From NCBI GenBank assembly GCA_020205615.1, contig JAINUW010000600.1:1-64000 (forward strand): DNA of 64,000 nt, written 5' to 3'. The position numbers and the translations under genes are program-made. This DNA comes from Panax quinquefolius. Its lineage: Eukaryota; Streptophyta; Magnoliopsida; Apiales; Araliaceae. Below the pieces are notes generated by a model that saw nothing but the letters and a program-made list of their open reading frames with translations, was not told the DNA's origin and did no database searches. Position 1 is the first letter of the stretch. Each line of letters opens with the position of its first letter. Shown one piece after another: positions 1 to 64,000 of the stretch.

Positions 1-203
1 AATATGAATCTATAATTAGATTAATGAAATAAGTGGGTATAAAGATAGTAACTATTTATCTAAACACTGGTTAATACAGTAAACAAAAATTTCAAAATCT
101 AATATTTTGAATACATGATTATTTGAGTAAAAAAATTTGCATTATATATTGAATGTATACAATAAGGCTTGTAATGTAAGTTAATAAAGAATAATTTATG
201 ATA

Positions 204-890
204 ATGTCGCCGAGACAAAAACGAGACCCGACACGGAATTTTATGAATATGGTCGCTCAAGCTATGTAGAATGGAATACCAGCCAAGGGAAATCAGCCAG
301 ATAATCGATCAAAAAACTTCAAAGACTTCAAGGCGGTCGTATCGCCAGGATTTAGAAGATCAACTGACCTTGTTGACGCGTTTGTAATAGCTAGGGTGTG
401 AAGGGAAAAAATGACTTTGCCACCTATATGATGAAAGGGAAGACGAATTTTTGGTTGAAGGCAAATCAAGCTAGAATTGGAGAAGGGAGTAATAGTAATA
501 GGACTGGAAAAAATGAAGGATATAATTTCGGGAATACCAAAAATAGGTTAGGAAATGGAAAGAAACAGGTTGTGCAGTGTAAGAATTTCAGAATGAATCA
601 CTCGGGAGAGTGTCTTAAGGGTAAGTTTGTGTATGGGCAGAAGGGGAATATCTCTCCCAACTACCCAATCTAAGAATGTATAGTGGGTGTATTATTTGTG
701 AATTAATGGAGCATAAGGTGAAAGACTGTCCAAGATGGAGAAGGGAGGAAAGGAATGCGAATACGAGGAAAGGCAGCAAGATATTGGCCACAATGGGACC
801 AACTTCAACAAACAAACCAAGCGAGAACAAGCGGCGATTTTGAGTCTTCAACATGATTATTCAGGATTTGGTAGAAATGGGGATGCAACT
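204..890 (+). pseudogene. Gag remnant of E0 (Tekay-like), broken
   Basis: Starts at ATG 204 with a basic MSPRQKRD-like N-terminus. It continues through the conserved NFKDFKAV motif near 320 and a capsid-like stretch, with stops and frameshifts. A zinc-knuckle region lies around 580-660, where a first knuckle (HSGECLKGK, first cysteines partly lost) and a degraded second one can be read. A third CX2C-type remnant (HKVKDCPRW) follows near 715-740. The last recognisable residues resemble the start of the protease region (near 840-890). Gag packages element RNA into virus-like particles; this copy cannot. The stretch from 400 to 480 jumps straight to the knuckle linker, so part of the capsid domain is missing. 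Confidence 0.65.
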
Positions 891-1145
891 CAGTGTATTA
901 TTCGAACAAATATTATTTTCTTATATATGATTTTCGTTATATATATAATAAATTATTTTGAAGGAGGAATTTGAGTTCTATTAGAAATCAAATTTTTGTG
1001 TAAAAAGATAGACAAGCTTTATATGAATAGTTAAAGATCGGTTTGATCGGTGATGATCGAGATCTACTTGCAATGATTGTGCATGCTATGTACCCTGGTA
1101 TGTATAGGTTTTAAAACGGTGATTATGGGGACGTAATCTTTATAA
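891..1145 (+). other. E0 deletion-junction region, noncoding
   Basis: AT-rich sequence between the last gag/protease codons and the polypurine tract. No RT, integrase or chromodomain motif can be read in any frame. It marks where about 3.5 kb of pol is missing compared with a full Tekay-type element. Confidence 0.5.
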
Positions 1146-1702
1146 AGGGAGGTGAATGTAATAACCTGATATTTTCTATATAATTAAATTAGAAATTTTG
1201 CATATAAATTTTTTTTAAAATAAATGTGGGGAAATAGATATAAGTCAATTTGTATGTGTATATGTGATAAATAAAATATATTTATTGCATGAGTAATTAC
1301 AAATAATTTTATTTTAGAATTATTGCACATTATAAATTATATTCTTATAATAATTAATTTTATAGTAGAAATGTTCTTATTAATTATTTTCCATGGAAAT
1401 ATGATTATTATATTATTTAAATAATATATGAAAAGATTATATAATTTTTATAATAATTATTTTATTATATGAATTTTAATACGAATATTATTTTAACTTA
1501 ATTATTATTGTTATGTATGCAAGATAAATCGGATATGGAATCCAAAATCTAATTACAGGTTTTGATCGAGGAATGAGAATAATAATATAATATTAATTAT
1601 ATTTTGATTTTTTGATCTTTATAAATATGTACTATATATATACGCATTGTTAATGATTAGTCGAGGATAGTGCAGTATTTGAAAACCCTCGTATTGTTTG
1701 AT

Positions 1703-2440
1703 AAACCCTAGTTTCAAGTGATCAAACGAAACTTTAAAATCTGTTAAGTCACTGTGTTATGTGGTATATGATTTGTATTATCGGTTTTAACGCTTAATTA
1801 CGGAAAACCTTAATTAGTAATTAAAAACCCTAATACTAGAAACCTTAAATAATAATTAACTAATTGATAAATGAAAACCCTAATTTAAAACTCAATTTTG
1901 AGTTCGAGACTATTATATAACGGTGTTATATGATTTATGTGTGTATTATATAATTTTACGATCAATTAGTTAAACCTTAATTAATATTTAGAAACCATAA
2001 TTTCTAAAAAAATAGAAAACCCTAGTTCAAGCTATTAAACCCTAATGACGATTGAATGCAAGCTTAAAGATCTGTTATGTAATTATCTTAATATAATGTA
2101 ATGACCGATATTAAAGATATTAATCCTAATTAGGAGAATCTTAATTATTAAAAACCTTAATTTTTTTAAGAATAAACCCTTATTATTTTTTATTCTAAAT
2201 TCTAAACCCTAATTTACTTATGGTAAACCCTAATCGCTAAATTGGAAAGTTTAATGCTAATTAGTGTATCTTAAAACTAATTAGCAAAATGCTAAGTAAT
2301 TAAAAACCTAAATTAATTAAGAAATCATAATTTATAATTTTAGAAACTAATTTTCATTTTTATTTTAAACCCTAAAAGAAAACCTAAAAATTTATTTTTT
2401 GAAAAACCTTAGGGTTAAACCCTACCCTAAGGGTTTATTA
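1703..2440 (+). promoter_or_regulatory. Cluster of telo-box motifs (AAACCCTA) in the E0 LTR
   Basis: AAACCCTA occurs about nine times, near 1703, 1825, 1875, 2017, 2037, 2204, 2225, 2367 and 2417. The last sits beside inverted copies (CCCTAAGGGTTTA). The copies are dispersed rather than tandem, so this is not a telomere tract. Telo-boxes are known binding sites for plant TRB-type Myb proteins; a role in this LTR is inference. Confidence 0.45.
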
Positions 2441-2614
2441 AGATTACAATTTGGCCATTAAAATTTGATGGGAAAAGACCAAATTGCCCCTCTTGTATAA
2501 TTGAAGCTAACTTGAATTATCGGCCAACACTTTAGTTGGTGAACCACTTTTAACTTTCCTAAAGACCACATTCTCAGCACACAATGTATACATATCAATG
2601 AACTTCATTTTAAC

Positions 2615-2618
<4 letters not shown>

Positions 2619-2664
<46 letters not shown>
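2619..2664. repeat. (TA)n microsatellite
   Basis: About 23 uninterrupted TA units. It lies just upstream of a CT/GA-rich segment in the E0 LTR, where the TATA box would be expected. Confidence 0.9.
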
Positions 2665-2666
<2 letters not shown>

Positions 2667-3368
2667 TTGAGAGAGAAAGTCCATTATTTTTCTCATTTGT
2701 TCACCTAGCACTCAACTAAACTCTCTCAACCCTAGACCCACGAAATTGTTTAGTAGACCGGTCCCAAATGGGTTCCATACCACAACCATAACAAATCGGT
2801 AGCCCAAAGATCAAGGATTTGATCAAGAGATGTATAACCCTAATTTCAAAATCGACCTTAGATGATGTGTTAAAAGTTACGATTAAGTGTTAAAAGGTGT
2901 TGTATGTAGTGTATTATGCTGATCTGGGTTGATAGATGTTAGATCCATAAACATCTATAGGCTCAGATTTGAAGATTTCAAAAATCTGGAATTTTATTTT
3001 TAGTCATCTGACAACTAAATGTCAGACCTTCTAGATCTCATCTTGTTTATTGTTTTGGTTGTTTTAAGATTTTATCTTATAGTATGCTAGGAGGACTTTG
3101 ATCTGGGATTGAAATCAGACTTAGATCATATGTAGATTGCAAGTTATGGAAGGTCAAACTACGTTGACCGACCATGACTTGCACTTTTCTGGGTAACCCA
3201 AATTTACCCGGAGGCGTCTGACAATGAGTTTGTGGTCTCTGATCTTACAGGTAGTTGTTGTTTTGTTTTGTTTGTTGCATCTATATTGTAGTCCGGTATT
3301 TGTATTTGTAATGTAATACCTTAAGATCACCTAAATGATCAGCGGAGTTGGATTTCGTGGCTGTCAAA

Positions 3369-3455
3369 CTAGCCAATTCATTTCTCCTATTCTTCATAAG
3401 TGTGTCATGCTCCCATTAGTGGAAAGCTTACACACAAGGACAAATGTTTCCCTAT
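3369..3455 (+). repeat. Scrambled E2 LTR fragments at the E0/E2 junction
   Basis: Short pieces of the E2 LTR appear here out of order. CAATTCATTTCTCCTATTC matches sequence near 3643, and the stretch ending GTGGAAAGCTTA matches sequence near 3490-3520. The first ~646 bp expected from the 3' LTR (33132-33778) are missing. This looks like patchwork repair of a break at the E2 left end. Confidence 0.6.
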
Positions 3456-6400
3456 CAAGTTCCATAAGTAGAAGTCTTACACACAAGGACAAGTGTGTCA
3501 TGCTCCCATTAGTGGAAAGCTTAATTAGTACCCTTAATCACATGATTAGGCTTAATTGAAAGAGATAAGGTGAAGTCTTTTATCCATGGAACAACAAAAG
3601 TATGGGGGATAATAGTTTAATCACAACATTCATTTGCTAGATCAATTCATTTCTCCTATTCTTCTTCTTCTTCTTTTATCCCAAGCTAGCAAGATACAAA
3701 GTGAGAGAAAGAGAGGGGGGTTTGGTTTTGAGAGAGTGAGAGAGGTGTACTAATTTTTTTTATGCACCCTAAGTTTATATACTACTTTGGTAAATCAAGG
3801 AAGGTTGCTACTAGATCAAGGTATAACCTAATCTTCATCTTCTTCTTCTATTTTGTGTCATAGCTTGATTTGTTGGGGTGATGAACTAATACTCAAGATA
3901 CCCTAGTTCTACATATCATCATGTATGGAAATAAGTATCTTGAGTGTTAGATCAAAGGTTTAGAGGAAGAAAATGAGCATATGTTCTCCTAGGGGTTAAA
4001 CCCTTGTTTTTCTTTCACTAAATCTTGTGTAACTCAAGTTTTACAACTTGGATTTGTGATCCGTCAATGGGGGGTGCTAAATACATGAGTTATCTAGTAA
4101 ACCCAAGTGGTAGAACACAAATCTAACAAGTATTGAAGCCATTGGGGCTATTTTCCTCAAAATAGTCCACATAGAGTATTAAGGTTTCAAAACCCTAAAA
4201 ACATCGTTCCCATTTTTCTTAGGGAAGTTTCAGATAGTTTGAAGTCTTTTAAAAATCTGGGAAAAATCACAGAGGTATCTTAAGAAGTTATCTACGTGTA
4301 GGAAATAGAACGAACACATTTCGATTTATAGGTTGTGCGTAATGACTATTTCCGTAAAGGACTCCTAAATATTAACACCAAAATATCTCACAGTGTATAC
4401 ATGGGAAAAATCCAAAATTTGTACAGTAGGTTCTTATATGTTATGAGAGTATACCCTAAAAAGTTCAGAATTTTCTGAGAAAAACTCGATTTATGAAAAA
4501 TGAAGCAAGATCCAAGTGTTTTGGGTACTTTAAAATTAGTAAATCATTTTCTAAAATTCCAAAAAAATTTGGAAATCATTGTTGGGTCATATACTGTCCA
4601 AATCCAGAAAAGAAGAATTTTTGGAATCAGTTTGGTAATTTTCCTAAAAATGATGAAGTTATGAATAAAAGGAAATAAATAGTTAAATGACATCTTAAAT
4701 AAGAAAAATGTGATTTTAATTCTTGAATACTCCTAATATATAATATTATGACTATTTTAGGAATTTTGGTAATTTATAATAAGAAATATTATTTATGACC
4801 TTTTATGGATACTAAATAAGAGATTTTATAAAGGGTGAACAATTAGAATAAATTGTTTATTGATCTAATAAATTATTAAAATGTTATTATGATATTAATA
4901 ATATTAGAATATGATATTGTTAAGTAAATAAAAATATTAAGATTAAAACTTCATTAAAATATTATTAAATGGTTAATAATATTTGATTTAAGCATTAATA
5001 AATGATTAAAGCATTATTAAATGATTAATAATATTAGATTAAAATATTAATCTTAGATTAAAATATTATTAAAAGATTAATAATATTAAATTAAAGTATT
5101 ATTGGATGATGAAAATATTATTAAGTAAATAATAATATTCGAGATTAAATAAAATGTTATTAAAAATGTAATAACATTAGTAAAAGAATAAAATATTATT
5201 AAATGATTAATAGTATTAGTAAATGAATAAAATATTAATACTATTGGTAAATGAATAAAATTATTATTAATTGATTAATGATACTAAAGCATAAGTAAGA
5301 TATTATTAAAATAATAATATTAAGGCATGATTAAAATATTATTAAGAGGATTAATAATATTAGTAAATACTAAAATATTATTAAGATGTTAATAATATTA
5401 AGAAAGCGAATAAAAGTATTATTAGTGAACTAATAATACTAAGAGGTGAATTAAATATTATCAAGATTAATAATATTAAGTGAATTAAAGGTAGTTGTTA
5501 TTTAATAGTAACATTATCGAGGCAGGATAGTGTTTTTAAGAACTAATGTAATATATAATATCTATGTGATCACATAGTCTAATGTTATGCTATGGCTAAT
5601 TGAAAGATTAACTATAGGTCTCTCAAAGGAAGATAATTAAACTGCCTAGCGGATATGATTTAATTGTGTAGCCGTAACCTACAAACGAGGAAAGTTTCCT
5701 AACTCAAACTCGAGTTATTATTTTCAAAGCATGTTAGTGAATAATTATTGATGATTATTCACATCTATAATGATTATTGAAATTCGCACTTTGTGCAATT
5801 GAATTCCTGTTCTATTATTATTGAACTATGAATTAAAATTAAAGTTCTTTCATTCATGAACTGTTTATGAGATAGATCTATGCTAATTGTATCAGCTAGA
5901 TCAAGCATGTTTAAATTTGTTAAATCAAATGTGTTTTAAAAAGTTGTTCTTATTAAATTGATATGATAAGAACTCTTGATTTGGAAAAAGGACTTAATTT
6001 GATTAAGGCGTGATAATGATGTCGATCTTTGGATTATTAAGTGTTTATGCATAAATCACGGGGTATGAAAGGCTGATCCCCTTGAATACCAAAACTTATT
6101 AAGAGGTCCAGTTTAAATGACTAAGAACCTTGACAAATGTTCATTGTTATTTCAAAACCACTCAGTACACGTTATTCAATTTTTCGAATATTCAATTGTT
6201 GATTATTAATTCATGTTCCTTCATAATCTTAAACTATTGTTGAACATTGAAAGTAAAACTTCTTTATAGTCATGATATATCTCCCTTGTATATAAACTTG
6301 CTAAGCAAATTAGTTGCTTACGCTTGCTATATCATGACATTTATTTTCAATTAAGCCTGAAGGATCCAATACGAAGGACAAAGGCAAGGGTAAGATCCAG

Positions 6401-6641
6401 GAATAGTTTAGAATGAATGTTAGTTGTTATTATCTAATGGATTTTCTTATGTAAACCTTTTGTAATATGAATGATGTGTTTAAGTTAAGGTTAAGAAGAC
6501 CTTGGGACTATGTTATGAAACTTTATTATAATGAACAATGTATGTTTATTATCCTGTAATAGTTATAGAATGCTTATGATGATGATAGATCGTGAGAGCA
6601 AGAATCTCGAGGTTAGAGAACCTAGATTTGGGGGCATCACA
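3456..6641 (+). repeat. 5' LTR of E2 (left end lost)
   Basis: Collinear with the 3' LTR pieces 33778-34253 and 51357-54014, nearly base for base with small indels. It ends GGGGGCATCACA directly before the primer site. It lacks about 646 bp of the normal LTR start. A TA-rich TATA-like site (TTTATATAC near 3773) follows GA-rich repeats. A 650 bp array of AT-rich palindromes sits in the middle, and a conserved hairpin lies at 6302-6320. Confidence 0.85.
4850..5510. repeat. Array of AT-rich imperfect palindromes in the E2 LTR
   Basis: About 15 degenerate units of 35-45 bp built on AATATTATTAA followed by TTAATAATATT, each able to fold on itself. The same array is present in the other LTR copy at about 52260-52910. 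It is part of the LTR, not a later insertion. Confidence 0.7.
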
Positions 6642-6644
6642 AAG

Positions 6645-6657
6645 TTGGTATCAAAGC
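6645..6657 (+). other. Primer-binding site of E2
   Basis: TTGGTATCAAAGC, three bases after the LTR end. It matches the complement of the plant initiator tRNA-Met 3' end with one change. It is followed by TATAGGTTATA, a donor-like sequence also found after the E3 primer site. Confidence 0.8.
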
Positions 6658-6878
6658 TATAGGTTATAAACATTAGGAATGTGAAACCTAGGTTTTAACC
6701 TTAGTAGAAAACTCTTATATAGTATGTTAAGAGATGGATTGTGGAAATTCATCGAGTATGTGTTATACTTAATAAAATATTATTTCATTTTATCAATGAA
6801 TATATTTTATTGTGGTACTAATGTTAGTTTTATTTATGGTGTTTGTTGGATGTATGAATAACACAGGCGGGCCACTCA
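6658..6878 (+). promoter_or_regulatory. E2 leader with candidate splice signals
   Basis: Noncoding leader. AG|GTTATA follows the primer site directly. ACACAG near 6861-6866 lies about 13 bases before the ATG at 6879 and could serve as a 3' splice site. Splicing is inferred from sequence only. Confidence 0.4.
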
Positions 6879-7449
6879 ATGGAGCAAGAGCCCATTGGAG
6901 CGAAGGTCACTGGAAGAAGCCCCTCATAGTCCTCCGGTAGGGGATTTGTTGAGGAGAATCAATCAATTAGAAGGCAGAGTGGGAGAACTAAAGGTTGAAA
7001 ACCACACACTCCAGTTCACAGAAGGTCAATATAAGGATGCGGCTTATCAAGCCCAGATGGAGGTAGTCAAACAAAAGGGAAAGTTGGATGAGTCAGAGTT
7101 GCAAGTTGGGATGCTGAGCGTGCAGCTTCAGGCCTTGATTGCTGACCTTGAGGTGGAAAGGCTGGAGAGGACTAGGATGGATGAAGCATTGTATAATGTA
7201 GCTAAGAGGGTCGACCAGTTGGAAGGTGAGCTACTGGCGAAAGATACCATGATAGAGACACTACGGCTAGCGCTTGATGTAGCCTTCCAAAGCCAGAAGG
7301 GACTGGGTGTTAGGCCTCGCGTGGAGATAGGCGAGTCGAGTCGATCCGTTCGATGTAGAGTTATGGTGGGGTTGTTTCCTAGAGAGTTCGTTCGGTGTGA
7401 CCGCCAGGCCACCAAAGTGATGATTATGCTATGGATCGGTTGTAGATAG
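6879..7449 (+). pseudogene. Extra coiled-coil ORF upstream of gag in E2
   Basis: A frame open from 6862 to a stop at 7447-7449, about 184 residues after a TTG at 6895. The only nearby ATG (6879) lies in another frame, so one early frameshift is likely. From about residue 15 to 130 it is dense in Leu, Glu, Lys and Gln with heptad spacing (for example RRINQLEGRVGELK and KRVDQLEGELLAK), which predicts a long coiled coil. It has no gag, zinc-knuckle or pol motif. The C-terminal ~40 residues are basic and probably out of frame. It sits between the primer site and gag, the same place as the 242-residue coiled-coil ORF of E3. I do not recognise the family and function is unknown. It could act in assembly, RNA handling or host-factor binding (inference). 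Confidence 0.6.
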
Positions 7450-7938
7450 ATGCATTAGTACCCCTTTTGTGTAATAGGGTTTTATGAGGATGTAAACCTC
7501 GGCACAGGTGTGAGGTAGTAGGTAGTAGGGTAGTATCCCTATTTGTGTGTATGTAGGAAATATCATTTTGAGTTAATCCCATCTTTTGTGTTTAAAATGG
7601 GATAGTAGCATTTATAAAAATATACCTGTATTGAACATGTGAGACACTGAAGATTGGTATATGAATATAAATGCATTATTATTATAATATGTGTTGGAAA
7701 ATTTAAATAGTAAATTGTCTATTTAATGTTATGTGAATCCAAAGAGATTGAATTGGAATTTTTTAAAAAAAAACAAACTTAACCTAATCGATCGAGGAGA
7801 AAGACTTCCAAATCTTGGTAACTTAAAACTCTCACATAATGATCATCTAGTTGTTTGAATACGTAGTGTGTTACATGCTAAGTACTTATATGATAATAAA
7901 CTTGAAAGTAACGTGTTAGAATTTTGTATCACTAGATA
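7450..7938 (+). other. Spacer between the coiled-coil ORF and gag of E2
   Basis: AT-rich, with no ORF of note. It ends TATCACTAG just before ATA-ATG of gag, a candidate 3' splice site in the same place as the one before E3 gag. Confidence 0.5.
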
Positions 7939-8120
7939 ATGTCGCCCCAGGCGTGTCTTGAGGAACCAAAAGATCAAGAGTCGATTAATAATGCAATGGG
8001 AGCTCAACCAAACCCAATGCAAGACTTTATCAACATGATGGTTTGAAGCTATGAGGAATCTAGCTCAACCTGCAGGAAATCAGACGGGAAACCAACTAGC
8101 CAACTTTAAGGACTTCAAGG
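7939..8120 (+). pseudogene. Gag of E2, part 1 (N-terminus)
   Basis: ATG at 7939 opens MSPQAC-, with frameshifts. It reaches the conserved FKDFK motif of Tekay gags at the E1 insertion point (8120). The reading resumes after E1 with the matching AIGP motif at about 17255. Confidence 0.65.
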
Positions 8121-9793
8121 TGATAAGTGGTATTTTACCTACTTATTGCACACCAATTCAAAGTAATTGTACCAAATTTCAAGTACATTTTATTGTGTTT
8201 TAGTTGCATTTCACGTTATTTCGCATTGCATTTACTTAAAACTCCTTTTGGTGAATAAGTACAGGAATTGGCTTAATTTTGGTGGTAATAGAGGCCCGAA
8301 GCTAATGGATGTGTGAAGGTGAGACACAAGCGAGGATGTGCATAACATGGAGGTGAAATGGAGCAAGGAGATCAAGATATGAAAGAACAAATAGCAGCAA
8401 CAGCAGAACATAAACAAATCCAGAGCCAGATCCTGCAGAGAGTGCAAGCCATGCAAGCCTGACAAAGATGACACAGGGAAGCGTACCGCTGTGAAAGTAC
8501 CCGATCGGACACTCATCGACTTTCAGAAGCAACGGCTTGAAAGCAGGAGACGCGCTACCATGAGAGATCTTTGGGGTGGACAAAAGAAAACATTCTGTAA
8601 GTCTCGTGGCCGCGAGACTAAGAAGCTATAGAGGCGTGCGGCCGCGCGCAATGCTGATGCTGTAATTTTGTTTTATTTTTAATTCTTAAGTAAATGATGT
8701 GTAATGGGTTTTTAAACGATTCTGACTAGTGTCAGAAACACACTTGATAATTTTTAGCGTATTCTTTTCATAGAAACTAGGGTTTACACCTTGGGAGAGA
8801 TTCCAACGTAGAACGAAGCCAAAACGTCTACTTCTCTACTTCTTCTTGGAATTCTCTATCATCGTGGATTTTGATTATTATCTATTGGATTTCTATGAGG
8901 ATTTAATAGTTGATCATTGGTTTCTATCCAGCGATTGGGTTTGATCGTTCTATCTTTCTTACTTCAATTGTTTGTTTATTGATCATGGTTAACTTTGATC
9001 CCATAATGGCTTTTGGTTTAGTCATGAACTAAACTCCATTATGGGATTCTAACTGATTTTAATATGTAGTTTGGTTGTACGCTTAAATGCTAGAGATGTT
9101 TTACATATCATATGGATTATCTGTCATGGTTGTTTTATATGTATGAATGCTTGATCACCATTCGTTTCAAAGATTTGTATGGAATTGACAATGAACATAT
9201 AAATATGGATTGTAATCATGATAGCATGCGAATATGGAATTTATTATAATGGCTTACGTATTTTGTGAACCAGATAGACATATATTGTTTCACCGTATGA
9301 GCTAGAATAAGGGCTTGGGCTTAAAATCAATATAATTGCAATTTCACATAGACATATAGTGATTTTGGTTGTATTGGTGATTACATAGAGTCTAACATCT
9401 CTGTGAGATCTTTGTGTAAGTAGGTTATAGTGCATTGAAAAATGGTTATAACTCTATTCGTGCTCTTGGCTATTTTCCTGTGATATGTGAACACTTCTTG
9501 CATGATAGTGGCGATTGAATGAAATATTAAATAAAGTTAGGATCCCATTATTTCCAAATTATATTTATTTCCTTATTATTCTTATTTTCAGTTGTTATTC
9601 ACAATTAGTTTAATTCAACACTTTTAGTCATCAATCTAGGCATATAAATTTGATGAGTTAATTGATGCAGGATTGTTTAAATTTAACAACTTTCTCTATG
9701 GGATCGATACTCTACTTACTCTGTATTACCTGTTGACCCGTGTATGCTTGCATGAGTTAGAGCTCTTTTATTAGAATTATAAAAGAGGCAACA
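8121..9793 (+). repeat. 5' LTR of E1 (Athila)
   Basis: Starts TGATAAGTGG and ends AAAGAGGCAACA, just before the Athila primer site. Most of it matches the 3' LTR closely. The stretch from about 8375 to 8590 matches it poorly. GC-rich bits (GTGGCCGCGAGAC) contrast with the AT-rich rest. Confidence 0.88.
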
Positions 9794-9799
9794 TGTTTT

Positions 9800-9817
9800 T
9801 GGCGCCGTTGCCGGGGA
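9800..9817 (+). other. Athila primer-binding site
   Basis: TGGCGCCGTTGCCGGGGA, the primer site typical of Athila elements (complement of a tRNA-Asp 3' end), six bases after the LTR end. Confidence 0.9.
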
Positions 9818-9936
9818 AAGGCGTTAATTTAGATAATTATCATCAGTTTAAAGCTAAATTGTATGACTTAGACAAATCTATTCGTTTCTTATTTCTATTT
9901 TGTTTCATTTTTGGTTGCAGGTTCTTGTAGATTTTT

Positions 9937-10965
9937 ATGCACACAAGATCCTCTAATTCTGAATTAACACCAGCGCAGGAAAACATCAACGGGAGAGGTT
10001 GGAAAGCTAACGTGCGGAGAAATCTACAAGCTCAGTTAGAGAGTACTATATCGGATATGGCAGAAGAACAGAGAATCGAGCAAAGAGAAGAGCATCGGGC
10101 TCTAAGGGAGTATTCGATGCTATACATAAATGAACTACAGTCAAGCATAGTCAGACCGGCGATAGTATCAAACACCTTTGAAATCAAACCGGGTACGATT
10201 CAGATGGTACAGAACTCAGTTCAGTTTGGGGGTGCTGCTACAGATGATCCGAATGAGCATCTATTGAGCTTTATCGAGATCTGCGACACATTAAGATATA
10301 ACAGTGTGACGGAAGATGTCATCAGACTACGGCTATTTCCATTTTCATTGAGAGATAAGGCTAGGAGTTGGCTACATTCTTTGTTGTCAGGGTCAATAAC
10401 CACATGGGAAGATTTAACACAGAAATTCTTAGCCAAGTTCTTCCCAATGGCCAAGACTGCAAAGGTGAGGACAGCTATCTCTGAGTTTGAGCAACAACAA
10501 GGTGAGTCCTTATATGAGTCATGGGAGCGTTATAAAGAGATGCTCAGAAAGTGTCCGCATCACGATATGCTAGACTGGATAGTGATAAATTCCTTTTACA
10601 ATGGGTTAGGATGGCAGTCGAGACCGATTGTGGATGCAGCCGCAGGAGGGGCATTTTGGGCAAAGAGCTATGACGAGGCCTATACGCTTATCAAGACTAT
10701 GGCTGCAAATGACTATCAGAATCCTACAGCTCAGATGCCACAACCTAAGGTTGCAGGTGTGTTGTAGGTAGATGTGATTACGCAGTTGTCAGCACATATG
10801 GCAACTATGGCTAAAAAGATAGATACTTTGGCAGACATTAAAGTGAAAACAGTTGCTTTCGTTTGTGAGATTTGTGCGGGTTCACACTCCACAGATCAAT
10901 GTGCTATCAGCTCAGAGTCGGTGCAATATGTGAGCAACTACAGGAAAGACCAAGGCCAATTTTAG
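9937..10965 (+). pseudogene. Athila gag (E1)
   Basis: ATG at 9937 opens a 276-codon frame. A stop at 10765-10767 interrupts it, and the same protein continues in the 10774-10965 frame. The capsid domain (retrotransposon gag type) is clear at residues ~75-220: PNEHLLSFIEICDT, RLRLFPFSLRDKARSWL, and WEDLTQKFLAKFFP followed by a GESLYESWERYKEMLRKCPHH-type motif. A zinc-binding motif (CEICAGSHSTDQC) follows near 10870-10905. Beyond it, to about 11400, degenerate Pro/Gln/Asn-rich linker sequence has several stops. The role is packaging of the element RNA. The first 276 codons are intact, unusual in this window. Confidence 0.85.
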
Positions 10966-11635
10966 AACACATACCATCCCAACAACCAAAATCATCCAAA
11001 CTTTAGTTGGTCAAATAATCAAGGACAACAACAGCAAAATTAGTTTCAGCCTAAGTCATCTCAACCACAGTTTGCACCAAAACCACCGTTTCCACCAGGC
11101 TTTCCTCAACAACAATAACATCACACTCTCGCTACACCACAGCCCGAGAAGAAAATCAGAGACGGAGGAGTTGATGTTGAAATACATGGCAAACACTGAA
11201 GTCATGATCAAAAGCTAAGCAATGGCTATCAAGAATTTGCAGACTCAAATGGGGCAAATGGCGAGTATGCTCAACAACAAGCCCCAAGGTGCATTGCAAA
11301 GTAACACTAAGACAAATCCTAGGAGAGATGGAAAGGAGCAGTGTCAAACAAACACATTGCGATCAGGAAAAGATTTGACAGACATACTGATCCAGGCAGG
11401 CATAGCGTGAGATTCTAAGGGGACATAACGTGACCATGAAAGTGAATAGTTGGATGGTGAGGAAGAAAATTTAAAAAAATATGAGGTTCAGCAGGATGAG
11501 AAGAACAAGGCAGGTTCAGAAGTGAAGGTAAAGAGTCCGGTACACCCACTACATCCTCAAGTACCATATCCACAGAGGTTAATTAAGCAGAAAGACGACA
11601 AATAGTTCAGCAAGTTTCTAGAGGTATTTAAAAAG

Positions 11636-12240
11636 TTGCAGATCAACATACCTTTTGCAGAGGCATTGGAACAAATGCCAAGCTATGCAAAGTTCATGAA
11701 AGGTATATTGTCAAGGAAGAGAAGATTATATGAGTTCAAAACAGTAGCCTTAACAGAGGAATGCAGTGCAGTGCTCCAACGCAAACTACCTCCAAAGCTG
11801 AAAGATCAGGGCAGCTTCATAATTCCATGCACCATTGGAAAGATAAACTTTAGCAAGTGTTTATGTGATCTGGGAGCAAGTATAAATTTGATGTCGTTGT
11901 CAGTGTTCAACCAGTTAGGATTACCGGCTCCAAGACCGATAAACATATCATTACAGTTAGCTGACAAGTCCATCACATATCCATGGGGAATTTTTGAAGA
12001 TGTGTTGGTTAAGGCGAATAAGTTCATTTTTTCGGCCGACTTTATCATTCTAGATTTCGAAGAGGATAAGAGTATACCAATCATACTAGGGAGACCATTC
12101 TTAGCCACGAGCAGGACTTCAATCGATGTATAAAAGGGAGAACTAACGATGCGTGTACATGATCAAGAGGTCACATTTAATGTCTTTAAGGCGATAAAGT
12201 TCCCATCGGATGAAGAAGAATGCTTCGTTAACTTTCCGGT
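11636..12240 (+). pseudogene. Athila aspartic protease region (E1)
   Basis: Open from 11636 to a stop at 12131-12133, then readable in the same sense to about 12235 (MRVHDQEVTFNVFKAIKFP). The N-terminal part (EALEQMPSYAKFMKGILS) and the protease core with CDLGASINLMSLSVF, then IILGRPFLATSRT, are hallmarks of Athila proteases. The catalytic triplet reads D-L-G where many relatives have D-L-G or D-S-G, so it may once have been active. In a full Athila element RT would follow at once. Here sequence passes in about 250 bp to a GGGAGGCAACCCA motif normally found after integrase, so RT through integrase has been removed. Confidence 0.82.
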
Positions 12241-13195
12241 GCATTGGGGTCCGAAGGATGAATTCTGAAACCAAGAAATTATGGACCGTTGAACTATGTA
12301 ATCGGGCATAAGTTCGTGGTCGAAAGGTGGAACCGATTGATGAAAGTCGAGGTCATTAAATTTTGTGGTGCAGAGGTCAATAAGGAAGGCACCTCAATTC
12401 TTGACGTGACGTGAGATTCAGAGATAGTCGAGCTAATTGACTATAACCTAGTACTGGATGGGAGGCAACCCATCATTTCTACCCCCATTGATTCATTTTT
12501 TTAGTTTATTCATCTTGGTTTATGTTAGTTAGTTATGTCTAATTCATTGTTAAAGGATATTGGATACTCTTGCTCAAGTGTGTAACAAGAATTGATTGAC
12601 AAATACTTGCGCGATGTTAGTATTATATGGCCACTAATTCATGCCTTAACCATGTGCATTAATGTCTATGCAGGAACCAACATTGGAAAGCAGTACTGAG
12701 AGGCAAAGAAAAATTGAACCTTAGTATGGCAGATATTAATAAGGCTGTGGCACAAGGCCCGTCGAAATCTAATCTCTCGCGCGTGCATGCGCCAATCCGA
12801 TCAGACCAATAACCCTATCAGTAAGTCTCATACCGCTGCAGCTACAAACTCACTACACACTTTCATGGCGCCATGACAATCGAATCAAGTCAGATCTGAA
12901 CATTTTTAAAAATGAGAGTTGGACCATTTGGACTCTCATTTCTAATAATAACAGATGCGAGACTCTCTCACTCTCCATAACTCACGTCTCTATCTCTCTA
13001 TCAGTTACAGATTGAAGCCGTATATCTTTCCATCAAATCCCTACACTCTCTCCACGTTCAAAGCTCAACCATCTCTCCTTCTCTCTATAAAGCTAGGGTT
13101 CCTAATTGGGTTGGCATACACAAGTGTGAAGGTTCTAATTTCATAAATTTCCATTCTCTCTTAGTAAGTTCAACTTTTTGATCAACTATCTGTAA
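12241..13195 (+). promoter_or_regulatory. E1 pol-deletion region and candidate internal promoter
   Basis: GGGAGGCAACCCA near 12460 marks the usual sequence after Athila pol. A CT-rich stretch (about 12960-13085) is followed by TCTATAAAG (13084-13092) about 100 bases before the ATG at 13196. A pyrimidine patch plus a TATA box looks like a plant core promoter for the downstream ORF. Promoter activity is inferred. Confidence 0.4.
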
Positions 13196-14290
13196 ATGGG
13201 TCCAAAGAGAGCACGACCATCTTCATCTTCTTCATCCTCATGCGGCAGTCACGAGGAGGACATTGTCGACCACACCAAGTTCTTGTGTCTAGAAGCCCAG
13301 CAAGAGTACTACCGCATTGTAGCGAAGACATTTATCAAGGAAAGGGGATTCAGACCCGAAGGCCAGGATGGATAGCTCTGCGCCATGATCCATGAACGAG
13401 GTTGGGGTGGAATGACTGCATCTCCCACGCCCATTCCGATGGGCGTCGTCCGAGAGTTCTATGCCAATGCCAAAGTCACCATGAACGATTCCTCTATGGT
13501 TCGTGGTGTTGAGATAGACTACAGACCCTCCGCCATCTGAAACGTGCTGAGAATCACCGCAAGACCACCAACAGGGGCGACCAATTAGATCACAGGGGCA
13601 CATCTGGACACAGATTTGGAGCTTGTTATCGTTGAGTTGTGTGTGCCAGACACGAAATGGACTTACAAAGTTGGCATGACCCAACCTCAAATATTTCCAA
13701 AGAACAGACTAAATCGACACGCCAAGGCTTGGAATCTGTTCATTTTGCCAAGCTTTTGCCTTCATCGCATCATCAACATGAAATCACGCATGAAAGGGCC
13801 GCAATATTGTGGGGCATAATTCTTGGTGAAAGTACATTGATGTGGGGTATTTGTTTCATCAAAACATTGTGAAGTATTCGAAGGAACTACCACTCGGGAG
13901 CATTTCACATGCTTCAGATTGGTAGCTATGTTATGTCTTGCAGCAGTTAGGGTGCAATCAGAGGCAACGAACAAATGCAGTATCCAAGTCAAGACATCAC
14001 ACATGCCACCATTGTTAAATTTGAGGACTGGGCCGGTGGTGAACCACACTCATGGACGACGGATTCATTCTCCCCACTTTCCCTAGCCTCGCAGTGAGCC
14101 CCCTCAGCCTGATGAGGCAGGTCCATCCACCCGAGCACAACCGGTTCTTAACGATCGACAGCTTCGAAGGTTGGAGCGCAAAGTCGATGCCATGTATGAA
14201 AATCTTGGAACATTTGCTACGGGACTCAATCGGGCCTTGGCCGAAGCCTTCGCGCAACAAGGAACAATGCTAGAATGGCATGATTTGGGG
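13196..14290 (+). pseudogene. Athila downstream (env-position) ORF, plant-transposon-protein-like
   Basis: ATG 13196 opens MGPKRARPSSSSSS, followed by a EYYRIVAKTFIKERGF stretch, an HERGWGG motif, VVREFYANAKV, then VRGVEIDYRPSAI. The order ERGW, REFYANA, VRG and YRPSAI is the pattern of the putative plant transposon protein domain (formerly Transposase_32) often found 3' of Athila pol. Stops interrupt the frame at 13372, 13537 and 13588. The frame shifts near 13815. A C-terminal helix (RRLERKVDAMYENLG, about 14165-14210) closes the protein. Function of this family is not established; it occupies the place of an envelope-like gene but I see no clear signal peptide or membrane anchor. Confidence 0.65.
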
Positions 14291-15565
14291 ACGGTAAGTC
14301 TTGTATCCACCACAGTGATTCACCACCCGAGGAGGGTGGTCAAGCCGATCATTAGGGGAGTTTTCTGTACCCTTTACCTTCATTCAATGGGGACATTGAA
14401 TATTTTAAGTTTGCGGGTATTGGGGATCATAGCATAGTAGTTTAGTAGTTTAGTTTTATTTAATTGGTGCATGTTTAGTTAATTTTGCATGTTTATGTGT
14501 TTAGTTAAATTTTTGCAATTTTAATTTTTATTCATTATGGATTGTGATATTAATTTTTAGTTGCATGTCTCACACAAATTCTTGCTTAATAGAAATTTTT
14601 GCCTAGACAATGATGATAGTGAATTATGAAGGATTTGAGAATATTTGGGATAACATGAATTTTGAGATATAATGTTGTACACGATGAGATTCATGTTCTT
14701 TGTTTAAATGCTTTCAGATGCACAAACGTGTTCACAATCACTTGTAAGTTGAAGAAGTGTATGTTGCATTGCTTAATAGAACATGTAGTTTTAAAAGAGA
14801 AACATGTGAAAAGTGTTGTAGTATCATATGAAACATTGACATGCATGTTTTGGGAAAACATGGGTATCTTATATATAATATATATATATATATATAATAT
14901 CAAATAGCAATAATGTATCTAGTCTTAATTAGGAATACAGCTACTTGAGTAGAAACGCATGAGGGGATTGTCTCTACACCTAGCGCCCTAAGGTCTTTCA
15001 TGGTCTGGGAGTCGTTGGTTGAAAGCTCGCTAAGGGGTAGCAGTGTACCTAATGGGTTGAGACATTGCACAATCAGTAAAAAAAAAGAGAGAAAAAAAGA
15101 GAAAAAGAAAAAAAGAATAGCAATAAACACCGCGGGAAAGTGCGTAAATCGCCCTCATGTGTAGCAATAAAGCAATAGACCCATTGTTGAACCTTAATTT
15201 GTGTTGATATGTTGAAACAGTCTCCGTTACATGAATATGCATGAGTCTTGCTTTAGACTATAATTTTCTGTTTGGAGCAATGTAGCATATGTATTCTGTG
15301 CTTAGATCAAGTTTTTGGTGAACACCACACACACACAACATTTCTATAGCATATATGAAATTATCTAAGTGTATGATGTTATGTCTATAGTTTGGTTTGA
15401 AATTGTATTCTTGGATATGGATAATTCACTGAGGTAATTTGGGCTGAAATTCTGTTATGGTAGGGACTATGTGAGACTAGTTTGCATCATAGAGTAGTTG
15501 CATAGTTGCGTAGTTGCATTTTCATTATTCATTAGTATGCGTTTCTTGAGGGCAAGCAACACTTC
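14291..15565 (+). other. E1 3' noncoding region
   Basis: AT-rich with no gene. It contains a short TA run (14870-14897), a purine-only A/G tract (15078-15117) typical of Athila 3' regions, and the sequence leading to the polypurine tract. Confidence 0.6.
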
Positions 15566-15580
15566 AAGTTTGGGGGTATT
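15566..15580 (+). other. Polypurine tract of E1
   Basis: AAGTTTGGGGGTATT directly before the 3' LTR, the standard Athila plus-strand priming site. Confidence 0.8.
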
Positions 15581-17250
15581 TGATAAGTGGTATTTTTACC
15601 TACTTATTGCATATCAATTCATGCGAATTGTACCCAGCTCAAGTACATTTTATTGTGTTTTAGTTGCATTTCACGTTATTTCGCATTGCATTTACTTAAA
15701 ACTCCTTTTGGTGAATAAGTGCAGGAATTGGCTTAATTTTGGTGGTAATAGAGGCCCGAAGCTAATGAATATGTGAAGGTGAGGCACAAGAGAGGATGTG
15801 CATAGCATGGAGTTGAAATGGAGCAAGGAGATCAAGCAATGAAAGAAAAAAATAGCGAAAGAAGCGTAGCGAGAAACAAATCTAGAGCCAAAGCCAAGAG
15901 AGTCTGTGCAAGCCATGTGCTTGATAACAACTGGGGAGGCTTGGCGCCACATGAAAGTACCCACGGCCGGACACTCTTGACTTTACGCAGAAGTTCTTGC
16001 GATCGTGAAAGAGGAGATGAGCGCTAGCGAAAGATGCTGGATGGATAAAAGCAAACATTCTGTAAGTCTCGCGGCCGCGAGACTGAGAAGCTATAGAGGC
16101 ACGCGGCCGCATGCGATGCTGGTGCTGTAATTTTTCTTTTATTTTTAATTCTTAATTAAATGATGTGTAATGGGTTTTTAAACGATTCTGACTGGTTTCA
16201 GACACACACTTGATAATTTTTAGCGTATTCTTTTCATAGAAACTGGGGTTTATACCTTGGGAGAGATTCCAACGTAGAACGAAGCCAAAATGTCTATTAT
16301 TCTACTTCTTCTTGGAATTCTCTATCATCGTGGATTTTGATTATTATTTATTGGATTTCTATGAGGATTTAATAGTTGATCATTGGTTACTATCCAGTGA
16401 TTGGGTTTGATTGTTCTATCTTTCTTACTTCAATTGTTTGTTTATTGATCATGGTTAGCGTTGATCCCATAATGGCTTTTGGTTCAGTCATGAACTAAAC
16501 TCCATTATGGGATTCTAACGGATTTTAATATGTAGTTTGGTTGTACGCTTAAAACCTAGAGATGTTTTACATATCATATGGAATATCAGTCATGGTTGTT
16601 TTACATGTATGAATGCTTGATCACCATTCGTTTCAGTATTTGTATGGAATTGACAATGAACATATAAATATGGATTCTAATCATGATAACATGCGAATAT
16701 GGGGCTGTTATAATGGCTTGCGCATTTTGTGAACCAGATAAACATATATTGTTTCACCGTATGAGCTAGAATAAGGGCTTGGGCTTAAAATCAATATAAT
16801 TGCAATTTCACATAGACATATAGTGATTTTGGTTGTATTGGTGATTACATAGAGTCTAACATCTGTAGATGCTGTGTAAGTAGGTTATAGTGCATTGAAA
16901 AATGGTTATAACTCTATTCGTGCTCTTGGCTATTTTCCTGTGATATGTGAACACTTCTTGCATGATAGTGGCGATTGAATGAAATATTAAATGAAGTTAG
17001 GATCCCATTATTTCCAAATTATATTTATTTCCTTATTATTCTTATTTTCAGTTGTTATTCACAAGTTTAATTCAACACTTTTAATCATCAGTCTAGGCAT
17101 ATAAATTTGGTGAGTTAATTGATGCAGGATAGTTTAAATTTAACAACTTTATCTGTGGGATCGATACTCTACTTACTCTGTATTACATTGTTGAACGTGT
17201 ATGCTTGTATGAGTTAGAGCTCTTTTATTAGAATTATAAAAGAGGCAACC
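15581..17250 (+). repeat. 3' LTR of E1 (Athila)
   Basis: Starts TGATAAGTGG and ends AAAGAGGCAAC(C); the final CA has mutated. It pairs with 8121-9793. About 15838-16045 is strongly diverged from the other copy while both flanks are close. Two NotI-like GCGGCCGC sites lie near 16071 and 16103. Confidence 0.88.
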
Positions 17251-17251
17251 T

Positions 17252-18190
17252 GAAAGCGATAGGACCGTAGAAGTTTAGAGGAACAACAGAGACCCGATAG
17301 AGGCCTGGACATGGATAAAGGAGATTGAGAAGGCCTTCATTATTGCTAGATTACTAGAAGAACAGAAAATAATTTTTGCTACCTACTTAATGAAGGGTGA
17401 GGCTAACTATTGGTGGGAGTCCAACCAGAACAAAGCCATGATTGGAATCGTGACTTGGGAAGTGTTCAAGACGTTGTTCTTTGGGAACTACTTCCACGAG
17501 AGTATCTAGCGAGAATGGAGATCAAGTTTTTGGAATTGAAACAGGAGAATATGTCAGTGTCAAAGTACGCTGCGAAGTTCAATGAATTTGCCAGATTCGC
17601 TCCACATCAGGTGGACACGGAGGTGAGGAGAGAAAGAAGGTTCAAAAATTTACTAAAGCCGTTGATTTACAATAAGGTAGCGGTTTTACAAATCACGTCA
17701 TTCTCAACTCATTGGAGAAAGCTCTCATAGCGGAAGGTGGAAGCGAAGCGGTCTCCAAATACAATCGGAGAAGAACAAGAAGAAAGTAGAAGGTGGGAAT
17801 CGAGAATGTTAACAATGGCGGTAGCAACAACAAGAAAGCGGAAATGGAGCGATGGGGGGGTAGTAATTTGGAGAGTCAGCAAGGTAGTGTGCAATAAAAG
17901 AAGCCGGTGTGTGGAAAATGTGGGAAGGGTCACTCGGGAGAGTGCTTGAAGGGAAAAATGGTATGTTATACCTGTGGACAAGAAGGGCATGCCTCACCCA
18001 ATTGTCCTAATGCGAAGAAGGGAGGGGTTGTTTTAACTGTGGTGAAGCGGGATATCGGATCAAGGATTGCAGGAAGAAAAGCACGGATGGCGGAAAGCGG
18101 CAACAGGGGGCAACACTCAGGAGAACTTCGTGGAGACCCGGCCCGGTCAAACAAGCCGACAGTGAGGACATTCAATATGACAGTGCAAGA
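17252..18190 (+). pseudogene. Gag of E2, part 2 (capsid and zinc knuckles)
   Basis: Resumes after E1 with AIGP and a PIEAWTWIKEIEKAF capsid motif, then a YLMKGEANYWWESN segment. A frame change leads into 17410-17730 (FLELKQENMSVSKYAAKFNEF). Two CCHC zinc knuckles follow from 17907: CGKCGKGHSGEC and CYTCGQEGHASPNC, with a third degraded one near 18035. The linker carries frameshifts and stops. It ends at the RTFNMTVQD motif that opens the protease region. The role was RNA packaging; this copy is dead. Confidence 0.8.
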
Positions 18191-18593
18191 TGTCGTGGCA
18201 TCCAGGGAGGTGGTTTCAGGTATAATTCTGATCAACTATATAAATGCCTATGTGTTATTCGATTCGGGAGCTTCATGTTCTTTTGTATCTGATGAATTTG
18301 CTCAAAGATTAAGTTTACCTCGTGAACTATTAGAACACCCAATGAATGTAGAAGTAGCAAACAAAGAAATTATCCCTGTAGACTACATCTATAGGAACTG
18401 TTGTGCTGATGTAAGAGGGTTTAAGCTTAACGTGGATTTGATACCGATTCGTCTTGGAGAGTTTAATGTAATCCTCGGGATGGATTGGTTATCAAGTCAC
18501 GAAGCGGTCATTGACTGTAAGAAAAAGTGCGTACACCTAAAGACTCCGAATAAGTCAAAGGTGGTATTTCATGGCATTAAATCACCGAGATAA
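18191..18593 (+). pseudogene. Aspartic protease of E2
   Basis: In frame with the upstream zinc knuckles. [20 protein letters not shown] carries the catalytic DSGA motif, followed by SCSFVSDEFA, then [13 protein letters not shown] and CKKKCVHL. All are typical of Tekay proteases. The frame ends in a stop at 18591-18593 just before the RT linker, so fusion to RT is lost. Confidence 0.85.
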
Positions 18594-18608
18594 TCTTGTT
18601 ATCTAACG

Positions 18609-19929
18609 ATGATGCAAGAAAAAAAGTTGCTTAAGAAGGTTTGTATAGGTTATTTGGCTCACGTTGGGGATACCCACAGAGTCGAGGGTGAACTGGGTCA
18701 GATAGCTATTGTAAGGGAATTCGTTGATGTCTTCCAAGATGAGATTCCAGGATTGCCACCAGATAGAGAGGTAGAGTTTGTTATCAATTTTGCACCAGAG
18801 ACATCACCGGTATCCAAAGCTCCGTATCGTATGGCTCCGGTAGAAATAAAGGAACTGATGGATCAACTACAAGAGTTATTAGATAAGGGATACATTTGAT
18901 CGAGCGTATCACCGTGGGGAGCACCAGTCTTATTCGTAAATAAGAAGGATGGGTCCTTAAGGCTTTGTATCGACTACCGAGAGTTGAACAAGGTCACCAT
19001 TAAGAACAAGTAACCGTTGCCCAGGATCGATGATTTGTTTGATCAGTTGAAGGTGGCGAAATACTTTTCAAAAATCGACTTGCGGACTGGTTATCACCAA
19101 CTGAAGGTGAGGCAGGAGGATGTTCTAAAGATGGCATTCAGAACTCGGTATGGACACTTTGAGTTTTTGGTAATGTCTTTTGGATTGACGAATACGCCAG
19201 TAGCATTCATGGACTTGATGAACAGAGTGTTTAAACAGTATTTGGATAAGTTTGTTATCGTGTTCATCGATGACATTCTGGTATATTCAGAGACGGAGGA
19301 AGAGCACGCTGAACATCTAAGGATAGTGTTGGAGACGTTAAGGAGGGAGAAGTTATATGCAAAGTTCTCCAAGTGTGAGTTTTGGTTGCAGAGAGTGCAG
19401 TTTTTGGGTCACGTTATCGACAAGGATAGTGTTTCGGTGGATCCAGCAAAAGTAGAAGCGGTTATAGAAATTAGGAGTTTCTTAGGATTAGCGGGATACT
19501 ATCAGAGATTCATCCAAGATTTTTCAAAGATAGCATCATCGTTGACCAACCTTACTAGAAAGATGGTGAAGTTCGTTTGGATGGAGAAATGTGAAGAGAG
19601 TTTCATGGAATTGAAGAAGAGGCTCAGTCAAGCACCTGTGTTGGCTTTACCAGAAAACACGGGAGGATTTGTAGTGTATAGTGATGCGTCACAAAAGGGT
19701 CTTGGATGTGTACTGATACAGCATGGCAAGGTCATTGTGTACACTTCACGTCAGTTGAAGGACTATGAGAAGGGTTATCCGACTCATGACCTGGAATTAG
19801 CAGCAATAGTTTTTGACTTTAAGATTTGGAGACACTATTTGTATGGCAAGAAGTGTGAGATATATACGGATCACAAGAGTCTGAATTATATCTTTACGCA
19901 CAAGGAGCTAAATATGAGGCAGCGCCGAT
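18609..19929 (+). pseudogene. Reverse transcriptase and RNase H of E2 (interrupted by E3)
   Basis: The connector (FVDVFQDEIPGLPPDREVEF) is followed by RT blocks: [10 protein letters not shown], a stop at 18897, [24 protein letters not shown] with a stop, then from 19017 [24 protein letters not shown] and the catalytic FIDDILVYS near 19268-19294. The thumb reads [15 protein letters not shown]. About 12 residues are missing near 19465, between KVEAV and [12 protein letters not shown]. RNase H follows: [15 protein letters not shown], then ETDH-type motif [14 protein letters not shown] and NMRQRR, where E3 is inserted at 19930. Two stops and the small deletion make it inactive. Confidence 0.88.
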
Positions 19930-22900
19930 TATGACACCCCCAAATCCATGTACTTTATTCCCACAAGATTTGGTGTTCACTTATCAAAACTATTACATCT
20001 AACTACCCATCAATAAAGGATAAAGACATAATTTAAATAACTTAAACACTAACCTCTCCCAATAAAGGGTTACATCATCATCTCAAATTAAATCCTAGGT
20101 AATCTAACCTTAAAATTATTGCATAAATTTGCAGAATACATCACATATTAAAACAAGTCTTTAACATAATTTTTTAAAATAAAATTCTCAAAAGTCTTCA
20201 TCATTTGGAAATCTTGCCCTTGCCTTTGCTAGTCGACGGCTAATAAACTTTCTCCACTTTAGCTGCAATGTTAATTGCAAGAGTGAGCAAATAAATGCTC
20301 ACTAATATAGAACATAGCAACGATAATAACATGAGAGTGAACAACGAAAGCTAAACAATAAGGAACTTGTTCTACAAATCAAACTAGAAAACAAGTTCAA
20401 ACTGAAATTATCTGAGGGTCTTAAGACCACGAACTATGTCCCCGGTACTTAGGTATTATTACCCAACCTTAACAGTCATTTAGACTATACGGACCCTTCT
20501 TAACATACTTATGGGGATCAGCCCTTTGTACCATGTATTGTGCACAAACATCTAAACATTACACGTACAAAATCCCATGTGTTAGGGTTGTTCGTCTCAG
20601 TTTGAATTTAGAATTTCCGCACTAAAGAAAGTTTAGTTTGGAACTAGCTTATCAGTGTTTCATGATTTTAGAACACTATTCGATTTACATCAGTAAAGGT
20701 TTGATACAAGAGTTTATAACTGAACAAGACTATTTAGATCAAATATTAATAACAACAGTATATATTTAGGTAAACATGGAATTCATGCAAAGTGCTACAT
20801 TCAAATGAGTTAGAACAATCTCATTTGAAGCAATGAATTAAAGCATTACAAATTCTGAATAATGAGAAATAGAAATGTGAAACTCATTCGAGGTAACGAA
20901 ACAGGTCACAAGAGCTTATACATACATATTCAAGATAGATTAGGCTTGCTCAATTTTAAGAACTTGCACAATAATATTATAGAAATGGAGACTTGCATTC
21001 AATACGAAAAGAATGAAGTTAGAAAGCTTTACTCAATGTAAAGAGTTAAGATTTAAGAACTTGCTCAATAATAACAAGGTAGAGGTTAGAAAACTTGCTC
21101 AATCATAAGGAGATAAGGTTTAGAAACTTGCCTTGATTGTAAGCTACACAAATGAAAAATAATCTCCAATTACCCTACACACATCATTGAAATCGCAAGC
21201 ACAATTAGTTGTATGAATATTAGCTTTTAGGGTTTAAACCATCATTTAGGTCATAGCCCTAACCTAGCACCTAACCACGTAGGTTAATATACTTAACGCT
21301 TCTAAAATTACACATTGATCAACATAACTTAATCGTTCAACTCTATCTTTCGAAAACATCTCATTTGGTTTCATTTTATAACTTATTTAAATAATTATTT
21401 CAAATCTTTACACTTTGCATTTCAACACATTGAAATCTGATATTATACTTTATATCATGTATTAACATCATTAACATACACGCTAAACTAACATAAGTCC
21501 GATATGCACGACTGCAAACAAAGCAGACCTCCTTGTCTTGGTTAAATTGTGGCATTGCACTACTTACCACACTGAAGGCTACTAGGACTAAGAATTCTTG
21601 GCAAGACAACACCAGATTACCTTGTTTTTTGCCTTGTACAAGCCTTGTTACAGTAAGAATTGATTGATGACATAAAGACGGCGAATGAGCGATGAGTCGT
21701 TTTAGCCCAACAAACACAAATTTCACCCGTTAAATGGTGATAACAATATGTAAAATAAATATACAACTAACAAAAACATAATTACTAACATATTCAACCA
21801 CTTAATCCAATTTAACAACAATTAGAACTATTTTAATTTCTCAATTTTCATGTTTTTCATATTAAACTCCATTTTTGACAATCTATCCCAAAATCATCGC
21901 TGCGAATTCGTTATTTGGCCAAATCATTCCATTCAAATTACATTATGTTCATATCTCAATGAACTACCATATGCAAGCATCAATTTATAATTTTATACAC
22001 AGATTGACCACTAAAATTGATACTTTCTAAGGCCATAACATATGAATATAAACACTGCTAATTCCTTTTCTTCCTACAACCAATTTCTCACGAACTTGAT
22101 AACTGATACAACACGCATACAAGATAATTAACAGATTCTACAACATAATACACACCGTTTACATAACGCTTGAACAACAAATCCAGAAAAACCAGTTTAT
22201 AGATAATAGAAAATCACAAGTCTAAGAATTAAAATTAGATATACCTTAATCTTCTTGATTATAGACTAGTAAGATGGTGAGTCTCTTCCTCAACCCTCAA
22301 CAATTTGCAGAGATTTCACTCAAATTCTCTTTAACCCTCTGTGTCTTCTTCTCTCTCAACTCACCACTAACCTTAGGAAAATAAGATGCGTAGGAAAATA
22401 TACTGACTCCCACTAACGTCAGTTGAATAAGCCAAATGGTCTTCGTCGGTTAAAAATAAGCCAAAGGCCACAAGGCCCTGTTTGGCTAACCAAAACTCTC
22501 CCAAACAATTTATTTTAATAATATTAATATTATATAGTTTTCATGTCACACCTTAATTTAGTTAATTTAAATAACCTTAGATTAGTTGATTTAAATTAAC
22601 TTATAATATTAATAATAAAAAATCTTATTATCATTAATAAATAGTTATATATCAAATTTAATTAATAAATTAGACACATCACTATATTTAATTTATTTAT
22701 TTCCTTTAAATTAAATAATTCATTTAATTTAACTAATTTCTTAAATATTAAGCAATTGATTTAATTTAACTATCTCCTTAAATTAAAACCAACAAATAAA
22801 ATTATCATTACTCGATTCAATTAACATTAATTAATTTAGCTACTAAATTAATTCATGACAATTCATAAAATATTTATTTTCCTCAATAAATAAATTATTT

Positions 22901-22960
22901 TAAATATTTATTTAATTCCATAAATATTTAAATTAAATTACAAATTTCTCGATCGTTACA
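19930..22960 (-). repeat. 3' LTR of E3
   Basis: In its own sense it starts TGTAACGATCGAG (at 22960) and ends GGGGGTGTCATA (at 19930; the final CA reads TA). It pairs with 28390-31408. AT-rich palindromic sequence fills the first ~450 bp. The conserved hairpin lies at 20282-20303. Confidence 0.92.
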
Positions 22961-23045
22961 TCCTTCCTCCTTAAAAGGATTCATCCCCGAGAATCACAAC
23001 TCGAAAAAATTTATTCGTTACATTCTTCCTCCTTATCAAGATTCT
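22961..23045 (-). repeat. Polypurine tract of E3, present twice
   Basis: Directly before the LTR lies AAGGAGGAAGGA followed by TGTAACGA. About 61 bp upstream (23015-23035) the near-identical AAGGAGGAAGAATGTAACGA occurs, so the tract and the first LTR bases are duplicated in tandem. Confidence 0.75.
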
Positions 23046-23068
23046 GTCCCCAGAATCGCTATACAAGA

Positions 23069-23650
23069 TCAAGCAAACAACTGAGGATAATTCTTCATCA
23101 TAATGCTTTCAAGTTCCCACATAGCTTCTTTAGCATTATCGTTCCTCCAGATTACCTTAACAGAAGGTATCGCCTTATTCCTCAGTACTTGCTCTTTTTT
23201 GTCAACAATTTGAGCAGAGACTTCTTCATAGGACAAATCTTTCTCAAACTGTAAGGGCTCATATTCTATAACATGCTTATAGTCAGGCTTATATGGTCTC
23301 AATACCGAAACATGAAAAAGATTATGAATATGCTTTAACTCCGGAGGTAAAGCTACCTCGTACGCCACTTCGCCAACTCGACGAAGATCTTCAAAAGGTC
23401 CTATAAATCTAAGGCTCAATTTTCCTTTGTTGCCAAATCGAATTTTCCCCTTCTAGGGAGACACTTTCAAGAAAACATAACCACCGACATCAAATTCTCT
23501 ATTTTGTCGATGCTGATCAGCATATTTCTTCTGTCTATCTTGTGCTGCTATCAATCTTGCTCGAATTACTTTGATGATCTCGACAGTCTGTTGTACCAAT
23601 TCTAGACCCAATAGTTGACGTTCACCAACCTCGTCCTAACATAATGGAGT
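23069..23650 (-). pseudogene. Integrase C-terminus and chromodomain of E3
   Basis: Continues the integrase after a stop at 23651. Readable pieces are the AAQDRQKKYAD motif and the GPF-type motif RFIGPFEDLRRVGEVAYEVALP. From 23419 down the frame is open: ELKHIHNLFHVSVLRPYKPD, then the chromodomain (YEEVSAQIVDKKEQ, SVKVIWRN, EAMWELES). The chromodomain is known in this lineage to direct integration to heterochromatin. An in-frame stop near 23456 and the one at 23651 separate it from the catalytic core. Confidence 0.85.
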
Positions 23651-24733
23651 TCAGCATTTCCTGCCGTATAATGCATCGTAAGGCGGCATGCCAATACTCG
23701 CGTGATAACTATTATTATAAGAAAATTCTACCAATGGCAGATGGTCATCCCAATTTCCCTTGAAATCCAAGATACATGCTCTGAGCATATCTTCTAGTGT
23801 TTGAATGGTTCTCTCACTTTGTCCATCGGTTTGAGGATGGTACGATGTGCTCATTCTCAGTTGTGTCCCCAAACATTCTTGTAATCGTTTCCAGAAATTA
23901 GATGTGAAACGTGGATCTCTGTCTGATACAATGGACACAGGTACACCGTGTCTTGACACAATTTCCTTCATGTACAGGTTTGCTAATCGATCTAGTGTAA
24001 ACCGAATCTTAATTGGCAAAAAGTGTTCCGACTTCGTCAGTCGATCGACAATCACCCAAATGGCATCGTAACCTTGCTGAGTCGTTGGAAGACCTACCAC
24101 CAAATCCATTGTGATATACTCCCATTTCCATTCTGGTATCTCCAACGGTTGTAACAATCCGCTTGGCCTTTGATGTTCAGCTTTAACTTTCTGACATGTT
24201 AAGCATTTCGCCACACACTCAGCCACATCCCTCTTTATATTCGGCCACCAAAAATGATGCTTAAGATCCTGGTACATCTTTGTACTCCCAGGGTGAATTG
24301 AATATCGAGAGTTGTGAGCTTCATTCAAAATTTCTTCTTTAACTTTTGGTACTAGCGAAACCCAAATTCTCCCTTTGAATCTAAATAACCCTTCCGAATC
24401 GATTTTGAATTTGTTTTCCTCACCCTCAGATATCTTCTGTTTTATCTTTTCGCAGTCTTCATCCTGAAGTTGCACATTTCTCACTTTATCCACCAACGTT
24501 GAACTGTTTTCCATCTGGAATAACTTTTCATCAGATTCTGTTGGATATTTAATTTCTAACTCCATCTTAGCCATTTTCGACACTAGTTTCTCTTGAGCAG
24601 TTAACATTATCAACTTCTCCCGTCCCTTCCTACTTAAGGCATCAGCAACAACATTCGCCTTTTCGGGATGATAGAAAATCTCACAATCATAATCTTTGAT
24701 TAGCTCCAACCATCTTCTTTGTCTCATATTCAA
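23651..24733 (-). pseudogene. RNase H end and integrase core of E3
   Basis: A 360-codon open frame. It starts with the end of RNase H ([26 protein letters not shown]). Next is the integrase HHCC zinc site: [18 protein letters not shown] with [12 protein letters not shown]. The catalytic core follows with MDLVVGLP (first Asp), [14 protein letters not shown] (second Asp) and [14 protein letters not shown] (Glu). The D-D-E triad appears complete. It ends at YGRKC and a TGA that replaces the usual Arg codon, a likely CpG decay. Codons before 24733 continue the RNase H of the next feature after a frameshift. Confidence 0.9.
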
Positions 24734-24794
24734 ATCTTTTTGTGTAAAGATATACTTCAGACTTTTATAGTCGGTATATATCTCACACCTCTCT

Positions 24795-25988
24795 CTACAA
24801 AGATAATGTCTCCAAATTTTTCAGGGCAAACACCACTGCTGCCAAATCTAAGTCATGGGTCGGATACCCCTCCTCGTAATCTTTCAACTGTCGTGATGCA
24901 TATGCAATAACTCTGCCATTTTGCATAAGCACACAGCCTACTCCTTTATGCGATGCGTCACTATATACCATAAAATTTCCTGTATCATCAGGTAATGACA
25001 ACACAGGTGCAGAGCTCAGCCTCTTCTTCAATTCTCGAAAACTTTCCTCACACTTCTCGAAAACTTTCCTCGCACTTCTCTGTACATCCTCCGGCCTCAC
25101 CTTCAACTGATGATAACCACTTCTCAAGTCTATCTTAGAGAAATATCTCGCTCCCTTAAACTGATCGAACATGTCATCGATCCTAGGTAATGGATACTTA
25201 TTTTTAATTGTGACCTTATTCAACTCTCTGTAATCAATGCAGAGCTGCATCGATCCATCTTTCTTCTTAACGAATAACATCAATGCTCCCCATGGCAAAA
25301 GACTTGGCTGAATATATTTCTTGTCAAGCAATTCTTGTAATTGCACCATCAACTCTTTCATTTCTACCGGGGCCATTCTGTACGGTGCTTTAGATATCGA
25401 AGTCGTTCCTAGTAGTAAGTCAATCACAAACTCGATTTGTCGATCCAGCAGAAGACCCAAAAAATTGTTTGGAAATACGTCTTTAAAATCTCTTATGATC
25501 GGTATCTCTTCCAACCTCGCACTCTTCTTCTGCGTATCAACGGTGTAGGCTAAGTATCCTACACATCCTTGTCTCAACAACTTCTTGGCTTGCATCACCG
25601 TCAGACAACTTGCTTGTCGAGGTGACTTGCTGCCATAAAACACAACCTTTGACGGAGTCATAAAGTTAACACACTTCCTATGGCAATCAATTACTGCTCC
25701 GTAATTGAATAACCAATCCATTCCCAATATAACATCAAATCCACCAAGTCTAATTAATATCAAATCTACCATCATCTCATGACCTTTCATATCCACTCTA
25801 TAATTCTTATATATAAATCTAACAGGAATCACTTCCTTAGTTGCAATCTCTATACTTAAGGGAAATTCTAATTCTTCCTGAGGCAAATCTAAGTTCTGAG
25901 CAAATTCATCGGATATAAATGAACAAGTAGCACCCGAATCAAATAGTAGATAAGCATTAATACCATTAATCAAAATGATACCTGACAC
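24795..25988 (-). pseudogene. Protease and RT of E3 with the catalytic core deleted
   Basis: A 397-codon frame. Protease: [24 protein letters not shown] segment with DSGA, then [66 protein letters not shown] and [18 protein letters not shown]. It then jumps to [15 protein letters not shown] of the RNase H region. About 160 residues, including the expected Y/F-x-DD catalytic motif, are gone. A 22 bp tandem duplication (25032-25075) sits at the junction. RNase H begins with [13 protein letters not shown]; the frame then breaks near 24800. It cannot polymerise DNA. Confidence 0.88.
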
Positions 25989-26000
25989 CGCATCCTTAGA

Positions 26001-27128
26001 TCATACTGACATCTTGCTTGCGGTCGTGTTAAAAGTCCTCGCGATGAGTGGCTTGACTTGATTTAAATTTGGTCTAGTGATAGTTAATGCACCACCACCA
26101 TTGTTGTTTCCTTTTCCGCCATTTGCATTTCTCGCTGGCTTCTTAGGGCAATCACGAGCCATGTGATCTTTTGAACCGCAGGTAAAACATGTTCCTTTCT
26201 TCGGACTATAACAGTTCGGTGCAATGTGTCCCTCCTGACCACAGTTGAAATACACCCACTTTCCCTTCAAACATACCCCAGTATGGTTCTTCCCGCACGT
26301 TGCATAAGCCTCAAACTTTTTCTTCTGCTGATTCCCTTGTTGTCCTCCCGTAGTTGAATTCTCACTCCATTTCCTCTTCTGATTATTACTTCCAACGTTA
26401 CTTCCACCCGCCATATTCTCATTGTCACTCTTCCTCTTCTCTTGTTCTTGGTTGTACTTGGTCAAAGCATCGCTTCCACCTTCTACGATAATTGCCTTCT
26501 CCAACACAGCCGCAAACGTGTTCAGCTGTAACATTGAAACCTTGCTGTAAAGCCAGGGCTTCAATCCTTGTTCAAATCTTCTTGCTTTACGTTCATCAGT
26601 ATTAACTTGATATGTGGCAAACCTTGCCAACTCGTTAAACTTCATAGCATATTCTAGCACCGTCATCATTCCTTGCTTCAACTCCAGAAATTGCACTTCC
26701 AGCTGATTTCGAGAACTCGCTGGAAAATACATTTCGAAAAACATTTCTTTGAATATATCCCATGCTATCACTCCTTGTCCTCCACGAACCTTATTTGCTT
26801 GCCACCAGTAGCTAACCCGGACTTGACATGAACGCTATTCTTAACGCAGCGATCTTCGATCTTCGTTAACTCTAGCAACGTCGAACACCTTCTCCATTTC
26901 CTTGATCCAGGTTTGGGCTTCCACTGGATTCATAGACCCTTGAATTTCTGGTGGTCCAACCGCTTTAAACTCTTTAAAGGTCGTGACTTGAGCTTGCGGT
27001 TGATTCGCAAGTGCACCCGTCAACAGAGCTACCAACTGCTGAACCGGATTAGCGTTGGTCTCGTTGTTATTATTAGTAGACCCCTCAGGAGGTGCTTGCT
27101 GACGTGTTTGTCTTTTTCTAGGAGGCAT
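26001..27128 (-). pseudogene. Gag of E3
   Basis: ATG at 27128 opens MPPRKRQTRQQAPPEG and the conserved TFKEFKAVGPPEI and NPVEAQTWIKEMEKVF motifs (95 codons). A frame break at about 26840-26771 leads into a second 256-codon frame with the rest of the capsid (EMYFPASSRNQLEVQFLELK, VLEYAMKFNELARF) and three zinc knuckles, the first degraded: CGKNHTGVC, CGQEGHIAPNC and CFTCGSKDHMARDC. It ends with RTFNTTA, the start of the protease connector. ATG 27128 is preceded by CAG-AAA, a possible 3' splice site. Confidence 0.87.
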
Positions 27129-27429
27129 TTTCTGTTAAGATATACGCTTATTAGCTCATTACTCAACTTCTTGGGTATTTAAAGTTTAACTTAAACATTC
27201 CAAGATTAAAGCTTAAACACATAACATTTCAAACAAACTTTGATATTTTATTTATTCAAAACGTTTTAACACATGATAAAGATAGCATAATCGCTATAAC
27301 ATCCACTTTCTTGAACTAAACACATTTCAGGATTACATACTCATACTATCCCTTTATTTATCTCCAAATAAGGGATTCACAATTTTATTTATTCACATGA
27401 TTTAACCGCATATTGTTATCTATCCTATT
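27129..27429 (-). promoter_or_regulatory. Spacer before E3 gag with candidate 3' splice site
   Basis: About 300 bp noncoding between the coiled-coil ORF stop and gag. It ends TATATCTTAACAG|AAA-ATG (AG at 27132-27133). The pyrimidine content upstream is modest. Splicing is inferred. Confidence 0.4.
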
Positions 27430-28158
27430 TTATCTAGGCATATTAAGGCGTCGTAAGGCTTCTCGACGTTCCTCCTCCATGATACGATACGTCGTTCTGC
27501 GATCCATCACGAACCACGACGAATTCTCAAACTGAGGTGGATAATAGTAGACTCGATCCTGGGCCCTATCAATCACCGAATTAAAAGCATAATCCATCTC
27601 TTTCATTTTGGCTTTCTTAACTTGAACCTTAGTCTCAGCACGATCTGCACGTTGAGTCGCCTTCATCCATGCATCCTCTGCTCTTGCATGCTTAGCTGAT
27701 TCCTCCTTGAAATCATCTTTCAATTTCTCCATGTCAGTCTTCATCTTCTCGTGCACTGCCAACAGGTCTTCATGCTGACCCTTTGTATGAACCAGATCCC
27801 ACTCCGTGTTTCCATGTTTCGAATCAAGTTCCTGAATCTCTGCATCCTTCTGCTCCATCGAAGCATGATGCATCTCAACCATTTCCTTCAGCTCCTCGAC
27901 CTCATCCTGTAATTCTACATTACGGTCATACAAAACATCATACATCTCGGCCGATATGGAGTTTGGTGGAAACTCCTCAGTATCCTCCTCATCATCATCC
28001 TCTTCTATTTCCTCAGAACTATTCTCCTCGGGATCGGTTACAGGCTCATCCTCTTGGATCAACTGCTCCCGCACCACATGAATATCTTGGGGTTCATCAT
28101 CTATAGGTATCTGAGGTATCTCCTCTCTAGCTAGACTGGATCCTCCTTCGTTAGACAT
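27430..28158 (-). CDS. Extra coiled-coil protein ORF upstream of gag in E3
   Basis: An intact 242-codon ORF from ATG 28158 to the stop at 27430. Residues ~1-70 are acidic, with a run of Asp/Glu (EEIEEDDDEEDTEEF). Residues ~75-200 have heptad-like Leu/Glu/Lys spacing (RNVELQDEVEELKEMVEMHH, EKMKTDMEKLKDDFKEES), predicting a long coiled coil. The C-terminus is basic with aromatics (RVYYYPPQF, RRTTYRIMEEERREALRRL). There are no gag, pol, envelope or membrane features. It lies between primer site and gag, as in E2, and its ATG directly follows TTTTGTTGTCAG|G, a good 3' splice site. It is one of the few unbroken frames here, which suggests recent selection. Family and function are unknown to me. 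Confidence 0.75.
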   Translation of the reverse strand: MSNEGGSSLAREEIPQIPIDDEPQDIHVVREQLIQEDEPVTDPEENSSEEIEEDDDEEDTEEFPPNSISAEMYDVLYDRNVELQDEVEELKEMVEMHHASMEQKDAEIQELDSKHGNTEWDLVHTKGQHEDLLAVHEKMKTDMEKLKDDFKEESAKHARAEDAWMKATQRADRAETKVQVKKAKMKEMDYAFNSVIDRAQDRVYYYPPQFENSSWFVMDRRTTYRIMEEERREALRRLNMPR

Positions 28159-28374
28159 CCTGACAACAAAATATTTTAAGTTTTACTTAACATTTTTTGA
28201 TACTCGTGAGCACATAAGTTATTAACACATAGCACATAATGTCTTTTGTTATTTAGCTTCAATGGATACCTTAATGCATTCCTTAAAACTCGGTAAGAGT
28301 TAAACACCTCTATATTTTCTGTTTCCTTAAAGGTTACTTCCTAAGGTTTACCCACCTAAGGTTCATAACCTAAA
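28159..28374 (-). promoter_or_regulatory. E3 leader with donor-like and acceptor-like sites
   Basis: Reading in the E3 sense, the primer site is followed by CTTTAG|GTTATG and then CTTAG|GTGGGT (near 28356), both donor-like. The leader ends ATTTTGTTGTCAG|G before the ATG. It is about 215 bp and has no ORF. Confidence 0.45.
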
Positions 28375-28387
28375 GCTTTGATACCAA
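28375..28387 (-). other. Primer-binding site of E3
   Basis: In the E3 sense TTGGTATCAAAGC, two bases after the LTR end; the same tRNA-Met-type site as in E2. Confidence 0.82.
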
Positions 28388-28389
28388 CC

Positions 28390-31300
28390 TGTGACACCCC
28401 CAAATCCAGGTACTTCATTCCCATAGGATTTTATGTTCACTTATCAAAACTATTACATCTAACTACCCATCAATAAAGGATAAAGACATAACTTAAATAA
28501 CTTAAACAATAACATCTCCCATTAAAGGGTTACATCATCATCTCAAATTAAATCCCAGGTAATCTAACCTTAAAATTATTACATAAATTTGCAGAATACA
28601 ACACATATTAAAACAAGTCTTTAACATAATTTATTAAAATAAAATTCTCAAAAGTCTTCATCATTTGGACATCTTGCCCTTGCCTTTGCTAGTCGACGGC
28701 TCATCAACTTTCTCCACTTTAGCTCCAAGTGTTAAGACCGTAAGTGAGCAAACAAATGCTCACTAATATAGAAACGTAGCAATGATAATAACATGAGAGT
28801 GAACAACGAAAAGTTGAACAATAAGGAACTTGTTCTACAAATCAAACTAGAAAACAAGTTTGAACTTTAATTATCTGAGGGTCTTAAGACCACGAACTAT
28901 GTCCCCGGTACTTAGGTATTATTACCCAACCTTAACAGTCATTTAGACTATACGGACCCTTCTTAACGTACTTAGGGGGATCAGCCCTTTGTACCATGTA
29001 TTGTGCACAAACATCTAAACGTTACACGTACAAAATCCCATGTGTTAGGGTTGTTCGTCTCAGTTTGAATTTAGAATTTCCGCACTAAATAAAGTTTAGT
29101 TTGGAACTAGCTTATCAGTGTTTCTAGAATTTTAGAACACTATTCGATTTACATCAGTAAAGGTTTGATACAAGAGTTTATAACTGAACAAGACTATTTA
29201 GATCAAAGATTAATAACAACAGTATATATTTAGGTAAACATGGAATTCATGCAAAGTGCTACATTCAAATGAGTTAGAACAATCTCATTTGAAGCAATGA
29301 ATTAAAGCATTACAAATTCTGAATAATTAGAAACAGAAATGTGAAACTCATTCGAGGTAATGAAATAGGTCACATAAGCTTATACATACATATTCAAGAT
29401 AGATTAGGCTTGCTCAATTTTAAGAACTTACACAATAATATTATAGAAATGGAGACTTGCATTCAATACGAAAAGAATGAAGTTAGAAAGCTTTGCTCAA
29501 TGTAAAGAGTTAAGATTTAAGAACCTCCTCAATAATAACAAGGGAGAGGTTAGAAAACTTGCTCAAACGTAAGGAGATAAGGTTTAGAAACTTGCCTTAA
29601 TTGTAAGCTACACAAATGAAAAATAATCTCCAATTACCCTACATACATAATTGAAATCGCAACCACAATTAGTTGTATGAATATTAGCTTTTAGGGTTTA
29701 AACCAGCATTTAGGTCATAACCCTAACCTAGTACCTAACCACGTAGGTTAATATACTTAACGCTTCTGAAATTACACATTGATCAACATAACTTAATCGT
29801 TCAACTCTATCTTTCGAAAACATCTCATTTGGTTTCATTTTATAACTTATTTAAATAATTATTTCAAATCTTTACGCTTTACATTTTGACACATTGACTT
29901 CTGATATTATAGTTTATATCATGTTTTAACATCATTAACATACACGTTAAACTAACATAAGTCGGATATGCCTGACCTGTAAACAAGCAGACCTCATTGT
30001 CTCGGATTCGAGGTATGTGGTAGCAATTGCGCCCACACTTAGGTTTAGGGCCAAGTGACACGCCATTTTTGCCTCCTTAACCAAGCAATTATTCTTGCTT
30101 TGGTGTTCGAATTGAGCATGAGGCAGCGATGAGCAAAGAGTAGCCATTTTTAGCCCAACAAACACAAATTTCACCCATCAAACGGTGATAACATCATGTA
30201 AAATAAATAAACAACTAACAAAAACATGACTGCTAACATATTCAACCACTTAATGCAATTTAACAACAATTAGAAATATTTTAATTTCTCAATTTTCATG
30301 TTTTTCATATTAAACTCCATTTTTGACAGTCTATCCCAAAATCATCACTGCGAATTCGATATTTGGCCAAATAATTCCATTCAAATTACACTATGTTCAT
30401 ATCTCAATGGACTACCATATGCAAGCATCAATTTACAGTTTTATACATAGATTAACCACTAAAATTGATACTTTCTAAGGTCATAACATATGAATATAAA
30501 CACTGCTAATTCCTTTTCTTCCTACAACCAATTTCTCACGAACTTGATAACTGATACAACACACATACAAGATAATTAACAGATTCTACAACATAATACA
30601 CACCGTTTACATAACGCTTGAACAACAAATCCAGAAAAACCAGTTTATAAAGAATAGAAAATCACAAGTCTAAGAATTAAAATTAGATATACCTTAATCT
30701 TCTTGATTATAGACTAGCAAGATGGTGAGTCTCTTCCTCAACCCTCAACAATTTGCAGAGATTTCACTCAAATTCTCTCTAACCCTCTGTGTCTTCTTCT
30801 CTCTTAACTCACCACTAACCTTAGGAAAATAAGATGTGTAGGAAAATATACTGATTCCCACTAACGTCAGTTGAATAAGCCAAAAGTTTTGCGTCGGTTA
30901 AAAATAAGCCAAAGGCCACAAGGCCCTGTTTGGCTAACCAAAACTCTTCCAACCAATTTATTTTAATAATATTTATATTATATAGTTTTCATGTCACACC
31001 TTAATTTAGTTAATTTAAATAACCTTAGATTAGTTGATTTAAATTAACTTATAATATTAATAAAAAAAAATCTTATTATAATTAATAAATAGTTATATAT
31101 CTAATTTAATTAATAAATTAGACACATCACTATATTTAATTTATTTATTTCCTTTAAATTAAACAATTCATTTAATTTAACTAATTTCTTAAATATTAAG
31201 CAATTGATTTAATTTAACTATCTCCTTAAATTAAATCCAACAAATAAAATTATCATTACTCGATTCAATTAACATTAATTAATTTAGCTACTAAATTAAT

Positions 31301-31408
31301 TCATGACAATTCATCAAATATTTATTTTTCTCAATAAATAAATTATTTTATATATTTATTTAATTCTATAAATATTTAAATTAAATTAAAAATTTCTCGA
31401 TCGTTACA
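28390..31408 (-). repeat. 5' LTR of E3
   Basis: In its own sense it starts TGTAACGATCGAG (31408) and ends GGGGGTGTCACA (28390), with canonical TG...CA. The conserved hairpin is at 28743-28764. It is longer in AT-rich palindromic sequence near 30960-31400, which is its U3. Confidence 0.92.
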
Positions 31409-32500
31409 CCGATGGCTAGAATTGATCAAAGATTATGATTGTGAGATTCTGTACCATCCAGGCAAAGCAAATGTAGTAGCAGATGCCCTGAGCAGAAAAG
31501 GCAGAGAGAAGTTACTGAAGATGACCATTCAAGAGGAATTGGTGAAAGATTTCGAATGACTTGACTTAGAGGTTAAGTATCCGATGGAGACCAATGAGAA
31601 ATTATTCTGATGGCGTGAGCAGACTTTATTAGATAAGGTTAAAGAGGCTCAAGAGAAGGACGAAGATTACGACAACATCAAGAAGCGGTTAGCTAAAGGG
31701 GATGAATTGAAATACAAAACTGATGGCATCGGACTGTTGAGATTCGAAGGATGAATTTGGGTACCATTAGTACCAGAACTAATAGAAGAGATTTTGCAAG
31801 AAGCGCACAGTACGAGGTACTCGATACACCCAGGAAGCACAAAGATGTATCAAGATTTATGTCAACACTTTTGGTGCCTAAACATGAATAGAGAGGTTGC
31901 AGAATGCGTCAGAAGATGTCTAACTTATCAGAGAGTCAAGGCAAATCATTAACGACCGAGTGGATTACTATAGCCTTTAGAGATTCCAGAGTGGAAATGG
32001 GAGCACATCACGATGGATTTTATGGTGGGACTTCCAGCAACGCAAAAAGGACACGACGCCATATAGGTGATTGTAGATCGTCCTACGAAGTCAGCTCACT
32101 TTTTGCCAATCAAGATCAGGTATAGTTTGGACCAGCTAGCCAAATTATATATCAAAGAAATTATCTCGAGACATGGCGTACCAGTATCTATTATATCAGA
32201 TAGAGATCCGCGATTCACGTCAAACTTACGGAAGAGTCTTCAAGAAAGAATGGGGACCTTGACTACGGATGAGCATAGCGTATCATTCATGAACCCGATG
32301 GGCAAAGCGAGAGAACAATTCAAATGCTTGAAGACATGCTCAGAGCTTGTGTGATGGACTTTAAGGGTAGCTGGGAGGATCATCTTCCATTAGTAGAGTT
32401 CGCATACAACAATAGCTATCACTCCAGCATCGGAATGCCGCCATACGAAGCACTGTATGGGAGGAAATATAGAACGCCCTTATGCTGGAATGAAGTGGGT
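31409..32500 (+). pseudogene. RNase H end and integrase of E2, after E3
   Basis: The sense of E2 resumes at the second CCGAT copy with [22 protein letters not shown], then [15 protein letters not shown] and the CVRRCLTYQRVKA zinc site (one Cys changed to Tyr). Integrase core motifs ITMDFMVGLP and [11 protein letters not shown] are present. The DNA near 32240-32330 is garbled where the catalytic Glu should be. Several stops (for example near 31557, 31608, 31752 and 31951) make it dead. Confidence 0.85.
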
Positions 32501-32600
32501 GAACATAGAGATCATCAAAGTGCATGGCGTAGGTATGGGTGAACACCATACCTTATGCTGGTGCAGCAGACCGTAGAGATCATCAAAGTGATAAAGCCTG
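32461..32600 (+). repeat. Imperfect local duplication in E2 integrase
   Basis: CTTATGCTGG and AGAGATCATCAAAGTG each occur twice, about 70-85 bp apart, separated by rearranged bases. It interrupts the segment between the integrase core and its C-terminal domain. Confidence 0.55.
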
Positions 32601-33118
32601 GCTAGTAGCAGCTCAAGATCGCCAAAAGAAGTATGCAGACTTACATCGCCAGAAGAGAGATTTTGAAGTGGGAAGCTATGCATTTTTGAAAGTATCTCCC
32701 TGGAAATGGAAGATAAGGTTTGGAAAGAAAGGTAACCTGAGTCCGAGATTTATTAGACCCTTCGAGATCTTGAGGAAGATAGGCGAAGTGGCGTACGAGG
32801 TAGCTCTACCTCCTGAACTGGAACATATTCATAATGTGTTTCATGTGTCAGTGCTACAACCATATAAGCCTGATTACAAGCACGTGATATCGTACGAGCC
32901 AATTCAGGTCGAAAAGGATTTGTCGTACGAGGAACTTCCTGTTGAAATTTTAGATAGAAAAGAGCAGAAATTGCGAAATAAGGTTATACATTCTGTAAAA
33001 GTTCTTTGGAGGAACCACACTGCTGAAGAAGCTACGTGGGAACTCGAAGAAAAGTTGAGGGAAAATTATCCACATCTTTTGAGTAACCCTATATGTAATT
33101 CTGAGGACGAAATTCTTA
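32539..33118 (+). pseudogene. Integrase C-terminus and chromodomain of E2
   Basis: Reads VAAQDRQKKYADLH, a GPF-type motif in the form RFIRPFEILRKIGEVAYEV, then HIHNVFHVSVLQPYKPD. The chromodomain follows: YEELPVEILDRKEQKLRNK, SVKVLWRN and EATWELEEKLRENYPHL. It ends with acidic residues close to the polypurine tract. The last codons run into the LTR. This places E2 with chromoviruses. Confidence 0.87.
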
Positions 33119-33131
33119 TAAGGGGGGAGGA
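33119..33131 (+). other. Polypurine tract of E2
   Basis: AAGGGGGGAGGA directly before the LTR start TGTAATAACC. Confidence 0.85.
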
Positions 33132-34253
33132 TGTAATAACCGTGAATTTTAAGTCACTATATATGTATGTACATTATTGATATTTAAAACTTTGTGTTAT
33201 ATAGTGATTTAATATGTGACAACATATGTGAAGTGGTTCATGGATCAATAAACATATATACTATAGTTTTGGATATATAAATTTATAGATTTCATTAAAA
33301 ATGAAAGCTTCGTAAACTAATTATACATTAGGTAAGACAATTAAATAACCTAAGGGTTATGGTAATAAGGAAAGGTTAGTATTTAATATGTATACTAACT
33401 TAAGTGGATAATCTTGTTATTTCAAGTGACTAATGATTTTAAACCTATTTCTAGTAAACCTAATTAGGTTATGAGCTAAAGTCACATGTATAAGTAATTA
33501 AATTTCATAAGATTGGGAATGGAAACCCTAAATAAACAATTTGGGTAACATATATTAAAATTGTTAGACTATGTTTATTACATAGCCCAAAACAATTAAA
33601 GGAGAAACCCAAAAGAAATAAAATGCAAACCAATACTTAGCCCACTTGATTAAGGGTATTTTAGACTTTTGATTAATCTAATTTGTGCATTAAAATAAAA
33701 GCAAAATGGAGGATATAATGGAACATAGTGACCGGCCCTATTAGGCCTTTTAAGGCAACAAAGTTAAGCTAATCAAGTTCCATAAGTAGAAGTCTTACAC
33801 ACAAGGACAAGTGTGTCATGCTCCCATTAGTGGAAAGCTTAATTAGTACCCTTAATCACATGATTAGGCTTAATTGAAAGAGATAAGGTGAAGTCTTTTA
33901 TCCATGGAACAACAAAAGTATGGGGGATAATAGTTTAATCACAACATTCATTTGCTAGATCAATTCATTTCTCTTATTCTTCTTCTTCTTCTTTTCTCCC
34001 AAGCTAGCAGGATACAAAGTGAGAGAAAGAGAGGGGGGTTCAGTTTTGAGAGAGTGAGAGAGGTGTGCTAATTTGTTTGATGCACCCTAAGTTTATATAC
34101 TACTTTGGTAAATCAAGGAAGGTTGCTACTAGATCAAGGTATAACCTAATCTTCATCTTCTTCTTCTATTTTGTGTTATAGCTTGATTTGTTGGGGTTAT
34201 AAACTAATACTCAAGATACCCTAGTTCTACATATCATCATGTATGGAACTAAG
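33132..34253 (+). repeat. 3' LTR of E2, first part
   Basis: Starts TGTAATAACCGTG. The first ~646 bp have no counterpart in the 5' LTR; from 33778 it matches 3450 onward. It is cut at 34253 by E4, whose target duplication CTAAG occupies 34249-34253. It resumes at 51357. Confidence 0.9.
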
Positions 34254-35523
34254 TGTTGGTTATATATTTTATGATTTTAATGATGACAATATTATTGGGT
34301 TTATGAATTTGATTTAAATTGTTTGGGCTGATTTAAATTTGTTATATTTTTTTTTGTTGGCCTAAGATTGGAATTATGGCCCATTAGTATATTCTTTTTA
34401 TATTTAAGTTTGCATGTTGCATGTTGCTGAAAAGATCTTTAATATAATTTAGTAATGATATGGAATTCAATTTGAAAAGGAAACTAAATAAGGTAATTGT
34501 TATTAAGTGATTAGCTAGTAACAAACTTTATAAAATATCTCCTTGTTCCTTTATTTAAGGTGTTTTGGTTTAACTTGAAAACATATCCTTGATTTACCAA
34601 ATCTGTTGGACTCTTTAATTGCTAATATCATGGGGTATACCAAATTTGATATAGGTTTCCTATTCTATCTTATGTTCATAACCGTTGGTTAATATTAGTA
34701 GCTAATATTATGGAATTTAAATCATCTGATTTCTTGCAAATAATTATTTTATAGCCGTTGGGTCTCTCTTTATATATAGTCTTATCTCACGGCTAAGCAG
34801 GAAGGATATAAGAAGCTAATTCATGTTGCTATACAGAGAAGAATCCTATTTAGAGCTTTCATTGTTTATTTCCAACTATTCATTGTACTGTCTATAATTC
34901 TTTGTGGCTGGAAAATAAGAAGTCTATTGTAATTTCTTCTATTATATTCAAATTTCTAAGCTTGTTTGACTTGATCGATCCAGTAGTGGATAGGGTCTGT
35001 TCAAAGAGAGCTTTCAAGGTTGTAGAGGTGCAAAGATCTCAGTGGTGAGAAAGGTTGTAGAGGTGCAAAAGGGGTAGAGGTGTCCATCAGTGGAAAGCTT
35101 CTTTGAAATAGGGAGTTCTTTTAATTGTATTTAATTGAATATTAAGTTTAAAAAGAGTCTCCAATCCTAGTTGGGATTGGACGTTGATTAGGCCACTAGA
35201 TTAGAGGATAGGGGCTGAACCACGTAAAAATCTTGGAGTGATTTTTACTTTTGTTTATCTCTTTAACTGTCATTCATGTTCTACATTTTATTTGTTCTTC
35301 ACGCTACTTGAAGTTATACTATTCAGACACTAAAGTAGACAGGTCTAGCTATCTGATAATATTAAACGAAGAACATAAACTAAAGCAGACACTAAAGCAA
35401 ATAGGTGTAGCTGTCTGAATTAAACCTGTAGCATAAAGTTACGAAAAGATTTCACCATTTATCACTTTTAGCTTAAACACCTATTCACCCCCTCCTCTAG
35501 GTGTGCACATACATAGAATTTCA
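34254..35523 (+). repeat. 5' LTR of E4 (SIRE-like)
   Basis: TGTTGGTTATATATT to GAATTTCA, 1270 bp. A TATA box (TATATATA, 34771-34778) follows GTCTCTCTT. Two CAGACAG/CTGTCTG-type hairpins lie near the 3' end, weaker here than in the 3' LTR because of point mutations. Confidence 0.93.
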
Positions 35524-35525
35524 TT

Positions 35526-35541
35526 TGGTATCAAAGCAAGG
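35526..35541 (+). other. Primer-binding site of E4
   Basis: TGGTATCAAAGCAAGG, two bases after the LTR; complement of initiator tRNA-Met with one change. Confidence 0.85.
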
Positions 35542-35583
35542 CTCTACTGATATTGATCGTTGCAGGTCGTAAGGGAAGATCCT

Positions 35584-35904
35584 ATGGCACACCTAAACTT
35601 TCAAGAAGGTCAGTCCACAAGTAGGCCACCGTTGTTGTTCGGAAGTGAAAACTTCAACTTTTGGAAGTTCAGAATGAAGATTTTTCTTAAAAGAGACCCA
35701 TGGGAATGGTGGGTTGTTGAAAATGGACCTATCATTCCTAGAGATGATGATGGCAAACCAAAGGCTCTCATGGAGATGGATGCAAACGAAAGCTATATGT
35801 TTTCCTACAACTCAAGAGCCATGAACACCTTGCTAAGCGGAATGGTCCAAGCTGAAATTGATAAAGTATCTTCGTGCAACACATCAAACGAAATGTGGGA
35901 TACA
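35584..35904 (+). pseudogene. Gag of E4, part 1
   Basis: ATG 35584 (MAHLNFQEGQS). RPPLLFGSENFNFWKFRMKI and WEWWVVENGPIIP are the usual N-terminal gag motifs of SIRE/Copia elements. It is open up to the E4b insertion at 35905 (target site ATACA in a Trp-Asp-Thr stretch) and continues at 47774. Confidence 0.85.
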
Positions 35905-38094
35905 TGTTAGGTTTGTAATATTCAAGAACGCAATCAAATTGCAAAAATTAGCAGAAACGTGTAAAAAATCAGAGTTTAAAATTTTACAAACCATATACCC
36001 GGATCACCCTTTATGCACAATTATTAATTAAACGAAAAGATAAAGAATAAAATCATACCCTTGAAGATCGAGCTTCCTCAGGTACAAGTTCACTCCAATC
36101 CTTTTCGCGTTCAACTTGAATCCACCGAGTTTGGTTCCTTCCTTTGATTAACGTTAGCCACCCAAGTGTTTGGCCTCTAGAGATGATCCATCAAGGAAGA
36201 AAAAGATTCAAGAAGATGGGTGGTTGGCTAAACCCTAGTTTTTCTATCTCTATAGAAAAAGAGCGTACTCTCCAACCATTGGAATTATATCGTATCTTTT
36301 GATATCTGATATAAGACTCCTCTTATATAGATATCAAGTAACCCTATTAAAATAAGGTATTATTTAATTAAACTCTTTTAATTAAATGGGCTCCCTAATC
36401 TTATTAGGGATAATTAATTAAACTCCTTTAACTAATTTTCCCTCCTAATCCTATTAGGAATTAATGAGAGTACTTGTAAGACCCCAACTTATTATTAATG
36501 AAATTTAATTTTCTCTATTTATTATTTTGAAATAGTAAGGGTTGATTTGATTAATGTGGATAGTTAGGGTAAAATACATAAAATATTTCAAAATAAGCAA
36601 GTGGTTATAAAATATTCATTGTTGTCGAGGAATATTCGTTTGGGTCGTGGAATATTAAATCTTTGTCGGGGAATATTAAATGCGGTAGTACTTGACCATG
36701 TGTGGGCCCCATAACTGAAAGCGATTGGATGAAGAAAAGCGACAAATATAAGTTGTTTAAAAATAACAAGCGTAGTTATTACAGATTAATCTTGTTAAAA
36801 TCCTCGTTGGTTAAAAACACGGTAGCTTTGCGGTATTGCACCAATTATTGATTCTTACGTAAGAAGGCACTACTAAATAATGGTTACTGATAATTATCGA
36901 TCAAGATTTTATTTTATTGATTTAATAATTCTTTGCGTTGATATTTTATATTCTTTGTTGTTTCAATAATTGTCATTATACAATTATTTTTCATTATCGA
37001 AGCAATAATTCATATTATCCGAATAATATTATTAGATAACATTATTGGCAATGTCTAGAAAGTTACATCTAAGGAGAGGTTTGGTCACCTAATTGCGCGC
37101 CAGTAAGGAGAAATTCTTATTGGAAAGCCCCCTCTTTCTTGGAAACTGCCTGGTTGTCAATATTGTGATTCTGTAATATTATTTGTGAATAATTAATTAT
37201 TGATTCATATGATGAGGAAAATATTGATTTTATGTGGATATAGATGGAGAAAATTTTTAATGTGACAATTGTTGAAAATTAAAATTTTATCTTTTCTGAT
37301 AAGATAATTCATTTAAAGGTATTATTATATTTTAATAATATAATAATGGTGATATTTTTACAACGAATGTGGGATATATGAGTATACAAGGAGGAAGAGT
37401 ATTTTTGTTGCAATAAATGTTTAAAACATGTTAAACATGTCGGTGGACCCCATTTATTGACTGAAATTTGATTATAGCCTGTAAAATCGCCCGTTTGTGG
37501 ATTTTGGTCAATTTCTATTTGGAATTTGGAAAAACTTTCTTCTGCAAAGTTGTAGAGAATTGAATTTCCTATAAAAACACGCGAGATTCGAATATTCTGA
37601 TGAAAGGGCTATTTATTATGAATTATTGAAGTTCCAAAGCTCCGAAATAATTGATTTTTGGAAGTTTAAATTATTTTAAATTAGAAAAACGTTTTTTCTT
37701 ACTTTTTTCTAGAATGTGGCATGTGTTTGATGGCTGAAATCAGATTCTAGGCATGCGTAGGAAATTTATATAATTATATTATTAATTTATTAAATTTTCG
37801 CTTTGGTGTTCTAAGCAATTTCTATAAATAGGGTGCTTAGGTTAGAATTGAAAATCACACCGTAAACTGAAGTTTTCTTTCTCTATATTATCGGCGTATT
37901 CTTGTGAGTATTTTGAGTATACTTTGAGTATTGTTAGGCAGTGTAAGTTCCTTGAGACTATATACGGTATTCACTAGAAGTCTTAATCTTTCGAGGTAAG
38001 GGATGTTATTTTCTTCTCAAATGATATTATTTCTTCAATATCATTATGCTGAAATATTGGTTGAAATTTTTTATCAAATTTAGAACTTTTTCAT

Positions 38095-38280
38095 ATCGGG
38101 GTTACTATTCATGAGTTACTATTCACGAGTTACTATTCATGAGTTACTATTCACGATTACTATTCACGAGTACTATTAATGAAGCGTGAAGATGTTTTTT
38201 GGAAATTTCTATCTTTTGGTGTAGGAGTTACTATTCACGATATCAAGACTATTCACGTATAATGCACTATTCATAGAAAA
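38095..38280. repeat. Short tandem repeat TTACTATTCAYGAG in the solo LTR
   Basis: About eight degenerate copies of (T)ACTATTCACGAG or ACTATTCATGAG, placed downstream of the TATA box and so probably in the transcribed leader. Confidence 0.75.
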
Positions 38281-38512
38281 ATAAAATTTCTTCTTTTTGT
38301 CCAAAATATCTATTACGGATACTAGCTTTGATTGTATCCATGTTTTGATCATTCTTGAATTTTACACCACTATGATTATTTTTGAGGTATTTTTGGACAT
38401 GGATAAAACAAAGTACGAATCCTTAATCCTTAATCCTTGTCATTTTGTTTCTTTGGATTCGTTTCTTTAAAAATATTTTTCATCGTCCTCGGTCTTAAAT
38501 GATGATATTATT

Positions 38513-38643
38513 GAATATCTTTGGCTGTAGAAGCAAAAGATGAATGATTTTGAAGAATATCTTTGGTAGTAGTGCAAAGATGAAGCAGTGTTTAGATGAA
38601 CATGATTAATGATGAATATCTTTGGCTGTAGTGCAAAGATGAA
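38513..38643. repeat. Three hairpin repeats in the solo LTR
   Basis: GAATATCTTTGGCTGTAG...GCAAAGATGAA occurs near 38513, 38554 and 38612. Each pairs ATCTTTG with CAAAGAT around a short loop. Confidence 0.7.
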
Positions 38644-40489
38644 TATTTGATTCGAGATATATATTGATTGATGTTCTGGGGATAAAAGATAGAGCGATGA
38701 ACTTTTAAATTCATACATAGAAGATAGTAGTTTGCATTCTCTACTTAACTCTTCTAATGAATTATTATTTCATGCATGAATATTGATTTAAAATTTGTTG
38801 TCTATTGTATTCTATTAGATTTTTCCCTGTTGAAGACTAACGGTAATTTGTTGTATATTATCTTAGTCATAATATTCTTTACTGGGCTAGTTGAGCTCAC
38901 CCTTTTCCTTTTTGTTCCATTTTTCTTCTCAGGAGGCGAGAATATAGCGAGTACGAGTCGGGGTATGGAATGAAGGTTTTAGAAAGAATTGTTTAATAGT
39001 CCTCACCATTTTTGTAAAATAATGTATCAATAAATGTGATGAGGATTTATTTGAGTATAGATATTGTCTAGAAGATAATATTTGTATTCAAACTCACAGT
39101 TTTACTGTTGTAATAATAAAGTTGTAGTTGTTTCTGTACTATGTATTGACAACTCAGAATAGGTGATGTATACCTATTTTGGGGGCGTCACAGTACTTAT
39201 ATTAAATTAATTTCTAAACTCTTTTAGAAATTAAAATAATAATAATAATAATTGTAATAATATTAATAAGACTCCTCTTATTAATTTATATTTAATATTT
39301 CTAAAATATTAAATAATAAATACTAAGCTATTTAATTTATTCTATCACCATAGATTAAATTAAATATACATAATATATTATTACAATTATGCCATTAACT
39401 TCTTAAATAATTATTCTTCCTTTTTATGGTGTGACCCTTTAGGTTCTCCATATTAAACCGGTTGTGAATAAATCAATTAGAACAATTCTAATCTTATTTA
39501 AATAAATAATTTAAACAATTAATTTATTTAAATAAATAATATTTATTCTACAATAGGGATAAGCCTCTCCTAGCGATCAACGACTTTCCGGATAATATAG
39601 ATTTCAACATTAATCATAAAAGAACCTTTGAGTAAATAGTTACCGTACAATTCAATCCTTCCACCATACTGATGTCCCAATTAAATATAAGACATGAAAT
39701 TCATCAAGTCTTATTTTATTTAATTATATGTATTTCGATCCTTAAATGCACAACTCAAATAATGCAAATTAGAAACTCCTTTCTAATTTCATTTCGCTTC
39801 GCCAAGGAGGACTCTTTGGGTTGTCATTTATCGAATCACATAGGACATTTCTTTTCTTTTAATAGAAGTGGTAGATTCTTTATTGATCATACATTATCTC
39901 CATATATAACTTATTATACCCAAGCATACCCTTTGATATACCCTAAGGGTCTTAAGGAATAAGTCAAAGTATAACTCATCATACACAAGATACTATGATG
40001 ATCTCAAGTCCAAGGATCACTTGTACTACTATCACTACTGAGGAATTCCTATTGACGAGGCAAGTAAAACTCCATTAGGTATTCCTTAGCGAGCCACGTT
40101 CGATGAACTTATTCTCCAATAAGCACCTACATACTTGCTTTAGTGTCTCCACACAAATGATCATGAGATCAATCATCCTCATCAATGAAGCAAGCAACGT
40201 ATGTACCAATCTATCCGGATTCACTAATCCCAATTTAGTAATCCAATGATTGAGAACTATTTTAGTTTTAAGCTTTCTAAGAATTTAGATCTCATTAGAA
40301 TGATCATCATCATTATTCTAAAAGCATTGCTTAAAACTATGGGTTTATCACATATTATAAAACAAAGACATCATGTAGATAATTAAAAGCCTTTAATAAA
40401 TTAATACTTTTATTAATAAATGAATAAGATTGTTACAAAGTATATGCTTTATCATCAAACATGATTGGCTTGTGTGCATACTACTTTCA

Positions 40490-40505
40490 ATCTCCCACTT
40501 GCACT
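40490..40505 (-). other. Polypurine tract of E4b
   Basis: In the minus sense GTGCAAGTGGGAGAT, directly before the LTR start. This tract form is common in Angela/Tork-type Copia elements. Confidence 0.75.
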
Positions 40506-41780
40506 AAAGCCAATCGTCATGGTATCTCATACTCTTCTTCTCTAAGTGACGATTATCCTGCCATTGGATAAGCTTTAGTTAATGGATATGTAATGTTGTT
40601 CATGAGAGTCCACTATCTCTATAGTGATTTTCCATTTTCAATGATTCTAATAATCAAATGAAAGTGCCACAACACATGTTTAGATTCAAGATGAGACTTA
40701 GGAACTATTCCTAGTTGGTAATGAACTTTTAATCCAAACAATCAACTTGCGACTTCATTTATAGCTATATACTTTGTCTTTATCACTAAACCAAAGAACT
40801 CTTTCTTTGTTTGGAACCTTTCAATTCAACGCACCCTTTGCTCAAGATAACGCTTTACTTTAAAGTGGATTTTTTCATCATCTTGGTGCGTCTGAAAAAC
40901 TTGAGTCTGTTAAGCCCTCTAGTTTTAATTTAGACCCACCATGAATATGATCACATCCTTAGTGTCGGTTAAGCACTTTAAGATGTTTTCAACGACTCAT
41001 AGTGAACTTCTCCATAATATGGTGATCAACATCGGGTCTCATATATTTCATTGCATACATGATTGTCACTCATGCGATCTCTCTTCTTTTAATAGTTTGT
41101 GGGGACTATTAGAGAGATACACTCCATGGCTCATCAACATGAAACATCTCTTGGAGCTTGCCATGCTAAAGCGACTTTAGCATCAAATGAATATACGTTC
41201 CTTGGGTTAAGTCGAGCATCCTCTTAAATCTATCTATATAGATTTATATCCCCAATTAAGATACTCTTCCAAATCATTCATGGAGGAATGTTTAAACAAC
41301 TTTATCTTTTCTTGATTGTAGCATTGGTATGTCATTCCTTATCCGTAGTATATCAACATATAGTACTAGGAATGTCACGATGCTCCCACTGACCCTTTTG
41401 TACACACTAGGTTCATTCTTATTTTTGATAAAATCAAACTCTTTTGATTGCCTCATCAAAACGAATGTTCCATATTTGAGAAACTTGCTTCAATCCATTT
41501 TCTACGAGTGTTCACAACACTTACCTCATCGTATGTAATCTGGATCATCATCTTCTATGATGTGTACCTCATCATCATCATCTATGATGAATCCATACCT
41601 CCGTGTATCTTGATGACTATTCGATTTACAATTAGGTTGTGGTATAATAGGTCTATCTACTGAGTTCCTCTTATTTGACTTATAGTATTTTGTGGTTCTT
41701 GAACTCTTCAAGATCTATTATCCTCCCACTAGCCCTTTTAATGATAAACACCTTTATCTTAGAAGGCAGCGTGTTTCGTA
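40506..41780 (-). pseudogene. RT and RNase H remnant of E4b
   Basis: Minus-strand fragments in shifting frames. The integrase/RT connector (GRR and a YGFIIDDDDEVHIIEDDDP stretch, 41526-41711) is clear. Further on, YIDRFKRMLDLTQGTYI and a following M...V..KSL region (about 41100-41250) match the Copia RT/RNase H linker. Near the polypurine tract, RNase H-type pieces can be seen, followed by an I-like TIGFSASGR end. The catalytic YVDD is not visible. Stops are everywhere. Confidence 0.65.
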
Positions 41781-42730
41781 ACAAACACCTTTTGCTAAGT
41801 AGAATTATAGAACATATACCCTAAACTTACTTTAGGATGTCCCACAAATCTGTACATGTCAAATCTTGTCCCAAGCTTATCCTTTGAAACCTTTTCACAT
41901 AAGTTGGACAACCCCTTATCTTAACATACTTAAGATTAGGAATCCTCCCTGTCCATAACTTTTATGGAGTCTTGGGGCTTGATTTTGAGGTTACCATTTT
42001 CGTAGATATGCAGCCATTTCTAGGACATTATCCCGGAAGGATACTGGAATGTCGGTAAAATCATTATGGACCGCACCATGTCCAACAAGGTACGATTTTT
42101 CATTCAGATACATCAATCAATTATTGCGTATCAGGATGTGTCCATTATGAGAAAACCATTTGAGATGATCTAGAAACTTATTGCACAAGTATTTATTCCT
42201 TGATCTAATCAAAGAATCTTAATACATTGCCAATTTGTTTCACTTCTGAATTCTTTGAACCTTTCAAATAATTCACACTTGTATTTCAACAAATACATAC
42301 ATTCAACTCTTTGAATGATCATGTCCTTTTTCTTATACTAGTTTGTTCAATTTGCAAAATAATTTTTACATAAGTCAGTATATACAAAATCCATTAAGTG
42401 ATATTCGATCCTATACAAAAACATTATTATTATAAATAGAACAACAATTGTTCTTAATTATAATACCAAAGATTTCATTGTCCAACAATAAAATGGAAAT
42501 AATATTTTTAACAAGAACTGGAATACAATAACAACTTATTGACTTAATAGATTTGCTAGTAGGCATTGCTAAACTATAAGTTTCTATGGCTAATATGGCA
42601 ACCTTTACTTGCATTTTCCATACATAGGATTACTTATATTTGTTTAGCTTTCTACTTACGCTTGTTCCTTCATAAATCTATATTTATGACAACCAAAGTC
42701 GGTCTCCAATACCCAAGTAGAACCTTGACT
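41781..42730 (-). pseudogene. Protease/integrase remnant of E4b (shortened)
   Basis: At 42665-42722 STWVLETDFGCHKYRF resembles the STWVLDTGCGSHIC motif at the Copia protease/integrase start. At 41755-41800 a VFVTKHAAF-like motif matches the connector after integrase. Only about 900 bp lie between them, about half the normal length, so part of integrase is deleted. No D-D-E triad could be read. Confidence 0.55.
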
Positions 42731-42779
42731 TAAAGAAAAATTTATTTCAATCATGAACAAAAAAGCGTATTGTAAATAG

Positions 42780-43540
42780 AAACTTCACTAAGCTTCTTTG
42801 GTTAGCCTCTGCAAGATGTTTTCGCAGATTTCTTTCCGGTGTCCGGGCTTATTGCGGTGGAAGCAAGCTCCTTTGCTATCCGTATCGATTTTGTTCTTAT
42901 TATCCTTTGTTTATGCCTTTCTATTTACCTTCTTTGAATCGTTCTTCTTTTCGGAAGATCCTTTGGCCCTACCAAGAAGACTTGATCTTTCTTGGTTTGA
43001 AAGTGACTCTCAACATTTTTCAATATGTTAAGCAAATCGGTGGTGATATCTAGCTTGTTTGTATAAAAATTCACAACAATTGTGAAAGGAGTCCAGGGAG
43101 TGAGTGCAAGATCAAATCTTGGCTCAACTCTCCATCCATGACAAAACCCATTGTCCTAATTGATCAATCAAATTGATTATGTTAAGGACTTTTATGCATC
43201 TTTGTAGTGTCATTAGTCATTCTAGATCGGAAGAGCTCCTTAGATATCGATATCTATTAGTCTACTTTCCTCACCATCAACTACTTGATGTGCGGGAATA
43301 TAGTAGGAGCATCCATAGTTTCATCTTGATTTGAAGCTCGTTACTCGTGGATCTTGAGCATGATGCATTGATCCAATGTGCATCATTTTGCCACTTTCTA
43401 AAAGTAGCAATCTCTTCCTCAGAGGCATTATGCGCAACCATTGCGAGGATAGGCGTATTAAGGACATAAGATAGCTTTTGACTATGAGAACTATTCTCAA
43501 ATTCCTTAACCAATCCATTTAATTTGATCAGGTTAATTTA
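42780..43540 (-). pseudogene. Gag remnant of E4b
   Basis: NWLRNL-type motif (MDWLRNLRIVL, about 43480-43520) and, in a second frame, LSYVLNTPI with EEEIATFRKWQNDA and TSNELQ (43277-43513) are standard Copia gag motifs. A zinc knuckle at about 42825-42870 reads CFHRNKPGHRKEIC, where the second Cys has become Arg. Frameshifts separate the parts. Confidence 0.72.
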
Positions 43541-43783
43541 GCATCTAATATGCTACTGTGATGATAGTAATTTAGACATTGTAAAATTACTGTAAATGAA
43601 TTTGTAATTAACAACATTTTAACATACATTCTTTTATTAATTACCAAAATAAATTAGGTCTTGTTTTAAATTGGTATCTCCCACTATTTTCTTCAAACTA
43701 TATTACCCTCACTTATATAGTTGGCAAAATCTAATTAAAGATTTGCTAGTGAGAATAAGGATCCCATTTCAAATGTATATAGT

Positions 43784-44078
43784 CTTGTGGTGACACAACA
43801 AACTATATATAAATAAATAGGTAGACAACTTTTGTCAATTACATCAACTATGCAACTCCTTTTCTTTTGCCTCTTAGATTATTTTGATCAAGTGGTGGCA
43901 CATCAGAATCAAAATTATCCAAGTTAAGTCCAACCTAGCACTCCATATATTCAAAAAGAAAATACCATCCTTGTGGTGACACAACAAAACAATATTGTTC
44001 AATTTTCTTTATAAGCATCAAATGTGATAAATTAACATCTTAAATACTTAATACTTGCCTTGTGGTGACACAACAAAC
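43784..44078. repeat. Three copies of CTTGTGGTGACACAACAAA
   Basis: At about 43784, 43970 and 44059, separated by unrelated AT-rich sequence. They are well conserved in otherwise drifting DNA. Confidence 0.75.
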
Positions 44079-44783
44079 TCATATTAAATATTTAATACTC
44101 TATTAATTTTATCATGCTAGAAAGCTGACGTTCGATATTCCAAATATCTTTGAGCGCTTAGGACTTAATATAAAAAAAATTGAGGGTTTGTTATTAATAT
44201 GTCTCATCTTGTTTTAGCGCGCATGCATATATATATATAAAATACGCGTTATATTAATGAACATGCGAAGCATGTTTGCATAATATATAATATATATAGT
44301 ATAAGCATGCACATATAGAATACTATATTCTACCGGATTGATTATGGACTTTTATTCTAGTTTGGTTCACTAGAGCCACCAAGTGAACCAAAAGGTCAAA
44401 CCCAGGGGGGCAAGAAATAATATTTAAATATAACTATTACATTTAAAACCGGGCTCCATTACAAAGCGGGTCTTCAAGCTCCTTGTTCCTTGATCTCCAA
44501 TTCTTCTAAATTAATTCTAACTATTCCTATTACAAAACTATTTAAAATAAATAGAAACCTTGATCGCGATCGAGGGAAGTACATAGGAGAGAGATAGAAT
44601 TTACATTAAGAAAAATTAGAGAAGGCGAAAGTCTGCAAACCCCATTTAATAAAACTCATACATTCGTGCATCCAACTAAAATAAAATCCAATCACATTGG
44701 TCGATAGTCCATAATCAATCCCATTTATTATCATACACATCACCATATGCATCAATAAATAACATTCATCTCATGAATAATAA

Positions 44784-44786
<3 letters not shown>

Positions 44787-44822
<36 letters not shown>
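44787..44822. repeat. (TA)n microsatellite
   Basis: About 17 TA units inside the E4b leader. Confidence 0.9.
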
Positions 44823-44824
<2 letters not shown>

Positions 44825-44869
44825 ATATCATTTAATGGGCAAATTTAGTTAGTATAAAATTTAATTTTG

Positions 44870-45420
44870 AATCAAAATAAACTCCTTTATTTTAATCCAA
44901 ATTTAAATTAAAATAAAACTATTTTATTTTAATTTATCCAATTTTGAATAAAATAAACTATTTTATTTTAATCAAAATCTTTAATGAAAATAAACTCCTT
45001 TATTTTAATTAATTACGGAATCAATTCCATATATAAAAAAAAATCTTTTATTAAAGGAAACACGGATTCTCTTTCCTATTCACAAATAAACTCCTTTATT
45101 TTGAATAATATGAAATATTATTCCATATCTAAATAAACTCTTTTATTTAAGGAAAATAGGATTCTCTTTCCAATTCACAAATAAACTCTTTTATTTTGAA
45201 TAATATGAAATCTAATTTCATATCTAAATAAACTCCTTTATTTAAGGAAAGATGGAATACAATTTCAACTCCAATTAGTTATCATGGAATCCAATTCCAA
45301 CTCTAATTAGTTAGCATGAAATTTAATTTTAAAATTAAAATAAATATTTTTATTTTAAGATTAAAATAAACCTTTTATTTTAAAATTAAAATAAACTTTT
45401 ATTTTAATTATAAAATTATT
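44870..45420. repeat. Array of AAATAAA-CTCC-TTTATTT palindromes
   Basis: More than ten copies of AAATAAACTCCTTTATTT or close variants, each able to form a 7 bp stem with a CTCC or CTAT loop. Longer blocks (GGATTCTCTTTCC, AATATGAAATNTAAT) repeat with them. Confidence 0.75.
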
Positions 45421-45898
45421 AATATATATAATAATATATATATTAGTACCGAAACTTAATATATATATATATATATATAATAGTATATAATCCAAGTTGC
45501 CTAGGATAAGTAACCATGCCTAAGGAAATCATGCACGTAAGAATCAACTTTTTGAAAAATAAAACCGACCAAAATAAATAAAAAAAAAAGATCAACGAAA
45601 CTTTTTTCTTCTGGTAGCGATTCCATGCGGTTAGAAGATTTTGGGATTACCGAAGCATGTTACTCCCCTTTTTGAAAACATTTAGCAAGTTGAAGTTGTT
45701 ACAGGATGTCACGTCACCTTGAATAATGCGAATGACGGAAAGCAAAAAAAAATTGGAATTTCCAATTTTAAAAAACAGCTTTCTTTTTTTTTTTTTTTAA
45801 TAAATTTTATACAATAAAATTATGCCCAATTAAATTGTTCTAAACACATATCAATATAGATATTAAATTAAAACAATTAATAATTTACATAAAGGTTT

Positions 45899-45912
45899 GG
45901 CTCTGATGCCAC
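45899..45912 (-). other. Primer-binding site of E4b
   Basis: In the minus sense GTGGCATCAGAGCC, next to the LTR end; complement of initiator tRNA-Met with one change. Confidence 0.85.
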
Positions 45913-47773
45913 TGTTAGGTTTGTAATATTTAAGAACGCAATCAAATTGCAAAAATTAGCGGAAACGTGTAAAAAATCAGAGTTTAAAATTTTACAAACC
46001 ATATACCTGGATCACCCTTTATGCACAATTATTAATTAAACAAAAAAGATAAAGAATAAAATCATACCCTTGAAGATCGAAGCTTCCTAAAGTACAAGTT
46101 CACCTCCGATCCTTTTCGCGTTCAACTTGAATCCCAGGGTTTGGTTCCTTCCTTTGATTAACGTTAGCCACCCAAGTGTTTGGCCTCTAGAGGTGATCCA
46201 CCAAGGAAGAAAAAGATTCAAGAAGATGGGTGGTTGGCTAAACCCTAGTTTTTCTATCTACATAGAAAAGAGCGTACTCTCAAACCATTGGAATTATATA
46301 AGTATCTTTTGATATCGATATAAGACTCCTCTTATATAGATATCAAGTAACCCTATTAAAATAAGGTATTATTTAATTAAACTCTTTTAATTAAATGGGC
46401 TCCCTAATCTTATTATGGATAATTAATTAAACTCCTTTAACTAATTTTTCCTCCTAATCATATTAGGAATTAATGAGAGTACTTATATTAAATTAATTTC
46501 TAAACTCTTTTAGAAATTAAAATAATAATAATAATTGTAATATTATTAATAAGACTCCTCTTATTAATTTATATTTAATATTTCTAAAATATTAAATAAT
46601 AAATATTAAGCTATTTAATTTATTCTATCACCATAGATTAAATTAAATATACATAACATATTATTACAATTATGCCATTAACTTCTTAAATAATTATTCT
46701 TCCTTTTTTTATGGTGTGACCCTTTAGGTTCTCCATATTAAACCGGTTGTGAATAAATCAATTAGAACAATTCTAATCTTATTTAAATAAATAAATTAAA
46801 CAATTAATTTATTTAAATAAATAATATTTATTCTACAATAGGGATAAGCCTCTCCTTAGCGATCAGCGACTTTCCGGATAATATAGATTTCAACATTAAT
46901 CATAAAAGAACCTTTGAGTAAATAGTTCTGCAAATCACAATTCAATCCTTCCACCATCAATATCCCAATTAAATATAAGACATGAAATTACCGTCAAGTC
47001 TTATTTTATTTAATTATATGTATTTCGATCCTTAAATGCACAACTCTAAATAATGCAAATTAGAAACTCCTTTCTAATTTCATTCGCATACTGCCAAGGA
47101 CTCTTTGGGTTGTCATTTATCGAATCACATAGGACATTTCTCTTCTTTTAATAAGTGGTAGATTCTTTATTTATCATACATTATCTCCATGTACAACTTA
47201 TTATACCCAAGCATACCCTTTGATATACCCTAAGGGTCTTAAGGAATAAGTCAAAGTATAACTCATCATATACAAGATACTATGATGATCTCAAGTCCAA
47301 GGATCACTTAGACTACTATCACTCTCTGAGAATTCCTATCGACGGCAAGTAAAACTCCATTAGGTATTCCTTAGCGAGCCACGTTCGATTGAACTTATTC
47401 TCTAATAAGCACCTACATACTTGCTTTAGTGTCTCCACACAAATGATCATGAGATCAATCATCCTCATCTAATGAGCAAGCAACGTATGTACCAATCTAT
47501 CCGGATTCACTAATCCCAATTTAGTAATCCAATGATTGGGAACTATTTTAGTTTTAAGCTTTCTAAGAATTTAGATCTCATTAGAATGATCATCATCATT
47601 ATTCTAAAAGTATTGCTTAAAACTATGGGTTTATCACATATTATAAAACAGCATCATGTAGATAATTAAAAGCCTTTAATAAATTAATACTTTTTATTAA
47701 TAAATGAATAAGATTGTTACAAAGTATATGCTTTATCATCAAACATGATTGGCTTGTGTGCATACTACTTTCA
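45913..47773 (-). repeat. 5' LTR of E4b
   Basis: Uninterrupted 1861 bp LTR. It matches the other copy closely, with scattered small indels. Minus-strand TATA-like CTATATAAGA is at 46330-46339. Confidence 0.92.
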
Positions 47774-48980
47774 ATACACTCTTCATGAGCCACGAGGGAA
47801 CTACTAAAGTGAATGAAGTCAAGCTAAGTATGTTGATGCAAGAATATGAACTATTCAAATTAGAAAAAGATGAAACAATTAATGAAGCTCAAGGGAGATT
47901 TCTTACTCTAATGAACTCTCTAAGTATGTTGGGATGAAAATTTGATAAGAGGGAAATTAATAGAAAGATGCTAAGAGTCATGCCCAAATGGTTTGCACCG
48001 AAATTCACAACTCTCCAAGACTCACCAACAATTAGTACCATGGAAACTCTTACCTTGTTTGGAGAGCTTGAAGAATTTGAAAATCAACTCAGGAGGTACG
48101 ATGAAGAAGATAAGGCACCTAAGAAGAAGACCTTGGCTCTACAAGCTGAAAGCTACATAGAAGGCAATGATGAAGATTTAATGAAGAAATTGAAATGCTC
48201 TCAAGAAAACTCGAGAGACTACTTCAAAGAAAGAAACAAAGGAAGAATCAAGAAGGCATCTCAACTCCAATGAGCAAGTCCAAAATAGAACAAGATGAAG
48301 AAATTGGCCTATTATGTTTCATGGGACTAGAAGACGGTGATCAACTTGAGGTAATAAATTTTCATGAAAATTTTGAAATATCTATGCCTGATTATATTGC
48401 TTTACAAAATAAAAATCAAAGGCTTAAAAAGAAAACTGCTTATTTTAAGAACTGCGTAAATGAGCTAATGAATGAAGTTGAGTCACTTATTGAAGAAAGA
48501 AAAGAAAATGAATATCTTAAAAATGAAAATCAAATTTTAAAAGAAAAATTGAAAATGAGAGATGTTTGCATAGATGCTTTTAATGATGGAAAAATTATGA
48601 ATATGCAACATGATGATAATGTAATAAATGCAGAAATAGCATCTTTAAAAAATGATCTTGCTAAATTTGTGTAAGGAGAAGAGAACCTAAATGTTATGTT
48701 AGGGGCACAAAGGTCCAGTCTTGATAAACAAGGAATTGGGTATAATCCTATTAAAAATGTGGAAAATAGGACTAATAATAATATTAGAATGATTAATAGT
48801 AAATCAAGGCATAAACCACTTTATTGTTCACCATTTGTTTCTTGTAAAAAATGTGGTTTTAAAGGTCATTTTGATTCTAATTGTAATAAAATTAGAATAA
48901 AACAAATTTGGGTAAAGAAAAGTGATTCATATGCTACTAACCCAAAAGGACCCAAGAAGATTAGGGTACCAAAAAGATAG
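47774..48980 (+). pseudogene. Gag of E4, part 2
   Basis: Resumes with the second ATACA copy and HEGTTKVNEVKLSMLMQEYE, then a stop at 47935, MLRVMPKWFAPKFTTLQ and LFGELEEFENQL. A frameshift near 48190 leads into a coiled-coil region (NKNQRLKKKTAYFKN to ASLKNDLAKFV, stop 48672). A third frame (48696-48980) carries the zinc knuckle CKKCGFKGHFDSNC and KQIWVKK, where SIRE gag normally joins pol. Pol does not follow. The gag is longer than usual because of the coiled coil, which SIRE-type gags can have. Confidence 0.82.
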
Positions 48981-50060
48981 AGACTATTTGTTTGTAGGTG
49001 TTTCAAGATCAAAAAGGAGATGGATGATTCTTTACTTTGAGAGAGTAAGTTACCTATAAATTGTTTGGCGGAATCTGTAAGTACCTCATGTTGTTTTTTT
49101 AAATAGAGTTTTAATTAGATATATTATTATAATAACTCTATGGATTTCGTATTACAAGGGTTAATAACATCATTTATTATGTCAAATGCTCCATATTTAA
49201 TACACATTATAATCTTGATAAAAGGTTGAGGAAGATGTTCGTATTTTATTTGATAATTTTGACCCTGATTTGTCAAAAGAAGAGGAGACTTTGCAGGAAA
49301 ATAGTTAAACGATCTGGAATTTGGAAATCAAATAGCTCAATCCAGACAGCCTAAGCCGTCTGCATCAGAAGGAAAAATAGATGTACCAAGAAAACATGCA
49401 AACACCTAAATCCAGACAGCACCCGTCTGTTTTTGAAGGCAAATCAGATGAATATTCTGATGTAAAATCTGATATTCCAGAAAGTTAATCAGATGAACAA
49501 ATGACCAATGGCAGTCTTCCAAGAACAACCATAACAGTGAAAAATTATCCTCCTAACCTGAGCTTTAAAGACCTCAACATTGGGATAATAAAAAGAAGTG
49601 CTATTGAAGAGATTTTTGATTCTGAAAATACAAAATCCAAATCTACATTAAGGAGCACAACTATCAAGCTTTCTATTGGTTACAAAATGTTGTTATATAG
49701 GTAACAAATCACAAAGGTACGATCGTATTGTTTACTTGTTATATGTGATTTTGTTATAAACTTGCTCCAATGATATTCTTTATCTTTGCACTTATTCTTT
49801 TAATGTTGGCAAATGGGGAGAGATAACTATTTAGCTAAATTGATATAAATTACTTTTTGTTGATGACAAAGGGGGAGAGATACTTGTGCTTAATGATTAA
49901 TATGATTAATATGTGGTTTCTTTTTGATAATGACAAAGGGGGAGATATATATATATATATGGCAATTTAGAATTTGTTTCCTTAATATGCATAAATTAAG
50001 GGGGAGCCATATACTTAGGGGGAGCATATTAATTAAATGGCATTATGTATTGTCATCATC
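48981..50060 (+). other. E4 3' region without pol, with repeated polypurine tracts
   Basis: No RT, integrase or clear envelope-like ORF. A short open frame at 49501-49704 has no recognisable motif. GGGGAG-type tracts occur near 49813, 49870, 49937, 49999, 50018 and 50066; several follow a GA(T/C)AA(A) sequence. Two CAGAC...GTCTG hairpins lie near 49347 and 49413. Confidence 0.65.
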
Positions 50061-50074
50061 AAAAAGGGGGAGAA
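50061..50074 (+). other. Polypurine tract of E4
   Basis: AAAAAGGGGGAGAA directly before the 3' LTR. Confidence 0.85.
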
Positions 50075-51351
50075 TGTTGGTTATATATTTTATGTTTTTA
50101 ATGATGACAATATTATTGGGTTTATGAATTTGATTTAAATTGTTTGGGCTGATTTAAATTTATTATATATATATATATTTTGGCCTAAGATTGGAATTAT
50201 GGCCCATTAGTATATTCCTTCTATATTTAAGTTTGCATGTTGCATGTTGCTGAAAAGATCTTTAATATAATTTAGAAATGATATGCAATTCAATTTGAAA
50301 AGTAAACTAAATAAGGTAACTGTTATTCAGTGATTAGCTAGTAACAAACTTTATAAAATATCTCCTTGTTCCTTTATTTAAGGTGTTTTGGTTTGACTTG
50401 AAAACATATCCTTGATTTACCAAATTTGTTGGACTCTTTAATTGCTAATATCATGGGGTATACAAAATTTGATATGAGTTTCCTATTCTATCTTATGTTT
50501 ATAATGGTTGGTTAATATTAGTAGCTAATATTATGGGATTTAAATCATCTGATTTCTTGCTAACAATTATTTTATAGCCGTTGGGTCTCTCTTTATATAT
50601 AGTCTTATCTCACGGCTAAGCTGGAAGGATATAAGAAGCTAATTCACGTTGCTATACAGAGAAGAATCTTATTGAGAGCTTTCATTGTTTATTTCCAGCT
50701 ATTCATTGTACTGTCTATAATTCTTTGTGGCTGGAAAATAAAAAGTCTATTATAATTTCTTCTATTATATTCAAATTTCCAAGCTTATATGGCTTGATCG
50801 ATCAAGTAGTGGATAGGTTCTGTTCAAAGAGAGCTTTCAAGGTTGCAGAGGTGCAAAGATCTCAGTGGTGAGAAAGGTTGCAGAGGTGCAAAGGGGGCAG
50901 AAGTGTCCATCAGTGGAAAGCTTCTTTGAAACAGGGAGTTCTTTTTATTGTATTTAATTGAATATTAATTTTAAAAAGAGTCTCCAATCCTAGTTGGGAT
51001 TGGACGTGGATTAGGCCACTAGATTAGAGGATAGGGGCTGAACCAGGTAAAAATCTTGGTGTGATTTTTACTTTTGTTTATCTCTTTAACTGTCATTCAC
51101 ATTCTGCATTTTTTTTGTTCTTTACGCTACTTGAAGTTATACTATTCAGACACTAAAGCAGACAGGTCTAGCTATCTGATAATATTAAACGAAGAACATA
51201 TGCTAAAGCCGACACTAAAGCAGACAGGTGTAGCTGTCTGAATTAAACCTGTAGCATAAAGTTACAAAAAGATTTCACCTTTTATCACTTTTAGCTTAAA
51301 TACCTATTCACCCCCCACCCCCCTCTAGGTGTGCACATACATAGAATTTCA
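50075..51351 (+). repeat. 3' LTR of E4 (SIRE-like)
   Basis: 1277 bp, TGTTGGTTATAT to GAATTTCA. TATA box near 50594-50602. CAGACAGGTCTAGCTATCTG (51159-51178) and CAGACAGGTGTAGCTGTCTG (51221-51240) form two hairpins. Confidence 0.93.
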
Positions 51352-51356
51352 CTAAG

Positions 51357-54014
51357 TGTCTTGAGTGTTAGATCAAAGGTTTAGAGCAAGAAAATGAGCA
51401 TATGTTTTCCTAGGGGTTAAACCCTTGTTTTTCTTCCACTAAATCTTGTGTAACTCAAGCTTTACAACTTGGATTTGTGATCCGTCAATAGGGGGTGCTA
51501 GATACATGAGTTATCTAGTAAACCCAAGTGGTAGAACATAAATCTAGCAAGTATTGAAGCCATGGGGGCTGTTTTCCCAAAATAGTCCACGTAGAGTATT
51601 AAGGTTTCAAAACCCTAAAAAGCTACTGTTTCCGTTTTTCTTAGGGCTATTTTGGACAGTTTCAAGTCTTTTAAAAATCTGGGAAAAATCACAGAGGTAC
51701 CTTAAGAAGTTATCTACGTGTAGGAAAAAGAACGGACACGTTTCGATTTATAGGTTGTGCGTAATGGCTATTTCCGTAAAGGACTCCTAAATATTAACAC
51801 CCGAATATCTCACAGTGTATACATGGGAAAAATTTGAAATTTTGACAGTAGGTTCTTATATGTTATGAGAATTTCAGAATATTCTGAGCAAAACTCGATT
51901 TATGAAAAATGAAGCAAGATCCGAGTGTTTTGGGCACTTTAAAATTAGTAAATCATTTTCTAAAATTCCAGAAACATTTGGGAATCATTGTTGGGTCATA
52001 TACTGTTCAAATCCAGAAAAGAAAAATTTTTGGAATCAGTTTGGTATTTTTCCTAAAAATGATGAAGTTATGAATAAAAGGAAATAAATAGTTAAATGAT
52101 GTCTTAAATAAGAAAAATATGATTTTAATGCTTGAATACTCCTAATATATAATATTATAACTATTTTAGGGCATTTTGTAATTTATAATAAGAAATATTA
52201 TTTATGACCTTTTATGGATATTAAATAAAAGGTTTTATAAATGGTGAACAATTAGAATAAATTATTTATTGATCTAATATATTATTAAAATGTTATTATG
52301 ATATTAATAATATTAGAATTTGATATTGTTAATTAAATAAAAATATTAAGATTAAAACTTCATTAAAATATTATTAAATGGTTAATAATATTTGATTTAA
52401 GCATTAACAAATGATTAAAGTATTATTAAATGATTAATAATATTAGATTAAAATATTAATCTTAGATTAAAATATTATTAAAAGATTAATAATATTAAAT
52501 TAAAGTATTATTGGATGATGAAAATATTATTAAGTAAATAATAATATTCGAGATTAAATAAAATGTTATTAAAATGTAATAACATTAGTAAAGGAATAAA
52601 ATATTATTAAATGATTAATAATATTAGTAAATGAATAAAATATTAGTAATCATTGGTAAATGAATAAAAGTATTATTAATTGATTAATGATACTAAAGCA
52701 TAAGTAAGATATTATTAAAATAATAATATTAATGTATGATTAAAATATTATTAAGAGGATTAATAATATTAGTAAAGTACTAAAATATTATTAAGATGTT
52801 AATAATATTAGTAAGCGAATAAAAGTATTATTAGTGAACTAATAATACTAAGAGGTGAATTAAATATTATCAAGATTAATAATATTAAGTGAATTAAAGG
52901 TATTTGTTATTTAATAGAAACATTATCGAGGCAGGATACTGTTTCTAAGTACTAATGTAATATATAAAATCTATGTTATCACATAGTCTAATGTTATGCT
53001 ATGGTTAATTGAAAGATTAACTATAGGTCTCTCAAAGGAAGATAATTAAACTGCCTAGTGGATAGGATTTAATTGTGTAGCCGTAACCTACAAACGAGGC
53101 AAGTTTTCTAACTCAGACTCGAGTTATTATTTTCAAAGCATGTTAGTGAATAATTATTGATGATTATTCACATCTATAATAATTATTGAAATTCTCACTT
53201 TGTGCAATTGAATTCATGTTCTATTATTAATTAATTGTGAATTAAAATTAAAGTTCTTTCATTCATAAACTGTTTATGAGATAGATCTATGCTAATTTTA
53301 TCAGCTAGATCAAGCATGTTTAAATTTGTTAAATCAAATGTGTTTTAAAAAGCTGTTCTTATTAAATTGATATGATAAGAACTCTTGACTGGGAAAAAGG
53401 ACGAATTTGATTAAGGCATGATATCGATGCTAGATTATTAAGTGTTTATGCATAAATCACGGGGTATGAAAGGCTGATCCCCTTGAATACCAAAACTTAT
53501 TAAGAGGTCCAGTTTAAATGACAAAGAACCTTGGCAAATGTTCATTGTTATTTCAAAACCACTCAGTACACGTTATTCAATTATTCGAATATTCAATTGT
53601 TGATTATTAATTCATGTTCCTTCATAATCTTAAACTATTGTTGAACATTGAAAGCAAAACTTCTTTATAGTCATGATATATCTCCCTTGTATATAAACTT
53701 GCTAAGCAAATTAGTTGCTTACCTTTGCTATATCATGACATTTATTTTCAGTTAAGCCTGAAGGATCCAATACGAAGGACAAAGGCAAGGGCAAGATCTA
53801 GGAATAGTTTAGAATGAATGTTAGTTGTTATTATCTGATGGATTTTCTTATGTAAACCGTTTGTAATATGAATGGTGTGTTTAAGTTAAGGTTAAGAAGA
53901 CCTTGGGACTATGTTACCAAACCTTATCCCGTAATAGTTATAGAATGCTTATGATGATGATAGATCGTGAGCACCGAATCTAAGGTTAGAGAACCTGGAT
54001 TTGGGGGCGTCACA
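51357..54014 (+). repeat. 3' LTR of E2, second part
   Basis: Continues the LTR after E4 and matches 3948-6641. It contains the palindrome array (52260-52910) and the conserved hairpin (53703-53721), and ends GGGGGCGTCACA. Together with 33132-34253 the LTR is about 3.78 kb. Confidence 0.9.
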
Positions 54015-54080
54015 ATGTTGGCTACCTACTGAAACCTCTAATACACAAAACCATTAACAGGATTAGTAGTTGTAGTAGCT

Positions 54081-54157
54081 CAAAGGTGACTGCTCGAACT
54101 GCTCTTCATTAATTTCTAGGTAACCCAGAAATGAAGAACTGCTCTGACAGTCACTTT
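54081..54157 (+). ncRNA. Imperfect hairpin of about 77 nt, MIRNA-like
   Basis: CAAAGGTGACTG at the left end pairs with CAGTCACTTTG at the right end. CTTCAT pairs with ATGAAG and TTCTAGG with CCCAGAA near a loop at about 54119-54124. The middle has small symmetrical mismatches. It has the size and shape of a plant microRNA or MITE foldback. I do not recognise a known microRNA in it. Confidence 0.3.
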
Positions 54158-54372
54158 GCATGTTTAGATCTTGTTGGTTTTATGTTGTTTGATCGTGTTG
54201 ATTGTTAGAGCTTGTAGTATTACACTATGTCCTTTGTCTTTCCCAGAAACACAATACACTGAGATTTAATCTTGGTCAAAGTTGCTAACTCGGTCACTGA
54301 CATGAATGTTCTGGGTTTGATGAAGAACATGAAGAACACCTATAGCGACGGTTCTGTCGCAATAGGCAGTCT
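54158..54372. other. Unassigned unique-looking segment
   Basis: No gene seen. A small GCGAC...GTCGC hairpin lies at 54343-54361. Confidence 0.4.
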
Positions 54373-55988
54373 TTAGTGACAATTTATTTCTAAAATTAAT
54401 TATTTTTATTAAATAAATAGAAAAATTAGTTTTTAATTATTAAAAATACTTAAAAAATTATTTTAAAGTCCTAAAATTGGTTTTTAATTATTTCAAGTAT
54501 ATTTCATAAATATTTAATATTTTGAAATATTAATGCTATTTAATTTATTTAATTATAATATTAAATAAATTATTTAAGAATGATTTTAATACATGAAAAA
54601 TAATTTAAAATTATATTATGGTATATGAAAATATTTTAAGTTATTTTTAATGACTTTTAATATTTTGTGATAAATTTCATTAATAAATTTATATTAATGA
54701 TAATTAAGTTATTTAATAAATATATTAAATAAATTATGAAAAATAGATTATTGATTTAAAAATCATATAAAAATGATTTAAAGATTTTAAAAATATTTGA
54801 AGTTATAAAATATAACTTTTGATATTTTGTCATGAAAAATATTAATTATTTACTATTAATGATATGAAAGTTATTTAATAATTAGATTAAATAAAATGAT
54901 TTTAATATTATAAAATCATTTTAAATGAAAATAAAGTGTTTAAAGATATTTTAAGTTATAAAATGTAACTTTTAATATTTATAGGATAATTTCATTAATA
55001 ATTTAATATTAATGATATTAATTTAAGATTATTGATATTAAATTTATTTAATAATAAATAGTTTTAAAAATAATTTTATTGATTTAAAAATTATTTAAAA
55101 GGATATAAATGAATTAAAATATTTTAAGTTATAATTAATGACTTTTAATGTTTTGATAGATAAAACATTAATATTTAAATATTAATAGTAATTATTCAAA
55201 AAATTATTTTAATTGTTTTAAAAATAATTTAAAGGTACTATTAGTACTTTAAAAATACTTTGAGTTATTATAAATAACTTTAATATTTTTGCAATGGTTT
55301 CATTAATGGTTTAATATTAATTAAATATTAATGATAATAGAATTAGTTACTATTTAAATCATTTAATTATTATTCCGGTGTTTGAAAATTCATGATAAAT
55401 TATAATAAATATTTAAAAATTATTATAAGTCATTTAAAAATAATATGACTGATACTTACAGATATTGAACTTCAGGTTAGAGTCTTAGACTCGATAATTG
55501 ACCGTTAAAGCCGTTGGTACACCGATATGTTTCAGAAATTGATCTGGACTTAGATATTTTGACTGTATTATTGTTTGTTTGTGATTAAATGACTGTTGAA
55601 TATGTGTGACAAGGTGATTAGGTTATGTGCTGACTGCAATAAGCAGTATTATGTGTTACGATATGTTATTCTAATCAGTAAAATGATCTTATTAATGATA
55701 GGTTTCGATATAAAAGATAAAACTATGTTGAGTATTGTAAGTAGTAGACCAGACAAGTATCCTACCTTTGCATTTTGTTTATGCAATGGACATGAGTAAG
55801 AAAGTTTCAGAATTATATTATTATTATGCTAGATTATTAATCCTATTGTTATATATAATATATATGATCATTGTTTATCAACATGATATTATATTATATA
55901 ATTCAGATATATATTTTGTTCGTTAATTTCTAAATATGGTTATATAAGTGTCCCCACTTGGATAATTATTGAATTTAAACACATGTTG

Positions 55989-56020
<32 letters not shown>

Positions 56021-56869
56021 CTATTGATCCCCTATATGTATACATTAAGTAAAAGCCGTCTAAGCTATTTGACCAACTAGACACATATTTAGAAATATCG
56101 TCGAATATGATAAAACCTTTTTGTATCCAATCAAATTATTTTGGTCCGGATTCTAGACTAAGTATGAACATCCCGATCAAGGGAAAACTTTTATACGCTC
56201 AAGGCGGACAGAGTGAATGATAATATCATTCTTGTATGTAGTATTGATCAATACAGGGCACATTGGGATGATCACCGTCGCGCTCGTAAGTTATGACGGT
56301 TGGAGGATGAAGTTCTGCTAAACCTATTCGAAAATTGAAAATAATGTTCATAGTATGTTAACTTAACCCTATTTATAGCCAATATGTAGTTTCAAAATTT
56401 TGGTATAGAATTGTTATGTTATTATTATCAGTTCAGTTTACTTCACAACTATTAATTCGTTGTAAAAGTGATGTACAAGGAAAACATTTCATTCATTCAG
56501 CTAATTATATTTATAATTGTTATTACTTGCTGGGCACCCAAATGCTCATTCTTGCTTTAAATTTAAATGTTTGCAGCTAAGCATTATCAACCTGAAGGTT
56601 CAGACGAGAATAAGTGAAAAGGAAAGCAAAGAGAATATGTTTAATGGTATCTTTTGTAATAGTTAAACTGTATTAAGACAATGATATGTATTATCTATCA
56701 TGTAAAGAATTTTAGTAAAGGTTGCATACTTGGGATTAGACTCTAATATATGTAAATTAAGTCTGGTTTTTATATTATTGTTATTATTATTAGTATTATT
56801 CCGCTCATAGAAATGGTATCGTGAAGTACTGAATTCGGGTTTCAAGTATCCAAAATTGGGGGCGTCACA
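54373..56869 (+). repeat. E6: LTR-like segment, 3' end clear, start unresolved
   Basis: Ends AAATTGGGGGCGTCACA, like the other Gypsy LTRs, with the conserved hairpin at 56531-56548 at the expected distance. No primer site follows the end, so it is a solo or 3' LTR. The left boundary is uncertain. I saw no clear TG start with a matching 5 bp flank of TCTGG. The interior (54600-55330) has five degenerate repeats of about 155 bp. A short ORF at 55596-55799 has no recognisable motif. Confidence 0.5.
54600..55330. repeat. Five ~155 bp degenerate AT-rich repeats in E6
   Basis: Each contains AAGTTAT...ATAACTT (an inverted pair), then TTTTAATATTT and TTTCATTAAT, near 54640, 54797, 54951, 55128 and 55260. 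Confidence 0.6.
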
Positions 56870-58317
56870 TCTGGGATCCGGGCATGGCACTGCAGCGCCA
56901 TGTTCATAGGCTTAGGTGGCACTGCGGCACCAGCCTTGAGCCTTTGAATTTTTTTTAAGTCTTTCAATTTTAATCCTTTCTGAGCTTGTAACTTAATCGT
57001 TATAAGTCAGAATTGGCTCGTTTAAAAGCCGTTATCTCATATATCTCGTATACTAAGATTTCATTAAGATAACTTATGTTTCTGAATCCGTTAACCTTAA
57101 CTTCACTATTTAAATTCCTTATTATGCGTTCGTTAAACGTTCGTGAACGTTCATAACTCGTTTCTTTGTTTTAAGTCAGAATTTGACCATTCTTGAGTCC
57201 ACAACTATTAAATGCAAAGTTCTATGATACACCATTGAAAACTAAGGTTTTTGAGTTAAATGACTACTTTTGACTTTCATTCAGAGAATTTTATGACTTT
57301 TTACTCCTTATGATACATGTTCCACCAATATTCTTGGATTAATTATACTAGCTTTCATTTCTCTCTCAATATTATTACTCTAAGGTGTTGGTGAATTTAA
57401 TCAAGCAACAAATGACCAACATAAACTTCCTATTTATAGATTTTAAAAGTGAGGGTACATTGGTCCCTTGTCCCACCTCCTTACTATTCCACATCCTTAC
57501 TATTCCTAACTTGCTAACAAAGCTACCTCCTTGTCCAAGTGGCCAGCTATGACTCACCATAGGGGGCCCACATGGGTTGCCCTATGGGTTTTTCTCACCC
57601 GATGACCCATCATTTCGATCCACGTGTTCGATTCTTGGTTCGGGCTTAGGTTTAATTAACTTTGGGCCTAACATTGGGCTTGAATTAATTATCTTTAGGC
57701 CTTACACATCTTTCACTTGGGCTTGCCAAATTCATAATAAAATCCTATTAGTCCATTACTATTGACTTAGGCTTTTAACGTATAATCCTCGTATTCTTCT
57801 TGTATACTAATTCGTATAACATTGCTCATATACGTTATGTTATCTTTCTTATATACTTGTACAATACCTCGTATTATACTCGTATTCATTACCACGTATA
57901 ATAACTTTCTTATTATACCACCCTCATTATTCAAATCTTCACTTTCCTTAATATACTCGAACTTAGTATGCGGGTGAAAAACTGTATTTGTCATAGTTGA
58001 ATTATTATTAGATAATCCATCCTTTATTATCATTCCATCATTACGTATTTTCTTGAAATTCAAAAATAATTCCCGAGCAGAAATAGATGAATAGTATTTT
58101 TTAGAGAATTTCTCGGAAAACTTTTATTTTCGTCTTGGAAAATCAAACACCTTAATTCTAGCAATTATCTAGAATACTACTACATTATTCCTCTTTTAGG
58201 TTATAGAATAACCTTCATCACGCTTACTCGTTATAAATAAAATACAATATAATTTTATTCATTATTTATTCAAATAAAATTATTTTACATTATAACCCAA
58301 TTTTCTCGGTTGTTATA
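56870..58317 (-). repeat. E7: minus-strand Gypsy LTR, 3' end missing
   Basis: In the minus sense it starts TATAACAACCGAG at 58317, like the E3 LTR start TGTAACGATCGAG with one change in the TG. A TATA box CTATAAATAGG lies at 57429-57439 on the minus strand. It abuts the Athila pol of E5 at 58318, so it was probably inserted in E5, but the other end was not found. The far part may be cut by E6. Confidence 0.5.
57429..57439 (-). promoter_or_regulatory. TATA box of E7
   Basis: CTATAAATAGG on the minus strand, a close match to the plant TATA consensus. It lies about 880 bp into the LTR from its start. Confidence 0.55.
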
Positions 58318-58348
58318 GGCAACGCCATCCATTGAAGAACCACCGGTA

Positions 58349-59502
58349 ATGGAATTAAAACATTTACCAAGTCATCTCAGGTATGCTTACTTAGGAGATT
58401 CATCAACTTTGCCAATTATTATCTTAGCATCACTCAATGAGGCACGAGAGGAAAAATTATTGAGAGTGTTGCGTGAGTTTAAAATTGAGATCGACTGGAC
58501 TATAGCAGACATAAGGGAATCAGTCCCTTATTTTGTATGCACAAAATATTATTAGAGGATGAGGCTAAACCAGTGGTGGAGCAACAATGCATGTTGAATT
58601 TGATCATGAAAAATTATGAAGAAGAAAATTATCAAATAGTTGGATGCATGCATTATTTATCCGATATCGGATAGTTTGTGGGTTAGTCTAATGCAGTGCA
58701 TTTCGAAGAAAGGAGGGATGACAGTGCTGGCCAACGAGCAAAATGAGTTGATTCATATAAGGACAGTAACTGGATTGAGGGTGTGCAAGAATTATAGGAA
58801 ATTGAACAAGGTAACTCGCAAGGATCACTTTCCCCTAACTTTTATCGATCAGATGCTAGATAGGCTAGCAGGGCATCAGTTCTATTGCTTGTTGGATGTA
58901 TATTCGGGCTACAACCAGATTGTTATAGCACCTGAAGATCAGAAAAAGACTACATTCTCTTGCTCATATGGGACGTTCGCGTTTTGGCTGATGTCTTTTA
59001 GGTTATGCAATGCACCAACTACTTTCCAACGATGTATGATGGCAATATTCTCTAACATGGTGGAACAAAGCGTGGAGGTATTTATGGATGACTTTTCGAT
59101 ATTTGGGGACAATTTTGATCTTTGTTTGACAAATCTGACATTAGTACTTCAGCGGTGTGTGGAAACCAATTTAGTCCTCAATTAGGAAAATGTCATTTTA
59201 TAGTACAGGAAGGGATCATATTGGGACATCGAGTTTCGTCAAAAGGATTAGAGGTTGACCAAGAAAAAATCGAGATAATCAAGCATCTACCTCCTCCAAC
59301 ATCAGTAAAAGGGATTCGTAGTTTTCTAGGCTACATAAGTTTTTATCAACGTTTCATCAAAGATTTTTTAAAAATCACTAAGCCATTGTGTGTCGTACTA
59401 GAAAAAGATGTCCCGTACAAATTTGATGCAGAATGTCTTCAAGCGTTTGAGTTGTTGAAAAAGAACCTAGTCACCACACCGGTCATCATCGCACCCGATT
59501 AG
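58349..59502 (+). pseudogene. Athila reverse transcriptase (E5)
   Basis: MELKHLPSHLRYAYLGDSST opens the Athila RT connector. A frame break near 58555 is followed by EDEAKPVVEQQ and IIYPISDSLWVSL. Next come CISKKGGMTV, NYRKLNKVTRKDHFPL and FIDQMLDRLAGHQFY, then LLDVYSGYNQI. The catalytic motif reads FMDDFSIFG near 59080-59106. The sequence then shifts frame at 59140-59185 and continues GKCHFIVQEGIILGHRVSSK and IRSFLGYISFYQRFIKDF. Substitutions at usual positions (LMQC for VQCV, Ser for Pro) and the frame breaks indicate decay. Confidence 0.88.
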
Positions 59503-59935
59503 AATCTTCTGTTTGAAGTCATGTGTGATGTAAGTGATTATGTCATGGGAGCTGTTTTGGGTCAAATAAAGGATAAGGTCTTCCACGTAATTTACTATGC
59601 AAGCAAAACTTTGAATGACACGCAAGTAAATTACACAATAATAGAGAAAGAGCTTCTTGTCGTAGTGTTTGCATTCGACAAGTTTTGAGCTTTTTAATCG
59701 GTACAAAGGTAGTCGTATTCACGGATCACTCAGTCAGTAAATATCTCATCTCTAAGAAGGAAGCCAAACCACAACTCATTTGTTGGGTCCTTCTACTATA
59801 AGAATTTGATCTAGAGATTTGAGATAGAAAAGGGACTGAAGACCAAGTTGCTGATCACTTATCATGATTGGAGAATGAACAAGAAAAAGGAACAGATAAA
59901 ACATTGATTAACGAATCTTTTCCAGATGAGTAACT
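59503..59935 (+). pseudogene. Athila RNase H (E5)
   Basis: After a stop at 59500-59502, VMCDVSDYVMGAVLGQ (first Asp), [15 protein letters not shown] and [17 protein letters not shown] (catalytic Glu) can be read. A frameshift near 59690 follows, then a TDH-type remnant and EDQVADHLS. Inactive. Confidence 0.75.
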
Positions 59936-60099
59936 ATTCTCGATGGAAACATAAACCCCTTGGTACGCAGATATTGTGAACTACATTGTTAACGGGTAGT
60001 GTCGTATGATTTGAGTTTCCAACAAAAGAAGAGGTTCTTATTCGAGGTTAAACAGTACAAGTCCTCTTCAAACAATGTGCCGATCAAATGATACGAAGA

Positions 60100-61232
60100 T
60101 CTATGGCTAAATCAGAAATTAAAGGAATTCTACAACAGTGTCATTCTTCCTTGTATGGGGGACACTATGGAGGAGATAAGACAGCCGCAAAGGTACTCCA
60201 ATCTGGCTGCTTTTGGCCAACGCTTTAAAAGATTTTCATGCATTCGTCAGAAGATGTGATAGGTGCCAATGAGTGTGGAACATAATGAGTCGCCATGAGA
60301 TGCCACTTAATACAATGTTGGAAGTGGAATTATTTGATGTATGGGGCATCGACTTTATGGGACCATTCCCTTCATCGTATAACAACAAATACATCTTGGT
60401 TTGCAGTGGATTACGTCTCGAAGTTGGTGGAGGCAGTTTCCTTACCTACCAATGATGCCAATGTAGTTCTGAACTTTCTCTGAAAGAAGATCTTTACAAG
60501 ATTTGGGACACTGAGAGCAATCATTAGCGATGAAGGAACGCATTTTTGCAACAAATCTTTTGCGGCACTTTTGGCTAAATATGGATTTAAACACAAGGTT
60601 GACATGGCCTACCATCCTCAAAAAAATGGGCAAGCGAATGTATCTAATCGGGAAGTGAAATAGATTTTGGAGAAGATTGTTGATCCAACACAGAAAGATT
60701 GGGCGAGCAAGCTCAATATAGCTTTGTGGGCGTATTGCACGGCTTATAAAACTCCAATTGACATGTTTCTCTCTTGGTTGTTGTTCGGTAAAGCTTGTCA
60801 CTTACTTGTCAAACTAGAACATAAAGCTTATTGGGCGATAAAGAGGCTACATCTGGATCTTGAAGCTACCGGTGAGAAGTGACTCTTACAATTGAATGAA
60901 CTGGATGAGTTTTGTGTACAACCCTATGAGAATGCCAAACTTTGCAAGCAGAGGACCAAAAGATGGCATGATTAGAGAATTGCCGAATGATCCTTTGAGC
61001 CAGGCCAGTCAGTTTTGTTATTAAATTCATGGCTCAAACTCTTCCCAAGCAAGTTGAATTCAAGGTGGTCTGGTCCGTTCATAGTTACACAGCTTTTTCT
61101 GTATATAGCTATTAAAGTGCAAGATCCAAGCAATCAAGAACAATTTAAGGTCTACAGACAAAGGCTGAAACACTATTTGGGTGGAGAAATTGATCGACAA
61201 AACACCACAATTTCCCTCGAGGAACAGAGCTA
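60100..61232 (+). pseudogene. Athila integrase (E5)
   Basis: The zinc domain (SSLYGGHYGGDKTAAKVLQ, GCFWPT) is followed by the core: D-containing [20 protein letters not shown] (60340-60400), then a frame change, FGTLRAIISDEGTHFCN (second Asp), YHPQKNGQANVSNREVK (catalytic Glu position NRE, then a stop). The C-terminal part reads [14 protein letters not shown], then SRWSGPFIVTQLF (61057-61095), ending KHYLGGEI. The D-D-E residues are visible but frames are broken at several places. Confidence 0.82.
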
Positions 61233-61549
61233 AGAAGTGGAAGAAAGTCGAGCTGACGACTCTAAGCCAAGCGCTCATTGGGAGGCAACCCAATTTCTAG
61301 TCTTCTTAAATTTGCACTTTATTTCATTTCGTTGAGTTCTTGATTTTCTTTTAGTAGATTTCATAACTTTTTGATTCATGAGGTATTAATTTATTGAATT
61401 GGTTGGAAGTAGCCTCAGTGGAAAAAGGAAAAAAAAAAAAAAATGCATGTGGACAGGAAGGCGCGGGCCACACTAAAATATTGATACATTAGACGCAAGG
61501 CGCACTACTACAAAATAGTAAATAAATAACTTGGAAAAAACACTGTAGT

Positions 61550-61860
61550 TTTAGTTAGAAAAACGTCGTGGTTAAGGGTGTCATCTATTTGACACCCTTA
61601 CACAATGTTTTTAAAACGTTGTAGTTAAGCACATTACACAACGTTTTTAAGGAAAAAAAGTTTTTGATTTGTTTTCCATAAATTAACAGATGCTTAAAAA
61701 CGTTGTAGAATGTATGATTCCATAACATTTTCTGGATAAAAACGTTGTAGTTTCATATATCAGACAACGCTTTTAACCAATTTATACAACATTTTTAAAA
61801 TGTTGTAGATAAAGAAAAAAAAGAAAAAAGAAAAAAAAAAGGTTGTGGTTCACTTTATAT
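61550..61860. repeat. CACTA subterminal repeats (AACGTTGTAG)
   Basis: About eight copies of AACGTTGTAGTT or its complement, near 61562, 61615, 61640, 61698, 61740, 61765, 61797 and 61838. These are known binding sites for the transposase in this superfamily. Confidence 0.7.
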
Positions 61861-61864
61861 TACT

Positions 61865-62130
61865 AACGCACACCGCAATATCTTAATGCCATGATATATA
61901 GCTAAAAGGTCTAAATTCTCATTTAAACATAAAGCCAAAATGTATCAACCATTCAAAATACATCCCAATAATATCATTCGTTTATAGTTTCAAATTACTA
62001 CATCCACAAAACATACCAAACTATCCATAAAATTAAGTTGTGGAGCACTACCTAAGCTGTGGTGCACTACCTAAGGTGTCGATCTTGGTCAAGAGCTCAG
62101 CAAACTTGACAGCAATGTGAGGGGTGTGGC
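61865..62130. other. CACTA interior, no feature
   Basis: AT-rich with a short duplicated phrase (GGAGCACTACCTAAG / GGTGCACTACCTAAG near 62041-62076). Nothing else is seen. Confidence 0.4.
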
Positions 62131-62318
62131 AATCAAGAACTGGGGAAAACCATAGGCTTCCATTCAGAGGTGAGAGACCAGAGTTTCTGCTGCAAATCCG
62201 CAGACACAGAGGCACACCGATCTAGGTGGTCATGCAAGATGGCAGAGCTCAATAACTCGTCACTCAAGAATTTGATAAGGAAAATTCTCTGCATCAAGGA
62301 CAGAAGCACCTTAGTCAT
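62131..62318 (-). pseudogene. Captured gene fragment, possibly a DDT/WHIM-domain protein
   Basis: A minus-strand frame with [20 protein letters not shown] and [20 protein letters not shown]. The pattern of a FLSDE-like start, paired Leu residues and an HLDRC...LQQKL...EWK helix recalls plant DDT/WHIM-domain chromatin proteins. ATGCAG precedes the motif (62290), compatible with a 3' splice site. The frame ends in a stop at 62133, soon after the match. The identity is a recollection of family patterns, not a search. It lies within the CACTA element. Confidence 0.35.
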
Positions 62319-62460
62319 ACATAAGTAGGGAACAAGTGTGGCAAATCAAATTCTATTATAATTACAGATAGAACATACAATTTTTTTTTTCACAAGTTAC
62401 TAAGGTACTACAGACATTTGCAACTGTAATAAAAATTTAACTATATAGGTCAGTAGTCAC

Positions 62461-62800
62461 AATTGTTTACCCAAGCTCTACTCGGAAGCATACCAAATTT
62501 TATATCTTGAAGAAAACAGCTCACTGCATATTGTAACCAAATCTCATCATTGGTTTCTATGTAAGCCTGAAACATAGATACAACACTAGATCGGATTAGA
62601 TATTAAAATTCTAAAATTACAAGTAAATATATTGTTTAATAAGGAAATAGAAAATGAGTACCTTGTCACAATGATTTCCCCAGCTAATCCAGCCTTTAGG
62701 AAAGTTCTCAAAAAGGCTGATTGAGTTTGAATATGCAATATTGGCCCCTTCTGAATCATTAAGCTTCAACAAGGCATGACGAAGAGTAGTTTGAAAATCA
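62461..62800 (-). pseudogene. Captured gene fragment, Tra1/TRRAP-like FAT region
   Basis: Two exon-like blocks on the minus strand. Block 1 (about 62795-62662) reads LLKLNDSEGANIAYSNSISL then FENFPKGWISWGNHCDK and ends at AAG|GTACTC. A 95 bp intron (62661-62567) with a TTTCAG|GC acceptor follows. Block 2 (62566 to about 62461) reads AYIETNDEIWLQYAVSCFLQ then DIKFG, and ends in a stop. The KGWISWGNYCD and EIWLEYAVSCFLQGIKFG pattern is characteristic of the FAT region of Tra1/TRRAP, the large scaffold of SAGA and NuA4 histone acetyltransferases. Both blocks share one phase. Only about 80 residues of a roughly 3,800-residue protein are present. Either a CACTA-captured fragment or a remnant of a nearby gene. 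Confidence 0.7.
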
Positions 62801-64000
62801 ATTGCATATTATGGTGAATGATATCTTAAAATATGTAAAGTCACAGACTCACAGTGAGGCAACTACAAGAATGGAAACAGTTTCAGTCAAATGAACCAAT
62901 AAAATAGTATTTCTGGTAAAAATGTTCAATTAATAGTCAATGGAGTACATGGGCAGATGGTGTATACCTATTTAGAAAGAAACCAAAGAGAATAAGTATC
63001 CTGTCTGCTATAGCAATTCATTTGTGATGTTGCTGTATAACACAAATGTGAGTTCTTTAATCAACATTTTCATGACAGGACTAGTGGAAGTAAAATATTG
63101 AATAAGCTTATTGTCTGTGAGAATTGTAAATGAAGAAAAATGAACTGAGAGAAAGTAGAAGTTACTTCCAGTAGTTATGGTATTCTTTACTCAATAGAAG
63201 CTGCTCAAAATTACTTTGCAATATATTAAGAGAAAGCAGCGGTGAAATCAAAAAAATAATAAGCAGTTTATACTTCCTTGATAAAGATTGAGCCTTAATG
63301 AACTACAACATACAATAAGATTTTTAATGTGTCAGAATTGTTATAATACCACATTGACAGAACTTGTGTCATGGGCAATGTAAAAGTTACATCATGCTGA
63401 ACAAAATAGGCATAAATGAAGAGTTACTCCATGTTTGCAAAGTCAAGATCTAAAAAATATGAGTTCAAAAGAGGGGAAGGGGGAACACCTACTGGTGCAC
63501 TAGTACTTATGCAGAAAGATCTGGAGAAAAGAATATCAATCATGTTATGTTACTTGTTTAGTCTCATGTTATATCAATTACTTTCAACAGCTAAAAGATA
63601 TTCAGTATTATGTATAATAACTCTTTAAGGTAAACTTCGTAAAGCAAATTGATATACATAGTACTAATAACAGTTTCTTACCTCTGTTATGACAGTAGTC
63701 ATAAATTAATATATCACATTAATCAATGTGTCAACACACAACTTCAAAAAATATAATTTCATATAATGCATTAAATATATCAGTATTACACTCAAAATAT
63801 ATCAGGCATGGTGAAGTCTTTTTGTTGAATTATGGCTAATATAGGTCTAAAATAGATAAGGCGGGGTGGATTCTTCTCTATTCAAGAGCCACCAATTAAA
63901 TAAAGATCAAATTTAGTGGGAAACTAGGAGTGCCAGCAGCACCACAAAGTATAGCTTTGACAAACAGCAATTACTATGTCTCAAGGACCTCTGTCAAATG
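62801..64000. other. CACTA interior or captured intron sequence, no clear gene
   Basis: AT-rich. A 70-codon frame at 63416-63628 (+) has no recognised motif. No further Tra1/TRRAP exon was identified, though introns of such genes are long and small exons could be missed. No second CACTA end is visible. Confidence 0.4.

What the first reader, a model, noticed from the sequence alone, without database searches (positions are those of the whole stretch)
27126..28390. E3 carries an intact extra coiled-coil ORF with splice acceptors at both its start and at gag
Between primer site and gag lies an unbroken 242-codon ORF (acidic head, long coiled coil, basic tail). Its ATG follows TTTTGTTGTCAG|G, and the gag ATG follows TTAACAG|AAA. 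A donor-like AG|GTTATG sits directly after the primer site and AG|GTGGGT shortly after. One donor with two alternative acceptors would choose which protein is made from the genomic RNA. Extra ORFs before gag are known in Ogre/Tat elements; I know of no description for Tekay chromoviruses.
Basis: partly seen in the sequence, partly recalled or inferred. Interest (0 to 1): 0.75.

Follow-up and report, generated by a model that had tools for sequence, protein, structure and literature searches.

The report
Coiled-coil gene ahead of gag
An old, broken plant retrotransposon still carries an intact extra gene for a coiled-coil protein in front of its structural gene; relatives of that protein exist elsewhere, so the gene is real, but extra genes at this place in such elements were already known and the proposed splicing switch is unproven.

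Summary
Element E3 (19930-31408, minus strand) has an intact 242-codon sense ORF (27430-28158) between primer site and gag. It is a real gene: 4 homologues were found in a set of 5.8 billion proteins, 2 of them full length and about 50% identical over aligned columns, from first Met to last helix. AlphaFold2 gives a disordered acidic head, long helices and a C-terminal helix. E1, the element that E3 sits in, has another coiled-coil ORF in the same place, with 2 homologues; the two proteins are not shown to be related.

The splicing idea is weakly supported. The motifs are there, but E1 has no acceptor AG at its coil ATG, and a YAG ends 0-4 bases before 10 of 53 ATGs in the E3 leader and 7 of 45 in E1. 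No RNA could be examined.

The novelty claim fails: 5' extra ORFs of Tekay elements are in print (PMC11728184; PMC4093653). What looks new is this protein family, under the 250-codon cut-off of the reference survey (PMC6317226). The own-genome search did not complete, so copy number, dN/dS and splice-site conservation stay open.

The parts
27430..28158 (-). 5' additional ORF of E3, 242 codons: acidic disordered head (1-65), long coiled coil (70-204), C-terminal helix (220-237)
   Evidence: homologues
19930..31408 (-). E3, the whole element, with 5-base target duplication CCGAT at 19925-19929 and 31409-31413
   Evidence: ends read from the printed flanks
28390..31408 (-). 5' LTR of E3
   Evidence: end read
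19930..22960 (-). 3' LTR of E3
28375..28386 (-). primer binding site TGGTATCAAAGC (initiator tRNA-Met type, recalled)
   Evidence: read
28354..28369 (-). two donor-like sites, intron-side first base at 28369 (AG|GTTATG) and 28355 (AG|GTGGGT)
   Evidence: use as splice sites not shown
28160..28175 (-). acceptor-like TTTTGTTGTCAG before the aORF ATG, last intron base would be 28160
   Evidence: use not shown; no AG at this place in E1
27132..27147 (-). acceptor-like site before gag, last intron base would be 27132
   Evidence: weak, use not shown
26841..27128 (-). start of gag, up to the first in-frame stop
23069..26834 (-). rest of gag-pol in broken pieces: break sites near 26841, 26001, 24795/24820, 23651/23635 and 23453; most of the RT core missing near 25059-25083
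6850..7449 (+). coiled-coil ORF of E1 in the same place (open from 6895; start near 6850 out of frame with the rest; 14 residues fewer than its homologues in one stretch)
6646..6657 (+). primer binding site of E1, TGGTATCAAAGC
   Evidence: read

Best explanation
Shown: the ORF is a real gene, a 5' additional ORF in sense between primer site and gag of a Tekay-like chromovirus family; it encodes a protein with a disordered acidic head, a long predicted coiled coil and a conserved C-terminal helix module. Inferred: in competent relatives it is made from the element's own RNA as a separate accessory protein that oligomerises through the coil and, through its conserved blocks, binds Gag, the particle or the genomic RNA. 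A particle or RNP accessory role seems likeliest, working like the coiled-coil virion-associated protein of plant pararetroviruses (recalled analogy; no sequence kinship found). Six short ATG frames lie between the LTR and the aORF, and the aORF lies before gag, so making both proteins from one RNA needs splicing, reinitiation or a like step; which is unknown. In E3 itself the gene is a fossil.
For: Homologues P0001-P0004; same start and end in P0001 and P0002 and conserved blocks that lie mostly outside the coil proper; helix prediction; ORF far longer than chance; second coiled-coil ORF with homologues in the same slot of E1; uATG counts.
Confidence: 0.45

Rival explanations
1. Regulator of the element's RNA: a nuclear accessory factor for export or silencing avoidance of the genomic RNA, as CERV does for Cer1 of C. 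elegans.
For: CERV is an extra protein of an LTR element needed for export of unspliced RNA (PMC10309623, abstract and passages); the sunflower Tekay 5' aORF protein is predicted nuclear (PMC11728184); acidic head and coil fit a regulator too.
Against: No similarity to either was tested (their sequences are not held here); CERV lies elsewhere in its element and is spliced from gag exons; no nuclear signal was sought here.
Confidence: 0.2
2. One reading: one donor beside the primer site and two acceptors choose between aORF protein and Gag.
For: Best donor-like and most T-rich acceptor-like sites of the E3 leader are at the right places; non-coding stretches are AT-rich (GC 0.32 and 0.27 against 0.45-0.47 in the coding parts); 12 ATGs between the aORF stop and gag argue against plain scanning to gag.
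Against: E1 lacks the AG at its coil ATG and the GT of the better donor; gag acceptor weak; chance rate of YAG before ATG 10 of 53 and 7 of 45; AT-rich non-coding DNA is expected without introns; plant LTR elements are said to lack introns in general, with Ogre and EVADE as exceptions (PMC12786077, passages).
Confidence: 0.2
3. Passenger: a captured host coiled-coil gene piece without function in transposition.
For: Gene capture by plant LTR elements is known (PMC7264820, part 1 of 3 of the text); neutral survival of the ORF in this copy is not improbable; the homologues are unnamed and could be of host origin.
Against: Patchy but strong conservation over the full length at about 50% identity, and an ORF of the same type with homologues at the same place in E1.
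Confidence: 0.15

Closest known systems
5' aORF of sunflower Tekay group 2 (Tekay 13-2), PMC11728184
   Same: Sense ORF before gag-pol in a Tekay chromovirus of a dicot, conserved in the family (500 of 523 elements), no Pfam domain, partly disordered
   Different: 402 aa, 15.9% proline, mostly disordered with three separate helices, predicted nuclear (section 2.5); E3's is 242 aa and mostly one long coil.
5' aORFs of grass Tekay elements (maize Tekay, sorghum Sb7, rice Retrosat-2/FRetro3 ORF0), PMC11728184 and PMC4093653
   Same: Same place and sense; the maize and sorghum proteins have a long C-terminal helix
E1 coiled-coil ORF, same window
   Same: Same slot between primer site and gag, MS-type acidic start, coil, homologues elsewhere
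   Different: About 187 aa, one uninterrupted helix, no demonstrable homology (BLASTP E 0.011; hhalign probability 1.7)
Virion-associated protein of Caulimoviridae (recalled; only the title of the tetramer paper was seen, in a reference list)
   Same: Small coiled-coil oligomer encoded before the capsid and polymerase genes (recalled)
   Different: No caulimovirus family among the Pfam rows up to E 10 and no fold match with E up to 0.001
Ogre ORF before gag; Diaspora leader
   Same: Ogre has a long ORF between LTR and gag; Diaspora has a long leader with predicted acceptors flanking the gag start (PMC1142308, passages)
   Different: Both are non-chromovirus elements; the Diaspora leader has no long ORF; no intron before gag was known in 2005 (same passages)

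Membership tests
Tekay/Del chromoviruses | Ty3/gypsy order PR-RT-RH-INT | tested here: met
   Pfam matches in order along the pieces of E3; RT only in part
Tekay/Del chromoviruses | chromodomain behind the integrase | tested here: inconclusive
   E3 piece 23069-23452 matches SH3_Tf2-1 but not Chromo at E up to 0.01; the related element E1 matches Chromo (1.2e-5, just above cut-off)
Tekay/Del chromoviruses | initiator tRNA-Met primer site and 5-base target duplication | tested here: met
   read; the tRNA match is recalled
Tekay/Del chromoviruses | place in an RT/RH/INT tree | not tested
5' aORFs of Tekay elements | sense ORF between primer site and gag | tested here: met
5' aORFs of Tekay elements | conserved across copies of the family | tested here: inconclusive
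   4 homologues elsewhere, but no copies of this genome could be searched (21 busy answers)
5' aORFs of Tekay elements | sequence similarity to the published 5' aORF proteins | not testable with these tools
   those sequences are not held; the paper itself finds none between sunflower and grass proteins
Caulimovirus virion-associated proteins | sequence match to the family | tested here: not met
   no such Pfam family among the rows up to E 10 for E3, P0001, P0002; HMMER filters drop many weak matches
Caulimovirus virion-associated proteins | tetrameric coil that binds capsid and nucleic acid | not testable with these tools
   needs protein

The most novel reading that the evidence does not exclude
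Two lineages of Tekay-like elements in one genome have each settled a different coiled-coil accessory gene into the same slot before gag, a retrotransposon counterpart of the pararetroviral virion-associated protein, expressed from the genomic RNA by alternative splicing from a donor beside the primer site.
Probability: 0.12. Interest if true: 0.7.

Novelty: new member of a known kind. Interest (0 to 1): 0.4.

Why it matters
Extra ORFs before gag have no known function. A conserved protein family with a clear architecture, plus a second coiled-coil family at the same place, gives a concrete hypothesis (oligomeric partner of Gag or RNA) and a profile for finding more. It also suggests that surveys with a 250-codon cut-off (PMC6317226, passage) miss this class: here 242 and about 187 codons.

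Tried and rejected
Chance ORF: rejected. Intactness in this copy as proof of selection: rejected. Homology of the E1 and E3 coil proteins: BLASTP E 0.011 for the one pair, hhalign probability 1.7; not accepted. Fold searches: only generic coils, nothing with E up to 0.001. PDB sequence matches are weak and of tropomyosin, myosin and Smc type. Viral contig scans with the aORF profile and with the integrase piece: no relatives. Pfam rows such as bZIP_1, Rod_CreS, ATG14 and LUC7 all lie below the curated cut-offs and are taken as generic coil matches. Copies in the own genome, dN/dS, splice-site conservation and copies lacking the putative intron: planned, not done, since genome search answered none of 21 requests.

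Literature: ten searches, of which I saw capped listings; I noticed no title or abstract start that names a coiled-coil 5' ORF of a Tekay element or splicing at one. The words 'coiled' and 'splic' do not occur in PMC11728184. The library lacks most subscription journals; the 2011 Genetica survey of extra ORFs (Steinbauerova et al.) was not looked up by id and not seen, only cited in papers read.

Full report
What is there. E3 is a minus-strand Ty3/gypsy element, 19930-31408, inserted in the pol gene of a plus-strand element, E1, with the target duplication CCGAT (read). Its LTRs are 92.9% identical, K2P 0.077 over 3056 sites with 13 gap events. The primer site follows the 5' LTR directly. Between it and the gag ATG (27128) lies the 242-codon ORF 27430-28158.

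Is it more than chance. A 242-codon ORF does not arise by chance in such DNA (0 of 2000 simulated sequences, longest 120). Its survival in this copy is not itself evidence of function: a simulation with LTR-derived rates keeps it open in 26% (substitutions only) or 9% (with indels) of 20000 runs. gag-pol has five break sites (near 26841, 26001, 24795/24820, 23651/23635, 23453) and lacks most of the RT core: where E1 has 460 bases (19124-19583), E3 has 25 (25059-25083).

It is a real gene. A search of 5.8 billion proteins gave one homologue among 185 candidates (P0001, E 3e-43, 43% local identity over 99% of the query); a two-sequence profile gave four among 5049 candidates (P0001-P0004). P0001 (247 aa) and P0002 (257 aa) match from MSN to the last helix; P0003 and P0004 are shorter (146 and 164 aa). 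Identity to E3 over aligned columns is 50, 50, 42 and 57%. Conservation is patchy: the blocks around DIHVVREQL, AEMYD..DRNVELQDEV, EWDL.H.KGQ and AQDRV..YP.QFE are 63-79% identical, the blocks RADRAE/KKAK and DRRT..RIM.EER 48%, the two coil stretches between them 23-35%, the linkers 0-15% (block limits were chosen after seeing the alignment).

Architecture. AlphaFold2 on the five sequences: residues 1-60 almost all below pLDDT 50, helices 70-124, 129-204 and 220-237, mean pLDDT 72, pTM 0.52. A heptad statistic exceeds all 200 shuffles for E3 (narrowly, 66 against a maximum of 65), for E1 and for each of the six homologues. No Pfam family reaches its curated cut-off, and no fold match has E up to 0.001.

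A second case in the same window. E1 has its primer site at 6646-6657, its gag start at 7939, and between them a coiled-coil ORF (open 6895-7449; the likely start near 6850 is out of frame). Two homologues of 189 and 187 aa were found among 350 candidates, 64 and 58% identical; P0005 is predicted as one helix, residues 38-179. The E1 and E3 proteins are not shown to be related. E1 also gives the chromodomain match that E3's broken piece does not. Two elements whose pol pieces are 69-74% identical in DNA thus hold two different coiled-coil ORFs, each with homologues, in the same slot.

Splicing. In the E3 leader AG|GTGGGT scores 6 of 8 against the recalled donor consensus, the best there; 164 of 3106 GT on the window's plus strand reach 6. 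The YAG at the aORF is the most T-rich of the leader (8 of 15; 9% of 2910 YAG of the window reach 8); the one at gag has 5 of 15. Against this, a YAG ends 0-4 bases before 10 of 53 ATGs in E3 and 7 of 45 in E1. E1 has no AG at its coil ATG, and AGGAAT where E3 has AGGTGG; AG|GTTAT after the primer site is shared, and E1 too has an AG shortly before gag. Six ATGs lie between the LTR and the aORF and twelve between its stop and gag, so gag needs more than plain scanning; splicing is one way, reinitiation another. No RNA was available.

Known or new. Sunflower Tekay group 2 carries a 402-aa 5' aORF in 500 of 523 elements, and maize, sorghum and rice Tekay elements have others, without amino-acid similarity to it; the maize and sorghum proteins also have a long helix (PMC11728184: abstract, section 2.5 and passages). 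Retrosat2/FRetro3 ORF0 lies between 5' LTR and gag-pol (PMC4093653, passage). The 2019 survey counted eORFs of at least 250 codons and found 314 groups of them in Ty3/gypsy elements (PMC6317226, passages). So the kind is known; I saw no description of this protein family in the ten literature searches.

Mechanism. I judge it most likely an oligomeric accessory protein acting with Gag or the genomic RNA; this is inference from architecture and place, by analogy with the pararetroviral virion-associated protein (recalled). A role in RNA export like that of CERV (PMC10309623, abstract and passages) is the next candidate.

Limits. The own-genome search did not answer in 21 tries, so copy number, selection and splice-site conservation are untested. 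The clade name Tekay rests on recall and was not tested by a tree.

Noticed in passing
6850-7449: E1, the element in which E3 sits, has its own coiled-coil ORF between primer site and gag, with two homologues (P0005, P0006) and a conserved IGESSRSV tail.
   Followed up: yes
25059-25083: E3 has 25 bases where E1 has 460 (19124-19583): most of the RT core is missing, by a length that is a multiple of three (435), so the reading frame runs on.
   Followed up: partly
3454-6641 and 33772-34254 plus 51353-54021: LTRs of E1; the 3' LTR is split by an insertion of about 17 kb (34255-51352), itself bounded by repeats 34254-35523 and 50075-51351 (94% identical).
   Followed up: partly
8121-17252: Another element inserted in the gag of E1: repeats 8121-9795 and 15581-17252 (90% identical) and a Retrotrans_gag ORF at 9937-10767.
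   Followed up: no
35905-36478 / 45913-46487 and 39192-40491 / 46478-47775: Two further direct repeat pairs of about 95% identity, probably LTRs or pieces of nested elements.
   Followed up: no
48195-48674: A 159-codon ORF with a helical, heptad-like stretch, by eye like the gag-pol zone of a copia-type element (recalled).
   Followed up: no
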